Assembly (NCBI RefSeq): GCF_012972705.2
Contig: NZ_JABCSC020000001.1
Span: 434,001 to 498,000, forward strand
Direction of reading: 5' to 3'
Length of the DNA: 64,000 nt
Origin: Uliginosibacterium aquaticum
GTDB lineage: Bacteria; Pseudomonadota; Gammaproteobacteria; Burkholderiales; Rhodocyclaceae
The position numbers and the translations under genes are program-made. The notes beneath the pieces were generated by a model. It did not search any database. It was not told the origin of the DNA and was given only the letters and a program-made list of their open reading frames with translations. Each line of letters begins with the position of its first letter. Within the stretch, counting starts at the first letter, position 1. Below are positions 1 to 64,000 of the stretch, piece by piece.

Positions 1-16
1 GGCCGAGTGCCAAGCT

Positions 17-1390
17 TCAGAAGGGCAGTTCGATGCCCGGCCAGGCGCTGCCGATCTTGCTGCGGAACTCGTTCTGGATGCGTTCCAGCGCGGCGGCATC
101 ATCGGCCTCGAAACGCAGGACTACCACAGGAGTGGTGTTCGAAGAGCGGGCCAGACCGAAGCCATCGGCAAACTCGATGCGCAGACCGTCGATGGTGATG
201 CGCTCGACTTCGCCCTCAAACTTCACCGTCTTGAGCTTTTCGACCAGCGCCACCGGCTCGCCTTCGCTCATCTTGATGTTCAGCTCTGGCGTGCATACTG
301 CGTCCGGCAGCGCCTTCAGAATGGCGTTGGCATCCGGGCTGCGCGACAGGATCTCGAGCAGGCGCACGCCGGTGTAGAGACCGTCATCGAAGCCGTACCA
401 GCGCTCCTTGAAGAACATGTGGCCACTCATCTCGCCGGCCAGCGGGGCGCCGGTTTCGCGGAGTTTGGTTTTCACCAGCGCGTGGCCGGTATTCCACATC
501 ACCGGTTCGCCGCCATGCTTGCGGATCCACGGGGCGAGGTTGCGGGTGCACTTCACGTCGTAAATGATCTGGCCGCCGGGCACGCGCGAAAGCACGTCGG
601 CGGCGAAGAGCATGATCTGGCGATCCGGATAGATGATCTCGCCATCCTTGGTGACCACGCCCAAGCGGTCGCCGTCGCCGTCGAAGGCCAGGCCGATTTC
701 AGCGTCGCCTGCCTTCAGCGCGGCGATCACGTCTTCGAGGTTTTCCGGCTTGGAAGGGTCCGGATGGTGGTTCGGGAAATTGCCGTCCACTTCGCTGAAC
801 AATTCGGTCAGCTCGCAACCCAGACGCTTGAACAGTTCCGGTGCGGTGTTGCCGGCCACGCCGTTGCCGGAGTCGAGCACGATCTTCATCGGGCGAGCCA
901 GCTTCACATCGCTCAGGATGCGTTCGATATAGGCCGGGCGCACGTCGGTGTGCGAAACGCTGCCGGTACCCTGAGCGAAATCGCCTTCCACAATGCGGCG
1001 GCGCAGATCCTGGATCATTGCGCCGTACAGCGTCTGGCCGCCCAGCACCATCTTGAGACCGTTGTAATCCGGCGGATTGTGGCTGCCGGTGATCGAGACA
1101 CAGCTGTTTGCGCCCAGGTGATAGGCCGCGAAGTAGGTGATCGGGGTGGCGACGCAGCCAATGTCGATCACGTCGATGCCTGTGCTGGTGATGCCTTCGG
1201 CCAGGGCCGCCGCGAAGTCCGGGCCGGAGAGGCGGCCATCGCGGCCGATGACGATGGTTTTCTGGCCGCGCACCAGGGCTTCCGTGCCCAGTGCCTGGCC
1301 GATGCCGCGCACGGTTTCAACGGTGAGGGATTTGCCGACGATGCCACGGATGTCGTAGGCCTTGAAGATCTCGGGTGCCGGAGAAAACAT
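17..1390 (-). CDS. Phosphomannomutase/phosphoglucomutase
   Basis: This 457-residue protein belongs to the alpha-D-phosphohexomutase family, which interconverts hexose 1- and 6-phosphates through a phosphoserine for nucleotide-sugar, LPS and exopolysaccharide synthesis. The active-site serine is S103 in TGSHNPPDYNG. The metal loop DGDGDRLGVV follows near residue 240 and the sugar loop GEMSGHMFF near residue 320. Length and motif order match the AlgC-type bifunctional enzymes. The ATG at 1390 is chosen because an AGGAG lies nine bases upstream; a longer frame would need a TTG at 1417. It appears monocistronic and divergent from ohrR. Whether mannose or glucose phosphate is preferred cannot be read from sequence. 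Confidence 0.93.
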   Translation of the reverse strand: MFSPAPEIFKAYDIRGIVGKSLTVETVRGIGQALGTEALVRGQKTIVIGRDGRLSGPDFAAALAEGITSTGIDVIDIGCVATPITYFAAYHLGANSCVSITGSHNPPDYNGLKMVLGGQTLYGAMIQDLRRRIVEGDFAQGTGSVSHTDVRPAYIERILSDVKLARPMKIVLDSGNGVAGNTAPELFKRLGCELTELFSEVDGNFPNHHPDPSKPENLEDVIAALKAGDAEIGLAFDGDGDRLGVVTKDGEIIYPDRQIMLFAADVLSRVPGGQIIYDVKCTRNLAPWIRKHGGEPVMWNTGHALVKTKLRETGAPLAGEMSGHMFFKERWYGFDDGLYTGVRLLEILSRSPDANAILKALPDAVCTPELNIKMSEGEPVALVEKLKTVKFEGEVERITIDGLRIEFADGFGLARSSNTTPVVVLRFEADDAAALERIQNEFRSKIGSAWPGIELPF

Positions 1391-1531
1391 GCGGATGCGC
1401 TCCTGATGGTTTGCCAAAGGCGGCGATTATACGGTGCCTCTGATGACAGGCCGTTAGTCCATAGCACGCTGCGTGCCAAGCAGGACACGGACTGAGGGGG
1501 CCAGCCCATCCAGTCCGTGTAATTTGGTGCT

Positions 1532-1546
1532 TGCAATTAAATTGTG
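1532..1546. promoter_or_regulatory. Putative OhrR operator upstream of ohrR
   Basis: The sequence TGCAA-TTAAA-TTGTG is an imperfect palindrome 20 bases before the ohrR start codon. It is followed by a 12-mer, attgtgtgcaat (1541-1552), whose exact reverse complement occurs upstream of ohr at 2103-2114. AT-rich palindromes of this kind are usual OhrR sites. Autoregulation is inferred. Confidence 0.7.
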
Positions 1547-1566
1547 TGCAATGTAATGTTCGAGCC

Positions 1567-2049
1567 ATGAACTCCCGCGCTGCCTCTCCTGCCGATCAGC
1601 TCGACCCCGCCGCCTTGCTCAAGCTGGACAACCAGCTGTGCTTCGCGCTGTATTCCACTTCGCTGGCCATGACCAAGGTGTACAAACCCTTGCTGGCCAG
1701 GCTGGGCCTGACCTACCCACAGTATCTGGTGATGCTGGTGTTGTGGGAGCAGGATGGGCTGACCGTGTCGGCGCTCGGCGAGCGTCTGTTCCTCGATTCC
1801 GGCACCCTAACGCCGCTGCTCAAACGCCTCGAAGCGCAGGGCATGTTGCTGCGGGCGCGCAGCGCGGAAGACGAGCGCCAGGTGATCGTGAGCCTCAGCG
1901 AGACTGGCCGGGCCTTGCGCGAGGAGGCGCTGGCGGTGCCGCAGGCAGTGCTGTGCGCCACGGCCTGCACGATTCCCGAGCTGCAGACCATGACCGCGGA
2001 GCTGCAACTGCTGCGCCGCAAGCTGGGCGAAGCCTTGCTCAAAACCTGA
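1567..2049 (+). CDS. ohrR: MarR-family organic peroxide sensor OhrR
   Basis: This 160-residue MarR-type winged-helix repressor should sense organic hydroperoxides and derepress ohr. The N-terminal reactive cysteine is C25 in NQLCFALYS, the position used by OhrR proteins. C130 and C134 near the C terminus could form the intersubunit disulfide of the 2-Cys subclass. The wing motif DERQ is present (residues 102-105). The ATG at 1567 starts the conserved domain with the normal spacing; an upstream in-frame start would overlap the operator. It lies 98 bases upstream of ohr on the same strand, the usual ohrR-ohr pairing, and both genes carry the same putative operator. Confidence 0.93.
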
Positions 2050-2093
2050 ATTCTCCGGAATTGAAGGTCGGTTGTTTTGGCCCGGCCTTCAGG

Positions 2094-2114
2094 TGCAAAT
2101 TAATTGCACACAAT
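2094..2114. promoter_or_regulatory. Putative OhrR operator upstream of ohr
   Basis: TGCAA-ATTAA-TTGCA (2094-2108) is a perfect 5+5 palindrome. It overlaps attgcacacaat (2103-2114), the reverse complement of the 12-mer upstream of ohrR. A TTTAAT that could serve as a -10 element follows directly, so repressor binding would block initiation of ohr. Confidence 0.75.
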
Positions 2115-2147
2115 TTAATAGCCAAAAATATGAAATGGAGTCCCAGC

Positions 2148-2573
2148 ATGAAACTCGAACAAGTCGCCTACCGTGCCCAAGCCACCGCCACCGGCGGCCG
2201 TGATGGTCGTGCCGTGTCCTCGGACAACAGCTTCGATCTGAAGCTCACCACGCCGAAGGAACTGGGCGGCGCGGGCGGCGCCGGCACCAATCCGGAGCAG
2301 CTCTTCGCCGCCGGCTATTCGGCCTGCTTCATCGGCGCAATGAAGTTCGTCGCCCATCGCGATGGCATCAAGCTGCCGGCCGACCTCGCCATCACCGGCG
2401 AAGTGGGCATCGGCCCGATCCCGAACGGTTTTGGCATCGAAGTGGAACTGAAGATTTCCCTGCCGGGGCTGGACGAAGCCACTGCGCACACCCTGATCGA
2501 GCGCGCCCATGTGGTGTGCCCGTACTCGAACGCCACGCGCGGCAACGTCGAAGTCACCCTGACGCTGGTCTGA
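2148..2573 (+). CDS. ohr: Organic hydroperoxide resistance protein Ohr
   Basis: Ohr is a cytosolic dithiol peroxidase of the OsmC/Ohr superfamily that reduces organic hydroperoxides to alcohols. This 141-residue protein has the usual length and both catalytic cysteine motifs: [14 protein letters not shown] in the middle (peroxidatic Cys) and [11 protein letters not shown] near the C terminus (resolving Cys). The start has a GGAG seven bases upstream. It is transcribed from its own promoter region, which carries the shared OhrR operator, and is followed by a hairpin terminator. Confidence 0.96.
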
Positions 2574-2582
2574 TGTTTGAAG

Positions 2583-2614
2583 CCCTCCCGGCGGGTGTCG
2601 GGAGGGTGGTTTTG
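2583..2614 (+). terminator. Rho-independent terminator after ohr
   Basis: An eight-base stem, CCCTCCCG (2583-2590) with CGGGAGGG (2599-2606), is followed by TGGTTTTG ten bases after the ohr stop. Confidence 0.75.
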
Positions 2615-2779
2615 CGCAGGTGCCATGTCGCTTGTGTTTTTTTCCTTCTTCCCCTGAATTCTTGCTGATCCTTCCTCATCGGTCTGTTGCCACATGCCAT
2701 CGTGATAGCGTGAAAGCGGTAACAGGCGCCGGGGGTATGAGCGCTTGTCCACACAGACAAGAAATACTCGGGAGGAAAC

Positions 2780-5353
2780 ATGAAGACTTCAATGCGCCAG
2801 CCTTTGCTGGCAGCAATCCTTGCGGCTGCAGGCATGCTGGCTGCTTGTGGTGGAGGAAGCTCTGGCAGTGCTGGCAGCGCGCCTGCCACATCGGCGGCGA
2901 GCAGTGCAGTGCTCAGCAGTAGTGCGAGCAGCAGTGAGCCCTCTGACAGTGCTGTCAGCAGCAGCGCAGCGGCCCAGTCCAGCACCGCCAGCGCCACTTC
3001 AGGCTGCAGCAGCAGCGTATGGTTCTGCGATGATTTCCAGAGCGGCACGGCCGATAACTGGGAACTTGCGCCAGCGGGCACCGGATCGGCCTTTGCGGTG
3101 GTGGATGAACCCGGCGTGACAGGCAACAAGGTGCTGCAATACACCGCCGGCAAGGCGGGGGGCGTGATCGCGCTGCTCAAGGATTCGGTCTGGGCGACGA
3201 TTCCGAACAAGAGCGACTACTACGTCGAAGCCCGCATCAAGCCCCAGAACAACAGCACGACTGCCAACAAGCAGCTGTTCCTGATCGGGCGCTATCAGGA
3301 TGCCAGCAACTGGATGCTTGGCGGTCTCAACGTGCAGAGCACCTCGGCCGCCACCCAGGTGAATGCCGGCTACAACAAGGCCGGCATCATCACTCGCCCG
3401 GTGGCGGTCAACAAGCCCATGGTGCTGGGCACCCAGGGCAGTACCGATGGAGAGTGGTACACCGTGCGTTTCGAAATGGTGGGCGCTGAGCACACCGTGT
3501 ATTTCGAAGGCGAGAAAATCAATGCCACGCCGATTACCGACAGCAGCTTCGCAGCGGGCAAGATCGGCCTGTTCACCAACAATCGTTCCTTCCTGATCGA
3601 TGACATCAAGGTTGGCGACCCCTCCATCAAGCCGGTGCAACTCACCCTAAGCCCCTCGGCAACGAGCTATGTCGCAGAGGTGGGCGATGCTCCCTATGCG
3701 GTGACGGTAACGGCCCGTACTGCTGCGGCCACTGAAGACAGTTTTACGGTCGTTTCCAGCAAGCCGGAAGTGGCGCAGGTCAGCGTGAACGGCAGTGCGG
3801 TCAGCATCACGCCGAAATCAGCCGGTACCGCCGTCATCACCTTTACCAGCGGATCGAAACCGGATCTGGTGCGCAGAATCACCGCCACCATCAACCCCGC
3901 ATTCGTTCAGCCGGTAACGACTTACGGCAATCTGTCGGCACTGACCGTACCGGCCGCTGGCAGCGCGGCGGCTTACACCGATGAATTGCTGAGCCTGAGC
4001 TTTGATGCCGCCCCCACCCTGACCCAGAACGGCTCTATCCGGATCTTCAAGAACAGTGACGACAGTCTGGTGGATGTCATCAAGCTGGCCGATGAGAGCG
4101 ATGCCGTTGGCCCGGCGGCAGACGGCTACTACCGAGGCGTGAAGATGCCGCTGGCGTGGGTGAGTGGCAGCAAGCTCTTCATGCGTCCGCACCAGGGCAA
4201 GTTGCAGTACGGTAGCCAGTACTACGTGGCGATCGCCGAGGGCGTGGTGACGGGTGCGAGCATTGCCGGCAGCAGTTTCAAGGGGCTCGGCAAGAGTGCG
4301 AACTGGAGCTTCAGCACCCGCACCGCACCGCTCACCACCCTCACCGATCTGGTGGTGGATGACGACGGCAGCACAGCAGACTTCCGCAGCATTCAGGGGG
4401 CCATCAACTATGTGATGAAGAACGTGGCCAAGGACACGGCAGCGAGCATCACGGTGAAAAATGGCAGCTATCCGGAAGTGCTGTTTCTGCGTAACAAGAA
4501 CAAGCTCACGATCAAGGGCGAGAGCCGTAGTGGCGTGGTGCTCAGCTTCGACAATAACGATGGCCTCAACCCCGGCTCTGGTGCGAGTGTTGCGACCGCC
4601 GCGCGTTCCGGCGGCGGACGGGCAGTGTTTCTCGTGGAAGCATCCGACGAGCTGACTCTGGACAACTTCACGCTGCGTAATCCCCGCCTGCGTACCGGTG
4701 CGGGTGACCAGGCCGAGGTGATCTACTTCAATTCACCCACCGGGCGCCTGATCGCGAAGAACGCCGACTTCTACAGTGAGCAGGACACGCTTCAACTCAA
4801 CGGCTATGTCTGGTTCTACAACGCGCTGGTGGCCGGCAATGTGGATTACATCTGGGGCAGTGCCAAAGCTGCACTCTTCGAGAACTGCGAGATCCGCACT
4901 GTGGGCGATAGCAAGACGCCGACCGTTGCCACCGGCGGTTACATTCTCCAGACCCGCGTCGCTGCCGCTACCGACAAGGGCTTCGTGTTTCTCAACAGCA
5001 GTCTGACCAGTGCTAACGGCCCGGCGGGGAACGCGGTGGCCAGCGGTAGTTCAGCCGCAACCTATCTCGCCCGCAGTGCCGGTAACGGCAGCTTCGACAA
5101 CGTGGTCTTCGTTAACAGCAAGATCGGCGAACACATTGCGGCAACTGGCTGGTTGACCAGCACGAGTCCCACCCCGAATCCGGCGACTGCCACGAGCGGC
5201 TGGCGCGAGTACGGCAGCACGCGGCTGGATGGTTCGGCGCTGGATACCAGTGGGCGGGCTTCTGTGGCTCGGACGCTGAGTTCAGGCGAGGTGGCGCCCT
5301 ATGCTTCGCGCGCCGCCGTGTTTTCGGCGATCAGCTGGGATCCGACGCCTTGA
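2780..5353 (+). CDS. Multidomain secreted lipoprotein with C-terminal pectinesterase
   Basis: This 857-residue protein begins with a lipoprotein signal (lipobox LAAC, C23) and a serine/alanine-rich linker to about residue 75. Residues 78-275 look like a concanavalin-like beta-sandwich, about 285-370 like a bacterial Ig-like (Big2) domain and 375-510 like a further beta-rich Ig-like segment. Residues from about 515 to the end are a family CE8 pectin methylesterase: YSEQDTLQL carries a conserved Gln/Asp pair, and GNVDYIWGSAK carries the nucleophilic Asp. It should demethylate pectin at the cell surface. A strong GGAGG lies six bases upstream of the ATG. No pectate lyase or polygalacturonase gene is nearby. 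The middle domains are assigned by appearance only. Confidence 0.88.
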   Translation: MKTSMRQPLLAAILAAAGMLAACGGGSSGSAGSAPATSAASSAVLSSSASSSEPSDSAVSSSAAAQSSTASATSGCSSSVWFCDDFQSGTADNWELAPAGTGSAFAVVDEPGVTGNKVLQYTAGKAGGVIALLKDSVWATIPNKSDYYVEARIKPQNNSTTANKQLFLIGRYQDASNWMLGGLNVQSTSAATQVNAGYNKAGIITRPVAVNKPMVLGTQGSTDGEWYTVRFEMVGAEHTVYFEGEKINATPITDSSFAAGKIGLFTNNRSFLIDDIKVGDPSIKPVQLTLSPSATSYVAEVGDAPYAVTVTARTAAATEDSFTVVSSKPEVAQVSVNGSAVSITPKSAGTAVITFTSGSKPDLVRRITATINPAFVQPVTTYGNLSALTVPAAGSAAAYTDELLSLSFDAAPTLTQNGSIRIFKNSDDSLVDVIKLADESDAVGPAADGYYRGVKMPLAWVSGSKLFMRPHQGKLQYGSQYYVAIAEGVVTGASIAGSSFKGLGKSANWSFSTRTAPLTTLTDLVVDDDGSTADFRSIQGAINYVMKNVAKDTAASITVKNGSYPEVLFLRNKNKLTIKGESRSGVVLSFDNNDGLNPGSGASVATAARSGGGRAVFLVEASDELTLDNFTLRNPRLRTGAGDQAEVIYFNSPTGRLIAKNADFYSEQDTLQLNGYVWFYNALVAGNVDYIWGSAKAALFENCEIRTVGDSKTPTVATGGYILQTRVAAATDKGFVFLNSSLTSANGPAGNAVASGSSAATYLARSAGNGSFDNVVFVNSKIGEHIAATGWLTSTSPTPNPATATSGWREYGSTRLDGSALDTSGRASVARTLSSGEVAPYASRAAVFSAISWDPTP

Positions 5354-5360
5354 TCGGTTG

Positions 5361-5394
5361 CGCCGCAGGGCCGCATTCAAGCGGCTCTGCGGCG
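5361..5394. terminator. Bidirectional terminator between pectinesterase and cynS
   Basis: A 14-base stem, CGCCGCAGGGCCGC with GCGGCTCTGCGGCG, contains one G-T pair and a six-base loop (5375-5380). It separates two convergent genes. The T-tract is short, so the hairpin is clearer than the terminator function. Confidence 0.6.
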
Positions 5395-5413
5395 CTTTCG
5401 CGGGTGCCTGATG

Positions 5414-5857
5414 TCAGTAGGTCTTGTAAGGCAGGAACTTGCCGCTCATGGTGATGCTCACCCGGTCGCCCATCGGGTTGGGTTCGCGCTGCAGGTCCAT
5501 CTTGAAATCGATGGCGCTCATGATGCCGTCGCCGAACTCTTCATGGATCAGTTCCTTGAAGGTGGTGCCGTACACGCTGATCAGCTCGTAGAAGCGGTAG
5601 ATCAGCGGGTCGGTGGGCACGGCGGTGGGCAGCGAGCCCTTGTAGGGCACGACCTGCAGCAGATTCACCGCTTCTTCCGGCAATTCGAACAGCGCGCCGA
5701 CCTTGGCGGCCTGTTCGGCGGTGAGCGTCATCTGGCCCAGCAGCGCGGCGGTGGTCCATTCTTTGGACTGGCCGACCACTTCGGCGATCTGGCTCCACTT
5801 GAGCTTCTTGGCGATCTTCTTCTCGATGATCATTTCGGTCACGTCGTAACGCTTCAT
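5414..5857 (-). CDS. cynS: Cyanate hydratase (cyanase)
   Basis: Cyanase converts cyanate and bicarbonate to ammonia and CO2, for detoxification and nitrogen supply. The 147-residue protein has an N-terminal helical domain and the conserved C-terminal active-site domain. The catalytic triad is R88 (DPLIYRFYE), E91 and S114 (GIMSAIDF), exactly eight residues earlier than R96/E99/S122 of the E. coli enzyme. It is the last gene of a five-gene minus-strand operon, 11 bases after the ATPase gene. This placement makes cyanate the likeliest substrate of the adjacent ABC importer. Confidence 0.97.
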   Translation of the reverse strand: MKRYDVTEMIIEKKIAKKLKWSQIAEVVGQSKEWTTAALLGQMTLTAEQAAKVGALFELPEEAVNLLQVVPYKGSLPTAVPTDPLIYRFYELISVYGTTFKELIHEEFGDGIMSAIDFKMDLQREPNPMGDRVSITMSGKFLPYKTY

Positions 5858-5868
5858 GGCGGGCTCCT

Positions 5869-6741
5869 TCAGGCTGCGATGGGATTGGAAGTGTCGGCGT
5901 CTTCGGCATCAAGGCCTGGACGCACGATGGGGGGATGCTTCGGGTCGTGGCCTTCCACCGCGTCGCCGGCATACAGCTTCGAGCGCTCGACGAGGAAGAC
6001 CACCAGGTGATTGCGGATGCGGTAGTACTGCGGGTCGTGGTGGATCGAGGCGCGGGTGCGGCTGCGCGGCATCGTCACCTCCACGATCTCGGCGATCTTG
6101 GCCTGCGGGCCATTGCTCATGAGCAGAATCTTGTCGGCCAGCAGAATGGCTTCATCCACATCGTGGGTGATCATGAACACGGTCTGCTGCGTGGCCTGCA
6201 CGATGCCCAGCAACTCGTCCTGAATCGTGCCACGGGTGAGCGCATCGAGCGCGCCGAAGGGCTCGTCGAGCAGCAGCATCTTCGGCTCGATGGCAAAGGC
6301 GCGGGCGATGCCGACGCGCTGCTTCATGCCGCCGGAAAGCTCGGCCGGCTTCTTGTGCAGGGCGTGGCCGAGGCCGACCATCTCCAGATACTTCGTGGCA
6401 TGTGCGGCGACCTGCTCGCGGCTCCAGTCCGGCCAGCGCGAGCGCACGCCGAACTCCACATTGGCGAGCGTGCTCATCCAGGGCATCAGCGCATGGCTCT
6501 GGAACACCACGCCGCGATCCAGCGAAGGGCCGCGCACTTCGCGACCGTCCATGAACACATGGCCGCCGCTGGCTTCATCCAGCCCGGCCAGCACATTCAG
6601 GATGGTGGTCTTGCCGCAGCCGGAGTGGCCGAGGATGCACACGAACTCGCCACGCTCGATGCCGAAATGGATGTTCTCGAACACGGCCGGGCAGCTGCTT
6701 GCGTAACGCCGGGCGAGGGCTTCAACTTTTAGGAAGGACAT
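5869..6741 (-). CDS. Cyanate/nitrate-type ABC importer ATPase
   Basis: This 290-residue ABC ATPase is of the nitrate/cyanate/taurine group (NrtD/CynD/TauB-like). Walker A is GHSGCGKTT, the signature LSGGMKQR, Walker B LLLDEPFGALD, and the H-loop lies in MITHDVDEA. The roughly 40-residue C-terminal tail after the ABC domain is longer than in minimal SsuB proteins. It is three bases downstream of the permease gene and 11 bases upstream of cynS, so all are likely on one transcript. Cyanate as substrate is inferred from cynS. Confidence 0.9.
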   Translation of the reverse strand: MSFLKVEALARRYASSCPAVFENIHFGIERGEFVCILGHSGCGKTTILNVLAGLDEASGGHVFMDGREVRGPSLDRGVVFQSHALMPWMSTLANVEFGVRSRWPDWSREQVAAHATKYLEMVGLGHALHKKPAELSGGMKQRVGIARAFAIEPKMLLLDEPFGALDALTRGTIQDELLGIVQATQQTVFMITHDVDEAILLADKILLMSNGPQAKIAEIVEVTMPRSRTRASIHHDPQYYRIRNHLVVFLVERSKLYAGDAVEGHDPKHPPIVRPGLDAEDADTSNPIAA

Positions 6742-6744
6742 GGC

Positions 6745-7593
6745 TTATTCCCTGTAGCTCACAAGCCTGGTCAGCTTCGCCAGCGCGGTGTCGAGCAGCA
6801 TGCCGACCAGGCCGATCAGCAGGATCGCGGTGAAGATGTTGGTGATCGAGAGATTGTTCCACTCGTTCCACACGAAGTAGCCGATGCCGGTGCCGCCCAC
6901 CAGCATCTCGGCGGCCACGATCACCAGCCAGGCAATGCCAATGGAGATGCGCATGCCGGTCATGATGGTCGGCGCCGCTGCCGGCAGGATCACCAGAAAG
7001 GCGGTGCGCAGGCGGCTCACTTCCAGCGTGCGCGCCACGTTGAGCCAGTCGCGCCGCACGCTGGCCACGCCGAAAGCCGTGTTGATCAGCATTGGCCAGA
7101 TCGAGCAGATGAAGATCACGAAGATCGCCGAGATGCTCGAATCCTTGATCGTGTAGAGCGCCAGCGGCATCCAGGCCAGCGGCGAGATCGGCTTGAGGAT
7201 CTGGATGAAGGGGTCCAGCGCGCGGTAGATCAGCGGCGACATGCCAATGGCAAAACCGAGCGGAATCGCCACCAGCGCGGCGAGCAGATAGCCGCCTAGC
7301 ACGCGGGCGAGCGAGAAACCGATCTGGATGCCCAGACCCTTGTCGTTGGTGCCCTTGTCGTAGAACGGATCCTTGAGGTGCGACCAGATCTTGGCGCCCA
7401 CCTCGCCGGGGCCGGGGAAGGCGCTCTTGGCGCCGGTCGCGGCCGCGCCGCCGACCAGTGCCGCATATTCAGGATCAACGATCACCGCCGCCTCCTTCGG
7501 GCGCGTGGCCAGATGCCAGGCGGCGAGCGTGAGCAGCAGGATCAGTAGTGAGAGGAGTGGCGCGAGCCAGGGTTTTTGTTTGGTCATATTCAT
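6745..7593 (-). CDS. Cyanate/nitrate-type ABC importer permease
   Basis: This inner-membrane permease of about 282 residues belongs to the NtrB/SsuC/CynB family. An N-terminal membrane helix (near LLSLLILLLTLAAW) precedes a periplasmic stretch, then the BPD_transp_1 domain with about five helices. The EAA-like cytoplasmic loop is near VARTLEVSRLRTAFLVILP. The start is uncertain: ATG at 7593 or 7587, with a TTG at 7599, and none has a strong ribosome binding site. The 130-base gap upstream holds a REP-like hairpin that may uncouple it partly from the binding-protein gene. Confidence 0.9.
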   Translation of the reverse strand: MNMTKQKPWLAPLLSLLILLLTLAAWHLATRPKEAAVIVDPEYAALVGGAAATGAKSAFPGPGEVGAKIWSHLKDPFYDKGTNDKGLGIQIGFSLARVLGGYLLAALVAIPLGFAIGMSPLIYRALDPFIQILKPISPLAWMPLALYTIKDSSISAIFVIFICSIWPMLINTAFGVASVRRDWLNVARTLEVSRLRTAFLVILPAAAPTIMTGMRISIGIAWLVIVAAEMLVGGTGIGYFVWNEWNNLSITNIFTAILLIGLVGMLLDTALAKLTRLVSYRE

Positions 7594-7610
7594 CAGCAAA
7601 AACGAATCAG

Positions 7611-7702
7611 GCCGTCATCCCGGCGAAGGCCGAGATCCAGTCGTGGGCATGTGAAAGTCGCTGGACTCCGGCGAGTTTTGAAACACTCGCCGGAATGACG
7701 AT
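7611..7702. repeat. REP-like palindromic element in the cyn operon
   Basis: A segment beginning gtcatcccggcgaaggccg and ending cgccggaatgacg contains a perfect 10-base hairpin, tccggcgagt (7667-7676) with actcgccgga (7685-7694). It resembles the common proteobacterial 'gtcattccggcgaaggccggaatccag' repeats. A shorter relative is at 35324-35351. Confidence 0.7.
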
Positions 7703-7725
7703 CTATGTGGTGCATTCCTTTGTGA

Positions 7726-9075
7726 TCAACTCCGTTTGATCGCAAAGCTCTTCAGGTAGTCCTCGGGCTTGGCCGGGTCGAATTCCTTCTTCATGATCAT
7801 CACTTTCTTCATTGACACCTCGGGCGCCGGGAAGCCGTTTTCTTTCATGAGCCGTGCTGCATCGGTGGCGAGGAACACGTCGCGCGCGACCTTGCGGTAA
7901 TCCACATCGCCCTTGATCTGGCCCCAGCGCTTCATCTGGGTGAGGATCCACACGGCGAAGCTTTCATACGGGAAGGGGTCGAATTCCAGACGATCCGGCA
8001 CCTTCTGCACGCCGCCCAGACCGTCGGCAAAGGTGCCGGTGAGGATCTGGTCGATCACCACCTCGGGCTGGTTGAGGTAGTTGGCCGGTGCAATCGCCTT
8101 GGCGATGTCCTTGCGGTTGGCCGGGTTGCTGGCGAACTTGGTCGCATCGATGATGGATTTCAGCAGCGCCTGATATGTGTTCGGCATGCTGGTCACGAAT
8201 TCCTTGCTGGCACCGAAGGCGCAGCAGGGGTGGCCGTCCCAGATGTCGCGCGAGAGCATGTGGATGAAGCCCACGCCGTCGTACACCGCACGCTGGTTCA
8301 TCGGGTCCGGGCCGAGGAAGCCGTCGATGTTCTCGGCGCGCAGGTTGGCCACCATCTCCGGCGGCGGCACGGCGCGGATCTGCACATCGGTATCCGGGTC
8401 GAGACCGGCTTCGGCCAGGTAGTAGCGCAGCAGGTAGTTGTGCATCGAGAAGTCGAAAGGCACGGCGAACTTGAAGCCCTTCCACTGCTTCGGATCGCGC
8501 TTGTCCTTGTGCTTCATGGCCAGCGTGATCGCCTGGCCGTTGATGTTCTCGATGGCCGGCACGGTCCAGGGCATCGGGTTGGAACCCACGCCCATCGACA
8601 TGGCAATCGGCATCGGCGAGAGCATGTGGGCGGCGTCGTATTCCTTGTTCATCGCCTTGTCGCGAATCACCGCCCAGCCGGCGGTTTTCACCACTTCCAC
8701 ATCGAGGCCGTACTTCGCGTAGAAGCCCATCGGCGCTGCCATGATGATCGGCGTGGCGCAGGTGATCGGAATGAAGCCCACCTTCAGCTTCTGCTTCTCC
8801 AGCTTGCCGCCGGTTTGCGCGAAAGCTTCCTTGGCCGCGCCGAGCGGGAAGATAGTCGAGATCGCCGCCAGCGCGGTGCCGGCGCCCACCGAGCGCAGGA
8901 AGTTGCGGCGCATGTTGTCGTCGGGGAAGAGGGCGCGCATCACCGCTCCTTCCACTGCGCGGTCCTGCGCGGCCTGCAGTTCCATGTCATGCGCGGCCTG
9001 GCTGCTGTGCTGGCCGCAGCTGCAACCCTTGTGCAGCCGGGTTTCAGGGTCAAAGGGGTTACGGAAGATCGACAT
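7726..9075 (-). CDS. Tat-exported CmpA/NrtA-family substrate-binding protein
   Basis: This 449-residue periplasmic binding protein is related to NrtA/CmpA nitrate and bicarbonate receptors and heads the cyanate importer. Translation clearly starts at 9075, with AGGAGA seven bases upstream. The twin-arginine motif MRRNFLRS is only at residues 55-62, followed by a hydrophobic stretch and an Ala-rich cleavage region ending EAFAQ. The 54-residue extension before it contains a small Cys/His motif, KGCSCGQH (C18, C20, H23). An internal ATG at 8913 lacks a ribosome binding site. The mature domain has the family segments KVGFIPITCATPIIMA and GFLGPDPMNQRAV. Confidence 0.9.
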   Translation of the reverse strand: MSIFRNPFDPETRLHKGCSCGQHSSQAAHDMELQAAQDRAVEGAVMRALFPDDNMRRNFLRSVGAGTALAAISTIFPLGAAKEAFAQTGGKLEKQKLKVGFIPITCATPIIMAAPMGFYAKYGLDVEVVKTAGWAVIRDKAMNKEYDAAHMLSPMPIAMSMGVGSNPMPWTVPAIENINGQAITLAMKHKDKRDPKQWKGFKFAVPFDFSMHNYLLRYYLAEAGLDPDTDVQIRAVPPPEMVANLRAENIDGFLGPDPMNQRAVYDGVGFIHMLSRDIWDGHPCCAFGASKEFVTSMPNTYQALLKSIIDATKFASNPANRKDIAKAIAPANYLNQPEVVIDQILTGTFADGLGGVQKVPDRLEFDPFPYESFAVWILTQMKRWGQIKGDVDYRKVARDVFLATDAARLMKENGFPAPEVSMKKVMIMKKEFDPAKPEDYLKSFAIKRS

Positions 9076-9095
9076 GGGGACTTCTCCTTTCAGGT

Positions 9096-9773
9096 TCAGG
9101 CGGCTGCTTGGCAGGGGGCGGTGGCAAATTCGATATCGTCCTGATACAGATTCCAGGCGCGGTGGTATTCCATGATCCGGGCCACATCGGCGACGAAGGC
9201 CTTGTCGTAACCGGCGCGGGCCAGCAGATGCAGGCCCAGCTCCATGCCCGAGGCGATGCCGCCGGCGGTCACGATGCGGCCGGCATCCACCACGCGGGCG
9301 CGGCTGATCCGGCAGGCCGGCGCAATCTCGGCGAGGCGGTCAATTGGCGTCTTGCCCATGTGCGAGGCTTCGAGCCGGTCCGGCTCCTTGCGGTTGGTGG
9401 CCGGCAGGCCATCGAGCAGCCCCATGCGGGCGTAGATCCACGAGCCGGTGCACACGCTGGTCAGCAGGCAACTCTCCGGCAGGGCACGGATGTAGTCGTG
9501 CAGGCGGCGGTTGTGCATCTCCTGCCGGGTGCCGAAGCCGCCGGGAATCAGCAAGGCATCCAGCGCCGGCGCATCCGCAAAGCTGTAGTTCGGCATCACG
9601 GTGAGCCCCGCCTGGGTCTGCACCGGGCGCAGCGCATCGGCGATCAGGAATACATCGATCTCCGGGTCCAGCCGCCGCGCCACCGACAGCACGCCCGCCG
9701 GGGCGGCGTAGTCGATGATCTCCGCGTCCTTGAACACATAAATGCCGAGCCGGAATCCTGCCGTGCGTGCCAT
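9096..9773 (-). CDS. DJ-1/PfpI-family protein, isonitrile hydratase-like
   Basis: This 225-residue protein has the DJ-1/PfpI (class I glutamine amidotransferase-like) fold. The nucleophile-elbow cysteine is C108 in TSVCTGSWIYA, and the segment LLIPGGFGTRQ precedes it. The motif around C108 and the following 'GLLDGLPATNRK' resemble cyclohexyl-isocyanide hydratases more than chaperone-type DJ-1 proteins. It is the first gene of the cyn operon, 20 bases before the binding-protein gene. Hydration of a nitrile, isonitrile or related C-N compound is a reasonable guess, but no substrate can be assigned. It lacks the AraC-type domain found in the GlxA regulators. Confidence 0.82.
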   Translation of the reverse strand: MARTAGFRLGIYVFKDAEIIDYAAPAGVLSVARRLDPEIDVFLIADALRPVQTQAGLTVMPNYSFADAPALDALLIPGGFGTRQEMHNRRLHDYIRALPESCLLTSVCTGSWIYARMGLLDGLPATNRKEPDRLEASHMGKTPIDRLAEIAPACRISRARVVDAGRIVTAGGIASGMELGLHLLARAGYDKAFVADVARIMEYHRAWNLYQDDIEFATAPCQAAA

Positions 9774-10056
9774 GGGGTGCTCCCTGTCTGATGGCTCCAG
9801 ATTAGGGAGGGTGGGGCGAGGGCGGTATCACCGGATTCGTGATTGGGGTGTAGTGATTGCACTACAGGGGTAGTTGTAGGGCGAATTGATAACGCGCCAT
9901 GAACTCGCTCGGCGCCAGAAGTTGGATCTGATGATTCACTCAGGACCTAGCCAGTGGGCGGTGTCTGCTGTTCGGTCTTTGCCGTCATTTTGGCCTGCAA
10001 CAGACTCGGTCAGCTAAGCGGCGAAAAGCTGCCGTTCCGATAGCGCCCCAAAAATT
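9774..10056. other. Non-coding region upstream of the cyn operon
   Basis: No supported gene is present. The first 100 bases should hold the promoter of the minus-strand cyn operon; they contain an A/T-rich stretch with 'gtgattggggtgtagtgattgcactac', including the hairpin gtagtg/cactac (split here only for description). The right half joins the truncated cupin remnant. Confidence 0.45.
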
Positions 10057-10242
10057 GAAGGAAGCCTGACCTATGTACATCCTGGCGAATTCGAATTCAC
10101 GATTGGCGACGAAACCAAGATCGTGAAGGCCAGCGATACGCTTTACAAAAAAACCAACATCATGCACGGCCGTATCTGCAAGAAAGCCGGTTCGCTGATC
10201 GACACCTTCACTCCGATACGCGAAGACTTCCTGAAGAAGTAA
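10057..10242 (+). pseudogene. Truncated cupin-domain remnant
   Basis: A 61-codon reading frame without a start codon encodes the C-terminal half of a small cupin. It contains HPGEFEFTIGDETKIV, then a SDTLYKKTNIMHGRI segment matching the second cupin motif (G-x5-P-x-N-x-H), and ends SLIDTFTPIREDFLKK. Homologues end similarly ('DVFSPPRED-'). The N-terminal half with the HxH metal ligands is absent, and the frame is closed by a TAA at 10015. The base composition is more A-rich than the surroundings. It is most likely the debris of a deleted or transferred gene. Confidence 0.7.
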
Positions 10243-10367
10243 GCACCCCTTCCTGAGACAGAATCCCGGGCGAAGGCTGTTTTCTGGAAAGCCTAGAACG
10301 CGGCCGAGAAATCAGCCTGGAGCGGACAGGCACTCCATGCAGGATGCATTTCCGCTCGGTCACTACC

Positions 10368-10760
10368 TCACAAGTTTTCCTGCGCGGAGTCATAGGCGTC
10401 TTGCGCGGTTTCAATCGCGCTCTGGTAGGCCATTGCCCAATCGGATAAAACGCGCAAAGGCTCAGTCAGGGTCTGGCCTATGGGTGTCAGCGCATAGTCA
10501 ACGCGGGGCGGAATCGTCGGATACACCGTTCGGGTGACCAGACCATCCCGCTCCAGCCCCCGCAAAGTCAGCGTCAGCATTCGCTGCGAAACGCCGCCGA
10601 TCAACCGGCGCAGGGCATTGAACCGCATCGGCCCGCGAGAGAGCGCCCCGATGATCATGACGGTCCACTTATCGCCGATCCGGTCCAACACCTTTGCCAG
10701 ACGACGACATTGCTCATGCTCGTCGCTGCCTGAATCCTCTGCCTGATCGGGTGGTAACAA
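10368..10760 (-). CDS. HxlR-family transcriptional regulator
   Basis: This 130-residue winged-helix protein is of the HxlR (MarR-like DUF24) family. The family core [20 protein letters not shown] is followed by the recognition helix region [21 protein letters not shown] conserved N-terminal cysteine (C18 in HEQCRRL) may be redox or electrophile sensing, as in YodB/HypR proteins. The start is a TTG at 10760 preceded by AGAGGG; no ATG is available in frame before the domain. It is divergent from the SDR gene, which it probably controls. Confidence 0.88.
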
Positions 10761-10809
10761 AGATGTGCCCTCTTGTGCCGCGTTTCACGGGCTCATATTG
10801 TAGCCCTGG

Positions 10810-10822
10810 GTACAAATTGTGC
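10810..10822. promoter_or_regulatory. Putative HxlR operator
   Basis: GTACAA-A-TTGTGC is a palindrome with one mismatch, located between the divergent HxlR gene (start 10760) and SDR gene (start 10851). A related sequence, gtaacaaagatgtgcc, overlaps the HxlR start at 10754-10769. Position and symmetry suggest regulator binding. Confidence 0.45.
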
Positions 10823-10850
10823 CTGACTGGCGGGACTGGAGAAATTACAA

Positions 10851-11735
10851 GTGGATAAGCCGATTCAAACAAGGCTGGAACGCAGCGTGGTCGACAAGAA
10901 TTTTGTGTTCTTCGGCGGCAGCACCGGGATGGGCAAAGCGGCCGCGCTGGAGCTGGGCCGTCGGGGCGCATCCATTCTGATCGTGGGTCGCTCAAGGGAA
11001 GCGGGCGAAGCGGCGGTCGCAGAAATCCGCCAGGCCGGCGCCGGCTCTGCGGCCTTTTTACAGGGGGATCTCTCGACTGTGGCCGGCGTCGCGACCGTGG
11101 CCGCCGGTGTGAAAGCCTGGCGCCCGGTTCTGCATGGCGTCATGCATACGGCCATGTCCGCGTTCCCGCGGCGGATGGATACGGTCGATGGCTTCGAGTT
11201 TGCCTTTGCCCTGCAATACTTCGCCCGCGCGGCATTGAACCGGCTGCTGCTCGACGCCCTCGCGGCCTCGGGCGACGGGCGAATTGTGCATATTGGGGGC
11301 GACGTGCCGGGCTTGATCAAGGCCGATCTGGATGACCTGCAATTTCAGCAACGCCAATGGGGCTTCATGAAGTCGATTTTGACGACCCATGTTCTGGGCG
11401 CCTTGAATGTTCAGGAAGCGGCACGCCGCTGGCATGATCTGCCGGTCAGCATTGCGGTTTCCTGTGTGGGCAGCACCAAGACCAAGGCCATGCTCGACTC
11501 AAACATGCCCTGGTTCATGCGTTTGATGGGCCGGTTCGGCGCCAGCCCTGAGTTTTCCGCCCGCAACGCCGTGCGCTTTCTCACCGCGCAGGATGTCCAA
11601 GACGCCAATGGCGCGAGTTTCCGCAAACCCAAAGTCTATAAACCCGAGCCCATCAGCAAGAATCCCGATGATGCGGCGCGGCTTTGGCACATCACCGGTG
11701 AACTGGCTGCGGAACGTGGCCTCAGCTTACCTTGA
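10851..11735 (+). CDS. Short-chain dehydrogenase/reductase-like protein
   Basis: This 294-residue Rossmann-fold protein starts with GTG, with GGAG 11 bases upstream. The nucleotide-binding motif GGSTGMGKA and the strand SILIVGRS are typical of classical SDRs. The catalytic Tyr of YxxxK is replaced: the aligned segment reads WGFMKS, giving WxxxK, and the preceding catalytic-serine strand reads RIVHIGGD. It may therefore be a binding or non-canonical enzyme. Divergence from an HxlR regulator suggests induction by a small reactive compound. The substrate is unknown. Confidence 0.8.
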   Translation: MDKPIQTRLERSVVDKNFVFFGGSTGMGKAAALELGRRGASILIVGRSREAGEAAVAEIRQAGAGSAAFLQGDLSTVAGVATVAAGVKAWRPVLHGVMHTAMSAFPRRMDTVDGFEFAFALQYFARAALNRLLLDALAASGDGRIVHIGGDVPGLIKADLDDLQFQQRQWGFMKSILTTHVLGALNVQEAARRWHDLPVSIAVSCVGSTKTKAMLDSNMPWFMRLMGRFGASPEFSARNAVRFLTAQDVQDANGASFRKPKVYKPEPISKNPDDAARLWHITGELAAERGLSLP

Positions 11736-12226
11736 GGGGCAAAAGAGTGTGATTGAGTCACGCCCGCGAACGAGGCTCTGCTGTCGCTTCCAGATTCAAG
11801 GATGCAGTCAAGTCCTGAGAAAATGCGAAATCTGATCCTTCGCGAGCACTTGCGGGCTAGCTTGATCACCACGCCGGCGGTATCTGCGCACGCCACTGAG
11901 TAGGCAGAGCAGCGCTTGATGCTGACAGGACTGGGGCAAAAACTGCGGCCTCAGCCTCAAGCACGATCCCGACTCAAATCGAAGCGCCAGGTTGATCCTC
12001 GGCTAAGTTGCCGAGAATTACATTGAGGCCGCAAGGTGAGATCTGATCAACGGCAGCTATGTGCTAGAGGTCAGACAGATCCGGCCTACTAGTCGAATGA
12101 TCGTTTAGGCCGAGCTTCGGGCACTGACGTATAAGACTGCGGGGTTGGGGCTACGTTTCTGTTCCGATCCATTTGCGTTGATCGAGGCGGCGCAGTGTTC
12201 ACTGCGCCCTACGCCCTACGTCCGTC
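11736..12226. other. Intergenic region without a recognisable gene
   Basis: Neither strand has a frame resembling a known family, and the composition is less biased than in neighbouring genes. Near the right end a perfect hairpin, ggcgcagtg (12189-12197) with cactgcgcc (12200-12208), lies just past the stop of the response regulator and could end its transcript, but no T-run follows. The middle may be decayed coding DNA. Confidence 0.4.
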
Positions 12227-12862
12227 TCATGCCCCCAGCAACTGATGCCGCGCGGCGTAATGCGCGATTTCGAGGGCATTGCGCAGGCCGAGCTTTTCGC
12301 AGATGCGGGCGCGGTAGGTGCTGATGGTGTTGGCCGAAAGCGAGAGCTGCTGGGCGATGTCGCCCACAGTGCGCCCTTGCGCGAGTAGCTGGAGCACCTG
12401 GAATTCGCGGTTCGACAGGGTTTCGTGCGGGGCGCGGGCGTGGTCGCGGCGGATGTCCTGCGTCATCAGTTCGGCGATCTCTGGCGTGATGTAGCTGCCG
12501 CCCTCGGCCGCACGGATCAGCGCGGCGAGCAGGGTTTCCGGCGCGCAGCCCTTGTTGAGATAGGCGGCTGCGCCGCTGCGGATCGCGCGCAGGGCGAACT
12601 GGCTTTCGGGGTAGACCGAGAGCATCACCACGCCGCACTTCGGGAACTCGTTGCGGATGCTGCCGAGCACGTCCAGCCCGTCGCGCTCGCCGAGCGCGAT
12701 GTCGAGCAGCACAGCGTCGAAGGCTTGTTTGCGTAACAGGCTCAGCGCGGCGGGGCCGTCGGCGGCTTCGTGGATTTCGCCGATGCGCGCGTCCTCGGCG
12801 AGGATCTGGCGCAGGCCACGGCGGATGATCATGTGGTCATCCACAATCAACACGCGGATCAT
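12227..12862 (-). CDS. NarL/FixJ-family response regulator
   Basis: This 211-residue regulator has an N-terminal receiver (acidic pocket D8/D9, phosphoacceptor D54 in VLLDIAL, K104 region) and a C-terminal LuxR-type helix-turn-helix (about 147-205, core LSNREFQVLQLLAQGRT). It overlaps the upstream kinase gene by four bases, so the two are translationally coupled and form a two-component system. Target genes are not evident; the adjacent xdh operon is a candidate only because of proximity. Confidence 0.93.
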   Translation of the reverse strand: MIRVLIVDDHMIIRRGLRQILAEDARIGEIHEAADGPAALSLLRKQAFDAVLLDIALGERDGLDVLGSIRNEFPKCGVVMLSVYPESQFALRAIRSGAAAYLNKGCAPETLLAALIRAAEGGSYITPEIAELMTQDIRRDHARAPHETLSNREFQVLQLLAQGRTVGDIAQQLSLSANTISTYRARICEKLGLRNALEIAHYAARHQLLGA

Positions 12863-14028
12863 GCGAAGACTCCCTTGAGCGTGACGCGCACCGTGGTGCC
12901 GGCGCCTTGTGTGCTGTCGATTTCCAGCTCGCCACCGAGTGCGCGGGCACGCTCCTGCATGCCGAGCAGGCCGAAGCTGGTGGGCTGGGCGGGGGCGATC
13001 ATGCCGCGCCCGTCATCGCTGATTTCAAGCATCAAGTCGCGCCCGATGGCGCTGGCATGCAGGCGGACGGCGCTGGCCTGGGCGTGGCGGCTGACATTGG
13101 TGAGCACTTCCTGCGCGATGCGATAGAGCGCGATTTCGGCTTCGCGGCCGAGGCGGCATTGCTCGATATGCGGCGCGCAGTCGTAGTGGCAGACGAGGCC
13201 CGTGCGTTGCTGGAATTCGGTGAGCAGGGCTTCGAGCGCGGCCCACAGGCCGAGGTGGTCCAGCACGCCGGGACGCAGGTCGGTGAGGATGCGGCGCACC
13301 GCGCCCATCGCGTTGCCGGCGATCTCCAGCATGTCGTCGAGCTTGGTTTGCATGGCCGGCGCGGGCAGCTGGCGGCGCAGCCAGTTCATTTCGAGTTGCA
13401 GGGCGGTGAGCGAGGCGCCGAGCTCGTCGTGGATATCGCGGGCGATATGGCGGCGCTCTTCTTCACGCACCGCATTCGAGTGCGCCGAGAGGCGTTGCAG
13501 CGCGGCGTGCGAGGCGCGCAGCTCTTCGCTGGCGGCTTGCAGCTCGGCAGTGCGAGCGGCGACGCGGCGCTCCAGCTCGTCGTGCGCGGCCTGCAGGGCG
13601 GCTTCGGTGCGCTTGCGCTCGGAGATGTCGCTGAAGGTGACGACCGCGCCGACCACGTTGCCGCCATGCTCGCCATCGCGGATCGGGTAGGAGGCGTACT
13701 CGGCCGGGAAGGCGCTGCCATCGCGCCGCCACAGCACTTCGTCATCCACGCGCACGCCGCGCCCCTCCTGAAAGGCGCGGAAGATGCGGCAGTCATGCAC
13801 CGGCATCAGGGCGGAATCGGCGTGGGAGTGGTGGATCAGGTAGTGCATATTGCGGCCGAGCACTTCATCCGGCGTGTAGCCCAGCATCTCGGCACCGGCG
13901 CTGTTGATGAAGATGCAGCGGCCGCGCAGGTCGATGCCGTAGATGCCTTCGCCAGTGGATTCCAGCAGCATTTCCAGCTGGCGCCGCCAGGCGTGGTGAT
14001 GGGAGAGCTGGTGGAGATCCGCGAACAT
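12859..14028 (-). CDS. Cytosolic PAS-domain histidine kinase (HisKA_3)
   Basis: This 389-residue protein lacks membrane segments. A PAS/PAC sensor domain (about 20-138) is followed by a coiled coil (140-180), a HisKA_3 dimerisation domain with phosphoacceptor H200 in RDIHDELGASL, and a HATPase domain (about 295-385, DDGRGM and GLLGMQERA). This is the NarX/DegS-type layout and matches its NarL-type partner. Ligand or cofactor of the PAS domain is unknown; no CxxCH heme motif is present. It begins nine bases after xdhC ends, on the same strand. Confidence 0.92.
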   Translation of the reverse strand: MFADLHQLSHHHAWRRQLEMLLESTGEGIYGIDLRGRCIFINSAGAEMLGYTPDEVLGRNMHYLIHHSHADSALMPVHDCRIFRAFQEGRGVRVDDEVLWRRDGSAFPAEYASYPIRDGEHGGNVVGAVVTFSDISERKRTEAALQAAHDELERRVAARTAELQAASEELRASHAALQRLSAHSNAVREEERRHIARDIHDELGASLTALQLEMNWLRRQLPAPAMQTKLDDMLEIAGNAMGAVRRILTDLRPGVLDHLGLWAALEALLTEFQQRTGLVCHYDCAPHIEQCRLGREAEIALYRIAQEVLTNVSRHAQASAVRLHASAIGRDLMLEISDDGRGMIAPAQPTSFGLLGMQERARALGGELEIDSTQGAGTTVRVTLKGVFA

Positions 14029-14037
14029 GAGGCGGCG

Positions 14038-15021
14038 TCAGTTGCTGCGCATCCGCGCATCCAGCCCTGTGCGTGTCGGAGTGATGAGCGCTTCGCGCCA
14101 TTGCAGTACCTGGGCCGCCACACCGATGGCAATCGCCTGCGGGGTTTTGTCGCGAATCCCGGGCACGCCGATCGGGCATTGCATGCGTTCGATCTGCGCG
14201 GGCGTGAAGCCGCGTGCCGCGAGTTGCTGACGGAAGCGGGTACGTTTGCTCTGCGAGCCGATCAGGCCGAAGTGGGCGAAGTCGCCCCGGCGCAGGATGG
14301 CTTCAGTGAGCGCGAGATCCAGCGCATGGTCGTGGGTCAGCACCAGATGGCTGCTGCCGGTGGGGGCGCTGGTGACGGCTTCGTCGGCAGCGTCGCAAGG
14401 CTGGCATTCGACACCGGCCGGCGCAGCTGCCAGCAGGTCGGCACGCGGGTCGATCCAGCGCAGGCGCAGGTTCAGCGGGGCCAGCAAGTTGACTAGCGCC
14501 GTGCCGACATGGCCGGCGCCATACACATTGAGGCAGAAGGCCGGCGGGGTGAGCGGTTGGGTCAGCGACCAGTCGCGCGCGCTTTCCGTGGCGGGAAGTT
14601 TCAGCGCGCCGCTGGCCGTTCCGGCGGACCAGCGTGAGGCCGCCGCATCACCATCAAGCTGGCGCAGCAGGGCAATGCCTGAGGCATGTTGGGTGGCACG
14701 TCCCTGCCAGGCGTCCGCATCTTCTGGGAGCAGGGTTTCGTAGGTCAGCCAGACGATGCCGCCGCAACACTGGCCGAGGCTGGCGGCCAGCGCATAGCGG
14801 CGCAGCTCGGGGCGACGGTGGCCGGTGAGCAGCATGGCGCGGGCTTCGGCCATGGCCTCCCATTCGAGATGGCCGCCGCCGATGGTGTCGACCACGAAAT
14901 CGGCGCCGACCAGCATTGAAGCTCCGGCCTCGCGCGGCGCCGAGCCACGCACCCCCGCCACCGAGACCAGTACCAGCGGGCTGCGGGCGAGGTGGGCCGG
15001 GAGTTGGGTTAGCCAGTTCAC
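14038..15021 (-). CDS. xdhC: Xanthine dehydrogenase accessory protein XdhC
   Basis: XdhC binds molybdenum cofactor, promotes its sulfuration and delivers it to XdhB. The 327-residue protein has the N-terminal XdhC/CoxI segment (VAGVRGSAPREAGASMLV), the conserved QCCGG motif, and a C-terminal Rossmann domain (VYGAGHVGTALV). It overlaps xdhB by four bases and is the last gene of xdhABC. Confidence 0.95.
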   Translation of the reverse strand: MNWLTQLPAHLARSPLVLVSVAGVRGSAPREAGASMLVGADFVVDTIGGGHLEWEAMAEARAMLLTGHRRPELRRYALAASLGQCCGGIVWLTYETLLPEDADAWQGRATQHASGIALLRQLDGDAAASRWSAGTASGALKLPATESARDWSLTQPLTPPAFCLNVYGAGHVGTALVNLLAPLNLRLRWIDPRADLLAAAPAGVECQPCDAADEAVTSAPTGSSHLVLTHDHALDLALTEAILRRGDFAHFGLIGSQSKRTRFRQQLAARGFTPAQIERMQCPIGVPGIRDKTPQAIAIGVAAQVLQWREALITPTRTGLDARMRSN

Positions 15022-17303
15022 GGCATGCCTCCGATGGCGCGCAGGATGGCCTCTGGCGTGGCCGGCGCCTGCAGCGGCGCTGGGGCGCCGAGGGCGGCCG
15101 AGCAGGCATCGCGCAGCGCGAAGAAGACCGCGAAGCCGTGAACCAGCGGCGGCTCGCCAACGGCCTTGCTGCGATGCACGCTGTTTTCGGCATTGATATT
15201 GTCGAAGAGCTTAACGTTCAGCACCGGCGGGCAATCCGAGGCGGCCGGGATCTTGTAGGTGGAGGGGGCGTGGGTGCGCAGGCGGCCCGCGCCGTCGAAG
15301 ACCAGTTCCTCGCTGGTGATCCAGCCGGCGCCCTGGATGAAGGCGCCTTCGACCTGGCCGATATCCAGCGCCGGATTGATCGAGCGGCCGGCGTCGTGAA
15401 GGATGTCGGCGCGCAGGATGCGCGATTCGCCGGTGAGGGTGTCGATCACTACTTCGGCGCAGCAGGCACCGTAGGCGAAGTAGAAGAAGGGGCGACCTTG
15501 CAGACTGGCCGGGTCGTAGTGGATCTTGGGGGTGGCGTAGAAGCCGGAGTCCCACAGCTGGACGCGGGCGCGATAGGCGGCGGCGGTGAGGGTGGTGAAA
15601 TCCTCGCTGATCTCGCCGGCGCTGACCTTGCCATCGGCAAACTCGATCTTGGCGCCGCGCAGGCCGTGGCGGGTCGAGAAGAAGTCGGTGAGGCGCTTCC
15701 GGATCTTGCGCGCGGCGGCGAGTGCGGCCTGCCCGTTCAGGTCGGTGCCGCTGGAGGCGGCGGTGGCCGAGGTGTTGGGCACCCGGCTGGTGTCGGTGGA
15801 GGAGAGGCGAACCCGGTCGATGGAGAGGCCCAGCGCCTGGGCGACGATCTGGGCGATCTTGGTGTACAGGCCCTGGCCCATTTCGGTGCCGCCGTGGGTG
15901 ACCAGCACCGAGCCATCGGCATACACACAGACCTGGGCGCCAGCCTGGTTGTAGTGCGTGGCGGTGAAGGAGATGCCGAACTTCACCGGGGTGAGCGCGA
16001 TGCCGCGCTTGAGCACCGGGCTTGTGGCATTGAAGGCGGCAATCGCGGCGCGGCGGGCGCTGTAATCGCACTCCTGCGCGAGCTGGTCGACGAGCTGCGG
16101 GGCGACGTTGTCCTGCACCGGCATGCCGTAGTGGGTGGTGGTGCAGGCGTCGTTGCCGGGCAGGCCGTAGAAATTGCGCCGGCGCACTTCGAGCGGGTCG
16201 AGGCCCAGATGATGGGCGATGTCGTCGAGGATGTACTCGATGGCGAAGATGCCCTGCGGGCCGCCGAAGCCGCGGAAGGCGGTGTTCGACACGGTATTCG
16301 TGCGGCAGCGCAGGCTGCGGATCGCAACAGCATCGAGGTAGTAGCAGTTATCCAGATGGAAGATGGCGCGGTCATTGACCGGGCCGGAGAGGTCGGTGGA
16401 AAAACCGCAGCGCGAGGCGAGCGTGATCGCCAGCCCCTGTAGTTGGCCGTGGTCATCGAAGCCAGCTTCCCATTCGTAGGCGAAGTCGTGACGCTTGCCG
16501 GTGATGAGTATGTCGTCATCGCGGTCGAGGCGCAGCTTCACCGCGCGGCCGGTTTTCCAGGCGCCCAGCGCGGCGGCACTGGCGACTTGGGCCGACTGCG
16601 ATTCCTTGCCGCCGAAGGCGCCGCCCATGCGGCGGCACTCCACGCTCACCTGATGCGCGGCCCAGCCAAGCATGTGGGCAATCGTTTGCTGCATTTCGGT
16701 GGGATGCTGGGTGGAGCTCTGCACATGCAGGCTGCCTTCTTCGCGCGGGATGGCCAGTGCGATCTGGCTTTCGAGATAGAAGTGTTCCTGCCCGCCCAGT
16801 GTGGCGCGGCCTTGCAGGCGATGCTGGGCGCTGGCCAGCGCCTTGTCGGCGTCACCACGCTGCACATGCACCGGCGGCATCAGCCAGGATTCGGCGGCAA
16901 TCGCGCTGGGGATGTCGAGGATGGCGGGCAGGGCCTCAACATCGACCTTCGCCAGGCGTGCGGCGCGGCGGGCCTGTTCGTGGCTTTCGGCGAGCACCAG
17001 GAATAGTGGCTGACCCATGAAGTGGACCAGGCCGTCGGCGAGGATCGGGTCGTCATGCACGATCGGGCCGCAATCGTTGCTGGCGGGGATGTCCTGCGCG
17101 GTGAGCACCGCCACCACGCCCGGCGCGGCGAGTACGGCAGCAAGATCCATCGCGAGGATGCGGCCATGCGCGATGCTGGCAAGGCCGAAGGCGGCGTGCA
17201 GGCAGCCCGCTGGAGCAGGCAGATCGTCGATATAGCGGGCAGCGCCCTGCACATGCAGGGTGGCACTTTCATGGCGCAGCGGCGCGCCAACAGGATGGGT
17301 CAT
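15018..17303 (-). CDS. xdhB: Xanthine dehydrogenase, molybdopterin-binding subunit
   Basis: This 761-residue subunit hydroxylates hypoxanthine and xanthine to urate at the Mo centre. Moco-contact motifs GGAFGGKE and TAFRGFGGPQG are present, and the C-terminal VGEPPLVHG carries the catalytic glutamate. Length matches bacterial XdhB proteins. It overlaps both xdhA (17300-17303) and xdhC (15018-15021) by four bases, indicating translational coupling and stoichiometric synthesis. Confidence 0.97.
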   Translation of the reverse strand: MTHPVGAPLRHESATLHVQGAARYIDDLPAPAGCLHAAFGLASIAHGRILAMDLAAVLAAPGVVAVLTAQDIPASNDCGPIVHDDPILADGLVHFMGQPLFLVLAESHEQARRAARLAKVDVEALPAILDIPSAIAAESWLMPPVHVQRGDADKALASAQHRLQGRATLGGQEHFYLESQIALAIPREEGSLHVQSSTQHPTEMQQTIAHMLGWAAHQVSVECRRMGGAFGGKESQSAQVASAAALGAWKTGRAVKLRLDRDDDILITGKRHDFAYEWEAGFDDHGQLQGLAITLASRCGFSTDLSGPVNDRAIFHLDNCYYLDAVAIRSLRCRTNTVSNTAFRGFGGPQGIFAIEYILDDIAHHLGLDPLEVRRRNFYGLPGNDACTTTHYGMPVQDNVAPQLVDQLAQECDYSARRAAIAAFNATSPVLKRGIALTPVKFGISFTATHYNQAGAQVCVYADGSVLVTHGGTEMGQGLYTKIAQIVAQALGLSIDRVRLSSTDTSRVPNTSATAASSGTDLNGQAALAAARKIRKRLTDFFSTRHGLRGAKIEFADGKVSAGEISEDFTTLTAAAYRARVQLWDSGFYATPKIHYDPASLQGRPFFYFAYGACCAEVVIDTLTGESRILRADILHDAGRSINPALDIGQVEGAFIQGAGWITSEELVFDGAGRLRTHAPSTYKIPAASDCPPVLNVKLFDNINAENSVHRSKAVGEPPLVHGFAVFFALRDACSAALGAPAPLQAPATPEAILRAIGGMP

Positions 17304-18766
17304 GCGAAAACCTCGGTGATGCGATCAACGCGCAGCTGGGCCTGGGTGCTGTGCTCAAGCCACAGGCGGCGCAAAAGGTTACGGGCTACCTGCTGGCGGT
17401 AGGCGGCGGAGGCGCGCATGTCGGCAATCGGCTGGAAATCCTGTTCCAGCGCGTCCATTGCCGCTTCGATGCTGCGCAATTCGAGCGGCTGGCCGCGCAG
17501 GGCCGCTTCGGCTGCCAGTGCCCGGCGCGGGGTGGCGGCCATGCCACCGAAGGCGAGGCGTGCGTCGCTGATCAGGCCGGCGTCACCCAGGGTGAGGGCG
17601 AAACCGGCGCAGACCGCCGAGATGTCCTGATCCTGGCGCTTGCTGACCTTCCAGGTGCGGAACAGGCGGCCCGGCACGGCGCGCGGCACTCTCAGGGCAC
17701 GCACGAATTCACCCGGCTGCAGGGCCGTCTGCTGGTAGCCGAGATAGAAATCTTCAAGGGCCAGCTCGCGCTGGGTTTCGCCTTTCTGCAGCACGACGTG
17801 AGTGCCCAGGGCGATCAGGGCCGGCATCGAGTCGCCAATCGGCGAGCCATTGGCCACGTTGCCGCCGAGGGTGCCGGCATTGCGCACCGGCAGGGAGGCA
17901 AAGCGCGCGGCGAGCTCCTGCCATTGCGGCTCATCGCGGCACAGCAGGGTGAAGGCTTCAGTCAGTGTGAGGCCTGCACCAAGTGTGAGCCAGGTGTCGT
18001 CCGTTTCGGTGCGGCGCAGCTCTTCCACTGCACCAAGATAGATGATGTCGCCGAGTTCGCGCAGCTGCTTGGTGACCCACAGACCGATGTCGGTGCCGCC
18101 CGCCAGCAGGCGGGCTTCGGGTAGCGCCTGGCGCAGGGTGGCGAGCTCGGTGAGCGAACGCGGGGCGAAAAAGCGCTGACCGCCGTGATCAAAATCCAGT
18201 GCCGGCTCGTTGGCGATCTTTTCCAGCGCACTGCGGATCGGTGCGCGCTCCAGGCGTTGCAGCGGGTACTCGCGGCAACGTTGGGCGGCCTCCAGGATGG
18301 GCCGGTAGCCGGTGCAGCGGCACAGGTTGCCGGAGAGCACCTGCTGCGCCTCATCCAGCGTTGGCACGCGCGGCTGCTCCTCGTAATCGGCCCACAGGCT
18401 CATCGCAAAGCCTGGCGTGCAGAAGCCGCACTGCGAGCCGTGCAGATCCACCAGTGCCTGTTGCACCGGGTGCAGGCCATCGGCGCCGGCGAGGTCTTCC
18501 ACCGTGAACAGGGCCTTGCCATCCAGGGTGGGCAGCAGCGCAATGCAGCTGTTGATGGCTTGCAGGCGCAGGCCGCCCGCGCCTTGCGCGTCCAGCGTGG
18601 CTACCACCACGGTGCAGGCTCCGCAATCGCCTTCGCCACAGCCTTCCTTGCTGCCGCAGGCGCCACGCTCTTCGCGCAGCCATTGCAGCACGGTGCGCTG
18701 AGCGGGTTGGTCGCTCAGGCTCAGGGTCTTGCCCTGGTACCAGAAGCGGATATCGGTTCTTGTCAT
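17300..18766 (-). CDS. xdhA: Xanthine dehydrogenase, FeS/FAD subunit
   Basis: This 488-residue subunit moves electrons from the Mo centre to NAD+. The plant-type 2Fe-2S cluster is in GSKEGCGEGDCGACT (C43, C48, C51), the second cluster in SQCGFCTPG and LCRCTGYRP, and FAD motifs are LLAGGTDIGLWV and NAGTLGGNVANGSPIGD. The ATG at 18766 has AAGGAGA eight bases upstream; a more distal ATG at 18797-18799 lacks one. It is the first gene of xdhABC and is divergent from the adenine deaminase gene, whose product feeds it hypoxanthine. Confidence 0.97.
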   Translation of the reverse strand: MTRTDIRFWYQGKTLSLSDQPAQRTVLQWLREERGACGSKEGCGEGDCGACTVVVATLDAQGAGGLRLQAINSCIALLPTLDGKALFTVEDLAGADGLHPVQQALVDLHGSQCGFCTPGFAMSLWADYEEQPRVPTLDEAQQVLSGNLCRCTGYRPILEAAQRCREYPLQRLERAPIRSALEKIANEPALDFDHGGQRFFAPRSLTELATLRQALPEARLLAGGTDIGLWVTKQLRELGDIIYLGAVEELRRTETDDTWLTLGAGLTLTEAFTLLCRDEPQWQELAARFASLPVRNAGTLGGNVANGSPIGDSMPALIALGTHVVLQKGETQRELALEDFYLGYQQTALQPGEFVRALRVPRAVPGRLFRTWKVSKRQDQDISAVCAGFALTLGDAGLISDARLAFGGMAATPRRALAAEAALRGQPLELRSIEAAMDALEQDFQPIADMRASAAYRQQVARNLLRRLWLEHSTQAQLRVDRITEVFA

Positions 18767-18931
18767 GGGTATTTCTCCTTGGGTGTGCATACCTAGCACG
18801 TGACATGCCCATCCTTATCCGTATGCCCACATGACACTCATTGCAAGATCTGGCTGGACAAGCGCAGCGCTGATGTGTGCAGCTCGGCTATGCTGGCACC
18901 ACAACAATCCTTTCCCTTCGCGGAGCAAACA

Positions 18932-19939
18932 ATGACCCCACTCGAACTGGCCCTGAGCTGTCCCAAAGCCGAGCTGCACTTGCACATCGAAGGTAGCCTG
19001 GAGCCCGAGCTGGCTTTCGAGCTGGCCGCGCGCAACGGCATCCGCCTGCCCTACGCCGACATCGCCGCCCTGCGCGCCGCTTACGATTTTGAAGACCTGC
19101 AGAGCTTCCTCGACCTCTACTACGCCTGCGCCGACGTGCTGCGCACCGAAGAGGATTTCCGCGATCTGATGCTGGCCTACCTGCGCCGGGCGCGGGCCGA
19201 CAACATCGTGCATGCCGAAATCATGTTCGATCCGCAGACCCACACTGCGCGCGGCATCCCGTTTGCCACCGTGCTGGCCGGGCTGGAGCAGGGCGCTGAG
19301 ATTGCGCGCCGCGAGTGGGGCATGAGCACCCGCCTGATCATGAGCTTTCTTCGCCATCTCTCCGAAGAAGAGTGCATGCGCACGCTGGATGAAGCGCTGC
19401 CCTTCATCGAGCGCATTCACGCCTTCGGGCTGGACTCCTCCGAGCTGGGCCATCCTCCGGCCAAGTTCGCCCGCCTCTTTGCGCGCTGCGCAGCACTGGG
19501 CAAGCCGCTGGTGGCCCATGCCGGCGAAGAAGGCCCGCCCGCCTATATCTTCGAGGCGCTGGATATCCTCAAGGTGGCGCGCATCGACCACGGCGTACGC
19601 GCCAGTGAAGACCCTGCCTTGCTGGAGCGGCTTGCCCGCGAAGAGATCCCGCTCACCGTGTGCCCGCTCTCCAATGTGCGCCTGTGCGTGTTCGACGACA
19701 TGCGCCAGCACAGCCTGCCGGCACTGCTCGCCCAGGGCCTGTGCGTGACGCTCAACAGCGACGACCCGGCCTACTTCGGCGGCTACCTCGGCAACAACAT
19801 CCGTGCTGTGCAGGAGGCCTTCGATTTCGATGCGGCCACCTGGCGCACCCTGATGGCCAACAGCTTCCGCGCCAGCTTCGTCAGCGAAGCGGAGCGGGCC
19901 GTCTGGCTGGCGCAGGTGGAGGCGCACTTCGCTGCTTGA
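18932..19939 (+). CDS. Adenine deaminase (adenosine deaminase-family)
   Basis: This 335-residue amidohydrolase carries the Zn ligands H16/H18 in [26 protein letters not shown], and the metal Asp in [11 protein letters not shown]. The HAGEEGPP version of the active-site loop is the one seen in fungal and Pseudomonas-type adenine deaminases of this family, rather than the loop of true adenosine deaminases. Adenine to hypoxanthine is therefore the preferred call. It fits the divergent xdh genes, which consume hypoxanthine. The ATG at 18932 begins just before the conserved domain. Confidence 0.85.
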
Positions 19940-20011
19940 GTGCAGGCCAGGCCGTGAGCGGGTTGATCGTCCTGGCTGCCGGGAGCGGCCAGGGCTGACG
20001 AAGTCTCCGGG

Positions 20012-20395
20012 CTAGAGATACTCGTCCACAAGCCTTCCGAGGGACGAGTCTTTCTGGCCGCTCGAATCTGCGCGGCGCGAGGACTCGGCCTGGGCCGGCT
20101 GTGAGTTGCTCTTTCGCTCTTCCAGTTGCGCCTGGCGTTTCTCCAGTTCGGCAATCTGGGCCAGCACGAGCTGGATCTGCGCCTGCAGCAGTTCGACTTT
20201 CTTTTGCGAGCCCTCGTCCGGGTTCTTTGTCGCTTCTGCCATTTCCTTGTTGAGTAATTTGAGCTTGTTTTTCAGGGCTTCGATCTGGCCGGCGATTCCC
20301 CCTCCGCCACTCGCGCCTTTCGCGCTGGAGCTCGAGCCAGAGCTGGCAACTGAACTCAGGTTGACCGTGATTGATTCACTCATCATGAATTCCAT
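20012..20395 (-). CDS. Small FlxA-like coiled-coil protein
   Basis: This protein of up to 127 residues has a serine/glycine-rich N terminus (about 1-34), a strongly predicted coiled coil (about 36-95, heptads of Leu/Ile/Ala with many Lys, Glu and Gln) and a polar tail ending SLGRLVDEYL. The pattern resembles the FlxA-like family. No function is established, and no flagellar gene is in the window. The start could be 20395, 20386 or 20383. It is convergent with the adenine deaminase gene and divergent from the GGDEF gene. Confidence 0.7.
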   Translation of the reverse strand: MEFMMSESITVNLSSVASSGSSSSAKGASGGGGIAGQIEALKNKLKLLNKEMAEATKNPDEGSQKKVELLQAQIQLVLAQIAELEKRQAQLEERKSNSQPAQAESSRRADSSGQKDSSLGRLVDEYL

Positions 20396-20497
20396 TCTTC
20401 AAATGCGGCATGCGTTAACTATCGGCTTCCGCGTAGGAATCCGGAGTGAAATCGTGCCGGGCAGTCCGCTCCATGCCGTCCATGCGCCTTCCATGGG

Positions 20498-20536
20498 TGC
20501 CACACGGCCCATTCATGCCACACGGCCCCGAATGGG
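20498..20536. repeat. Short direct and inverted repeats upstream of the GGDEF gene
   Basis: The 13-mer tgccacacggccc occurs at 20498-20510 and 20516-20528. An inverted pair cccattc (20508-20514) and gaatggg (20530-20536) brackets the second copy. It lies between two divergent genes and could be a regulator site. Confidence 0.5.
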
Positions 20537-20651
20537 CAATGTATTCCGCCGCCATCTTGCATAGATTGATTGAGGGCGCCCCCTGCTTGGCGGGCCCGGC
20601 CAGGCGGGGCCGCTTCCTCAACCGCACGGGGCGCAGCATGAATGCATCTGA

Positions 20652-22349
20652 GTGGCGAGGCGGGCACGCGTGAAGGACGCGGAGCCGACGATTCTTCATG
20701 ACCGACAAGGCCAGCGGCATAGCCGTTGCCGCCTGCGCTTGCGGCTCGTCCTGCTGGCGGCCCTGATCTCGGTGCTGGTCATCAGCCTGGCCGGTGTTGC
20801 GCTGTGGCAGGAGAAACAACGCTACCGCGAACGCGCCTCGGTAGCCACCGGAAACATCGCTCGCCTGCTGGACCAGCAAATTTCCGGCGTGATCGACAAG
20901 ATCGACCTTTCCTTGCAGACCAGCAGCAAGATTTACGCTGCGATGCTGGACGAAGGCGCTTTCGATGCGGCCCATCTCAACCAGCATCTCGCCGCGCAGG
21001 AGGCCTTGCTGCCAGAGATCGTCAGCCTGCGCATCACCGATGCGAAAGGCATCGTGCGTTATGGCCGGGGAGTACCGGCGGAAGGCTCGGTAGACGTCAG
21101 TGATCGTTCGTATTTCGCCGAGGCGCGTAATGACGCGGCGGATCGCCTGATCGTGCACGGGCCCTTTCTGGCGCGCATCAGCAAGACCTGGGTAATGGTT
21201 CTGGCACGCCGCCTCAGCAAGCCGGACGGCTCCTTCGCCGGTGTGCTGTACGCCAACCTCGGTTGTAGCTACTTCGAGAGCATCCTGTCGCTGGCCTCCC
21301 TCGGGCCGAATGGAGCGGCCACCATCCGCACGACTGACCTGGCGCTGGTCCATCGCTTTCCCGATACCCGCAATGCGGTGGGCAGCAAGGACGTGTCAGC
21401 CCAGTTGCGCGAGGTGATTGCCGCACGGCCGCAGGGCGGCGAGTATCTGGCGACGACCAAGCTCGATGGCGTGGAGCGTAGCAATGCCTACCGGCGCGTT
21501 GAGCGCTATCCCTTCTACGTGATCGTCGGTCAGGCCACCGACGACTATCTGCGCGCCTGGCGCTTGAGCGTGCTGGTGATCAGCAGCCTCGCCAGTCTCA
21601 CGTTGCTGGTGGCCTGGTTCGCCACCTTCCGCGTCTATCGCAGCCAGATCCGCCTCAATGAAGACATCGCCCAGCGCACCCGGATCGGGGAGGCGCTCGA
21701 GCGCATCATTGCCGAGCGCGCCCAGCTCTATGCCGAGCTGGAGCGGCGCAAGGATGCGCTCGAAGAGGCCAATGCCACGCTGGAGCAGAAGGTTGAGGAG
21801 CGCACGCTTGAGCTCAGCAAGGCCAATCAGGCGCTGGAGCGCTTCGCGCGGCGCGATACGCTTACCCGGCTTGGCAACCGGCTGGCGGCGGATGAGCATC
21901 TGCACGAGGAGTTCCTGCGCATGAAGCGCAGCGGCCTGGCTTATTCCGTGTTGCTGATCGATATCGATCACTTTAAGCAGGTGAACGATCAGTTCGGCCA
22001 CGAGCAGGGGGACAAGGTGCTGCGCCATGTGGCTCACACCCTCAACCATTCCTGCCGTGCCACGGACTTCCTGGCCCGCTTCGGCGGTGAGGAGTTTCTT
22101 GTCATCCTGCCGGCAACGGCGCCGGCCCAGGCCGCGCGGGTTGCCGAGAAAATGCGCCAGACCCTGGCTGAGGCCCGCATTGAGCCGGTTGGCCAGATCA
22201 CCGTGAGCATCGGCGTGGCCGCCGCCTGGCCCTCGGATGAGGATGAAAACGCTGCCGTGCGCCAGGCCGATGAAAATCTCTACCGGGCCAAGAGCGAGGG
22301 ACGCAACCGGGTGGCGGAGGATGTGCGCTTGCCGCCCGTGTCGCCGTAG
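20652..22349 (+). CDS. Membrane diguanylate cyclase with Cache sensor
   Basis: This 565-residue protein should synthesise cyclic di-GMP. A first membrane helix (about 30-52) is followed by a periplasmic double-Cache-like sensor domain (about 55-300), a second helix (about 304-326), a coiled-coil linker (340-395) and a C-terminal GGDEF domain. The active site is GGEEF (478-482). An inhibitory I-site, RATD (469-472), lies five residues upstream, so product feedback is likely. The start is a GTG at 20652 or 20670. The Cache ligand is unknown; its position among purine genes may be incidental. Confidence 0.92.
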   Translation: MARRARVKDAEPTILHDRQGQRHSRCRLRLRLVLLAALISVLVISLAGVALWQEKQRYRERASVATGNIARLLDQQISGVIDKIDLSLQTSSKIYAAMLDEGAFDAAHLNQHLAAQEALLPEIVSLRITDAKGIVRYGRGVPAEGSVDVSDRSYFAEARNDAADRLIVHGPFLARISKTWVMVLARRLSKPDGSFAGVLYANLGCSYFESILSLASLGPNGAATIRTTDLALVHRFPDTRNAVGSKDVSAQLREVIAARPQGGEYLATTKLDGVERSNAYRRVERYPFYVIVGQATDDYLRAWRLSVLVISSLASLTLLVAWFATFRVYRSQIRLNEDIAQRTRIGEALERIIAERAQLYAELERRKDALEEANATLEQKVEERTLELSKANQALERFARRDTLTRLGNRLAADEHLHEEFLRMKRSGLAYSVLLIDIDHFKQVNDQFGHEQGDKVLRHVAHTLNHSCRATDFLARFGGEEFLVILPATAPAQAARVAEKMRQTLAEARIEPVGQITVSIGVAAAWPSDEDENAAVRQADENLYRAKSEGRNRVAEDVRLPPVSP

Positions 22350-22457
22350 CGCTTGGGTGAGAAGGCGAGCGCCCATAATCCTTATTGGCGCCGCTGAGTC
22401 GACAGCCTGGGCCGGATCGGGACAATGCGCGCATCAGCCCCTCTCAAGGAAAGCGCC

Positions 22458-23819
22458 ATGAGCACCCTGTTGCTGAAGAACGCGGATGTGGTCGTGACCA
22501 TGGATGCCGGCCGCCGCGAAATTCGCGGTGGCAGCGTATTCATTCGCGACCATGTCATCGAGGCTGTGGGCCAGGCCGCTGATTTACCGCAGTCGGCCGG
22601 GGAGGTCATCGACCTGGCAGGCCATGTACTCATGCCGGGGCTGATCAACACCCACCACCACATGTACCAGAGCCTGACGCGGGTCATCCCGGCAGCACAG
22701 GACGCCGAACTGTTTGACTGGCTTTCCGCGCTCTATCCCGTCTGGGCTGGCCTGACGCCCGAGATGATCCAGGTCTCGACGCAGGTCGCCATGGCCGAGC
22801 TGATCCTCTCCGGCTGCACGACTTCGAGCGATCACCTCTACATTTATCCGAACGGCTGCCGCTTGGATGATTCGATCGAGGCCGCTGTCGGTATCGGCAT
22901 GCGCTTCACGGCCTGCCGCGGCAGCATGAGCGTGGGGCGCTCGCAGGGCGGGCTGCCACCGGATGCCGTGGTCGAGCAGGAAGACGCCATCCTGCGGGAT
23001 ACCCGGCGCCTGATCGAAACCTGGCACGATGCCTCTTCCCACAGCATGCTGCAGATCGCGGTGGCGCCCTGTTCCCCGTTTTCGGTAAGCCGGGATCTGA
23101 TGCGTGAATCGGCCGCATTGGCGCGCAGCTATGGGGTGAGGCTGCACACCCATCTGGCCGAGAACTTCAAGGATGTGGATTACAGCCGCGAAAAGTTCGG
23201 CATGACGCCGGCCGAGTATGCGGAGTCGCTCGGCTGGACCGGGCACGACGTCTGGCACGCCCACTGCGTGCAGCTCGACGCGGCCGGGATTGCACTCTTC
23301 GCCCGCAGCCACACCGGTGTGGCGCATTGCCCGTGCTCCAACATGCGCCTGGCCTCGGGGATTGCACCGGTTCCGCAGATGCTTGCGGCCGGCGTGCCGG
23401 TGGGATTGGGCGTGGATGGCTCGGCTTCCAATGATGGCGCGCACATGTTGGGCGAGGCTCGCCAGGCCCTGTTGCTGGCACGCGTGGGGCATGGCCCGGC
23501 CGCGCTGTCGGCCCGGCAGGCGCTGGAGATGGCTACCCTCGGTGGCGCCAGGGTGCTCGGGCGTGAAGACATCGGGGCCCTTGCGCCCGGGATGAGTGCC
23601 GACTGCGTGGCTTTCCCGTTGGGCGACGTCGGCCTCGCTGGTGGTGCGGTGCATGATCCGGTCGCAGCGCTGGTTTTCTGCACTCCGCCCCGCGCGGCCT
23701 GGTCCGTCATCAACGGGCGGGTGATCGTGCGCGAAGGCCGGCTGACGAGCATCGACCTTCCTGAGGTTCAGCGCCGCCACGATGTGCTGGCGCGGGGGCT
23801 CGCAAACGCCGTGCGTTGA
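22458..23819 (+). CDS. 8-Oxoguanine deaminase
   Basis: This 453-residue amidohydrolase has the metal motif NTHHHMYQSLTR, then LHTHLAE, WHAHCVQLD and the Asp ligand in GVDGSASND. The first motif and the following AAQDAELFDWL resemble the characterised Pseudomonas 8-oxoguanine deaminase, which converts 8-oxoguanine to urate. That product would enter the pathway at PuuD. The ATG at 22458 has AAGGAA upstream. Assignment at family level is firm; the substrate is inferred from motif resemblance and the surrounding urate genes. Confidence 0.85.
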   Translation: MSTLLLKNADVVVTMDAGRREIRGGSVFIRDHVIEAVGQAADLPQSAGEVIDLAGHVLMPGLINTHHHMYQSLTRVIPAAQDAELFDWLSALYPVWAGLTPEMIQVSTQVAMAELILSGCTTSSDHLYIYPNGCRLDDSIEAAVGIGMRFTACRGSMSVGRSQGGLPPDAVVEQEDAILRDTRRLIETWHDASSHSMLQIAVAPCSPFSVSRDLMRESAALARSYGVRLHTHLAENFKDVDYSREKFGMTPAEYAESLGWTGHDVWHAHCVQLDAAGIALFARSHTGVAHCPCSNMRLASGIAPVPQMLAAGVPVGLGVDGSASNDGAHMLGEARQALLLARVGHGPAALSARQALEMATLGGARVLGREDIGALAPGMSADCVAFPLGDVGLAGGAVHDPVAALVFCTPPRAAWSVINGRVIVREGRLTSIDLPEVQRRHDVLARGLANAVR

Positions 23820-24194
23820 GCCTTCTTTCATAGGCTTCGCTCCCCTCGCTGACGCAGCGAAACGCCTCTTCTTCCTGCAAGCTTTGGAGGCACCGCCGCG
23901 GTCGACTTCTGCACGTGCTTGAAACCACGCTCCAGCACCTGTCTCGTTCTGCAAACAGCGCGGCTAGGGCAGATGTTCTGAGCGCCATCAAAACTGCGGA
24001 TCGTGCGGCTTTCTGGCCAAGCGTGACGTGGTCACGGGAGCTCAAAAACCCTTGAGATTCAGCGCGGGCGGGCTCGCATTGAAGGCATTTTCCGATCAAG
24101 CACTGGCTATCACTTTCAGCATAGAATCCGGCCTGCTTGAGAAAAGCAGATGTTTTTTGATGGGTTTTTACAAAATAAAAGACAAGGGGAGTCT
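23820..24194. other. Intergenic region between two plus-strand genes
   Basis: No supported gene. Just after the deaminase stop an imperfect hairpin (ggcttcgct, 23832-23840, against agcgaaacgcc) could terminate it. The last 60 bases before the lipoprotein gene are A-rich (tacaaaataaaagacaag) and likely carry its leader and the AGGGGA ribosome binding site. Confidence 0.45.
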
Positions 24195-25865
24195 ATGCGG
24201 GCCTGTTCAAAGTTGCTTTCGGTGTCAGCCTTGGCGCTGGTTCTTGCTGCATGCGGTGGAGGCGGCGGCGGTGGGGGCGGTACGGCCGCTGCGGTATCGT
24301 CAGCCAGTTCTGCCAGCAGTTCTGTGACGAGCTCCGTCAGTGCCAGTTCGGCCGCTTCGTCGGCGCTCAGCAACTCATCCTCCAGCTCGTCGTCCAGCAG
24401 TTCCTTCCCGTCTGGCTGGGCCGTGTATTCGGCCGACAAACTGCCGACTGCTGCAGGCTCGATCACGCTGGCAGGCGGCACGGCGGGGCAGTTCAATCTG
24501 TGTGCCTCGGCCGGCTGTAACGCGAGTTATGCCTCGGTCAGCAGCGGCATTCTGACGGTTGATACCACCACAGAAACTGCCATTACCGAGCAAAGCTACT
24601 TCCAGCTCGACAATGCCTTCAAGACGGGCGGTTATCCGAAGTCGGCAACAGTCATTGCCCGCATGCGTGGCAACAGCGTGACGAACCTGAAGGGATTGAC
24701 GATCGACACAGCTTTCTCCGAGCCGGGTGAGTCCGGGCCGCGCGTGCATCTGGTGCTCTTGCCGAATAATCACAGTACCGGGATGTATGCCGGGGCGCTC
24801 GATCAGTCCCTCACGGGCGACCAGAACGTGTACTCGTCGGATTTCGACACCACGGTCTATCACACCTATCAGCTCTCGGTGACGTTCACGAGCGCGACTG
24901 CGGGGACGGTACGCGTGTATCTGGATGGTGCCGCCACACCGATTCTGGAAAAGACGCTGAGCAATCTGAAGCAGGCGACTGCCGTGGGGCAGAACTATCT
25001 GCGGATCGGTGAGGAAAACACTTCGGAGCACGCCAAGGGTGATTTCGACTGGGTGATCTGGAGTTCGGATGCGGCTTACACCCCGGCGCAACTCGCCGGT
25101 GCGCTGCCTGCCGTACTGGGCCCGGTGAGCGGTTACATGGGCTGGAATACCTATACGGCCGATCTGTTTCCGACTGCTACGGGCTCGATCACGTTGGCCG
25201 GTGGCAGCGCGAGTCAGTTCAATCTGTGTGCCTCAGCAGGCTGCAACGCGAGCTACGCATCGGTTGCTGGCGGCATCCTGACGGTTGATACCACGGCAGA
25301 AACGGCTGTTACCGAGCAAAGCTACTTCCAGCTCGACAACGCCTTCAAGACGGGCGCTTATCCGAAGTCTGCCACGCTCATCGCACGCATGCGCGGCAAT
25401 AGTGTGACCAACCTGAAGGGGCTCACGATTGATACGGCCTTCTCGCAGACCGGTGCCTCTGGCCCGCGCGTGCAGCTCCAGCTCTTGCCGGACAATCACA
25501 GTACCGGGATGTATGCCGGGGCGCTCGATCAGTCCGTTACGGGCGACCAGAACGTGTACTCGTCGGATTTCGACACCACGGTCTATCACACCTATCAGCT
25601 CTCGGTGACGTTCACCAGCGCGACGGCAGGTACGGTGCGCGTGTATCTGGATGGCGCCGCCACGCCGATACTGGAGAAGACGCTGAGCAATCTGAAGCAG
25701 GCGACTGCCGTGGGTCAGAACTATCTGCGGATCGGTGAGGAAACCACCTCGGAGCACGCCAAGGGTGACATCGATTGGGTGATCTGGACCAATGAGGCGG
25801 CCTACACCCCTGCGCAAGTGAGCGGTTTGCTGCCGGCAGCACTGGGCAGCATCAGCGGCTACTGA
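24195..25865 (+). CDS. Lipoprotein with two near-identical beta-rich repeats
   Basis: This 556-residue protein has a lipoprotein signal (LAAC, C20), a polyglycine run, and a serine-rich linker to about residue 75. Two repeats of about 235 residues follow. Each runs from a W-x-x-Y-(S/T)-A-D start, through FNLCASAGCNASYASV and VIARMRGNSVTNLKGLTIDTAF in the first copy, to an SGY end. Two cysteines per repeat may form a disulfide. The repeats look like laminin-G/concanavalin-type domains and may bind carbohydrate, but I do not recognise the family. The serine-linker design matches the pectinesterase lipoprotein. The ATG at 24195 has AGGGGA upstream; a GC-rich hairpin terminator follows. Confidence 0.8.
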   Translation: MRACSKLLSVSALALVLAACGGGGGGGGGTAAAVSSASSASSSVTSSVSASSAASSALSNSSSSSSSSSSFPSGWAVYSADKLPTAAGSITLAGGTAGQFNLCASAGCNASYASVSSGILTVDTTTETAITEQSYFQLDNAFKTGGYPKSATVIARMRGNSVTNLKGLTIDTAFSEPGESGPRVHLVLLPNNHSTGMYAGALDQSLTGDQNVYSSDFDTTVYHTYQLSVTFTSATAGTVRVYLDGAATPILEKTLSNLKQATAVGQNYLRIGEENTSEHAKGDFDWVIWSSDAAYTPAQLAGALPAVLGPVSGYMGWNTYTADLFPTATGSITLAGGSASQFNLCASAGCNASYASVAGGILTVDTTAETAVTEQSYFQLDNAFKTGAYPKSATLIARMRGNSVTNLKGLTIDTAFSQTGASGPRVQLQLLPDNHSTGMYAGALDQSVTGDQNVYSSDFDTTVYHTYQLSVTFTSATAGTVRVYLDGAATPILEKTLSNLKQATAVGQNYLRIGEETTSEHAKGDIDWVIWTNEAAYTPAQVSGLLPAALGSISGY

Positions 25866-25900
25866 GATATTCTTGTGATGCCCGGAATAGATCGGGCATA

Positions 25901-25932
25901 AAAAAGGGCCGCGCACTGCGCGGCCCTTTTTC
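25901..25932. terminator. Bidirectional rho-independent terminator
   Basis: A stem GGGCCGCGC (25906-25914) with GCGCGGCCC (25918-25926), flanked by AAAAA on the left and TTTTTC on the right, serves the convergent lipoprotein and porin genes. Confidence 0.9.
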
Positions 25933-25950
25933 ATGTGCGGACGGACCTGC

Positions 25951-26781
25951 TTACAGGTGCCATTCGAGCTTGAGCAGCGGCTGGGAAGTCTTCGAGCCGG
26001 TTCCGGAGGAGCCGAACTTGTTCTTCACGTACTCGTAGCCTACGCCCGCGAGAAAGGTGTCCTTGCTGCCACCGGCGAGCTTGCCGGCATCCACCATCAG
26101 GAAGGCGTTGATCCAGGTTTCAGCCTTGGTTTCGGTGCCAAAGCCGTCCTTGCCCTTGGCCCCGGTGTAGGTGGCCCAGCCATTGAACTTGAGCGGTACG
26201 GGGCCGGCGTCGAAGCCCACGCCCCATGCGCTGCCCACGCGCCAGGTCAGATCGAAATCAACCGCCTTGCCGACGATGCCGTTGTGGTTCTTTTCCTTGT
26301 AGCTCAGGAAGTCCAGATCGGCCCAGCCCCAGGTGCCGCCGAACTTGATGGTCGGGCCGACGATGAGCTTCTGCACGCGTGCGGCGAAGGCGTCATCCTT
26401 GGAGTTCAGGTCGATACGGGTGGTCCAGGCGAAATCGCTGATCGGGCCGAGAGCAATCTTGGTGCCGGTGAGCTTGCCGTAGTGCAGCTGGTTGGCAAAG
26501 ATCGCATACAGCTCCTGGGCGCCACCACCACCGTTGTTGGCGGGGTCGTTGTGGTCCGACTTGAGCATGTCGACGGTGAAGAAGTTGCTGCCGTACTTGA
26601 AGCCGCTGACGTGAGTGAAGTTCAGGATGTTCTTCGTCACATCCTTGTCGTTGGCTGGCTCATGGAAGCTCGTGCCATAGCGATAGCTGACCGAGTTGTC
26701 GCTCCAGTCAGCGGCCTGAGCTGCAACGCAGCCGAAGGCGAGAATGAGGGCACTGCTGATCCGGGTGAGGCGGGTGTTCAT
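25951..26781 (-). CDS. Tsx-like nucleoside-specific outer-membrane channel
   Basis: This 276-residue protein has a Sec signal peptide (cleavage after AAQA) and a 12-strand-like beta-barrel pattern ending in LKLEWHL, with aromatic and hydrophobic residues near the C terminus. SVSYRYGTSFHEPAN and NFTHVSGFKYGSNFF are typical of the Channel_Tsx/OmpK family. It probably admits nucleosides or nucleobases across the outer membrane. The ATG at 26781 has AAGGAG six to eight bases upstream. It is downstream, on the same strand, of the NCS2 permease, fitting a shared uptake role. Confidence 0.85.
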   Translation of the reverse strand: MNTRLTRISSALILAFGCVAAQAADWSDNSVSYRYGTSFHEPANDKDVTKNILNFTHVSGFKYGSNFFTVDMLKSDHNDPANNGGGGAQELYAIFANQLHYGKLTGTKIALGPISDFAWTTRIDLNSKDDAFAARVQKLIVGPTIKFGGTWGWADLDFLSYKEKNHNGIVGKAVDFDLTWRVGSAWGVGFDAGPVPLKFNGWATYTGAKGKDGFGTETKAETWINAFLMVDAGKLAGGSKDTFLAGVGYEYVKNKFGSSGTGSKTSQPLLKLEWHL

Positions 26782-27116
26782 TCGAAACTCCTTGTCATGA
26801 AGTGGGACAGTCCAGCGCGGGCTGTTGATGGCCATCCTATGAGAAGCGTTCGCTGCTGCTCCGCATGGCCTTCATACGGGAAATGAAATGCCTTGCAAGA
26901 GTGCGGGCGGGTGTCTTTTGTGCCCCAGGATGGATTTGGGGTGGTCTTGCAAGTATTTGAAAAAAAATAACAAACTTGAGCGTATGGATGGCTTGCTGGT
27001 GCATGCACCGGCACGGTTCATGTAGCCTGGTCCTCATGTTTGATGAGGCAGATTGCTTATAACCAAAGTGATAAGACTGTGTGGCGCCGGCGCAACACGA
27101 TCTGATGCATTTGGAA
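26782..27116. other. Promoter region of the Tsx-like gene
   Basis: No gene is supported. The terminator of the preceding permease lies at its right border, so the porin has its own promoter here. An AT-rich stretch (caagtatttgaaaaaaaat and onward, about 26948-26972) is the likeliest promoter zone. Confidence 0.5.
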
Positions 27117-27144
27117 TTAAAAAAGCCGGCCCTCGGGCCGGCTT
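27117..27144 (-). terminator. Terminator after the NCS2 permease
   Basis: A perfect 10-base stem, aagccggccc (27123-27132) with gggccggctt (27135-27144), is followed on the minus strand by TTTTTAATTCC. Confidence 0.88.
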
Positions 27145-27163
27145 GCTTGGGGGGCAGGAGAAC

Positions 27164-28753
27164 TCAGCTCGCTGCTGCCTGGGGCAGGGCTTCATCCTCC
27201 GCTTCGGTGCGGGTCGTGTTCTCTGCACAGGCGTACCTCGCACAGCCGGCCAGCACACCGGCTACTGCGAGGTAACTCAGGGCCACCAGCGGGCTTTGGG
27301 CGATGCCGATGGCCTCGCCGTGCATGAAGCCGAAGAAGCTCAGTACGGCTGCGCAGGCTGCGAAGGCTGCGGCCTTCATGAAGTTGCGGTCGATCACGCA
27401 GACGCCGATGGCGCCCAGCATCAGGCCGCCGAGGATGGCGCCGCCGCCCATGACTTCAAGGCCGTGGTAAAGCACGCCGACCTGGCCCAGCTTGTCCAGC
27501 CCCACTGTGGCGGCGTTGGTGCCGGCGGCAGCCAGTGCGTTGTCGATCATCAGCTTGCCCCAGGCGGCAAGGTGAGGTGTGAGGGCCAGGATGATGGCCG
27601 GGGCATGCTTCTTCGGGCTCTCCTGAAAGGCCTGGGCGCCGATCAGCATGCCGATGTAGAGCAGGATCGGCGAGATCGCCACCACCGGGATCAGCGCCAT
27701 CATCAGGGCGATGATGCCAAACCATGACATCAGGATCACTGCGAGGCCGGTCGCGGCGGAGTAGCCGATCCGCCCGCCCATGGCTTTCCAGCCCGGGTGA
27801 CCGATGTAGACGGCATTGATGAAGGGGTTGCCCATCAGGCAGCCAATCAGGCTGATCACGCCATCAGCGGTGAGCACACGGGTGGTGGGGAAGCTGTCAC
27901 CGGCCACGGCAGCGCTCTCCACGTTGTCCATCGCTTCAACCAGATCGTAGATGCCGAAGGGTATGGCAGTGACGAGGATTACGCCGAGAAACTCGAAGCC
28001 TGAAAATACATGCCCCACGGCGGGGAGCGGCAGCGAGAAACCGAAGCTTGCCAGGGCCTGCGTTACGTTGGCTACGCTCATGCCGCCATAGCTGTAGCCG
28101 GCTGCGGTAGAGCCCCAGGCAATCAGGCTGCCGGCGGCGATGGCTACGAGGCCTGCCGGAATGCCCTTGAAGAAACGCACGCCGCCGAACCAGCTCACCA
28201 CGATGATCGCAAAGCACACCAGGCCGATCAGCGGGGTGATGAATAGCTCCTGCGCTGGGCGCATCGAGATGAAGGCGATCGACACGCCGGCCAGGGTGCC
28301 GAGCAGCGCGGCGCGCGGCGTGATCCTGCGGATGAAGGGGGCGATGAAGCCGCCGATCATCAGCACGAAGCTCTGGATGAAGACCCAGGTGAGGCCGGCT
28401 TCCCAGCCCTTGATCGGGTCACCGGTGCTGAGCGAGATCGGCAGCATGATCACGAAGACCACCACGAACATATGCGGCACGCTGATGCCGGAAGGCAGGG
28501 CACAGACATCGCTGCGCCCGGTTTTCTTGGCGAGCTGGTAGGCCAGCCAGGCGTAGTAGCAGGTGGACAGGCACATCATCAGGCCCACGGCGGGCAGGAT
28601 GCGGCCGAAGACAATGGCATCCGGCATCTTGAGTACGAATCGCAGGAGGCCGGTCAGCACCAGCATGTTGACGAGGATGTTCGTGCCGAAGCCGAACAGG
28701 GCGTTCCAGTCGCCCGGCACCCATAGCCGGGGTTTGCTCATGGTCGAAATCAT
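27164..28753 (-). CDS. NCS2-family nucleobase permease
   Basis: This 529-residue inner-membrane protein has about 12-14 hydrophobic helices and resembles xanthine/uracil-type NCS2 transporters. Family segments include ALPSGISVPHMF, EAMDNVESAAVAGDSFPTTR and GNPFINAVYIGHPGWKAMGGR. It should be a proton-coupled nucleobase importer, with xanthine, urate or another purine as the likely cargo given the locus. The ATG at 28753 has GGAGAG six bases upstream. The gap to the upstream isochorismatase-family gene is under 100 bases, so co-transcription is plausible. Confidence 0.88.
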   Translation of the reverse strand: MISTMSKPRLWVPGDWNALFGFGTNILVNMLVLTGLLRFVLKMPDAIVFGRILPAVGLMMCLSTCYYAWLAYQLAKKTGRSDVCALPSGISVPHMFVVVFVIMLPISLSTGDPIKGWEAGLTWVFIQSFVLMIGGFIAPFIRRITPRAALLGTLAGVSIAFISMRPAQELFITPLIGLVCFAIIVVSWFGGVRFFKGIPAGLVAIAAGSLIAWGSTAAGYSYGGMSVANVTQALASFGFSLPLPAVGHVFSGFEFLGVILVTAIPFGIYDLVEAMDNVESAAVAGDSFPTTRVLTADGVISLIGCLMGNPFINAVYIGHPGWKAMGGRIGYSAATGLAVILMSWFGIIALMMALIPVVAISPILLYIGMLIGAQAFQESPKKHAPAIILALTPHLAAWGKLMIDNALAAAGTNAATVGLDKLGQVGVLYHGLEVMGGGAILGGLMLGAIGVCVIDRNFMKAAAFAACAAVLSFFGFMHGEAIGIAQSPLVALSYLAVAGVLAGCARYACAENTTRTEAEDEALPQAAAS

Positions 28754-28846
28754 TGCTGCTCTCCAGTTGGCGCGCCTTGCCCGCTGAGGGGCCGGGCGTT
28801 TCTCGATCAAGCCTGCCGCTTCGCATTGCGAAGCAGCCCCGGGGCT

Positions 28847-29524
28847 TCAACTGCTGCTCATCAACGCAGCGAGGATGCGCTGCGAATCGGACACCCAGCC
28901 AAAGATCCCGCCCTGCGCGCTGATCATGCGCAGGGCGATTTCGTGAAATTCGGGAAAGTAGGAGGCACAGCCATCGGCGGGCAGCACGCAGCGGTAGCCG
29001 CGATCATTGCCCTCGCGCACCGTGGTGTGCACGCAGACCTCGGTGGTCACGCCGCACACGATCAGGGTGTCGATGGCGCGCGTGCTCAGCACGAGCTGCA
29101 GATCGGTGGCGTAGAACGCGCCCTTGCCCGGTTTGTCGATTACGACCTCGCCAGGGATGGGCTGCAGGGCCGGGATGATTGCGTGGCCGGCTTCACCACG
29201 GACCAGGATCCTGCCCATCGGCCCCTTGTCGCCGATGCGCAGGCTCGGCGCGCCGCGCGCGATCTTGGCGGGCGGCGCGTCGCTCAGATCCGGGCGATGG
29301 CCTTCGCGGGTGTGGATGACCAGCATGTCGAGCTGGCGCGCGCCGGCCAGCAGGCGCTGGATGGGCGCCACTGCGCTCTGCAGGCGGGAGACATCATTGC
29401 CGAGGGTTTCGCCGAAGCCGCCGGGTTCCAGAAAGTCGCGCTGCATGTCGATCACGACCAGGGCCGTGTGGGCCGGATCGATGGCGATCGGCCCCGGTTC
29501 TGCATCGATCAGCGCTGTGCTCAT
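28847..29524 (-). CDS. Isochorismatase-family cysteine amidohydrolase
   Basis: This 225-residue hydrolase has the Asp-Lys-Cys triad of the family: [20 protein letters not shown] and [13 protein letters not shown]. The layout resembles ureidoacrylate/biuret-type amidohydrolases (RutB, BiuH) rather than isochorismate hydrolases, and no siderophore gene is nearby. A ring-opened ureide or other amide from nucleobase breakdown is the most plausible substrate. It precedes the NCS2 permease on the same strand, which supports a role with imported nucleobases or ureides. Confidence 0.83.
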
Positions 29525-29730
29525 GGTGGCTCCCGGTATGCGGCGAAATCTTCTTCGTTACGACTAAAGCAAGAGCCGAACCACTTGAATACAAGATGGT
29601 GGACAAGACGTTTTTGCTTTTAAAACAGCGCTTTGATGCTTGATTGGCGGCGCTGGATGCGTTTGCATTCGCACCGAAGCGAGGCAGGTGCAGCAGAGGC
29701 CGCACCTCCGGGAGGCGGTGGGTGCCGCCA

Positions 29731-30079
29731 GGGCATGGACGAGTTCAGGCGGAGGTTTGTGTAGGGCCGGCTTCAGCCGGCGGAGCCCGTACGGAGAGTG
29801 GGTGACTGCGGCTGAAGCCGCACCTACGGGAGGCGGTGGGGGCGTCAGGGCATGGGCGAGTTCAGGCGGAGGTTTGTGTAGGGCCGGCTTCAGCCGGCGG
29901 GGCCCGGACGGAGTGAGTGGCTGCGGCTGAAGCCGCACCGATGGGAGGAAGTGGGGGCGTCAGGGCATGGGCGAGTTCAGGTGGAGGTTTGTGTAGGGCC
30001 GGCTTCAGCCGGCGGGGCCCGGACGGAGAGGGAGGGCTGCGGCTGAAGCCGCACCTACGGGAGGCGGAGGGGGCTGTCA
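29731..30079. repeat. Three tandem ~116-bp repeats built from REP palindromes
   Basis: Three head-to-tail units lie at 29731-29847, 29848-29962 and 29963-30079, with part of another unit's right end at about 29696-29730. Each contains gggccggcttcagccggcgg and, about 35 bases later, gcggctgaagccgcacc; these are two hairpins of opposite sense. Flanking segments such as gagttcaggcggaggtttgtg are also conserved. The array fills the gap between the isochorismatase-family gene and the reductase gene. Small indels account for the 115-117 base unit lengths. Confidence 0.9.
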
Positions 30080-30095
30080 GGGCGTGGGCAGGCGC

Positions 30096-31028
30096 TCAGC
30101 GGTCCAGAACCAGGCGCTTCCCGGCGCAGCGCGACACACAGGGCAGCATGAGCTTGCCGCCGGCTTGCTCGGCTTCATTCAGATAGGCATCGTGATGCGT
30201 CGGGGTGCCTTCCAGCACTTCGCTGAGGCAGGCACCGCAGACGCCTTGCTCGCAGGAGGTGGGGATGTCCACGCCGCAGGCGCGGGCCACCTGGATGATG
30301 GGAATGCCCGCTGGCACTTCGGCTTCGACGCCGCTGCGGGCGAAGGCAATCGTGAACGTGCCATCGCTGGCCGCAGTGCCTGGCGTAGCGCTGAAGCGTT
30401 CGCTGCGCAGGCGCTGGGCGGGGACGCCGGCCGCGGCCAGTGCCGTTTCGACGGCGGCCATGAAGGGCGCCGGGCCACAGGTGTAGAAGCTTGTACCGGC
30501 GTCACCTGCGTGGGTGCGCACGATCATGGCGAGGGCTGCGGCGGTCTGTGTTCCGTCGAGTCCGGCATGGAGTGTGGCGGACTCACCGAGGCGGTCGGCC
30601 CAAGCGGCGTGAGCCGCACTGCGCGCGAAGTAGTGCAGTTCGGCGGCCGTGCCCAGCGCATTGCGCATGGCATACAAGGGGGTGATGCCGATGCCGCCAG
30701 CCAGCAGCACATGGTGGCTGGCGCTGGCATCGATTTCAAACAGATTGGTTGGCGCGCCGATCCGCAGTCGCTCGCCCACCTGCAGCCGGTGCATGGCCTG
30801 CGAGCCGCCGCGCGAGTTGGCTTCCAGCTTCACCGCGATGCGATAGAGCTGATCCTCGCCGGAGTGGTTGCACAGGGAATAGGCGCGCTGCAGGCCCGCG
30901 GGGAGGCAGACCTGGATGTGCGCGCCGGGTGACCAGGGCGGCAGGCTTTCCCGGCCGGCTGGCACCAGTTCGAAGCTGCGCACCCCTTCGGCTTCGATGC
31001 GGATGCTGCGGATCATCATTTCGATCAT
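30096..31028 (-). CDS. Phthalate dioxygenase reductase-type FMN/2Fe-2S reductase
   Basis: This 310-residue protein should pass electrons from NADH to Rieske oxygenases. The FMN-binding domain carries RAYSLC (R48, Y50, S51), the NAD domain LLAGGIGITPLYAM and YTCGPAPFM, and the C-terminal plant-type ferredoxin domain SCEQGVCGACL plus a final Cys in MLPCVSRC. This is the PDR/VanB order (FMN-NAD-FeS) and lacks an extra N-terminal Rieske domain. It overlaps the amidohydrolase gene by four bases and ends the operon. The two upstream Rieske oxygenases are its obvious partners. Confidence 0.93.
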   Translation of the reverse strand: MIEMMIRSIRIEAEGVRSFELVPAGRESLPPWSPGAHIQVCLPAGLQRAYSLCNHSGEDQLYRIAVKLEANSRGGSQAMHRLQVGERLRIGAPTNLFEIDASASHHVLLAGGIGITPLYAMRNALGTAAELHYFARSAAHAAWADRLGESATLHAGLDGTQTAAALAMIVRTHAGDAGTSFYTCGPAPFMAAVETALAAAGVPAQRLRSERFSATPGTAASDGTFTIAFARSGVEAEVPAGIPIIQVARACGVDIPTSCEQGVCGACLSEVLEGTPTHHDAYLNEAEQAGGKLMLPCVSRCAGKRLVLDR

Positions 31029-32452
31029 GCGGCCTCCGCGCGGCGAATCAATGCCCGGGTGGCAGCGCGGGCTTCTGCGGCCAGTTCGGCCATGTCCAGA
31101 TCAGGAATGGCGCCCTCACGCACGATTTCACGCCCGCCCACCAGCAGGCTGCGCAGATGGGCGCTGCCGCCGCAGGCGACCGGAGCGATGGCCAGGTCGT
31201 GGAGGCCGAAGTAACGTGGGTTGCGCGAGAGATCGTAGATCGCGATGTCCGCCGCCTGCCCTTCGGCCAGACTGCCGATGGCGGGCAGGCCCAGCACTGC
31301 GGCACCGCCGCTGCTGCCCCAGCGGATCACGTCTTCTACGCTGGCCGCGTCTGCACCGGCCTCGCCGGCGCCACCACGGAATTTCGGCTGGGCCGCCTCG
31401 CCGCCCTTGGCGCGCTGCATCAGCCAGGCGACATGGGTCTCCGAGATCATGTCGGCCGCTTCGTTGGAGGCGGCGCCATCGACGCCGATCGACACCGGCA
31501 CGCCGGCGGCTTCCAGTGTCCGGATCGGCGCGATGCCGCTCCCCAGCCGGCCGTTGCTCTGCGGGCAGTGGGCGATGCCGGTGCGGGTGGCGCCGAGCAG
31601 GGCGATCTCGTCCGGATCCAGTTTGACGAGGTGGGCGAACCAGACGTCTGCACCGAGCCAGTCGATGCTCTCGCAATAACGCACCGGGCTGATGCCGCGC
31701 ATCGCATTGACGCTGTCCTGATAGCCGACCGTTTCCGACAGGTGCGAATGCAGGCGCAGGCCCAGTTTGCGTGCCACCGCGGCGGCTTCGCGCAGCTCGC
31801 CCGGCTGCATCGAATAGGGCGGCGTGGTGGGTGCCATCACTACGCGGCGCATGGCCTCCGGTGCGGGGTCGTGAAACTGGCTGGCGAGGCGCTCCATATC
31901 CGCCATGTAGGCCGCCATGCTCTCCGGGCGCAGGGCCTGCGGCAGCTCTGCTTCGAGCTGACGGGTGAGGGTGGCGCCGCCCCGGCACAGCACGAAGCGC
32001 AGACCCAGCCTGGCGGCTTCCTCAAACAGGATGGCCGAGCTGTCGTAGTCCTGCCCGGGGTAGTAGAGGTAATTGTGATCGGCCACTGTGGCGCAGCCGG
32101 AGAGGGCCAGTTCGATCAGGCCGATGCGCGCCGCGAGGCGGAAACTCGCAGCATCGAAACCGGCGCGGAAGCGGTAGGGCGTGGCGGCCAGCCAGGGAGT
32201 GAGGGTCGCATTGAGGCCCAACGGCTCGCCTTTCAGGAGCGCCTGGAACAGGTGGTGATGGGTATTCACCCAGGCCGGGTAGATCACGCAGTCGGTGGCG
32301 TCGAGAATCTGCTCGCCGGGCTGAGGCGTGAGTGCGCCGAGGGCGGCGATGCGGCCGGCGCTGATGCGGATGTCCGGGCCGGCATGGCGCGCGGCGGCGC
32401 CAGCGAGGCCAGTCATGATGGCGGCGGCGTTCTTGATGAGGAGGGAAGTCAT
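31025..32452 (-). CDS. Amidohydrolase (deaminase) of the Rieske operon
   Basis: This 475-residue protein belongs to the TRZ/ATZ/guanine-deaminase branch of the amidohydrolases. Metal motifs are VNTHHHLFQALLKG, LHSHLSE, WFAHLVKLD and GVDGAASNE. It is a clear relative of the 8-oxoguanine deaminase at 22.5 kb but differs at the HHH loop (HHHLFQALLKG against HHHMYQSLTR) and in the insert around residue 385 (GGAGEAGADA). Candidate substrates are an oxidised purine, a methylated purine or a pterin such as isoxanthopterin; I cannot choose. It is coupled to the reductase gene by a four-base overlap. Confidence 0.86.
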   Translation of the reverse strand: MTSLLIKNAAAIMTGLAGAAARHAGPDIRISAGRIAALGALTPQPGEQILDATDCVIYPAWVNTHHHLFQALLKGEPLGLNATLTPWLAATPYRFRAGFDAASFRLAARIGLIELALSGCATVADHNYLYYPGQDYDSSAILFEEAARLGLRFVLCRGGATLTRQLEAELPQALRPESMAAYMADMERLASQFHDPAPEAMRRVVMAPTTPPYSMQPGELREAAAVARKLGLRLHSHLSETVGYQDSVNAMRGISPVRYCESIDWLGADVWFAHLVKLDPDEIALLGATRTGIAHCPQSNGRLGSGIAPIRTLEAAGVPVSIGVDGAASNEAADMISETHVAWLMQRAKGGEAAQPKFRGGAGEAGADAASVEDVIRWGSSGGAAVLGLPAIGSLAEGQAADIAIYDLSRNPRYFGLHDLAIAPVACGGSAHLRSLLVGGREIVREGAIPDLDMAELAAEARAATRALIRRAEAA

Positions 32453-32539
32453 TGGGAATGTCCTGTTCTGGGAGCCCTCTGCCGGCGCTGTGCGCCATCC
32501 TCTCCCTTCAGCGGGAGAGGGAATGGAGGGCGGTGTCGT

Positions 32540-33334
32540 TCAAGCCATTTCGCTCTCATGCCAATGAGCCAGCGAAAGTTTCGCCAGCCAGGCCATCAGC
32601 GAGAACAGCAGCACGCCGGTGATCGAGATCAGCAGCAGGGCGGCAAACAGACGCGGGATGTTGATCTGGAAGCCGGCCTGCAGGATCTCGTAGGCCAGCC
32701 CGGCGCCGGTGCCACCGGTGCCGGCCACGAACTCCGCCACCACCGCGCCGATCAGGGCCAGGCCGCTGGAAATGCGCAGGCCGCCGAAGAAGCAGGGCAG
32801 GGCACTCGGGATGCGCAGGCGGGTGAGCGTCTGCCAGCGCGAGGCGCCATTGATGCGGAACAGGTTCAGCAGGCCCGGATTCACGCTGCGCAGCCCCAGC
32901 ACGGTGTTGGAGATGATCGGAAACAGCGCGACCAGCGTGGCGCACACCACCAGGGCCGCAGTGGGATTCTTGACCCAGATGATGATCAGCGGCGCAATCG
33001 CCACCACCGGGGTGACCTGCAGCAGGATCGCGTAAGGGAACAGGCTGGTTTCGATCAGCTTGCTCTGTACGAACAGGAAAGCCGCTGCCACCCCCAGCAC
33101 CACCGCCACGAAGAAGGCCAGGAAGGTGATTTTGAGGGTGACGCCCAGCGCGCGCAGCAGGCCAGGGCCGTCGGTCCACAGGGTGGCGAGAATGTCGGTG
33201 GGCTTGGGCACCAGATAGGTCGGCACCTTCCAGGCGGTGCACAGCACTTGCCACACCAGCAGCAGGAAGACTCCGAGCAGCAAGGGGGCGACGATTTTCA
33301 CCACGGCAGGGCGGTGTAACAGAGGGGGTTTCAT
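32540..33334 (-). CDS. ABC importer permease of the Rieske operon
   Basis: This 264-residue protein is an SsuC/ThiX-type permease with about six membrane helices. The family loop near FRINGASRWQTLTRLRIPSALPCFFGGLRI contacts the ATPase (shown in part; EAA-like Gly at its centre). A GAGGAG lies six to nine bases upstream of the ATG. It is 11 bases downstream of the ATPase gene. It should import the substrate of the operon's oxygenases. Confidence 0.9.
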   Translation of the reverse strand: MKPPLLHRPAVVKIVAPLLLGVFLLLVWQVLCTAWKVPTYLVPKPTDILATLWTDGPGLLRALGVTLKITFLAFFVAVVLGVAAAFLFVQSKLIETSLFPYAILLQVTPVVAIAPLIIIWVKNPTAALVVCATLVALFPIISNTVLGLRSVNPGLLNLFRINGASRWQTLTRLRIPSALPCFFGGLRISSGLALIGAVVAEFVAGTGGTGAGLAYEILQAGFQINIPRLFAALLLISITGVLLFSLMAWLAKLSLAHWHESEMA

Positions 33335-33345
33335 GGTGGTGCTCC

Positions 33346-34179
33346 TCAGTCGTGCTGCAACTCGCCGCCACTGGCCGCCAGCAGACGGGCCGAGAGATCA
33401 CGGCAGTGTTCGGTGAAGGCTGGCGAGAGGCGGAATTCCTCATCGCGCTGCGGCTCGGGGATCGGCAGGTCGGCCACGATGCGCCCGGGGCGGGCGGCCA
33501 TCATCACGACGCGGCTGGAGAGGTACACCGCCTCGTAGATGCTGTGGGTCACGAAGATCACGCTGAGCTGGCCGGCTTTGGCTGCCCACAGGCTGCGCAG
33601 ATCGGCATCGAGCTTGTTGCGCGTGAATTCGTCGAGCGCGCCGAAGGGCTCGTCCATCAGCAACACATCCGGTTCGGTGACCAGCGCCCGCGCGATCGAG
33701 GCGCGCATCTGCATGCCGCCAGAGAGCTCGCGCGGATAGCAGTTGCCGAAGCGCCCGAGGCCGACCTGATTCAGCGCCTGTTGCACGCGTGACTCGCTTT
33801 CGGCCTTCGGGACTCCGGCCAGGTCCAGCGGCAGGCGCACATTGGCCGCCACGCTGGCCCAGGGCATCAGGGTGGCTTCCTGGAACACCATCGCGATCTT
33901 CAGGCCGCTCTTGCCGGGCGCATCCGCGCCCAGCCAGCGCAGATGGCCGTGCGAAGGCGATTCGAGCCCGGCGAACATCTTGAGCAGGGTGCTCTTGCCG
34001 CAGCCCGAAGGGCCCAGCAGCGAAACGAAATCGCCGCGCTGGATGATGAGGCGCACTTCGTCCAGCGCGCGGGTGCCGTTGGGATAGGTTTTCTCGACGC
34101 GGTTGGCGAACAGCACGCTGTCCGCGTCCGGCGCCAGCAGGGTCGGTTCCGGTTCGATATCCATGTATTTCATCAGCAT
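33346..34179 (-). CDS. ABC importer ATPase of the Rieske operon
   Basis: This 277-residue ATPase has Walker A GPSGCGKST, Q-loop VFQEATLMPW, signature LSGGMQMR, Walker B VLLMDEPFGALDEF and the H-loop in FVTHSIYEA. It groups with the taurine/sulfonate/pyrimidine-precursor importers. The ATG at 34179 has AGGAG seven bases upstream and avoids overlap with the preceding Rieske gene, which ends at 34205. Confidence 0.91.
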   Translation of the reverse strand: MLMKYMDIEPEPTLLAPDADSVLFANRVEKTYPNGTRALDEVRLIIQRGDFVSLLGPSGCGKSTLLKMFAGLESPSHGHLRWLGADAPGKSGLKIAMVFQEATLMPWASVAANVRLPLDLAGVPKAESESRVQQALNQVGLGRFGNCYPRELSGGMQMRASIARALVTEPDVLLMDEPFGALDEFTRNKLDADLRSLWAAKAGQLSVIFVTHSIYEAVYLSSRVVMMAARPGRIVADLPIPEPQRDEEFRLSPAFTEHCRDLSARLLAASGGELQHD

Positions 34180-34204
34180 GTTCAGCTCCTTCTGATCGCC
34201 GCGC

Positions 34205-35224
34205 TCAGGGGCGGAAAATTTCGGTTTCGCCATGCGCCGTCAGCAGGTCCATCAGCTGCTTGCGGATGATCAGGCCGGGTTTGTCCGAGGGCATGTGGAA
34301 CTCGACGCGGCGGCGCGTATCGACGCAGGCATCCGGGTCGGTGGCTTCGAGGATGTCGCGGTCCTCGGCGGTGATGGCCGCATCCCAGTCGATCAGCTCC
34401 TGCGTGCTGCAGGCTTCCTCTGTGTCGTTGCGATAGAGCCATTGCACGAGGACCATGTTGTCGTCGTCGATTGGCGTGGCGCAGTTGTAAATGATGTGAT
34501 CCGTGCCGCTGGCCGGGTAGGTGCAGCCAAAGCGGCGGCAGAAGGGCAGGTAGTAGCGATTGACGAGATGGCGATGGGTGATCGGCTCGGTGGTGCCGGT
34601 GACGCGGTGGCTGGCCTCCGGGTTGCGGATCGGCACGGTGGTGATGGCCTCGAAACCGTAGTCGGTTTCATTGAATTCGTAAGGTGCCGGCTGCGGCTGC
34701 TCGAGGATGCCGAAGTTGGCCTTGTGCACGAAGGAGAAGTGCGAGTTGTCGAAGCTGTTCTCCATCATGCGCAGCGGACTGGTTTTCCAGGTCTCGTAGA
34801 ACTGGAAGATGCGGCGATAGCCGGGCGCGCCGTCTTCGGGGAAATGCGGGATGTCGCGCAGTGGATCTTCCAGCGCGACCCACACATAGCCGTACTTCTC
34901 CTGGCAGTGAAAGGGTTTGACTCTGGCGCCCGGCGGAATCGCGCTGCCCGGGCTTTGCGGGATCTTCACGCAGGCGCCGCTGCAGTCGTAGCTCCAGCCG
35001 TGGTAGCCGCAGACGATGTGGCCGTTCTCCACGAAGCCCTTGGAGAGCTGCGCGGTGCGGTGGCAGCAGCGGTCCTGCAGGGCGGCGGGCGTGCCGTCGG
35101 CCTGCTTCCACAGCACGAGTTTCTCACCGAGCAGGGTGAAGGGCTTGGGGCCGTCGTCGAGGGCCGTCATCGGCATCAGTGCGTACCAGAAACGACGCAG
35201 CACGGCTTGTTGGGTGACCAGCAT
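34205..35224 (-). CDS. Rieske non-heme iron oxygenase, paralogue 1
   Basis: This 339-residue oxygenase has Rieske ligands C53/H55 and C72/H75 (CxH-x16-CxxH in RCCHRT and VCGYHGW). The mononuclear iron site is ENSFDNSHFSFVHK (D159, H162, H167). Length and single-subunit layout resemble HpxD and methylxanthine N-demethylases (NdmA/B) rather than two-subunit aromatic dioxygenases. Its first 122 residues align without gaps to the neighbouring paralogue with 27 differences. The ATG at 35224 has AGGAG nine bases upstream. Likely action: hydroxylation or oxidative N-demethylation of a purine-like ring, with electrons from the reductase at 30.1 kb. Confidence 0.92.
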   Translation of the reverse strand: MLVTQQAVLRRFWYALMPMTALDDGPKPFTLLGEKLVLWKQADGTPAALQDRCCHRTAQLSKGFVENGHIVCGYHGWSYDCSGACVKIPQSPGSAIPPGARVKPFHCQEKYGYVWVALEDPLRDIPHFPEDGAPGYRRIFQFYETWKTSPLRMMENSFDNSHFSFVHKANFGILEQPQPAPYEFNETDYGFEAITTVPIRNPEASHRVTGTTEPITHRHLVNRYYLPFCRRFGCTYPASGTDHIIYNCATPIDDDNMVLVQWLYRNDTEEACSTQELIDWDAAITAEDRDILEATDPDACVDTRRRVEFHMPSDKPGLIIRKQLMDLLTAHGETEIFRP

Positions 35225-35323
35225 TTTCGTGTACTCCTTGACTTCTACTGCTCCGGCCGGCGTGCCAATACGGTCGCCTTCGCCAGTGGGCTGCGCGGCA
35301 TGCCGGCAGCCATTCAATCCAAT

Positions 35324-35351
35324 CGTCATTCCGGCAGCCGCCGGCGTGACG
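35324..35351. repeat. REP-like hairpin between the Rieske genes
   Basis: cgtcattccggc (35324-35335) and gccggcgtgacg (35340-35351) form a stem with one mismatch, related to the element inside the cyn operon. Confidence 0.6.
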
Positions 35352-35356
35352 GGGGT

Positions 35357-36385
35357 TCAGGCCTGAGCCGTGGCGCGATGCACTTCCTGTTCGCCGTGCG
35401 CCTGCAACAGCGCCAGCAGGCGCCGGCGCATGATCAGGCCCGGCTGGTCTGCGGCCATGTTCTGCTCCATGCGGCGGCTCACATCCACGGGTGCATCGGC
35501 ATCCACCGTTTCGAGGATTTCCTTGTCCTCGGCGATTACGCGCAGATCCCAGTCGTTAAGCTCGCTGGCCGGGCAGTCGGCTTCACTGTCGTTGCGGTAG
35601 AGCCACTGCAGGATCTGGATGTGTGCGTCATCAATCGGTGTGGCACAGGTCACGATCAGGTGCTCCAGCCCGTTCGGATAGCTCAGGCCCAGGCGGCGGT
35701 TGAAGGGCAGGTGCCACTGATTGCGGAAGTGGCGCCGCGTGGTGGGCTCGGTGCTGCCGGTGATGCGGTGCGAGGCCGGCGGGTTGTTGATGACCAGCCG
35801 GGTTTCGGCCTCGAAGCCGTAGTCGGTTTCGCGGATCTCGAAGAACTCGGGTTTCTGTGCGTGGAACTGGCCGAAAGTGCCTTTGTGCACAAAGGCGAAG
35901 TGGGCCGCGTCGAAGCTGTTCTCCATCAATCGCAGGGCGCCAGTCTGCCAGCGCACGTCGAACTGCTGGATGCAGCGATAGCCGGGCGCGGCGTGTTCGG
36001 GGATCTCGAACACAGGTTTGAGCGGATCTTCCAGTGCCACCCACACATAGCCGTATTTCTCCTGGCAGTGAAAGGCGTCCACCTTCGCACCGGGTGGGAT
36101 CGTGTTGCCCGGGCTTTGCGGGATCTTCACGCAGGCGCCGCGGCAGTCGTATTGCCAGCCGTGGTAGCCGCAGACGATGTGGTCGCCCTCGACGAAACCT
36201 TTGGAGAGTTTCGCTGTGCGGTGGCAGCAGCGGTCACGCACGGCAGCCGGGCTGCCATCGGACTTCTGCCAGATCACGATGGGCTCACCGAGCAGGGTGA
36301 AGGGCTGCGGGCCGTTGGCGAGTTTTTCCATCGGCATGATGGCGTACCAGAAACGGCGCAGGGTTTTCTGTTGGGTCACGAGCAT
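35357..36385 (-). CDS. Rieske non-heme iron oxygenase, paralogue 2
   Basis: This 342-residue protein has the same architecture as its neighbour: Rieske ligands in RCCHRT and VCGYHGW, and iron site ENSFDAAHFAFVHK. The N-terminal Rieske domain is nearly the same as in paralogue 1, whereas the C-terminal substrate domain is more diverged (for example HLPFNRRLGLSYPNG against YLPFCRRFGCTYPAS). This suggests a shared electron donor but different substrates or ring positions. It starts 112 bases after the binding-protein gene. Confidence 0.92.
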   Translation of the reverse strand: MLVTQQKTLRRFWYAIMPMEKLANGPQPFTLLGEPIVIWQKSDGSPAAVRDRCCHRTAKLSKGFVEGDHIVCGYHGWQYDCRGACVKIPQSPGNTIPPGAKVDAFHCQEKYGYVWVALEDPLKPVFEIPEHAAPGYRCIQQFDVRWQTGALRLMENSFDAAHFAFVHKGTFGQFHAQKPEFFEIRETDYGFEAETRLVINNPPASHRITGSTEPTTRRHFRNQWHLPFNRRLGLSYPNGLEHLIVTCATPIDDAHIQILQWLYRNDSEADCPASELNDWDLRVIAEDKEILETVDADAPVDVSRRMEQNMAADQPGLIMRRRLLALLQAHGEQEVHRATAQA

Positions 36386-36497
36386 GATCGGTCTCCATGC
36401 GGGGCGGCGCTTTTTTCGCCTGCCGACCGGCGTGCCAGGAGGGTCGCCTTCGTCGGGTGCGCTGCGGCACGGGCCGCAGCGCGGTGCATGAATAGCT

Positions 36498-37496
36498 TCA
36501 GGGCATGATCTTCAGGTCCTTCACGAACTGAGTCGTGTAGGCCTTCTTCCAGTCCGTGTCCGCCTTGAGCAGGCCGGCACCGACCATGAACTTGTAGGTC
36601 TGCTCCCAGCGCGCATCGGTCATGATGCCGGCGCCATATTTGGCGGCGTCGCCCCCGTCAAAGACCTTGAGTTCCTTCATGCGCTTCACGCCGAAGGCGA
36701 TCTGCTCGTCTTCCATTTTCGGGTTGTCCTTCTTGATCAGCTCGTTGCCGGCGGCCGGGTCGGCGAGGTAGCTCTTCCAGCCTTCGATCGAGGCCTTGAC
36801 GAAGCGGGCCACCAGATCGGGCTTATCGGCGACGGTCTTCTGCATGGTCACGATGGTGGTGCCGTAGGGCGGGTAGCCCTCATCCGCGAACAGGAAAAAG
36901 TTGGCCTTCACGCCGTTCTTCATGGCCTGGAAAGGCTCGGAGGAGGGGTAGGCCTGCTGCGCCAGCGTGGCGTCAGCAAAGAAGGGCTGAAGGTTGAAGG
37001 TGTAGGGGCGGAACTGGGCATCGGTGAAGCCGTAGCGGGCCTTGATCCAGGGCAGCCAGGTGGTGTGCGCGGTGGTGCCGGCGAGGATGGTCTTGCCTTT
37101 CAGCTCGGCCAGGGACTTGACGTCGTCGTGCGTCATCATGCCCTGCAGGTCTTTCTGGAAAGAGGCGGCAACGGTGGTGACCGGCATGCCCTTCTCGATC
37201 GAGTTGAGCACCTGCAGGTCGTAGCCCATGATGAAGTCGGCCTGGCCGGCAGTGAGCAGCTGCATGCCGTTGACCTGCGGGCCGCCCATCTTGAGGGTTA
37301 CGTCCAGCCCGTACTTCTTGTAGATGCCCTTGGCGACAGCCTGATAGAAACCGCCGTGCTCGGCCTGGGCGTACCACGAGGTGAGGAAGGTGACCTTGTC
37401 GTCTGCTTTCACGGTGCTGGCGCCGAAGGCCAGCAGGGCGGCGGGAAGGATGGTGCCAAGCAGGCGACCAAGAGGGCTGCGGGTTGCTGTTGTCAT
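36498..37496 (-). CDS. NMT1/SsuA-type periplasmic binding protein of the Rieske operon
   Basis: This 332-residue receptor has a Sec signal peptide (hydrophobic stretch LLGTILPAALLAFGAS, cleavage near VKADD). The mature segment VTFLTSWYAQAEHGGFYQAVAKGI matches the NMT1/THI5-like family that binds pyrimidine precursors, riboflavin-like and other heterocycles. The ATG at 37496 has GGAGA seven bases upstream; a much longer upstream frame would not yield a signal peptide. It is the first gene of the seven-gene operon. The family supports an N-heterocyclic cargo, but the ligand is not known. Confidence 0.9.
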   Translation of the reverse strand: MTTATRSPLGRLLGTILPAALLAFGASTVKADDKVTFLTSWYAQAEHGGFYQAVAKGIYKKYGLDVTLKMGGPQVNGMQLLTAGQADFIMGYDLQVLNSIEKGMPVTTVAASFQKDLQGMMTHDDVKSLAELKGKTILAGTTAHTTWLPWIKARYGFTDAQFRPYTFNLQPFFADATLAQQAYPSSEPFQAMKNGVKANFFLFADEGYPPYGTTIVTMQKTVADKPDLVARFVKASIEGWKSYLADPAAGNELIKKDNPKMEDEQIAFGVKRMKELKVFDGGDAAKYGAGIMTDARWEQTYKFMVGAGLLKADTDWKKAYTTQFVKDLKIMP

Positions 37497-38069
37497 GCCG
37501 GTTCTCCGTTGAGAAGTTTTTTCGCATGGGGGGCCATGCGGGGAACCGGAACTCACAGGGGCGATTCGGATCTTGCGCGGGCTGCTGGCAAACCTGATCG
37601 GACCCCGGTGCGTTCCGTAACGAACACAAGCGCCCGCTGGCGGGCACACAGCCGTCAGCCAGGGCTGACGACTGCCGGAGCAATGACCTGTTGCGCATGC
37701 CCTGAGGCTTCACAACTGACAGCTTCTACTCCACTGCCTGTTTAGCAATCGGCGTGCCAAGCATGCGGGGAGAAATGGCGTGTTGATGAAAATCAAGGCT
37801 TTGGCTTGTGCGCCTATGCGCATGGCGTTGGCAGGGCCTGCTCAGGGCGGGCATGCAGGCATCTGAAGGGCACTTTGTTGGATCGCCACGCATGCGTTTG
37901 GGCACCGTGCGGGTGCAGTGTGCAGGCGCTTTTTGATGCTGCGGGCAGAGTCGGTTTGCTGCATTGCGGAGTGCGCTTTTTCCGCAATTGCACTAGGGTT
38001 TTCCCTAGGCCGAGAAACGGTGGGCAGAAGCCTGCTGCGGCCATCAGCCCCCCTTCTGGAGCCATGAAA
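37497..38069. other. Divergent regulatory region (Rieske operon / NADH dehydrogenase)
   Basis: No gene is supported in these 573 bases. It must contain the minus-strand promoter of the Rieske operon and the plus-strand promoter of the NADH dehydrogenase gene. A perfect palindrome is described separately at 37653-37670; a second small hairpin, cgcccgctggcgggc, lies at 37631-37645. The segment ttgcactagggttttccctagg near 37987-38008 contains the palindrome cctagg-like arms ccctag/ctaggg. Confidence 0.5.
37653..37670. promoter_or_regulatory. Perfect palindrome upstream of the Rieske operon
   Basis: CGTCAGCC-AG-GGCTGACG has eight-base arms and lies 157 bases upstream of the first gene's start codon. 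It may be an operator, but no dedicated regulator gene is adjacent. Confidence 0.4.
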
Positions 38070-39350
38070 ATGAGTGATCAAAAAAGGCCGGTAGTCATCA
38101 TCGTCGGTGCAGGTTTTGGCGGGCTCTCCGCTGCGCGTGCGCTGGCCAGTGCGGAGGTCGACATCGTGCTGGTAGACCAGCGCAATCACCACATTTTCCA
38201 GCCGCTGCTGTACCAGGTGGCCACGGCGAGCCTGTCGCCGGCCGACATCGCCGGGCCGGTGCGCAGCATCCTGTCCAGCCAGCCCAATGTCACGGTGGTG
38301 CTGGGCACGGTGACCGGCATCGACTCCGCCACCCGCAGCGTAAGCATCGACAATGGCGTGCGCAGCGGCGCGATTGCCTACGATTACCTGATCCTTGCCA
38401 CCGGTGCGCGCCATGCCTATTTTGGCAACGACCACTGGGAGCCTTACGCGCCAGGCCTGAAAACCATTGAAGATGCCACGAGCATCCGGCGGCGCTTGCT
38501 GTGGGCGTTCGAGCGTGCCGAGATGGCCACCGACATCGCCGAGCGCGATGCCAATCTCACGATCGTGATTGTGGGCGGCGGGCCGACCGGCGTGGAGCTG
38601 GCCGGCTCCATCATCGAACTCGCGCGTGCCGCACTGGCCAAGGACTTTCGCCGCATCGATCCGCGCAAGGCGCGGGTGCTGCTGGTGGAAGCCGGGCCAC
38701 GCATCCTGCCGAGCTTCACGCCCGAGTTGTCGGAGGCTGCCAAGCAGTCATTGGAGAAGCTGGGCGTGAGCGTGCGGGTGGATGCCCGGGTGATGAACTG
38801 TGATGCGGAGGGCGTGGTGATCGGTGAGGAGCGCGTACCGGCGGCCACCATCCTGTGGGCGGCAGGGGTGCAGGCTTCGCCGGCGGCGGGCTGGCTCGGC
38901 GCTGCGGCGGATCGTGCCGGGCGGGTGCTGGTCGGGCCGGACTTCAGTGTGCCGGGGCATGAAGGCGTGTTTGCGATTGGCGATACCGCCAGCCTTACCG
39001 ACGCAGCGGGCCAGCTTGTGCCCGGGGTGGCGCCGGCGGCCAAGCAGGCCGGGCGTTATGTAGGTGACCTGATCACGCGGCGGCTCAGCGGTTTTCCACA
39101 GCAGGCTCCGTTCCGTTATCGCAACTACGGCAATCTCGCCACCATCGGCCGCTATGCTGCGGTGGCCGATTTCGGCTGGATCCGCTTACGGGGCGCGCTG
39201 GCCTGGTGGCTGTGGGGCATTGCCCACATCTTCTTCCTGATCGATTTCCGCAACCGGGTGGCAGTGACGTTGGGCTGGTTGTGGTCATTCCTGACCTTCA
39301 AGCGCGGCGCGCGCCTGATCACCGGGATGCTGCGTACGCCGGGCAAGTAG
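38070..39350 (+). CDS. ndh: Type II NADH dehydrogenase
   Basis: This 426-residue FAD protein oxidises NADH and reduces quinone at the inner face of the membrane without pumping protons. Two dinucleotide-binding motifs are present: VVIIVGAGFGGLSAARAL at the N terminus and IVIVGGGPTGVELAG for NADH. The quinone-site segment GVAPAAKQAGRYVG and a C-terminal hydrophobic anchor (WWLWGIAHIFFLIDF) match NDH-2. The ATG at 38070 is favoured over 38064 because GGAG is eight bases upstream of it. Its gene is divergent from the Rieske operon. Confidence 0.92.
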   Translation: MSDQKRPVVIIVGAGFGGLSAARALASAEVDIVLVDQRNHHIFQPLLYQVATASLSPADIAGPVRSILSSQPNVTVVLGTVTGIDSATRSVSIDNGVRSGAIAYDYLILATGARHAYFGNDHWEPYAPGLKTIEDATSIRRRLLWAFERAEMATDIAERDANLTIVIVGGGPTGVELAGSIIELARAALAKDFRRIDPRKARVLLVEAGPRILPSFTPELSEAAKQSLEKLGVSVRVDARVMNCDAEGVVIGEERVPAATILWAAGVQASPAAGWLGAAADRAGRVLVGPDFSVPGHEGVFAIGDTASLTDAAGQLVPGVAPAAKQAGRYVGDLITRRLSGFPQQAPFRYRNYGNLATIGRYAAVADFGWIRLRGALAWWLWGIAHIFFLIDFRNRVAVTLGWLWSFLTFKRGARLITGMLRTPGK

Positions 39351-39365
39351 GCCAGGTTTGCGGGG

Positions 39366-39381
39366 CCGGCTTCAGCCGGCG
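39366..39381. repeat. Single REP palindrome (gccggcttcagccggc)
   Basis: This is the same hairpin core that occurs in each unit of the 29.7-30.1 kb array. It lies between the convergent ndh and allA genes and may act as a transcript end. Confidence 0.75.
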
Positions 39382-39426
39382 GCGCCCGGCGTGGTGATGA
39401 GGAGGGCCGTGCAGCTGAGCGTGCGC

Positions 39427-39924
39427 TCAGCGGTCTGCGGGGATACAGACCGTCGGTTCGAGCACGACTTCGTCGCAGTTCGGGCCTTCGCCGGCACGGT
39501 CCAGCACCAGGAAATCACTCACTGCGTCGATCGCCAGCAGCGGGTGATGCCAAGTGCCGGTGGCGTAATTCACGCCTTGCTGGCCGCTGGCGAGGAAGCA
39601 GCGCAGATCCTGCGCGGTGGGGGCGGCACCGGGTGGCGCGACGACGACCAGATAGGGTCGGTTTGAGAGCGGCACGAAGGCCTGCGAGGCGAGTGGATGA
39701 CGCTCCATCATGCTTACGGTGAAGGGCAGGGCGCGCGGCTGGCCGCGGAAGATGCTCACGATCAGGCGGCCGGCGGGCCCGGCGTCGAGCCCGGCCAGAT
39801 CGTGATAGCGCTCGGTGCTGCCGGCGTTGATGGTGAAGTGCTGCACAGCTTCGCTGGCTTCGATGACCTCACCGAAAGGCGCGAAGGCCTCGCGGCTGAG
39901 TGCTTCGACTTTGAGTTCGATCAC
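39427..39924 (-). CDS. allA: Ureidoglycolate lyase
   Basis: This 165-residue cupin-like enzyme splits ureidoglycolate into glyoxylate and urea, the last step of ureide breakdown. Family segments are [36 protein letters not shown] and the metal/active-site region [14 protein letters not shown]. It overlaps alc by four bases (ATGA), so it is coupled to allantoicase, whose product it consumes. It is the last gene of the gntR-ABC-alc-allA operon. Confidence 0.96.
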
Positions 39925-40922
39925 GCCGCCACCTTGCCGAAGAGGCGCAGCCGGCTCACGCCGCCGTCCGGGAAAATGTTGAAGCGCACATGCGTCACCG
40001 GGCCCATCGCGATGCTGGCGAAGCGGTGCTCGGCATCCATGCGCAGTTTCTGCGGCTCCAGCAACTCCTCCCAGAACATGCTCTGGGTGATGAGCGTTTG
40101 TTCGGTGGCTTCACCCATGCAGGCGCCTTGCAGCGAGCAGGCGTCGGGGAAATTACCCTTGAAGTGGGCGGTGTCCACTTCGATGCGTTCGATGATGCCC
40201 GGAGCGGCCAGCGCGATGATGACCCAGTCATTGCCGGGCTCGCGGCGGCGGCGGGTTTCCCAGCCATCGCCCATGTTCACGCCACGGCCCGGCAGCAGCA
40301 GGGTGGCGGCCAGGCCGAAGTGTTCGTTGTTGGTGGCGACGACCCAGGCGCCGTTGATCGCGGCGGCCAGATCCAGTTCGCTGCCCGGCTTCACGGCGGA
40401 CGTGTCCGGCCGGCCATATACGCGCAGGCGGGCGATGCCACCGTCTGGGTAGATCGAGAGGCGCACATGGGTCCAGCGGCCAGCATCGCCAATCGCGTGG
40501 TAGTGGCGGCTGTTGCCGGCCAGCGCCACCGCCGGCAGCAGCGTGGTCCATTGCGTGTCGGCGCCCGGGATGGCGGCGTCGCTGCAGCAAGCTTCCAGCG
40601 AGGCGCCGGGCGGGTAGTTGCCGGTGAAGTGGCGAGTGTCGATCTCCACGCCGGCGATCTGGCCAGGGCGTGCCAGGCGCACGATGCACCAGTCATGGCC
40701 GGGGCCGCGTTTACGGCGCGATTCCCAGCCATCCATCCACTTGCCATGGGCGTCATACTTGCCCGGCACGAACACCGGCTCCTCCGGCGCCAGCATGCGC
40801 TGCATGTCGGCAAAGAAATCGTCGCTGCAGGCCACCGCAATCGCGCCCAGACGTGGGTCAGCGAGATTGGTATAGCGGCGGGTGAAGGCGGGGGCGTTGG
40901 GGTCGAGGGTGACGATGGCCAT
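39921..40922 (-). CDS. alc: Allantoicase
   Basis: This 333-residue enzyme hydrolyses allantoate to ureidoglycolate and urea. It consists of two related jelly-roll repeats; each has a GWE(S/T)RR(K/R)R motif and a [17 protein letters not shown] or [18 protein letters not shown] motif. The C-terminal [21 protein letters not shown] is typical. Length fits the family. It is downstream of the ABC importer genes and overlaps allA. Confidence 0.96.
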
Positions 40923-41001
40923 GCTGTGGATCCTGTTTCAGTACCCCTGCAGCTTAGCTGTGGACGGGGTCGTGGCGGTGAATAGTGTTTATTGAAGCGT
41001 C

Positions 41002-41736
41002 TTAGTTGACCGCGCCGATGAAGTTCTGCAACTCGGGTGTCTGTGGGGCGGCGAAGAGCTCTTTCGGATGGCCGCTCTCATGCACCCGGCCCTGGTACAT
41101 GAAGACCAGCTTGTCGCCGACCTCACGCGCGAAGCGCATCTCGTGGGTGACCATGATCAGGGTCATGCCCTCGGCGGCCAACTGCTTCACCACCGCCAGC
41201 ACTTCGTTGACCAGTTCCGGGTCTAGCGCAGAGGTGATCTCGTCGCACAGCAGTACCTTGGGCTGCATCGCCAGTGCGCGGGCAATCGCTACACGTTGCT
41301 GCTGGCCGCCCGAGAGCTGGTCCGGGTAGGCATCGAATTTCTCGGCCAGACCCACCTTGGCGAGCATGGCGCGGGCAATCGTCTCGCACTCGGCCTTGGG
41401 CGTTTTCTTTACCACTTGCGGCGCCAGCATCACGTTCTCGCCCGCAGTGAGGTGCGGGAAGAGGTTGAACTGCTGGAACACCATGCCGACCTTCTGGCGC
41501 AGTGCGCGCAGATCGGTCTGGCCGGCGTAGAGGCGCTCGCCATCGACTTCGATGAGGCCATCGTCGAAGGTTTCCAGGCCGTTGATCGAGCGCAGCAGGG
41601 TGCTCTTGCCGGAGCCGCTGCGGCCGATGATCGCCACCACTTCACCCTGCTGGATGCGCAGGTCGATTCCCTTCAGCACATGGTTGCTGCCGAAGTGTTT
41701 ATGCAGAGCATCAATGCGAACCAGAGGTGCTTCCAT
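41002..41736 (-). CDS. Polar-amino-acid-type ABC importer ATPase
   Basis: This 244-residue ATPase is of the GlnQ/HisP group: Walker [11 protein letters not shown]-loop [12 protein letters not shown], signature LSGGQQQR, Walker [15 protein letters not shown]. The ATG at 41736 has AAGGAAG upstream and overlaps the end of the second permease gene by 26 bases. The gap of 79 bases to alc is small enough for one transcript. Linkage to alc-allA suggests allantoate, allantoin or another ureide as cargo. Confidence 0.92.
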
Positions 41737-42376
41737 GGAACTTCCTTTCAAGACTTGCCGCGTAGTGCGACAGCGGATAACACAGGATGAAATAGCCCAG
41801 CGCCACGAAGCCGAAGACCATGAAGGGCTGGAAGGTGGCGTTGGCGAGCATGGAACCGGTCTTGGTGAGCTCGGCGAAACCGATGATCGAGGTCACTGCG
41901 GTGCCCTTCACGATCTGCACCGAGAAGCCCACGGTCGGCGCGACGGCGACTCGCAGCGCTTGCGGCAGGATCACATGGCGCATCTGTTCCAGCCATGTCA
42001 TGGCCAGGCTGGCCGAGGCTTCCCACTGGCCCTTCGGAATCGCCTCCACGCAGCCACGCCAGATCTCGGCGAGGTAGGCGCTGGAGAACAGGGTGAGCCC
42101 CAGCGCGGCGGCCAGCCAGGGCGGTACATCCACGCCGAGCAGGGCGATGCCGAAGAACACCATGAAGAGCTGCATCAGCAGCGGTGTGCCCTGAAAGAAC
42201 TCGATGTAGATGCGCGCGCCACGCTGCAACCAGGGCGACTTGGCCATGCGCGCGGCCAGCACCAGCAGACCGGTTGTTCCGCCGAGCACGAAGGCGGTGA
42301 GCGAGAGGCCGATGGTCCACAGTGCGCCAAAGCCAAGGTTGCGCAGGATGTCCCACAGGGTGAATTCCATCATCAT
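41711..42376 (-). CDS. Polar-amino-acid-type ABC importer permease 2
   Basis: This 221-residue HisM/GlnP-type permease has about five helices. The N-terminal IEFFQGTPLLMQLF and the EAA loop EASASLAMTWLEQMRHVILPQAL are typical. Three successive ATG codons (42376, 42373, 42370) open the gene; the first overlaps the stop of permease 1 (ATGA). Two distinct permeases imply a heteromeric channel. Confidence 0.92.
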   Translation of the reverse strand: MMMEFTLWDILRNLGFGALWTIGLSLTAFVLGGTTGLLVLAARMAKSPWLQRGARIYIEFFQGTPLLMQLFMVFFGIALLGVDVPPWLAAALGLTLFSSAYLAEIWRGCVEAIPKGQWEASASLAMTWLEQMRHVILPQALRVAVAPTVGFSVQIVKGTAVTSIIGFAELTKTGSMLANATFQPFMVFGFVALGYFILCYPLSHYAASLERKFHGSTSGSH

Positions 42377-43047
42377 GCTGCGGCCCTCCGTTTTACGACA
42401 AAGCGCTGGCCGAGGCGGGCGAGCAGGGCGCGCAGCGCGATCGACAGACCCAGATACACCAGCGCCACCACGATGTAGGTTTCGAAGGCGCGGAAGTTGC
42501 GCGACTGGATGAAGTTGGCCGCGAAGGTCAGTTCCTCGGCGGCGATCTGCGAGCACACCGAGGTGCCGAGCATCACGATCACGATCTGGCTGGAAAGTGC
42601 CGGCCACACCTTCTGCAGCGCCGGTTGCAGCACCACATGGCGGAAGATCTGGCTGCGCGTCATGGCCAGCGAGCCGGCCGCTTCGATCTGGCCGCGCGGA
42701 ATGGCCTGAATGCCGGCGCGGATGATCTCGGTGGAATAGGCGCCGAGATTGATCACCACCGCCAGCGTGGCCGCCTGCCATTCGGCCAGGCGAATGCCCA
42801 GCGCCGGGAGGCCGAAGAAAATGAAGAACAGTTGCACGATGAAGGGCGTGTTGCGGATCAGCTCCACATACAGGCCGAACACCTGCGCGAAAGGCTTGAT
42901 GCGCCAGGCACGCAGCACCGCGCCGAGAGTGCCCATGGCGACCCCCAGCGTGGCGCCCACGGCCGTGAGCAGCAGCGTGTAGCCCACGCCGCTCAGGAGT
43001 TGGGTGTGGTACTCGGCAACTGCGGTGAAATCAAATGCGTAGGCCAT
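42373..43047 (-). CDS. Polar-amino-acid-type ABC importer permease 1
   Basis: This 224-residue permease has the family motif VELIRNTPFIVQLFFIFFGLP and the cytoplasmic loop IEAAGSLAMTRSQIFRHVVLQPAL. The ATG at 43047 has AAGGAT seven bases upstream; frame upstream of it is non-conserved. It is coupled to permease 2. A REP pair in the 216-base gap to the binding-protein gene may allow the receptor to be made in excess over the membrane subunits. Confidence 0.92.
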   Translation of the reverse strand: MAYAFDFTAVAEYHTQLLSGVGYTLLLTAVGATLGVAMGTLGAVLRAWRIKPFAQVFGLYVELIRNTPFIVQLFFIFFGLPALGIRLAEWQAATLAVVINLGAYSTEIIRAGIQAIPRGQIEAAGSLAMTRSQIFRHVVLQPALQKVWPALSSQIVIVMLGTSVCSQIAAEELTFAANFIQSRNFRAFETYIVVALVYLGLSIALRALLARLGQRFVVKRRAAA

Positions 43048-43143
43048 GGGGATCCTTTTGGCATGGGGCTGTGAGGGTCGGCTACGGCGCGTTGAAATCT
43101 CGATGAAACCGCCCCGTTCTGTTAGCGAGGGCTGACCATGCTT

Positions 43144-43202
43144 CGTAGGGCCGACTTCAGTCGGCCTTCCGTGGTGGGTGTGCGACTGAAGTCGCACCTA
43201 CG
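43144..43202. repeat. REP pair between binding-protein and permease genes
   Basis: cgtagg (43144-43149) and cctacg (43197-43202) bracket two hairpins, ggccgacttcagtcggcc and gtgcgactgaagtcgcac. It is a diverged version of the tandem-array unit, with A-T changes compensated in both arms of each stem. Confidence 0.85.
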
Positions 43203-43263
43203 ATTTCTGTTCAGCCTCTGTCCGTATTGATCGAGACACGGCAGGACGAGATCCCAAGCGTGC

Positions 43264-44055
43264 TTACAGCTCGGCCGGCAGCGGGTTGCGCAGCCACTTC
43301 AGCGCGATCTGGTTCAGCGAGCCATCTTTCTTGGCTTTGGTGATGACTTCATTGACGCGGGCAATCAGGGCCACTTCACCCTTGTTCACGCCCACGAAAC
43401 AGGGGGAGTTCTTGATCAGGAACTTCGAGGTGAGCGGGCGCAGCTTGGTGCGCTCGTTGAGCGCCGCCGCCACCACGTTGCCGGTTGCGGCCAGCTGGGT
43501 CTGGCCGGAGAGGTAGGCCGAGATGGTGGTGTTGTTGTCCTCGAAGCGCTTGATCACGGCCGTGGCCGGGGCGATCTTGGTGAGCTCCAGGTCTTCCACC
43601 GAACCGCGCGTCACGGCGATGCTCTTGCCGGCCAGGTCGGCGGCGCTGGCAGCCTTGACGTCAGCCGGGCCGAAGACGCCGTTGTAGAAGGGCGCGTAGG
43701 CGATGGTGAAGTCGATCACCTTTTCGCGATCCGGATTCTTGCCGAGGCTGGAGATCACCAGATCGGCCTTGCCGGTGGTGAGGTAGGGAATGCGATTGGT
43801 GGAAGACACCGGGATCAGTTCCAGCTTCACGCCCATTTCCTTGGCGATCAGCGCAGCCATGTCGATGTCGTAACCCTGGGGTTTCATGTCGGCGCCCACG
43901 GTGCCGAAGGGCGGGAAATCCTGTGGTACAGCCACGCGCAGCACGCCGGCCTTCTTGACGTTGTCGAGGCCATCAGCGAAAGCCGTCAGGCTGCTGAGCA
44001 GGCCAAGGGCGAGAGCTGAGGTGGAGAGGAAGCGAAGGATGGTGCGGCGGTTCAT
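43264..44055 (-). CDS. Family 3 periplasmic substrate-binding protein
   Basis: This 263-residue receptor has a Sec-type signal peptide (MNRRTILRFLSTSALALGLL, cleavage near AFA-DG) and the SBP_bac_3 fold: VLRVAVPQDFPPF at the start, GYDIDMAALIAKEMG, and ISSLGKNPDREKVIDFT. Family members bind amino acids, opines and related polar compounds. Co-occurrence with alc and allA points to allantoate or allantoin. It is the second gene of the operon, 28 bases after gntR. Confidence 0.9.
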   Translation of the reverse strand: MNRRTILRFLSTSALALGLLSSLTAFADGLDNVKKAGVLRVAVPQDFPPFGTVGADMKPQGYDIDMAALIAKEMGVKLELIPVSSTNRIPYLTTGKADLVISSLGKNPDREKVIDFTIAYAPFYNGVFGPADVKAASAADLAGKSIAVTRGSVEDLELTKIAPATAVIKRFEDNNTTISAYLSGQTQLAATGNVVAAALNERTKLRPLTSKFLIKNSPCFVGVNKGEVALIARVNEVITKAKKDGSLNQIALKWLRNPLPAEL

Positions 44056-44083
44056 GGGAAACTCCTGATAACAAGGTGCCGGG

Positions 44084-44776
44084 TCAGGGCGTGGGGGAAG
44101 AGGTGTCGACGAAACTGAGGCTGATCCGCGTCGCGGCGCGCCTCAGGTGGTAAGTCATGGCGCGGTGAGCGGAGGTGGCATCGCCTGCGCAGATCGCAGC
44201 GAGCACCGCCTGGTGTTCATCCGCGGGCGCCCACACGCCGCCGGGATCGGCGAAGGGCAGGCGCAGGCTGTAGGCAATCGGCTCTTCGAGGGAGCGAATT
44301 GCCGAACTCAACAGCGGGTTGGCAGAGAAATCGGCGATCGCCAGATGGAATTCGAGATCCGCTTCGGAGGCACCGACCAGGTCCAGCGCATGCAGGGCGG
44401 CATCCATGCGCGCCTGGATCGCCTGCAGGGCTTCGCGTTCGGCAGCACTGGCGTTACGGGCGGCCAGCGCGGCGGCAGCAGGCTCGACGATGGCGCGGAA
44501 CTGGAAGACATCCTGCGGCGACATGGCCAGCGGCCCGGCCGGCACTTCGTTTGCTGCGCGGCCCGCGCCGGTGGTGACGAAAACCCCCTTGCCCGGCTGC
44601 GAGCGCACCATGCCCAGTGCTTCCAGCGTTGAAATCGCTTCGCGCAGTGCTGCCCGGCTGATTCCCAGGCTGGCGGCCAGATCCCGTTGGCCGGGCAGGG
44701 CGCTGCCGGTGGCGTAATGGCCGGCGTGGATCTGGCGCTGCAGGGTCTGGGCGGCAAAGCTGGAGAGGCGGGTCAC
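44084..44776 (-). CDS. FadR-subfamily GntR transcriptional regulator
   Basis: This 230-residue repressor has an N-terminal winged helix (about 5-70; ALPGQRDLAASLGISRAALREAI shown in part as SLGISRAALREAISTLEALG) and an all-helical FCD ligand domain (about 90-220) with metal-binding candidates D/H in EFHLAIAD and DEHQAVLAAI. The start is a GTG at 44776. It is the first gene of the ABC-alc-allA operon and is immediately preceded by a perfect FadR-type operator. A ureide-pathway intermediate is the likely inducer. Confidence 0.92.
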   Translation of the reverse strand: MTRLSSFAAQTLQRQIHAGHYATGSALPGQRDLAASLGISRAALREAISTLEALGMVRSQPGKGVFVTTGAGRAANEVPAGPLAMSPQDVFQFRAIVEPAAAALAARNASAAEREALQAIQARMDAALHALDLVGASEADLEFHLAIADFSANPLLSSAIRSLEEPIAYSLRLPFADPGGVWAPADEHQAVLAAICAGDATSAHRAMTYHLRRAATRISLSFVDTSSPTP

Positions 44777-44792
44777 GGCAGGTGCTCTGGTC

Positions 44793-44811
44793 TAACTGGT
44801 CTGACCAGTTA
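44793..44811. promoter_or_regulatory. FadR/GntR-type operator
   Basis: TAACTGGT-CTG-ACCAGTTA is a perfect inverted repeat with eight-base arms. Its core TGGTnnnACCA is the usual form bound by FadR-subfamily GntR regulators. It ends 16 bases upstream of the gntR start codon, so autoregulation of the whole operon is likely. Confidence 0.85.
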
Positions 44812-44980
44812 ACGCAGAAGCCGTGCCAGATGCCAGAAGGCGTGCCGTAAAAATTTGATACGCCTTGCTGCAAGGGGATTACAGCGCCGTTCTGATTCTG
44901 CTTCGAGCGCTGCCTGAGACCCGTTTTGCACCATCCGAGTACCTGTGCCTCGGAGGCATGCACCCAGTCGGGATTAATGT

Positions 44981-45027
44981 TTGATAGTTTTTTTGTTTTG
45001 ATTGTTTTTGTGTTGATAGTTTTTTGG
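44981..45027. promoter_or_regulatory. T-tract region upstream of katG
   Basis: Two copies of ttgatagtttttt (from 44981 and 45013) and further T-runs at 44996-44999 and 45004-45008 are spaced roughly by one helical turn. The region should be curved and could act as an UP-like element or regulator site for katG. Confidence 0.45.
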
Positions 45028-45047
45028 TATTTCGCCCATGAAGGTAA

Positions 45048-47321
<2,274 letters not shown>

Positions 47322-47345
47322 GCGCGTAGAGCAACGTGCAAGAGA

Positions 47346-47371
47346 AGGCCGGGCACAAGCCCGGCCTTTTT
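47346..47371 (+). terminator. Terminator after katG
   Basis: AGGCCGGGC (47346-47354), loop ACAA, GCCCGGCCT (47359-47367), then TTTTA. Confidence 0.92.
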
Positions 47372-47442
47372 ATTGTTGAAACGCGCACCGGGTTGGCAGG
47401 GGCGGCCAAGGTCGGGCCCCGTATCGGGGGCCGCTACTGGCC

Positions 47443-47466
47443 GTGCGGCCGAAGCCGCACTTACGG
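47443..47466. repeat. REP half-element
   Basis: gtgcggc-cgaa-gccgcac is a perfect seven-base hairpin followed by ttacgg. It resembles the right half of the tandem-array unit (gcggctgaagccgcacctacgg). It lies between the convergent katG and DUF2917 genes. Confidence 0.65.
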
Positions 47467-47538
47467 CACTGCGCGGGCCCCGATTGACGCAGTACGCAGG
47501 GGCGGTTTCTGCCAGCCGGGCTCGGGCCGCGCGCGGAT

Positions 47539-47901
47539 TCAGTGCGCCTGTGCCGTACCGCTGGGAAGATGCAGATGGCTGCTGAGCCAGCTGCGCAGTT
47601 GCGCCAGCAGGATCATCGCCGCAGCCGGCGGCGGGGCTTCTAACTGCAGCCGGGCGCTGGCCGCGTCGGCGCGCAGGATCAGCCAGCCGCTTTCCTCGAC
47701 CCGGCAGGCGTCTCCGGCACGCAGCCGGCGGGTGATGCGCAGGGGCTGGGCACCGACCCACATGATGGTTTCGCTGACTTCCACTTCCCCCTCCACGCAC
47801 ACGATGCGAGTCTGGCGGCGGGCGTAGGCCGAGAGGCCCATGCCACGTTCAAGCTGAACTTCGCGGGCGGCGGGGGCCGGTTTCTGAGTGCTGCTGCGCA
47901 T
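47539..47901 (-). CDS. DUF2917-family protein
   Basis: This 120-residue protein has a cupin-like or small beta-rich middle (about residues 15-85: IVCVEGEVEVSETI, PLRITRRLRAGDACRV) and resembles DUF2917 proteins of betaproteobacteria. No catalytic motif is visible. The ATG at 47901 has AGGAG six bases upstream. It is divergent from the MocR-type regulator and shares its palindromic intergenic region, so the regulator probably controls it. The function is unknown. Confidence 0.75.
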   Translation of the reverse strand: MRSSTQKPAPAAREVQLERGMGLSAYARRQTRIVCVEGEVEVSETIMWVGAQPLRITRRLRAGDACRVEESGWLILRADAASARLQLEAPPPAAAMILLAQLRSWLSSHLHLPSGTAQAH

Positions 47902-47990
47902 GATCTGCTCCTGTTTGATCCTTGACTGAATCGTAGGCGTCGGGGCTTCACGCCGGCAGGCACAGGGGCAGACTTTGTGAAGCAGATCAG

Positions 47991-48040
47991 CAGATACAGA
48001 ATCCAACTGTTATGGTTACAGAACGCAATTTCTGTATCTG
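47991..48040. promoter_or_regulatory. MocR-type operator region
   Basis: cagatacagaa (47991-48001) and ttctgtatctg (48030-48040) form a perfect 11-base inverted repeat 28 bases apart. Between them, ggttacagaac (48014-48024) is a third, same-sense partial copy of the left arm. Repeated half-sites of this kind are typical for MocR/GabR regulators. The region lies between divergent DUF2917 and mocR genes. Confidence 0.75.
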
Positions 48041-48073
48041 TTGTGAGCGTATGGACCCGGAGCACCATCAGCC

Positions 48074-49531
48074 ATGGATATCGCAACCCACACCCCTGAA
48101 GCCTCGCCGCTCTACCTGCAGCTGGCCGGCCACTATCTCGGCGCGATCGACGCCGGCGCCTTGAAACCGGGTGACCGCATGCCCTCGGTGCGCGCCCTCA
48201 CCAAGTTGCATCAGGTGAGCCTCAGTACCGCGCTGCAGGCTTGCCGCCATCTGGAGGAAAAGGGCTGGCTGGAGGCGCGGGCGCGTTCCGGTTACTACGT
48301 CTGCCGGCCGCGCCGGCTGGCTTTGCAGCCTTCGAGTGAACCCGCCATCCCGGCCACGATCGATGCCGCCCAGTTTCTCGGCATTCACGAGCGGGTGTCG
48401 GACTTTCTGGCGCGTTGCGAGCAGCACTCGCTGCGCCTGAATCTGGCCCAGGCCTTCGGCTCACCGGACGCCTACCCGGCTGCCGCGCTGAAGAGTGCCG
48501 CGACCCGCGCCTTGCGCCTGCATCCGGATGTGCTGGTCAATCCCACCCCCTGGCATGGCGAGCAGGGCTTCCGCACGGTGCTGGCGCGGCGCGCGCTAGA
48601 GAGCGGCATGCGCCTCACGGCGGACGACATCGTGGTGACCCATGGCTGCACCGAGGCCATGAACCTCGCGCTGCGTGCGGTGACCCAGTCCGGCGATACG
48701 GTAGCAGTCGAGTCCCCTTGTTACTTCGGCCTCTTGCAGATCATCCAGAGTCTGGGCCTGCGCAGCATCGAGATTCCGACCAGTCCGCAGACCGGCATGT
48801 CGGTCGAGGCCCTCGAATTGGCGCTGCAGACCCAGCCGATCAAGGCCGTGGTGGTGATTCCGAATTTCCAGAACCCGCTCGGCAGCGTGATGCCGGACGA
48901 GAAGAAGGCGGCCATGGTGGCGCTGTGTGCGCAGTACGGCGTGGCCCTGATCGAGGATGACACCTATGCTGCGCTGGGCGACGAGGATCAGCCGCTGCGC
49001 GCGCTGAAATCCTGGGATGAGGATGGCGGCGTGATCCACTGCGCGTCCTTGCACAAGACGCTCGCTCCCGGCATGCGTCTGGGCTGGATCAGTGGCGGGC
49101 GCTGGCATGCGCGCGTGAAGATGCTCAAGTACGCGCAGAGCCGCCCGAACGACACCTTCCTGCAACTGACGGCCAGCGAGTTCATGGCCAGCCCGGCGTT
49201 CGATCGTCACCTGAATCGCCTGCGCCGCCTGCTGCGGGCGCGGCGCAGCGCGGTGGCCGAGGCCATCGCCACGCATTTCCCGGCGGAGACTCGGCTCGCC
49301 ATGCCGCAGGGCGGCATGCTGCTATGGGTACAGTTGCCGGTGCTGCGCGATCCGCGCGCGGTGTTCGACACCGCCTTGCGGGAAGGCATCCGCTATGCGC
49401 CGGGCTGGATCTTCAGCAACTCGGATCGCTACGATAATTACCTGCGCATCAATTGCGGCATCCCTTTCACGCCCGAGGTGGAGGCGGCGATCCGGCGCCT
49501 GGCGGTGATTGTGGAAGAGGGGCGGGCCTGA
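48074..49531 (+). CDS. MocR-family regulator (GntR domain plus aminotransferase-like domain)
   Basis: This 485-residue protein joins a GntR-type winged helix (about 10-80; GDRMPSVRALTKLHQVSLST) to a fold-type I aminotransferase domain (about 110-480). The PLP lysine is in SLHKTLAPGMRLGW, and FQNPLGSVMPDEKK and YAPGWIFS are also typical. MocR proteins use PLP, or PLP with an amino compound, as a signal. It is divergent from the DUF2917 gene. The downstream aldo/keto reductase is on the other strand. Confidence 0.92.
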   Translation: MDIATHTPEASPLYLQLAGHYLGAIDAGALKPGDRMPSVRALTKLHQVSLSTALQACRHLEEKGWLEARARSGYYVCRPRRLALQPSSEPAIPATIDAAQFLGIHERVSDFLARCEQHSLRLNLAQAFGSPDAYPAAALKSAATRALRLHPDVLVNPTPWHGEQGFRTVLARRALESGMRLTADDIVVTHGCTEAMNLALRAVTQSGDTVAVESPCYFGLLQIIQSLGLRSIEIPTSPQTGMSVEALELALQTQPIKAVVVIPNFQNPLGSVMPDEKKAAMVALCAQYGVALIEDDTYAALGDEDQPLRALKSWDEDGGVIHCASLHKTLAPGMRLGWISGGRWHARVKMLKYAQSRPNDTFLQLTASEFMASPAFDRHLNRLRRLLRARRSAVAEAIATHFPAETRLAMPQGGMLLWVQLPVLRDPRAVFDTALREGIRYAPGWIFSNSDRYDNYLRINCGIPFTPEVEAAIRRLAVIVEEGRA

Positions 49532-49538
49532 GCGTGCA

Positions 49539-50591
49539 TCAGTCGATGCGAGCGTCGACCAACTGCTGGCGCCGATAGCCACCCTGCCGCTCCAGCATCC
49601 AGCCGGGGTATTCGGCAGGCAGGGCGCTCACGGTGTCCAGCGCAGCAAGCTCTGCCGCGGAAAGCTGGAGGCCGCAGGCGGCGAGATTGTCCTCCAGTTG
49701 GCTGATGCGCTTGGCGCCGATGATCACACTGCTTACCGCCGGCTGGTGCAGCAGCCAGGCCAATGCAACCTGCGCCACCGACACGCTGTGCGCAGCAGCG
49801 ATCGGGCGCATCGTGTCGATGCAATCGAAGGCGCGTTCCTTGTTCACGATCGGGAAGTCGAAGGTGGTGCGGCGTGCGCCGGCCTCGCTGCTGCCTTCGC
49901 GCGAATACTTGCCGGACAGCAGGCCACCAGCGAGCGGGCTCCACACCATCAACCCGACCTTTTCGCTCGCCAGCAGCGGCACGATCTCGCGCTCCAGATC
50001 GCGGCTGGCGAGTGTGTAATAGGCTTGCAGGGACTCGAAGCGGGAGAGTCCCAGGCGCTCCGAAATCCCTAGTGCCTTCATGATCTGCCAGGCTGCCCAG
50101 TTCGATACGCCGATGTAGCGCACATGCCCCTGGCGCACGAGGTCGTCGAGTGCGCGCAGGGCTTCTTCCATCGGCGTGGCCGGATCGAAGCCGTGAATCT
50201 GGTAGAGGTCGAGATGATCGAGCTGGAGGCGGGCGAGGCTGGCCTTCACCGAATCGATGATGTGATAGCGCGACATGCCGCGTGAATTGACGCTCTTCGT
50301 GCCGGTTTCGCCGAAGACCTTGCTGGCGACGACCACGTTCTCGCGCGGCACGCCGAGATTCCTGAGGGCCTGACCGGTCATGATCTCGGCGCGGCCATCG
50401 GAATACACATCGGCGGTGTCGATGAAGTTGATGCCACCCTCCAGCGCCCGGCCGATCAGGCCATCAACTTCGGCCTGCTCGAGGCGGCCGATGTGGCCCC
50501 ACATGCTGCCTTCGGCACCGCCAAAAGTCATGGTGCCGAGGCATAGCTCGGAGACGAAAAGGCCGGTGTTGCCGAATTTCCTGTAGCGCAT
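49539..50591 (-). CDS. Aldo/keto reductase
   Basis: This 350-residue TIM-barrel NADPH reductase has the conserved D-Y-K-H tetrad: FIDTADVYSDG (Asp, Tyr), VVVASKVFG (Lys) and DLYQIHGFD (His). Cofactor residues are in SVIIGAKRISQLEDN. It resembles the YajO/YghZ-like group. The ATG at 50591 has GGAG upstream. It is 97 bases downstream of puuE on the same strand, so it might belong to that transcript, but no purine-related role is known to me. Confidence 0.9.
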   Translation of the reverse strand: MRYRKFGNTGLFVSELCLGTMTFGGAEGSMWGHIGRLEQAEVDGLIGRALEGGINFIDTADVYSDGRAEIMTGQALRNLGVPRENVVVASKVFGETGTKSVNSRGMSRYHIIDSVKASLARLQLDHLDLYQIHGFDPATPMEEALRALDDLVRQGHVRYIGVSNWAAWQIMKALGISERLGLSRFESLQAYYTLASRDLEREIVPLLASEKVGLMVWSPLAGGLLSGKYSREGSSEAGARRTTFDFPIVNKERAFDCIDTMRPIAAAHSVSVAQVALAWLLHQPAVSSVIIGAKRISQLEDNLAACGLQLSAAELAALDTVSALPAEYPGWMLERQGGYRRQQLVDARID

Positions 50592-50688
50592 GGCGGGCTC
50601 CTGTTTGGTTCGGAAGGGAAGAGGAGCAGTATGCGGCGGCCCGGGCCATGCGTGCAAAGGCCCGGGCTGATCGAGGACAGGACTTCGC

Positions 50689-51615
50689 TCAGCGCGGCGC
50701 CGGGAAGTGCGTGTGCCAGTGGCGGGCAATGTCGACGCGGCGCGTCACCCACACCCGGTCATGTGCTTCGAGATGGTCAAGAAAATCGATCAGCGCACGC
50801 ATTCGGCCCGGGCGGCCGAGCAGGCGGCAGTGCATGCCAATGCTCATCATCTTCGGTGAGTCCTCGCCTTCGGCGTAGAGCACGTCGAAGGTGTCGCGCA
50901 GGTAGGTGAAGAAGTCCTCAGCCTGCGAGTAGCCCTGCGGAAGGGCGAAGCGCATGTCATTCACGTCCAGCGTGTAGGGCACGATCAGTTGCTGCACGGT
51001 GTTGCCGTCAGTCTTCTGTACCGGCAGCCAGAACGGCAGATCGTCGCCGTAGTAGTCGCTGTCGTAGAGGAAACCGCCATGATCTGCCACCAGCCGGTGG
51101 GTGTTGGGTGAATCGCGGCCGGTGTACCAGCCCAGCGGGCGCTCACCGGTGAGGCGGGTGATGATGTCCATGCCGATGCGCATGTGCTCACGCTCGGTGG
51201 CCTCATCCAGACTCTGATAGCTGATCCAGCGCCAGCCGTGGCAGGCGATTTCGTGGCCCAGTTCCCTGAAAGCCGCGGTGAGCTCCGGGTGGCGTTCCAG
51301 CGCCATGGCGACGCCGAACACGGTGAGCGGCAGCTTGCGGCGCTCGAATTCCCGCAGGATGCGCCAAACGCCGACGCGCGAGCCGTATTCGTAGATCGAC
51401 TCCATGCTCATGTGGCGATCCGGGAAGGCCGGCGGTGCGAACATTTCGGAGAGAAACTGTTCGCTGCCGGCGTCGCCATGCAGCACCGAGTTCTCGCCGC
51501 CTTCCTCATAGTTGAGCACGAACTGCACGGCGATCTTCGCGTTGCCGGGCCAGTTCGCGTGTGGGGGATTGCGGCCGTAGCCGATCAGATCGCGTGGGTA
51601 GTTTTTCGTCTTCAT
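50689..51615 (-). CDS. puuE: Allantoinase PuuE (polysaccharide deacetylase fold)
   Basis: This 308-residue enzyme opens allantoin to allantoate. It has the NodB-like barrel of PuuE, not the amidohydrolase fold of classical allantoinases. Family segments are YPRDLIGYGRNPPHANWPG, NYEEGGENSVLHGD, EIACHGWRW and YDSDYYGDDLPFW. The ATG at 51615 is followed at once by the conserved KTKNYPRDL start; its ribosome binding site is weak. It is 144 bases downstream of puuD and separated from it by a REP pair. Confidence 0.95.
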   Translation of the reverse strand: MKTKNYPRDLIGYGRNPPHANWPGNAKIAVQFVLNYEEGGENSVLHGDAGSEQFLSEMFAPPAFPDRHMSMESIYEYGSRVGVWRILREFERRKLPLTVFGVAMALERHPELTAAFRELGHEIACHGWRWISYQSLDEATEREHMRIGMDIITRLTGERPLGWYTGRDSPNTHRLVADHGGFLYDSDYYGDDLPFWLPVQKTDGNTVQQLIVPYTLDVNDMRFALPQGYSQAEDFFTYLRDTFDVLYAEGEDSPKMMSIGMHCRLLGRPGRMRALIDFLDHLEAHDRVWVTRRVDIARHWHTHFPAPR

Positions 51616-51640
51616 CCTGAGCTTTCGTTCAGCCTGTATG

Positions 51641-51736
51641 CGTAGCCCGGATGTAGGCTGAAAGCCGGAATCCGGGAGTACGCCTCCCATGGACCGCGCA
51701 AAGCCCCGGATTACGCTGCGCTGCATCCGGGCTACG
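51641..51736. repeat. REP pair between puuD and puuE
   Basis: cgtagcccgg (51641-51650) and ccgggctacg (51727-51736) are perfect terminal inverted repeats. Internal arms (ccggaatccggg and ccccggattacgctgcgctgc) follow the widespread 'tagcccggatgcagc' pattern. This is a different family from the tandem array at 29.7 kb. Confidence 0.85.
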
Positions 51737-51759
51737 CGTGTTCTGCGTTTGCGTCAGCC

Positions 51760-52953
51760 TTACTTGGCTCCGGCCGCGAACCAGGCGCCGATCTTGGCGC
51801 GCTCGTCATCGGTCATCTGGGTCATGTTGGCCAGCGGCATGTTCTTTAACTGCACCGCACGTTCAAAGACCCGCTGGGCATGCTGCTTTACGCGCTCTGG
51901 CGTATCCAGCATCACGCCCATCTGGGCCACCGGCATGATGTTCGGATGCTCGGCGTGACAACCGGCGCAGCGGGCCTGGGCTATCTGGGTGATTTCGGCC
52001 AGCGTGGGGGCCGGCGCTGCATCGGCTGCCGGTTTCGGCAGCGGCTTGGGCGCGATCCACACCAGCACGCCGAAGATGATGGCGAGGCCGGCAATCGGGA
52101 ACTCCCAGCGCACCACCTTCTTGTGACGCAGGTTGAAGAAGTGACGGATCAGTACTGCGCCGAGCATGATCAGTACCAGCACCAGCCAGGCATGCGGATG
52201 GTTGTAGGTGCTGGCGTAGTGGTTGCTGATCATCGCGAACAGCACCGGCAGGGTCAGGTAGTTGTTGTGGTAGCTGCGCTGCTTGGCACGCTTGCCCCAG
52301 ATCGCCGGCACTTCGCCGCCCTGTTTCATGACCGCGACCTGGCGGCGCTGGGCAGGAATGATCCAGAAGAACACGTTGGCGCTCATGGTGGTGGCGATCA
52401 TCGCACCGACATGGATGTAGGCCGCTCGGCCGGCCAGCAACTGGGTCAGCACGAAGGCCACCAGGGTCACGAAGGCCACGTAGATGATGGCGAACAGCAG
52501 CTGGCTGCGTTCGATCAGGAGGCGCGCGAGCTGGTCATACACGACCCAGCCCAGCACCAGGGTGCCGATGCCGATGCCCACCGACTGCGCCGGTGTGATG
52601 CTGGAAACACTCGGGTCCACCATGAAGGTGGCGGCCTGGAAGTAGTACATCACCGAGATCAGCAGGAAACCGGTGATCCAGGTGGTGTAGCTGGGCCAGA
52701 AGAAGAAATGCAGGTCTTCGGGCAGATGCTTGGGGGTGTTGGCGTATTTCTGCGGGTTGTAGAAACCGCCACCATGCATGGCCCACAGTTCGCCGCCGAC
52801 GCCGTCTTCGATGAGTTTCGGATCGGTGGGGGTCTTGAGGCTGTTGTCCAGCCACACGAAGTAGAACGAGGCGCCGATCCAGGCAATGCCCACGATCAGG
52901 TGCAGCCAGCGCAAGAGCATGCTGCTGGCATCGATGAGGTAAGAGAACTCCAT
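51760..52953 (-). CDS. puuD: Membrane-bound urate oxidase with cytochrome c domain
   Basis: PuuD oxidises urate to 5-hydroxyisourate and passes electrons to the respiratory chain, so no H2O2 is formed by the reaction itself. The 397-residue protein has about eight or nine helices with conserved RWLHLIVGIAWIGASFYFVWLD (shown in two overlapping parts: LRWLHLIVGIAWIGASF and GASFYFVWLDNSLK) and a C-terminal cytochrome c domain with CxxCH in ARCAGCHAEHPN. The ATG at 52953 begins directly before the first helix. It is upstream of puuE and downstream of uraH on the same strand. Confidence 0.94.
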   Translation of the reverse strand: MEFSYLIDASSMLLRWLHLIVGIAWIGASFYFVWLDNSLKTPTDPKLIEDGVGGELWAMHGGGFYNPQKYANTPKHLPEDLHFFFWPSYTTWITGFLLISVMYYFQAATFMVDPSVSSITPAQSVGIGIGTLVLGWVVYDQLARLLIERSQLLFAIIYVAFVTLVAFVLTQLLAGRAAYIHVGAMIATTMSANVFFWIIPAQRRQVAVMKQGGEVPAIWGKRAKQRSYHNNYLTLPVLFAMISNHYASTYNHPHAWLVLVLIMLGAVLIRHFFNLRHKKVVRWEFPIAGLAIIFGVLVWIAPKPLPKPAADAAPAPTLAEITQIAQARCAGCHAEHPNIMPVAQMGVMLDTPERVKQHAQRVFERAVQLKNMPLANMTQMTDDERAKIGAWFAAGAK

Positions 52954-53197
52954 GGTGATGCTCCAGTGAATCCGGATGCCTTTTGACGCGGCCTCCGCAC
53001 GACCCGCCCTTGATGTCGATTTCGTCGTGCACGTTTTCTTGCCGTGCATCCGGCTACTGCGCGGATCGATCCTGCGACTGTGATGCTCGCCGTACTCAAG
53101 TACGGCTGCGCTTCTCATCGCAGCCTCGGCCCGCTCGCTACGCCGGCTGCACGACAATATGTTTCTGGTAGAGCAACTTCAATGCCGGATCATCGTC

Positions 53198-53221
53198 CCG
53201 ACTCCCGACTCCCGACTCCCG
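53198..53221. repeat. Triple heptamer cccgact
   Basis: Three exact head-to-tail copies of cccgact and a partial fourth lie just past the uraH stop, in the 271-base gap to puuD. That gap otherwise shows no gene and probably contains puuD's promoter. Confidence 0.7.
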
Positions 53222-53224
53222 CGA

Positions 53225-53572
53225 TCACGAGCCCCGATACGTCGAGTAACTCCACGGCGAGACCAGCAGGGGTACGTGGTAGTGGCCGGCCGGATCGGCG
53301 ATGCCGAAGGCCAGCGTGACCTTGTCGAGAAAGGGCGGCTCAGGCAGTTCCACGCCGCGTGCACGGAAATACGCAGCGACCTCGAAGACCAGTTCGTAAC
53401 AGCCGGCCTGCAGCGCGTCGCCGCTGAGCAGGGGCGCATCACAGCGGCCATCACTGTTGGTCATGCTGGTGAATATCGGGCTGGGGTCTCCGGCCTTGTG
53501 CAGGCTGAAAGCTACGCCGGCGGCCGGGCAGCCGTGGGCAGTGTCGAGTACGTGGGTGCTGAGGCGGCCCAT
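53225..53572 (-). CDS. uraH: 5-Hydroxyisourate hydrolase
   Basis: This transthyretin-like enzyme of 115 residues hydrolyses 5-hydroxyisourate to OHCU. Signature elements are [11 protein letters not shown] at the N terminus, an Arg/His central region, and the C-terminal [19 protein letters not shown] tetrapeptide YRGS. The ATG at 53572 has GGAG eight bases upstream, better than the ATG at 53578. It is upstream of puuD on the same strand and divergent from uraD. Confidence 0.96.
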
Positions 53573-53712
53573 GGGCATGCTCCGTAATATTTGCAGTCGA
53601 TTATAGGAAGGAGGCCGGAGCGAACGGTCGCATACCGGGTATTCACGCCGGCACATTGCCGCAGCGTTTGCCTGCCGCATAAGCTGGAAGTGAACTCTTG
53701 TGTGATGACGCC

Positions 53713-54243
53713 ATGCCGACGCTCAGCCTTTCTACCCTCTCCGCGCTCGACCAACCCGCCTTCGTGGCGGCGCTGGAGGGCATCTTCGAACACACGCCCT
53801 GGGTCGCCGCCCGTGCCTGGCAAGAGCGCCCCTTCACCAGTCTGGCCGTGCTGGAAAAAAGCCTCGCGGCCGTGCTGCTTGCCGCCAGCGAAGCGGAGCA
53901 GTTGGCGCTGATCCGTGCCCACCCGGAGCTGGCCGGCAGGGCTGCGATTGCCGGTGAGCTGACGGCCGAATCGACGCGCGAGCAGGCAGGGGCCCGGCTC
54001 GACGCCTGCAGCACCGAAGAGTTTGCCCGGCTGCAGGCGCTCAACGCCACCTACAACGCCAAGTTCGGCTTCCCCTTCATCCTCGCCGTGCGCGGTTTTG
54101 ATCGCGCCGCGATCATCGAGCGTTTTGCTGCGCGGGTGCTGCACAGCCGCGAAGAAGAGTTCGCTGAAGCCTTGCGACAGATCTTGAGGATTGCCTCGTT
54201 GCGCCTGCAGGAGCGGTTTCCAGCGCACCGTTCAGACCAGTGA
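53713..54243 (+). CDS. uraD: OHCU decarboxylase
   Basis: This 176-residue enzyme converts OHCU to (S)-allantoin. The catalytic histidine is H70 in RAHPELAG, and the region [11 protein letters not shown] is conserved. The ATG at 53713 is the best start; a TTG at 53698 is possible. It is divergent from uraH, with about 140 bases between, and its last 12 bases overlap the convergent LysR gene. Confidence 0.95.
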
Positions 54244-55227
54244 GGGCAGGCGCTGCGGCGCCGTCGGGATGCTCGGCAGGGCACGCGAGGGCGGTTGACC
54301 GGCGTAGTTGCTGCGGATCAGGCTGACCAGCTGTTCGCGGAACCAGCGGCATTCTTCGGCCTGGTGGCTGCGTTCGTGCCATAGCAGCGAGAAGGCCATC
54401 AGCGGGTACTCCATCGGCGCGCGGGCGAGGGCCAGCGGCAGACGACGCGCGAAGTGCTCGGCGAAGGAGCGCGGGCAGGTGAACAGCATGTCGGACTCCA
54501 GCAGCATGTAAGGCGCAAAGCTGAAGTAGGGCACCCAGGCCACCACGTTGCGCTTGAGTCGCTCGCGGGCCAGATAGGTATCGATCACGCCACGCTGGCC
54601 CACCGAGTAGGGCGTGGGCGCCAGATGCTCGGCCTCCAGGTAGCCCTTGGCCGTGAGCGGGCGGGCGGCCAGCGGATGGTCCTCGCGCATCATGCACACC
54701 ACTTCATCTTCAAACAGCGGGGCGAGGCGCAGCTGCTCGGGCGGATGCGGCCAGTTGCCGATCACCACATCCAGCCGGCCTTCGGCCAGCGAGCTGGCGA
54801 AATCCTGCTCCGGGCTGAAGGAGTGGAACACGACCTGGGCTTGCGGGGCGAGGGTGTGAAAGCGCGAGAGGATGTGGCCCAGCAGGGTCGGGTCGAGGTA
54901 ATCGGGCGTGGCCACATTAAACGTGCGGCGGGTGCTGGCCGGATCGAAACGGTCCGGGTTGGTGGCGATCTGCTCGATGCTGGCGAGGGCCTGACGCACC
55001 GGTTCGAGCAGCGCTGCACCACGTTCGGTCGGTGTCATGCCGTTCTTGCTGCGCACCAGCAGCGGATCGCCGGTCAGATCACGCAGGCGGCGTAGGGCCG
55101 TGCTGACGGCGGGCTGGGACTGGTTCAGGCGCCGTGCAGCCTGAGAAACGCTGCATTCGGTGAGCAAGAGATGCAGCACACGCAGCAGATGAACGTCGAT
55201 GGAATCCCACAGATGGGTGTTGGACAT
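54232..55227 (-). CDS. LysR-family transcriptional regulator
   Basis: This 331-residue regulator has a winged helix (about 8-70; VSQAARRLNQSQPAVSTALRRL shown in part as SQAARRLNQSQPAVSTAL) and a two-lobed effector domain related to the NahR/NodD-type LysR proteins (FNVATPDYLDPTLLGHIL). AAGGAGA is upstream of the ATG. It is divergent from the ABC importer at 55.6-58.2 kb, which it probably regulates, and convergent with uraD. The effector may be a purine-pathway compound. Confidence 0.92.
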   Translation of the reverse strand: MSNTHLWDSIDVHLLRVLHLLLTECSVSQAARRLNQSQPAVSTALRRLRDLTGDPLLVRSKNGMTPTERGAALLEPVRQALASIEQIATNPDRFDPASTRRTFNVATPDYLDPTLLGHILSRFHTLAPQAQVVFHSFSPEQDFASSLAEGRLDVVIGNWPHPPEQLRLAPLFEDEVVCMMREDHPLAARPLTAKGYLEAEHLAPTPYSVGQRGVIDTYLARERLKRNVVAWVPYFSFAPYMLLESDMLFTCPRSFAEHFARRLPLALARAPMEYPLMAFSLLWHERSHQAEECRWFREQLVSLIRSNYAGQPPSRALPSIPTAPQRLPSLV

Positions 55228-55563
55228 GAGCTTTCTCCTTGGCTATGCCCTCACCAAGGCAATCTGCGTGCCATGTTCCGCACAGACTTGGCTTGAACCC
55301 GCGCTTTCGGGCACCCGGCGCAGCTTCTGGCGCTATAAAGGCTGCCGCATAGGGTTCATATTCCTGCGCGCATCCCGCCCCCGGATTGCGCCAGGTAGGC
55401 ACCAGTCTGGCACGCAGGTAGGCCTGTTTGCGCGGGGATACGCTGCCGCATGCACCAAGTTGGTGTGTGTATCCGGCGCTAAAGCCCCGCAGCCTGCGGC
55501 TCGAGCGTGGCACAGCGATTGCTGAAGGAGTGGTGTTGTCCTTTCAATCCACCGGAGTGCCCC
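55228..55563. other. Divergent promoter region (LysR gene / ABC importer)
   Basis: No gene is supported. A small inverted repeat, ccttgg (55237-55242) with ccaagg (55254-55259), lies near the LysR start. LysR sites are expected here but I cannot single out a T-n11-A box with confidence. Confidence 0.45.
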
Positions 55564-56595
55564 ATGAACAAGTCTTTCTCCCGCCTGGCCCGTCACGCTG
55601 TCGTGGCTCTGGCTCTCGGCTGTGTGGCCGGCAGTGCCCTTGCCCAGGATCTCACCAAGCTCAAATTCACGCTCGACTGGCGCTTTGAAGGTCCGGCAGC
55701 GCCCTTCCTGCTGGCCAAGGCCAAGGGTTACTTCGCCGCTGAAGGCCTGGACGTGACCATTGATGCAGGCGCGGGCTCGGCTGGGGCGTTCACCCGCGTG
55801 GCAACGGGCGCGTACGACATGGGCTTCACCGACTTCAACGCCCTGGTCGAGTACGACGCCAAGAACCCGGAGTCGAAGCTGCAGGCGCTGTACATGGTGT
55901 ACAACTACACGCCGGCGGCAGTGGTGACGCTTAAGAAGTCCGGCATCACCAAGCCCGCCGATCTGGTTGGCAAGACGCTGGCCGCACCGGTCTTTGACGC
56001 TGGCCGCAAGGCTTTCCCGGCGTTCGCCAAGTCCAACAAGTTCGATCCGGCCAGTGTGAAGTGGCAGACCGTGGATCCGGCGATCCGCGAAACCCTGCTG
56101 GCCAAGGGCGAGGTGGATGGCATCACTGGCTTCTCCTTCACCAGCGTGCTGAACATGGAAGCGCGCGGCGTGAAGGAATCGGACCTGTCTGTGATGCTCT
56201 ACAACGATTACGGCGTGGAACTGTACGGCAATGCCATCATCGCTTCGCCGAAGTTCCTGGCCGAGAAGCCCAAGGCGGTCGAAGGCTTCCTGCGTGCTTT
56301 CAACAAGGCGCTCAAGGAAAGCATCGCCAACCCGGATGAGGCAGCTACTTACGTCAAGAAGCAGGATGCCCTGGTTGATCTGGCGCTCGAGACGCGTCGC
56401 CTGAAAATGGCGCTGAACTCGGTGGTGGTGACGCCCGAAGCCAAGGCCAATGGTCTGGGCAGCGTGACCGAGGAGCGCATGCGCAAGTCGGTGGCCGAGA
56501 CGGTTGCTGCATATGACCTCAAGACCACGCCGGATGCCAAGGAGCTCTTCAACCCCGCTTTCCTGCCGGCCAAGGCCGAGCGCATGGTGAAGTAA
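55564..56595 (+). CDS. NMT1/SsuA-type periplasmic binding protein
   Basis: This 343-residue receptor has a Sec signal (cleavage after SALA) and the NMT1 start KLKFTLDWRFEGPAAPFLLA. FTLDWRFEGPAAPFLLA is a variant of the 'L-x-W-x-x-x-x-x-H' motif seen in pyrimidine-precursor binders. It heads a three-gene importer operon. Ligand unknown; the neighbouring urate genes favour a purine or ureide. Confidence 0.9.
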   Translation: MNKSFSRLARHAVVALALGCVAGSALAQDLTKLKFTLDWRFEGPAAPFLLAKAKGYFAAEGLDVTIDAGAGSAGAFTRVATGAYDMGFTDFNALVEYDAKNPESKLQALYMVYNYTPAAVVTLKKSGITKPADLVGKTLAAPVFDAGRKAFPAFAKSNKFDPASVKWQTVDPAIRETLLAKGEVDGITGFSFTSVLNMEARGVKESDLSVMLYNDYGVELYGNAIIASPKFLAEKPKAVEGFLRAFNKALKESIANPDEAATYVKKQDALVDLALETRRLKMALNSVVVTPEAKANGLGSVTEERMRKSVAETVAAYDLKTTPDAKELFNPAFLPAKAERMVK

Positions 56596-56683
56596 GGCAG
56601 TAACCGCAAGACCTCATCACAACAAGGGCGGGGCGCGCTGCAACGTGACCCGCCCATCCACCCAGAATACAGAGAGCCCGATC

Positions 56684-57463
56684 ATGAGTTTCGTGGAGTT
56701 CGAGAATGTCAGCCTGCGCTACAGCGAAGGCGGTCCGAAGGCCATCGAGGATGTCAGCCTGCAGATCGAGGAGGGCGAGTTCGTTGCCGTCGTCGGCCCC
56801 TCCGGTTGCGGCAAGTCCACCCTGATGAAGTTGATTTCGGGGCTCAAACCGCCCTCCGAGGGCTATGTGTACGTGAATGGCCGCCAGGTCGGTGGCCCGC
56901 TGAGCATCGTCGGTATGGCCTTTCAGGCGGCCAACCTGCTGCCCTGGCGCACCACGCTCGAGAACGTGATGTTGCCGATGGAAATTGTTGAGCCCTATCG
57001 CGGCCAGCTGCGCGCCCGCCGCAAGGAGTTCGAAGAGATGGCCCGCGAGCAGCTCAAGCGCGTGGGCCTGGGGGGCTTCGAGGACAAATATCCGTGGGAG
57101 CTCTCTGGCGGCATGCAACAGCGCGCCTCGATCTGCCGCGCATTGATCCACAAGCCGCGCCTCTTGATGCTCGATGAACCCTTTGGCGCGCTGGACGCCT
57201 TCACCCGTGAAGAGCTGTGGTGCATGTTGCGTGATCTGTGGCAGCAGCAGCCCTTCACCGTGATCCTGGTGACTCACGATTTGCGCGAGGCGGTGTTCCT
57301 GGCCGACACCGTGTACGTGATGAGCAAGCGCCCGGGTCGCATCCTGGTCAAACGCCAGATCGATCTGCCCCGCCCGCGGGAGCTTGAAGTGACCTATACC
57401 GACGCTTTTTCGGCCCACGTCCATGTGCTGCGCGAGGCTATCGGCCGCGTGCGGGAGAGCTGA
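56684..57463 (+). CDS. ABC importer ATPase (SsuB/TauB-type)
   Basis: This 259-residue ATPase has Walker A GPSGCGKST, Q-loop AFQAANLLPWRT, signature LSGGMQQR, Walker B LLMLDEPFGALDAFT and H-loop LVTHDLREA. It follows the receptor gene by 88 bases and is one base from the permease start (TGAGATG). Confidence 0.92.
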   Translation: MSFVEFENVSLRYSEGGPKAIEDVSLQIEEGEFVAVVGPSGCGKSTLMKLISGLKPPSEGYVYVNGRQVGGPLSIVGMAFQAANLLPWRTTLENVMLPMEIVEPYRGQLRARRKEFEEMAREQLKRVGLGGFEDKYPWELSGGMQQRASICRALIHKPRLLMLDEPFGALDAFTREELWCMLRDLWQQQPFTVILVTHDLREAVFLADTVYVMSKRPGRILVKRQIDLPRPRELEVTYTDAFSAHVHVLREAIGRVRES

Positions 57464-57464
57464 G

Positions 57465-58244
57465 ATGAAAAAACTATCCCCCAAGACCATCAGCCGTCTG
57501 GCCCCCTGGCTGCTGACCCTGTTCGTGCTGGTGTGCTGGGAAGCCATCTGCCGCGGTTTCTCTATCCCGACCTATCTGATGCCGGCGCCGAGCCAGATCT
57601 ATACCACTGGGATTGAGCTCGCTGGACCGATCATGGAGCACGCCACCCATACCCTGCTGACCACGCTGGCGGGCTTTGCCGTGGCTGTGGTGGTGGGGGC
57701 CGTGCTGGGCATGATCGTCGGCTCCTCGCCGGTTATCTACAAGGCGGTTTATCCGATGCTGGTGGGCTTCAACAGCGTGCCCAAGGTAGCCTTCGTGCCG
57801 GTGCTGGTGGTGTGGTTTGGCATCGGCACCGTGCCGGCCATCCTGACGGCCTTTCTGATCTCTTTCTTCCCGGTGGTGGTGAATGTCGCCGCCGGCCTGT
57901 CCACCCTGGAGCCCGAGCTGGAAGATGTGCTGCGCTCGCTGGGCGCCTCGCGTCTGGACATTTTGCGTAAGGTCGGTCTGCCACGCTCGATGCCCTTCTT
58001 CTTCGCGTCCTTGAAGGTGGCGATTACGCTGGCTTTCGTTGGCTCGGTGATGTCCGAAACTGTGGCCTCCAATGTCGGTGTCGGCTACCTGATGATGAGC
58101 GCCAGCTCGTCGATGAACATGCCCCTGGTGTTTGCCGGCCTGATCGTGATCGGCATCATGGGCGTGATCATGTACGAGCTGTTTGCGCGTCTGGAGCGGC
58201 GCCTCACCGGCTGGGCCAATCGCGGCCAGAACGCAGCCCACTGA
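57465..58244 (+). CDS. ABC importer permease (SsuC-type)
   Basis: This 259-residue permease has about six helices and the loop LRSLGASRLDILRKVGLPRSMPFFFASLK (EAA-like Gly in LGASRLDILRKVGLP). It completes the receptor-ATPase-permease operon, which ends at a strong terminator. Its cytoplasmic loop resembles that of the Rieske-operon permease only in general pattern, so the two importers probably have different cargo. Confidence 0.92.
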   Translation: MKKLSPKTISRLAPWLLTLFVLVCWEAICRGFSIPTYLMPAPSQIYTTGIELAGPIMEHATHTLLTTLAGFAVAVVVGAVLGMIVGSSPVIYKAVYPMLVGFNSVPKVAFVPVLVVWFGIGTVPAILTAFLISFFPVVVNVAAGLSTLEPELEDVLRSLGASRLDILRKVGLPRSMPFFFASLKVAITLAFVGSVMSETVASNVGVGYLMMSASSSMNMPLVFAGLIVIGIMGVIMYELFARLERRLTGWANRGQNAAH

Positions 58245-58260
58245 AGTAGGCTCAGCCCGC

Positions 58261-58288
58261 AAAAAAGCCGCCCTTGGGCGGCTTTTTT
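58261..58288. terminator. Bidirectional terminator
   Basis: AAAAAAGCCGCCC (58261-58273), loop TT, GGGCGGCTTTTTT (58276-58288), between the convergent permease and FIST genes. Confidence 0.95.
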
Positions 58289-58302
58289 GTGGGCCTGCGG
58301 TT

Positions 58303-59391
58303 TCATACGAACAGGGTCAGACTGCCGGTCTGGCCGTAGAGTCGGCTGCCGGCAATCTCGCCGGCGGCAAAGAATCCGGCCAGTGGGATATCGCCGAACA
58401 CTTCGCGGATGGCGCGGATCTCGGTTTCATCGTCGTCGAACATGATGCCGCCGCGCCCGGCACAGCTTACGTAGATACCGCCGGCAGGCGGACGCGGGCA
58501 GGCGTCGCGCAACTCCTGCAACATGTGCTGCAGATCCTCGCGCGCGGCGGCTTCGTCGCGCTTGAGAAAGACCATGTGCTGCCCCGCATCGACCGATTCG
58601 GTGATGGCCAGGCGGCCGGTGCGGACATCCAGTGCCACGATGCGCCGGGCGGCGAACTGGCGGCGATCCGAATCATCGTCGGTGAGGCCCACCAGCAGGG
58701 TACTCACGGCGCGGCGCAGATCGGCGCCAAGGGCCGGGCCGGCGGCTTCGCGGAACACCTCCACTGCCGGGCGACCATCGATGCGCTCGATCAGGGTGTC
58801 CTGCGCGGCGGTGATGCGCCAGTTGCCGGCCAGTGGCAAGCAGCCCTGGCTCACGCCAGTGAGGGTCTGGATGTCCTTGCTGAAGGCCACGCCGGATAGG
58901 CCGCCAGTGAGCGGCTCCTCGGCGATCTGCCAGGCTTGCTGGCGTGCGCTGGCCAGACCGCCGGCGAGCTGGCCGCCACGTACCTTGAGACTCATGTCCG
59001 CGACCAGCTCACTCATGTCCGGCGTCAGCGGGTCGCCATGAACCAGTGCCGCATAGGCCGCGAAATCACGCGGCAGCGGCTTGCGGCCGGAGAATACGCG
59101 GAAGGAGTCGAGCGGGAAGGCGCCCAGCATCACCGAAATGCCGGGCGCATCCAGTGCCGCGCCTTGCGTGCCCAGAACGCCAACGCCGGTGGCGCCGACC
59201 CATTCAAGCACTCCGGTATGCTGGCGCAGGCGCGACAGGATGGGCTCCAGCGCGAAGGCGAAATGATCCGAGACGTAGAGAAAGCCAAGATTGGCCTGAG
59301 CCAGCCGGGGCAGGGCAGCGATGACGGCATGCAGCGCGTCTTCCCAGCCAGCGGCATTCGCCCAGGCACTGGCGAAACGCGGTGAATTCAT
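58303..59391 (-). CDS. FIST-domain protein
   Basis: This 362-residue protein has an N-terminal FIST_N domain (to about 215, with VGATGVGVLGTQG) and a C-terminal FIST_C domain (about 220-345, with CAGRGGIMFDDDETEI and PLAGFFAAGEI). FIST domains are proposed small-ligand sensors in signalling proteins; here it stands alone, without kinase or chemoreceptor domains. It overlaps the phaM-like gene by four bases and is therefore translated with it. Confidence 0.88.
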   Translation of the reverse strand: MNSPRFASAWANAAGWEDALHAVIAALPRLAQANLGFLYVSDHFAFALEPILSRLRQHTGVLEWVGATGVGVLGTQGAALDAPGISVMLGAFPLDSFRVFSGRKPLPRDFAAYAALVHGDPLTPDMSELVADMSLKVRGGQLAGGLASARQQAWQIAEEPLTGGLSGVAFSKDIQTLTGVSQGCLPLAGNWRITAAQDTLIERIDGRPAVEVFREAAGPALGADLRRAVSTLLVGLTDDDSDRRQFAARRIVALDVRTGRLAITESVDAGQHMVFLKRDEAAAREDLQHMLQELRDACPRPPAGGIYVSCAGRGGIMFDDDETEIRAIREVFGDIPLAGFFAAGEIAGSRLYGQTGSLTLFV

Positions 59392-59798
59392 GGTTTGCCG
59401 GGTTTAGCAGGTTTGGCGGTTTTTTCCGGTGTGTCTGCCGGAGCCGCTGTGGTGGAGGAGGGGGCGGCCGGGGTGGGTGTTTCGCTGTTGGCGAAAGGCC
59501 AGGACCACAGCGCCGGATTGGCGAAAGGATTGGCATTGCCCTCACCTTCGCCGGCCTTGCTCATGGCCTGCATGGCGACCAGGGTGGAACGCTGCACTTC
59601 GAGCCCCTGAATGCTCATCTGGAGCATGCCCAGATTCATCTTGAGCCAGCCTTCGACCGCCTGCAGATCCTTGATGCGGCGCTCCAGTTCATCCACGTCC
59701 AGAGTGGGGGTGACCATGCCGGGCAGACCGACACCCATGTTGCCCCACATCTTGCGGATGAATTCGAAACCGTCTTCCTGACTGCTGTTCGTGGACAT
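59388..59798 (-). CDS. PhaM-like polyhydroxybutyrate granule protein
   Basis: This 136-residue protein has the PhaM-type core PTLDVDELERRIKDL and VEGWLKMNLGMLQMSIQGLEVQR, a helical region thought to activate PHA synthase and link granules to DNA. The C-terminal tail is rich in Ala, Pro, Thr and Lys (EKTAKPAKPGKP), as in the DNA-binding tails of related proteins. No pha synthase gene is in the window. It begins the phaM-FIST pair. Confidence 0.85.
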   Translation of the reverse strand: MSTNSSQEDGFEFIRKMWGNMGVGLPGMVTPTLDVDELERRIKDLQAVEGWLKMNLGMLQMSIQGLEVQRSTLVAMQAMSKAGEGEGNANPFANPALWSWPFANSETPTPAAPSSTTAAPADTPEKTAKPAKPGKP

Positions 59799-59827
59799 GA
59801 ATATCCTCCAGGCGATCTAGCGGACGA

Positions 59828-61774
59828 TCATAGCGCTTCGTTGCGGACTGCGGGCGTCGTGGTCTGCGTGTTGCGCGAATTGAGGAGGTGGGCGAGGGCT
59901 GCGCGCAGCTTGGCCGGGCGGACCGGCTTGTGCAGCAGTGGTACGCCGCGCGAGGTGGCTTCCTGCAGGGTTTCCGGGCCGGTATCGCCAGACAGCAGCA
60001 GGGCCGGCAGATGGGCGCCAAAGCGCCCGCGCATGTTGGCGATGATGTCCAGCCCGGTGTGCTCGCCAGGCAAACGGTAGTCGCTGACCACCACTTCCGG
60101 CTCCAGCTCCATTTCTTCCAGTGCGTCCAGAATGCCTTGCAGGCTGTCGCTTGCGACCACGAAGCAGCCCCAGGCACGCAGCAGGCCGGCCAGGCTCTCC
60201 TGTGCCAGCGCGTCGTCATCGACCATGGCGATGATGCGGCCGAGGAAGTCCTGCTCCGGCAGCGGCTGGCTGTGATAGCTGGCTTCAGCTGGCACCAGCG
60301 GGGCTACCACACCGAACACCGAGCCGCGCCCGGGCTCCGAACGCAGGGTGATCGGATGGTAGAGCAGGTCCGCCAGACGCCGTACGATGGCCAGACCCAG
60401 GCCGAGGCCCTTGCTGCGGTCACGCGCCGGATTATCGAGCTGCACGAACTCCACGAAGATGCTGGCCTGATTTTCGGGCGCGATGCCCAGGCCGCTGTCG
60501 CGGACCTCGATCAGCACATGGTCGCCGCGTTTGCGGGCTGCCAGCATGATCGACCCCTTGGGCGTGTAGCGCAGGGCGTTGCCGACAAGGTTGATCAGGA
60601 TGCGTTCAAAGAGCAGCGGGTCGCTGTGGATCCACAACTGGGTGGAGCGCACACGCAGGCGCAGGCCGCGTTCCTGGGCGGCATGGGTGTAGTCATTGCC
60701 GATGCGCTCGAACAGCGGGCCGAGTGCGAAGCTGCGCGGTGCTGAACTGACCACACCGGCATCGAGCTTGGAGATGTCGAGCAGGCTGTCGAGCAGGTTC
60801 TCCATGGCTTCGGCCGAGGCCGCAATGCGCTCGATCAGCAGACGGGTGTCCGGGGTGTGTTCCTTGCGCGAGAGGTCGGCAATGAACAAGCCCAGCGCGT
60901 GCATTGGCTGGCGCAAGTCATGGCTGGCTGCTGCTAGGAAGCGGGATTTGGCCATGTTGGCGCGTTCGGCTTCCTCGGTGCGCTCGCGCAACTGCAGGGT
61001 GGCGGCAGAGATGCGCTGTTCCATGTTGCCACGCGCCACTGCGAGGTGGCCGGCCATTTCGTTGACTCCTTCCGCTAGGCGCCTCAGCGAGCCGCGGCCC
61101 TCGATCGGTACCCGCGTGGTGAGGTTGCCGCGACCGATATCCGCCATGGCCTGAGCAATGCGCTGGATCGGCGTGCTCACCGAGCTGCTCATCAGCACAG
61201 ACAGGGCGATGCTGCCCGCCAGCACCAGCACCAGCGTGGTGAAGGCGGTGGCAATCTGGCTGAGCTTGCGGTTCTCCAGGGTCTCGCGCGAGATCAGCAC
61301 CACCACTTCGCCGAGTGCCCGGTCCTCGGCGGGTACCACGCCGGTCAGGGTGTAGGGATCGTCCTCCAGTGAATGGCTGTGGCGCACGGGTTCGGCAATC
61401 CGCAGCATCTGGCTGCTGATGGCCTGCACATCGGCTTGGCTGGGCGGTGTCGAGCTGCCTGCCGGATGGGTCTGTAGTCCGGAAACCGCCATCAGGCTGC
61501 CGTCACGGTCGTAGATCGCCACGCCGTAGAGGTCGGCCGCATTGAGTGCCGAGGCGGCGAGACGCTGCAAGGCGTCGCGGTTGCCGGAGAAGAGCCCGTA
61601 TTCCGCGGTTGCGGCGAGCTGGCGAGCCAGTGCCTGGCCGCGCTGGGTCAGCGCCTCCTCAAGATCGGAGATGCGCGAGAAGGTCAGCAGCGCGGTGAGC
61701 AGCACGCCCAGTACCAGTGTCGGCACGAGCGCAACGATCAGGACGCGGGTCCGGATATCCCAGTTCAGCTTCAT
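59828..61774 (-). CDS. Hybrid sensor histidine kinase
   Basis: This 648-residue membrane kinase has a first helix (about 10-32), a periplasmic sensor region (33-165), a second helix (about 175-198), HAMP (200-252), a coiled coil, HisKA with phosphoacceptor H285 in AAASHDLRQPMHAL, HATPase (about 385-495: VGNALRYTP, DSGLGI, GLGLGLAIV) and a C-terminal receiver (about 513-635) with D565 in VVVSDYRLPG. It overlaps the binding-protein gene by four bases; that protein is probably its periplasmic ligand receptor. The NarL regulator at 63 kb is the likely output. Confidence 0.93.
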   Translation of the reverse strand: MKLNWDIRTRVLIVALVPTLVLGVLLTALLTFSRISDLEEALTQRGQALARQLAATAEYGLFSGNRDALQRLAASALNAADLYGVAIYDRDGSLMAVSGLQTHPAGSSTPPSQADVQAISSQMLRIAEPVRHSHSLEDDPYTLTGVVPAEDRALGEVVVLISRETLENRKLSQIATAFTTLVLVLAGSIALSVLMSSSVSTPIQRIAQAMADIGRGNLTTRVPIEGRGSLRRLAEGVNEMAGHLAVARGNMEQRISAATLQLRERTEEAERANMAKSRFLAAASHDLRQPMHALGLFIADLSRKEHTPDTRLLIERIAASAEAMENLLDSLLDISKLDAGVVSSAPRSFALGPLFERIGNDYTHAAQERGLRLRVRSTQLWIHSDPLLFERILINLVGNALRYTPKGSIMLAARKRGDHVLIEVRDSGLGIAPENQASIFVEFVQLDNPARDRSKGLGLGLAIVRRLADLLYHPITLRSEPGRGSVFGVVAPLVPAEASYHSQPLPEQDFLGRIIAMVDDDALAQESLAGLLRAWGCFVVASDSLQGILDALEEMELEPEVVVSDYRLPGEHTGLDIIANMRGRFGAHLPALLLSGDTGPETLQEATSRGVPLLHKPVRPAKLRAALAHLLNSRNTQTTTPAVRNEAL

Positions 61775-62703
61775 GGCTGGCGCTCCAGTTTTTCCAGTCT
61801 TTCGCGAAGGGCGGTGCTGCTATCGAGGTTCAGCCCGAGGGAGCGGGCCACCCGGTCATTGATCCCGATGCTGAACTGGCGTGGGTATTGGGCGGGCAGT
61901 GCGGTTGAGCCGTTCAGCAGGTTGCGGGTGATGTCGGCACACTGACTGGCGAGTTGCTCTGGCGAGGAGTACAGCGAGAGCACTGCGCCTGCGCTGACGT
62001 AGGCCGCAGAGAAGCCAATCACCGGCACCTTGCGCCGGAAAGCGCCGAGCAGGATGCCGGGCAGGGTGTGGGCGTTGAAGATCGAGCTGTCCGGCGTGGC
62101 GAGCAGTACTCCACCGTCCGGGAAGAGCTTCTGCAGCGCCGGCATGATGTCACTTTCGTCCGCGATCAACTCGTTGTGCCCGCGCAGGTGTTGCTCGCGT
62201 GCCGCCTGCATCAGACGAGCTACGCCATCCTGGCTGTCGCGGCTGCTGAGCATGCCGACACGCTCAAGTTCCGGCAGCGCCAGGCGGATCAGGCTGATGT
62301 AGCGTGCTGGCGGCTGATCAATGAAAACGGCACCAACGCGTGTGCGCTGGCCACGCAAGCGTTCGAAACTCTCGCGCGGCAGCATGCTCAGAAGGAGTGG
62401 CGGAGCGCTTTCCAATGCTAGCAAGGCGGCAGCGGCCCGACTGCCAACGCCGACGACCAGACTGGCCTCGCTGAGTGCGTTGGCCGCCAGTTGGGCGACT
62501 TCGATCACGGAGATCTGCACACCGGGCTGGCTGCGCGACACCTGATTGCTGAAGGCCTGGGCAAATTCCTGATGAACGTGCCCTGATTCGCTGAGCACTA
62601 CTACGACTGAAGCCGCATGGGCGGCGCTCATGGGCGAGTTGCACGCAAGGCAAGCAAGCAGAAGAAGGACGCGCCAGAGGCTCTTCAAGCGCAACGTGCG
62701 CAC
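61771..62703 (-). CDS. ABC_sub_bind-type periplasmic protein, probable kinase co-receptor
   Basis: This 310-residue protein has a signal peptide (hydrophobic LWRVLLLLACLACN; cleavage near AHAAS) and the TrpX/ABC_sub_bind fold: VVVVLSESGHVHQEFAQAF, VGVGSRAAAAL, GVLLATPDSSIFNAH and VPVIGFSAAYVSAGAVLSLY. No permease or ATPase gene accompanies it. Instead it overlaps the hybrid kinase gene by four bases, which suggests that it delivers ligand information to the kinase rather than to a transporter. Its signal peptide has a Cys near the end of the hydrophobic stretch, so lipidation is possible. Confidence 0.85.
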   Translation of the reverse strand: MRTLRLKSLWRVLLLLACLACNSPMSAAHAASVVVVLSESGHVHQEFAQAFSNQVSRSQPGVQISVIEVAQLAANALSEASLVVGVGSRAAAALLALESAPPLLLSMLPRESFERLRGQRTRVGAVFIDQPPARYISLIRLALPELERVGMLSSRDSQDGVARLMQAAREQHLRGHNELIADESDIMPALQKLFPDGGVLLATPDSSIFNAHTLPGILLGAFRRKVPVIGFSAAYVSAGAVLSLYSSPEQLASQCADITRNLLNGSTALPAQYPRQFSIGINDRVARSLGLNLDSSTALRERLEKLERQP

Positions 62704-62963
62704 TCCTGGAGCAGACTTTTCGCAGCAGAGGGCGACACGTTAAATGGGGCGGGCATCAGTATGGATGCCTGGATTTTGGTGGGTGTCATATTCAGTCCCG
62801 AAGGATACAAGAGTGGGGCTTGTCTGACGCTGCCGCAGAGCCGGAAATCCCTCTTCAATACCCTGCCCACTCGGGTAGTCCCGGACAAGCGGATCAGCGC
62901 GAAGTGAGGTGGGAGCGTAAGATTTGCGGTCGAACAAAATTCGCGGCCTTGCAGGGAATTGTC

Positions 62964-63617
62964 ATGGAGTCATGTCGGGTACTGGTGATCGAAGACCATG
63001 CGCTGGTGCGCGAAGCCTTGGTGCGGGCGCTGGATCAGCTCGGCATGCCGTGCGAGCAGGCTCAGGCTGCCTGTGCGGCCGAAGCCATGGCTCTGATCGA
63101 ATCCGGGCAGGAGTTCGATCTGGTTCTGACCGATCTGATGCTCCCGGACATGAGTGGCTTTTCGTTGGTATCAGTGCTGGCGCACCGCTTTCCGACCATT
63201 CCGGTGGTGGTGGTTTCGGCGCTAGCGGATGAAGCGTCGGTCAAGCGCGCACTGAAAGCCGGTGCTGCCGGCTTCATTTCCAAGGCCTTGTCATCCGACA
63301 GGCTGGTGGAGTCAATTCGTGCCGTGCTTGAGGGGGGGATGGTAACGCCCGAATTTCAGCAGGCTCCAGCTACCGTGCAGCGCTCCCCGCGTCGGCGTGG
63401 CATCGATTCGCTTTCCGAACAGTATGGACTTACCTCTGCGCAGACGCGGGTGATGGAGCTGATGGTTGAGGGACGAACCAATCGCGAGATAGCTGATTTG
63501 CTGGGGCTCGCCGAGGGCACCATCAAGGTGCACTGTTCGGCCATCCTGCGGGCGCTGGGAGTTCCGAATCGGGCCCAGGCACTCGTGGTGCTGGCCCGTC
63601 AGGGGCTGCGCGCCTGA
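62964..63617 (+). CDS. NarL/FixJ-family response regulator
   Basis: This 217-residue regulator has a receiver (D57 in LVLTDLMLPDMSGF) and a LuxR-type DNA-binding domain (about 150-212, LTSAQTRVMELMVEGRTNREIADLL in part as MVEGRTNREIADLLGL). The ATG at 62964 has AGGGAA upstream. It is divergent from the binding-protein/hybrid-kinase pair with a 260-base intergenic region, and is the natural output protein of that system. Confidence 0.92.
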   Translation: MESCRVLVIEDHALVREALVRALDQLGMPCEQAQAACAAEAMALIESGQEFDLVLTDLMLPDMSGFSLVSVLAHRFPTIPVVVVSALADEASVKRALKAGAAGFISKALSSDRLVESIRAVLEGGMVTPEFQQAPATVQRSPRRRGIDSLSEQYGLTSAQTRVMELMVEGRTNREIADLLGLAEGTIKVHCSAILRALGVPNRAQALVVLARQGLRA

Positions 63618-63636
63618 GCTTTTTGCAGCGGGCCGC

Positions 63637-64000
63637 TCAGGCGTGGGCGGTCTGGCTTTCCCGCTGGTCGACCATGCGCTGCAGGCGGCGTGAAGCGCCA
63701 ATGGCAGTCTGTGCTTCTGGCAGGGCCGCTCCGCCGTTTTCAAGGATTCCCAGTGTGTAGCGTGCGATCGCACGACAGGCATTGTTGAGCGGCGTTGGCA
63801 GATTGTCTGCTGGCGGTTGCTGCAGGAGCAGCTTGGACGAAGAAATCGAGAATACCGGCGCCAGAACTCGACCGCGGAACTCCGCAGGGATGGATTCGAG
63901 TAGGCGTACCGACGCTTTGTATTGCCAGGGGTTTGTTGGCCATTGGGAGGGCAGGGCGTAAGCGTTCGGCAGGCGTGCCAAGTCGGCACAGACTACGCGC
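63637..64000 (-). CDS. Unrecognised protein, N terminus cut by the window edge
   Basis: The open frame continues past the right edge (reading RVVCADLARLPNAYAL inward), so at least 121 residues are visible and the start is outside. A TTG at 63981 is possible but unlikely. The visible part is mixed alpha/beta with PAEFRGRVLAPVFSISSS and a helical C-terminal third (NNACRAIARYTLGILENGG, RRLQRMVDQRE). I do not recognise the family. It is convergent with the response-regulator gene, 19 bases away. Confidence 0.6.
   Translation of the reverse strand, partial: RVVCADLARLPNAYALPSQWPTNPWQYKASVRLLESIPAEFRGRVLAPVFSISSSKLLLQQPPADNLPTPLNNACRAIARYTLGILENGGAALPEAQTAIGASRRLQRMVDQRESQTAHA

Follow-up and report, generated by a model that had tools for sequence, protein, structure and literature searches.

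A candidate pterin-breakdown operon behind a xanthine riboswitch aptamer in Uliginosibacterium aquaticum

A seven-gene operon of Uliginosibacterium aquaticum, headed by a xanthine riboswitch aptamer, probably imports a pterin, deaminates it and hydroxylates its ring on the way to xanthine, whose build-up would then shut the operon off; we put the probability of this reading at roughly 0.6. The operon lies in a stretch of 64,000 nucleotides, hereafter the window (assembly GCF_012972705.2, contig NZ_JABCSC020000001.1, positions 434,001–498,000). Open reading frame, Pfam and NCBIfam checks bore out the gene content, order and limits given in a preliminary description of this DNA, with all seven genes on the minus strand (Table 1). 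Intergenic gaps do not exceed 132 bp, and the genes at the end of the operon, for deaminase and reductase, overlap, making a single transcript plausible. The start codon of the ATPase gene may really lie further downstream, at ~34179. The route of uptake, oxidation and deamination read from these genes in the preliminary description is supported by the present analysis; the riboswitch and the identity of the deaminase were absent from it and are added here.

Table 1. Features of the operon and its surroundings, in window coordinates
Feature	Position	Strand	Evidence
Xanthine riboswitch aptamer (NMT1 RNA, RF03054)	37736-37673	-	43.4 bits, gathering 36
NMT1/SsuA-type periplasmic substrate-binding protein, predicted pterin receptor	37496-36498	-	PF09084, 113.5 bits
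Rieske oxygenase A (RieA), VanA-type, 342 aa	36385-35357	-	PF00355 + PF19112
Rieske oxygenase B (RieB), 339 aa, predicted pteridine-ring hydroxylase	35224-34205	-	PF00355 + PF19112
ABC importer ATPase, SsuB/TauB type	34233-33346	-	PF00005; top NCBIfam model TauB-type, 196.4 bits (cut-off 357)
ABC importer permease, SsuC type	33334-32540	-	PF00528, 90.3 bits
Predicted isoxanthopterin deaminase, amidohydrolase superfamily	32452-31025	-	PF01979; NCBIfam PRK12393, 747.6 bits, cut-off 543
Flavin/2Fe-2S reductase, PDR/VanB type	31028-30096	-	Fer2; overlaps deaminase gene end
Tsx-like outer-membrane channel, possibly associated	25951-26781	-	match in 10/80 relatives' loci
8-oxoguanine deaminase	22425-23819		731.1 bits; ~7 kb from operon
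xdhABC, xanthine dehydrogenase + accessory protein	18799-14038	-	TIGR02963, TIGR02964 above cut-off; TIGR02965, 1194.8 bits

Comparison with a characterised enzyme makes a strong case that the operon amidohydrolase is an isoxanthopterin deaminase, which narrows its earlier label, "TRZ/ATZ-type" amidohydrolase. The closest solved structure is PDB 2PAJ (699 bits versus 265.9 for the next chain), with 323 identical residues among 467 aligned (69.2%), and four Paraburkholderia have operon deaminases that are 87–93% identical to 2PAJ. HHHLFQ, DHNYxYYPG and APTT are common to both aligned proteins, and the Gln, Tyr and Thr within these motifs are reportedly the substrate-binding residues of isoxanthopterin deaminase. 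All 90 deaminase matches of more than 350 aa keep APTT, and two 8-oxoguanine deaminases carry APCS. The PRK12393 score clears the curated cut-off, whereas an identity as 8-oxoguanine deaminase (PRK08203) was rejected at 394.3 bits against a curated cut-off of 532; a separate enzyme of that kind is encoded elsewhere in the window. Among the candidate substrates listed in the preliminary description, this identity of the deaminase favours a pterin.

Papers citing Hall et al. (2010) give 2PAJ as the crystallised isoxanthopterin deaminase Sgx9339a (PMC5270733, PMC11121863), and the passage of the former on the Sargasso-Sea amidohydrolases of that work has them deaminate isoxanthopterin and pterin-6-carboxylate. 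Sgx9339a is the characterised protein, whereas the U. aquaticum enzyme is assigned by its identity to it and by the shared APTT motif. The surrounding importer and oxygenases were reportedly not part of that 2010 study. Early deamination likewise occurs in soil-bacterial pterin catabolism along the folate pterin-deaminase route (Arad3529; Variovorax F1, PMC9513972), but the Variovorax F1 deaminase (399 aa) is a different protein from that of the operon, and the sections of the F1 report cited here name no oxygenase or importer and leave the later steps open. PMC5941619 was set aside as support, since it offers merely a mass match in urine.

The two Rieske oxygenases are 62.7% identical to each other. 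Family membership follows from their CxH...CxxH and DxxHxxxxH iron motifs and their two Pfam domains; both carry the Rieske motif CCHR...CGYH and the mononuclear-iron motif NSFDxxHFxFVH in one chain. Electrons would be supplied to them by the reductase, whose scores against PaaE, BenC, GbcB and similar NCBIfam neighbours all lie below cut-off. In a phylogenetic tree of the kind proposed in the preliminary description, both oxygenases stand apart from the characterised enzymes tested: RieA forms its own clade of 15 rows (98/99) and RieB one of 72 rows (97/97), HpxD lies outside the 93-row family (100/99) on a long branch, and NdmA/B with two Paraburkholderia homologues make up a 4-row clade of their own (100/99), also on long branches. 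An AlphaFold2 model of RieB, run without alignment, reached a pLDDT of 29.9 and was discarded.

Neighbourhoods were surveyed in 80 relatives' genomes bearing the deaminase. Dozens of genomes have this gene set, so that it is neither a chance assembly nor peculiar to U. aquaticum, and the operon is widespread in Burkholderiales and Pseudomonas. Oxygenases were counted in the 71 loci with enough upstream sequence. RieB is present in 63 of these and a 2-oxoglutarate (2OG) oxygenase takes its place in six, with no locus holding both; RieB, OG2b or OG2a occurs in 70. RieA accompanies RieB in only 12 and is an accessory paralog that most relatives lack. The two-Rieske form is therefore one variant of an operon whose conserved core has a single oxygenase, RieB or the 2OG enzyme. 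Thymine dioxygenase is the nearest solved relative of the 2OG enzyme, and the 2OG gene has its own aptamer in six of six such loci. Because RieB and this enzyme replace each other and the latter has its own aptamer, their shared chemistry is probably hydroxylation. Two relatives (L110 and L111) have a Rieske enzyme beside the deaminase that groups with HpxD, on long branches. A reductase match of at least 200 aa was found in only 20 of the 80 loci, and the isochorismatase-fold gene directly downstream in the window, matched in 0/80, was rejected as an operon member.

The aptamer sits in the operon leader, ~180 nt before the start of the NMT1 gene, and is the sole RF03054 match of an Rfam search of the whole genome. 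Its position upstream of the operon is the same in relatives: 67 of the 80 loci have it at the head of the operon, and the gene following it is NMT1 for 55 of 73 aptamers. No aptamer was found in 6 of the 80 deaminase-bearing genomes, and in L046 and L110 it lies elsewhere in the genome. The aptamer leaves the purine C8 position solvent-exposed. In its lowest-energy predicted fold the leader occludes the ribosome-binding site but breaks up the aptamer as well, and so this fold shows no OFF switch; sub-threshold matches to mir-2968 and MH_s10 in the leader were treated as chance. In a sample of 250 genomes of the order screened for the riboswitch, nine scored over cut-off. Four of these lack PRK12393; their deaminase is TadA-like and is accompanied by a Rieske or 2OG oxygenase. 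Only three of the nine have PRK12393 inside the aptamer's own operon, so that the riboswitch regulon is wider than the pterin pathway and the riboswitch was rejected as a marker of that pathway alone. One genome (G358) has PRK12393 over cut-off and gave no riboswitch match.

The preliminary description knew of no described pathway with exactly this gene set, which calls for correction: PRK12393 and other genes of the set were tied to the xanthine riboswitch in 2020 by Yu and Breaker, whose associated genes include NMT1/tauA, hcaE, PDR, pcbC-type dioxygenases, PRK12393 and tsx (PMC7373994). The Tsx-like channel of the window gave no match in Pfam. Binding of xanthine and urate and translational OFF behaviour were shown for other members of the riboswitch class (PMC7373994). 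Aptamer family and associated gene types are the same in their operons and in that of U. aquaticum, but their label is purine oxidation, whereas ours is pterin breakdown. By the discoverers' own account, exact dioxygenase functions were not established and it was not obvious what metabolic purpose the switch serves; the main text of their paper names isoxanthopterin once, among purchased chemicals, and gives no result for it there (PMC7373994).

Under purine oxidation, which we consider unlikely for this operon, HpxD-like hydroxylases would act on hypoxanthine, xanthine or 8-oxopurines alongside a guanine or 8-oxoguanine deaminase. Such a scheme would suit the riboswitch genomes without PRK12393, with their TadA-like deaminase beside the oxygenase; one of them (G107) has, by eye, an NCS2-type permease, which would fit conversion of guanine to xanthine. 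Against it, PRK12393 is a family distinct from that of the 8-oxoguanine deaminases, and the true enzyme is present in the window. RieA and RieB do resemble HpxD of Klebsiella, a Mo-independent xanthine hydroxylase, in being single-chain Rieske enzymes of much the same length that occur in a purine context, but they are only 30.8% and 27.7% identical to it, respectively, and belong to a different clade. Moreover, U. aquaticum has xanthine dehydrogenase, and xdhB is present in 79 of the 80 genomes, so that an HpxD-type enzyme would be redundant and the operon does not stand in for xanthine dehydrogenase as an Hpx system would; we rejected this identity for both oxygenases. These data support the earlier suggestion, made from the proximity of xdhABC (~11 kb away rather than the 12 kb first given), that the operon handles something xanthine dehydrogenase cannot.

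The pterin-breakdown reading can be set out in steps. The NMT1 receptor, permease and ATPase would take up isoxanthopterin or a related pterin, and the amidohydrolase, strongly indicated by orthology, would remove the 2-amino group to give 7-hydroxylumazine. RieB with the reductase may then hydroxylate the pyrazine ring at C6, yielding 2,4,6,7-tetrahydroxypteridine, and RieA would probably serve a second pterin form, for instance one that bears a side chain or carboxylate at C6. Xanthine oxidase attacks lumazine at C7, leaving C6. The text of PMC9966888 on this pteridine has xanthine oxidase turn lumazine into violapterin. Ring contraction of the C6-hydroxylated product would give xanthine-8-carboxylate and decarboxylation xanthine, for which xdhABC is the predicted downstream route; together with the urate and allantoin genes it would complete the breakdown, the window also holding adenosine and 8-oxoguanine deaminases, uraH, uraD, puuE, allantoicase and ureidoglycolate lyase. 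This order is that of the classical Alcaligenes route, in which isoxanthopterin passes through xanthine-8-carboxylate to xanthine by C6 oxidation, ring contraction and decarboxylation, and we know of no gene for the last two steps. Neighbour clusters from the 80 loci hold no additional gene recurring in all operon copies that could serve ring contraction or decarboxylation: FAD oxidase (16 loci), RidA (15), creatininase (12) and a flavodoxin-fold protein (11) are minority partners and were rejected as the universal ring-contraction enzyme. At high levels of xanthine or urate, the leader riboswitch would, by analogy with its class, turn translation off as product feedback.

The same genes could also work in the reverse order, the Rieske enzymes converting pterin, dihydropterin or 6-substituted pterins to isoxanthopterin by side-chain removal or C7 hydroxylation, with deamination second. 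The deaminase family does act on an oxidised pterin, an optional second oxygenase (RieA or OG2a) suits several pterin inputs, and FAD oxidase, RidA and creatininase genes adjoin some operon copies; xanthine dehydrogenase should already provide C7 oxidation, however, and another C6 enzyme would still be needed to reach xanthine, which renders oxidation first quite improbable in our view. A role in the style of NdmA/NdmB, with methylxanthines or another alkaloid being N-demethylated or degraded, is very improbable, and with it the methylated purine of the preliminary description. NdmA and NdmB are likewise single-chain Rieske enzymes acting on xanthine-like bicyclic rings and include the nearest solved relative of RieA (NdmA, 148.5 bits) and one of those of RieB (SxtDIOX, SxtT, NdmA). 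Against such a role, the window enzymes are only 31.5–33.1% identical to NdmA and sit in a separate clade divided from it by long branches, it is not obvious what a deaminase would do with methylxanthines, and the aptamer rejects xanthine and uric acid analogues that carry a methyl group at N1, N3 or N7 (PMC7373994).

Beyond this operon, we tentatively suggest, at somewhat less than even odds, that much of the xanthine riboswitch regulon serves to turn pteridines into purines. Isoxanthopterin deaminase would be joined there by either RieB, as a new Rieske family, or the non-homologous 2OG enzyme, for the same C6 hydroxylation, and ring contraction would then give xanthine-8-carboxylate and, from it, xanthine; the ring-contracted product may itself be what the aptamer reads. 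If true, a pterin route ending in xanthine would give the xanthine riboswitch a use and a feedback logic. It would also supply genes for the bacterial isoxanthopterin pathway, which is not known to have been described beyond the enzymology of the 1960s, with two unrelated oxygenase folds filling one step. The "purine oxidation" label of a widespread Burkholderiales and Pseudomonas operon would be corrected, and the operon would serve to recover nitrogen from insect pigments and from the products of folate breakdown.

Between 37496 and 30096 on the minus strand, all seven genes put forward in the preliminary description are present with the named domains and in the claimed order: an NMT1-type receptor, the paralogous Rieske oxygenases RieA and RieB, an ATPase, a permease, an amidohydrolase and a PDR-type reductase. 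The genes follow one another at short intervals, with overlap between the reading frames of deaminase and reductase. NCBIfam cut-offs are passed in the window for xdhABC, adenosine deaminase, 8-oxoguanine deaminase, ureidoglycolate lyase, allantoicase, allantoinase PuuE, hydroxyisourate hydrolase, OHCU decarboxylase and cyanase; judged by its xdhABC, purine/allantoin-type and cyanase genes, the window is devoted to nitrogen heterocycles. The operon is closely followed by a gene for an isochorismatase-fold hydrolase (best NCBIfam match biuret amidohydrolase BiuH, 269.2 bits, below the cut-off of 370), with matches in none of the 80 related loci, and next to it by one for a 530 aa protein that looks by eye like a nucleobase-permease-type membrane protein, with nothing meaningful in Pfam and no NCBIfam match. 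The receptor of a second importer, beside the urate genes, resembles by eye that in the riboswitch locus of order-sample genome G107 (L124).

Coordinates of features in the window and in loci of relatives (L-numbers)
Feature	Record	Position	Strand	Remark
Second Rieske oxygenase (RieB)	window	start 35224	-	open frame extends to 35329; start set by alignment with relatives
Xanthine riboswitch RF03054	window	37736-37673	-	
Permease-like membrane protein	window	27164-28756	-	
Isochorismatase-fold hydrolase	window	28847-29524	-	
Second NMT1-type receptor, ATPase, permease	window	55507-58244	+	
FAD oxidase module	L036	1910-9595		Klebsiella plasmid
FAD oxidase module	L037	4877-12589		
Rieske adjoining deaminase	L110	12525-13854		
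Rieske adjoining deaminase	L111	11436-12401		
Receptor in G107 riboswitch locus	L124	12508-13608		
Three-Rieske gene group	L136	1117-10458		
Deaminase homologue	L139	12001-13405		Klebsiella record
TadA-like deaminase group	L141	6808-12365		marine Paracoccaceae plasmid

Searched with every Rfam family, the 64 kb yielded one over-threshold match, the xanthine riboswitch (43.4 bits versus a threshold of 36), located ~180 nt upstream of the NMT1 start codon. It is the single RF03054 match in the 4.09 Mb assembly, and none was found in 14 control genomes. The leader fold beats all 200 shuffles (z -3.5). In its lowest-energy form the ribosome-binding region pairs with an upstream GGUUCCC, but the aptamer is partly broken up, 24 of 65 aptamer-region bases being paired outside it, in part over the start codon. 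This fold therefore speaks neither for nor against the OFF control that PMC7373994 assigns to the riboswitch class.

The amidohydrolase passes the cut-off for PRK12393, predicted isoxanthopterin deaminase (747.6 versus 543), and fails that for 8-oxoguanine deaminase (394.3 versus 532). Of the deaminase matches exceeding 350 aa, taken from the window, L036-L119 and L124-L141, 90/90 carry an APTT motif; two 8-oxoguanine deaminases, the window paralog and one in L117, have APCS instead. The closest solved relative, identical at 323 of 467 positions (69.2%), is 2PAJ (699 bits; runner-up chain 266), isoxanthopterin deaminase Sgx9339a. Given identities of 93.4, 90.0, 89.3 and 87.2% to deaminases of four Paraburkholderia operons (L107, L113, L109 and L101), the crystallised enzyme in all likelihood originates from such an operon. 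Enzymes from Sargasso Sea DNA in the study of Sgx9339a (Hall et al. 2010) deaminate isoxanthopterin and pterin-6-carboxylate, according to passages of PMC5270733. The homologue in L139 matches in two frames and is therefore probably broken or misassembled.

One genome per species was scanned with a two-sequence deaminase alignment, and the operon recurs among the best 80 of at least 552 confirmed relatives (L040-L119); four plasmid records (L036-L039) were added, and counts refer to the 80 unless otherwise said. RF03054 was detected in 37/40 and 41/44 genomes or records, corresponding to 74/80 genomes and 4/4 plasmid records. Placement by coordinates (L115 left out) yielded 73 aptamers in 67/80 loci, followed by NMT1 (55), the reductase (11, all Herbaspirillum loci with the reductase as first gene of the operon), the 2OG oxygenase OG2b (6) or RieB (1). 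All six OG2b loci carry two back-to-back aptamers, one facing OG2b and the other NMT1-ATPase-permease-deaminase. Among the 13 loci without a placed aptamer, six come from aptamer-less genomes (L061, L066, L071, L094, L098, L108), two have the aptamer elsewhere in the genome (L046, L110), and five are on truncated sequence (L045, L048, L056, L111, L115); in L066, L094, L098 and L108, no NMT1 precedes RieB, and oxygenase and deaminase directly follow an FAD-oxidase set.

Oxygenases were counted in the 71 loci that extend far enough upstream, with the deaminase lying past locus base 6900, at identities of at least 60% for RieB and 45% for OG2b and a second 2OG oxygenase, OG2a. RieB is present in 63, OG2b in 6 and both in none; RieB and OG2b are thus used exclusively of each other in this sample (Fisher p = 2e-7, uncorrected for shared descent). 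The remaining loci are L046, with OG2a alone, and L110, with none of the three and a 32% Rieske and TadA-like gene adjoining the deaminase. RieA accompanies RieB in 12/71 loci, and OG2a occurs in 13/71, sometimes outside the operon (22/80 counting weaker matches). In L036 and L037, a divergent module directly adjoins the riboswitch-deaminase-2OG operon and comprises an FAD oxidase, permease, ATPase, NMT1, creatininase, RidA, cytosine-deaminase-like amidohydrolase and PDR reductase; its substrates may be pterins that are reduced or carry a side chain. In Ramlibacter-type loci, too, FAD oxidase, RidA and creatininase are found upstream of RieA/RieB. The L136 group, with three Rieske oxygenases, creatininase, isochorismatase-fold hydrolase, 54% deaminase and importer, suggests a ring-opening variant.

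In a Rieske tree of 100 sequences (two duplicates of NdmA and NdmB left out), a single family of 93 rows (support 100/99) takes in RieA, RieB and riboswitch-linked homologues from TadA-type operons, with a RieA clade of 15 (98/99) and a RieB clade of 72 (97/97). The comparison with HpxD, NdmA and NdmB suggested earlier places the window oxygenases in none of these clades: NdmA/B form a separate 4-row clade with two Paraburkholderia homologues (100/99), and HpxD, likewise outside the family, groups with the two Rieskes adjoining the deaminase in L110 and L111. Because of a long-branch warning, the tree was used for separation only and its root ignored. The L110 and L111 Rieskes, ~31-33% like the window's, sit on long branches on the HpxD side, in L110 also beside the TadA-like gene. 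The best solved relative of OG2b is thymine dioxygenase (112.5 bits), a pyrimidine-base hydroxylase. A role as xanthine dehydrogenase substitute, which the preliminary description had already doubted in comparing the operon with HpxD, is ruled out by xdhB (TIGR02965), over cut-off in 79/80 genomes tested (the window's, five riboswitch genomes of the order sample and 74 of the 80 deaminase genomes, 73 of these 74 positive); the sole exception is a MAG, the source of L045.

In an even order sample of 250 genomes, the riboswitch exceeds its cut-off in nine (13 at E 0.001). Five of these carry PRK12393 over cut-off (window genome, G504, G564, G603, G623), inside the aptamer operon in only three (window genome, G564, G623) and on a different contig in G504 and G603. 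PRK12393 over cut-off is absent from G107, G578, G616 and G649, which hold TadA-like deaminases with Rieske or OG2b, and xdhB. In an even class sample of 369 genomes, riboswitch and deaminase were each found in two, and together only in the window genome; G358 carries the deaminase but no riboswitch match. To judge from the four PRK12393-less riboswitch genomes and G358, operons of at least two kinds are headed by the riboswitch, and its presence is not required for that of the deaminase. The second kind, seen without PRK12393 in L124, L126, L129, L131 and L140, pairs a RieB-like Rieske or OG2b with a TadA-like deaminase of the cytidine-deaminase fold; the source genomes of the first four contain both xanthine riboswitch and xdhB. 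The L141 group, separated by a few kb from genes of folate one-carbon metabolism, comprises a TadA-like deaminase, importer, 2OG oxygenase and a gene annotated isoxanthopterin deaminase.

No published link of this operon to pterins was found in titles, abstract openings and passages, most subscription journals lying outside the search; of the papers found for PRK12393 and 2PAJ, only PMC7373994 bears on the subject by title. We propose that the importer would bring in a pterin and that the oxygenase would hydroxylate C6. In the Alcaligenes pathway, isoxanthopterin is converted via 7-hydroxylumazine, tetrahydroxypteridine and xanthine-8-carboxylate to xanthine; we know of no gene for its ring-contraction enzyme. 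The oxidation that leads from lumazine to violapterin takes place at C7 and would leave C6 for the oxygenase. That xanthine oxidase turns lumazine into violapterin is described in passages of PMC9966888. Ligand C8 matters little to the aptamer, bulkier groups costing some affinity (passages of PMC7373994), and is solvent-accessible in the aptamer structure (passages of PMC8266621), which suggests that xanthine-8-carboxylate may be an additional ligand. Xanthine itself would be the product sensed by the riboswitch.
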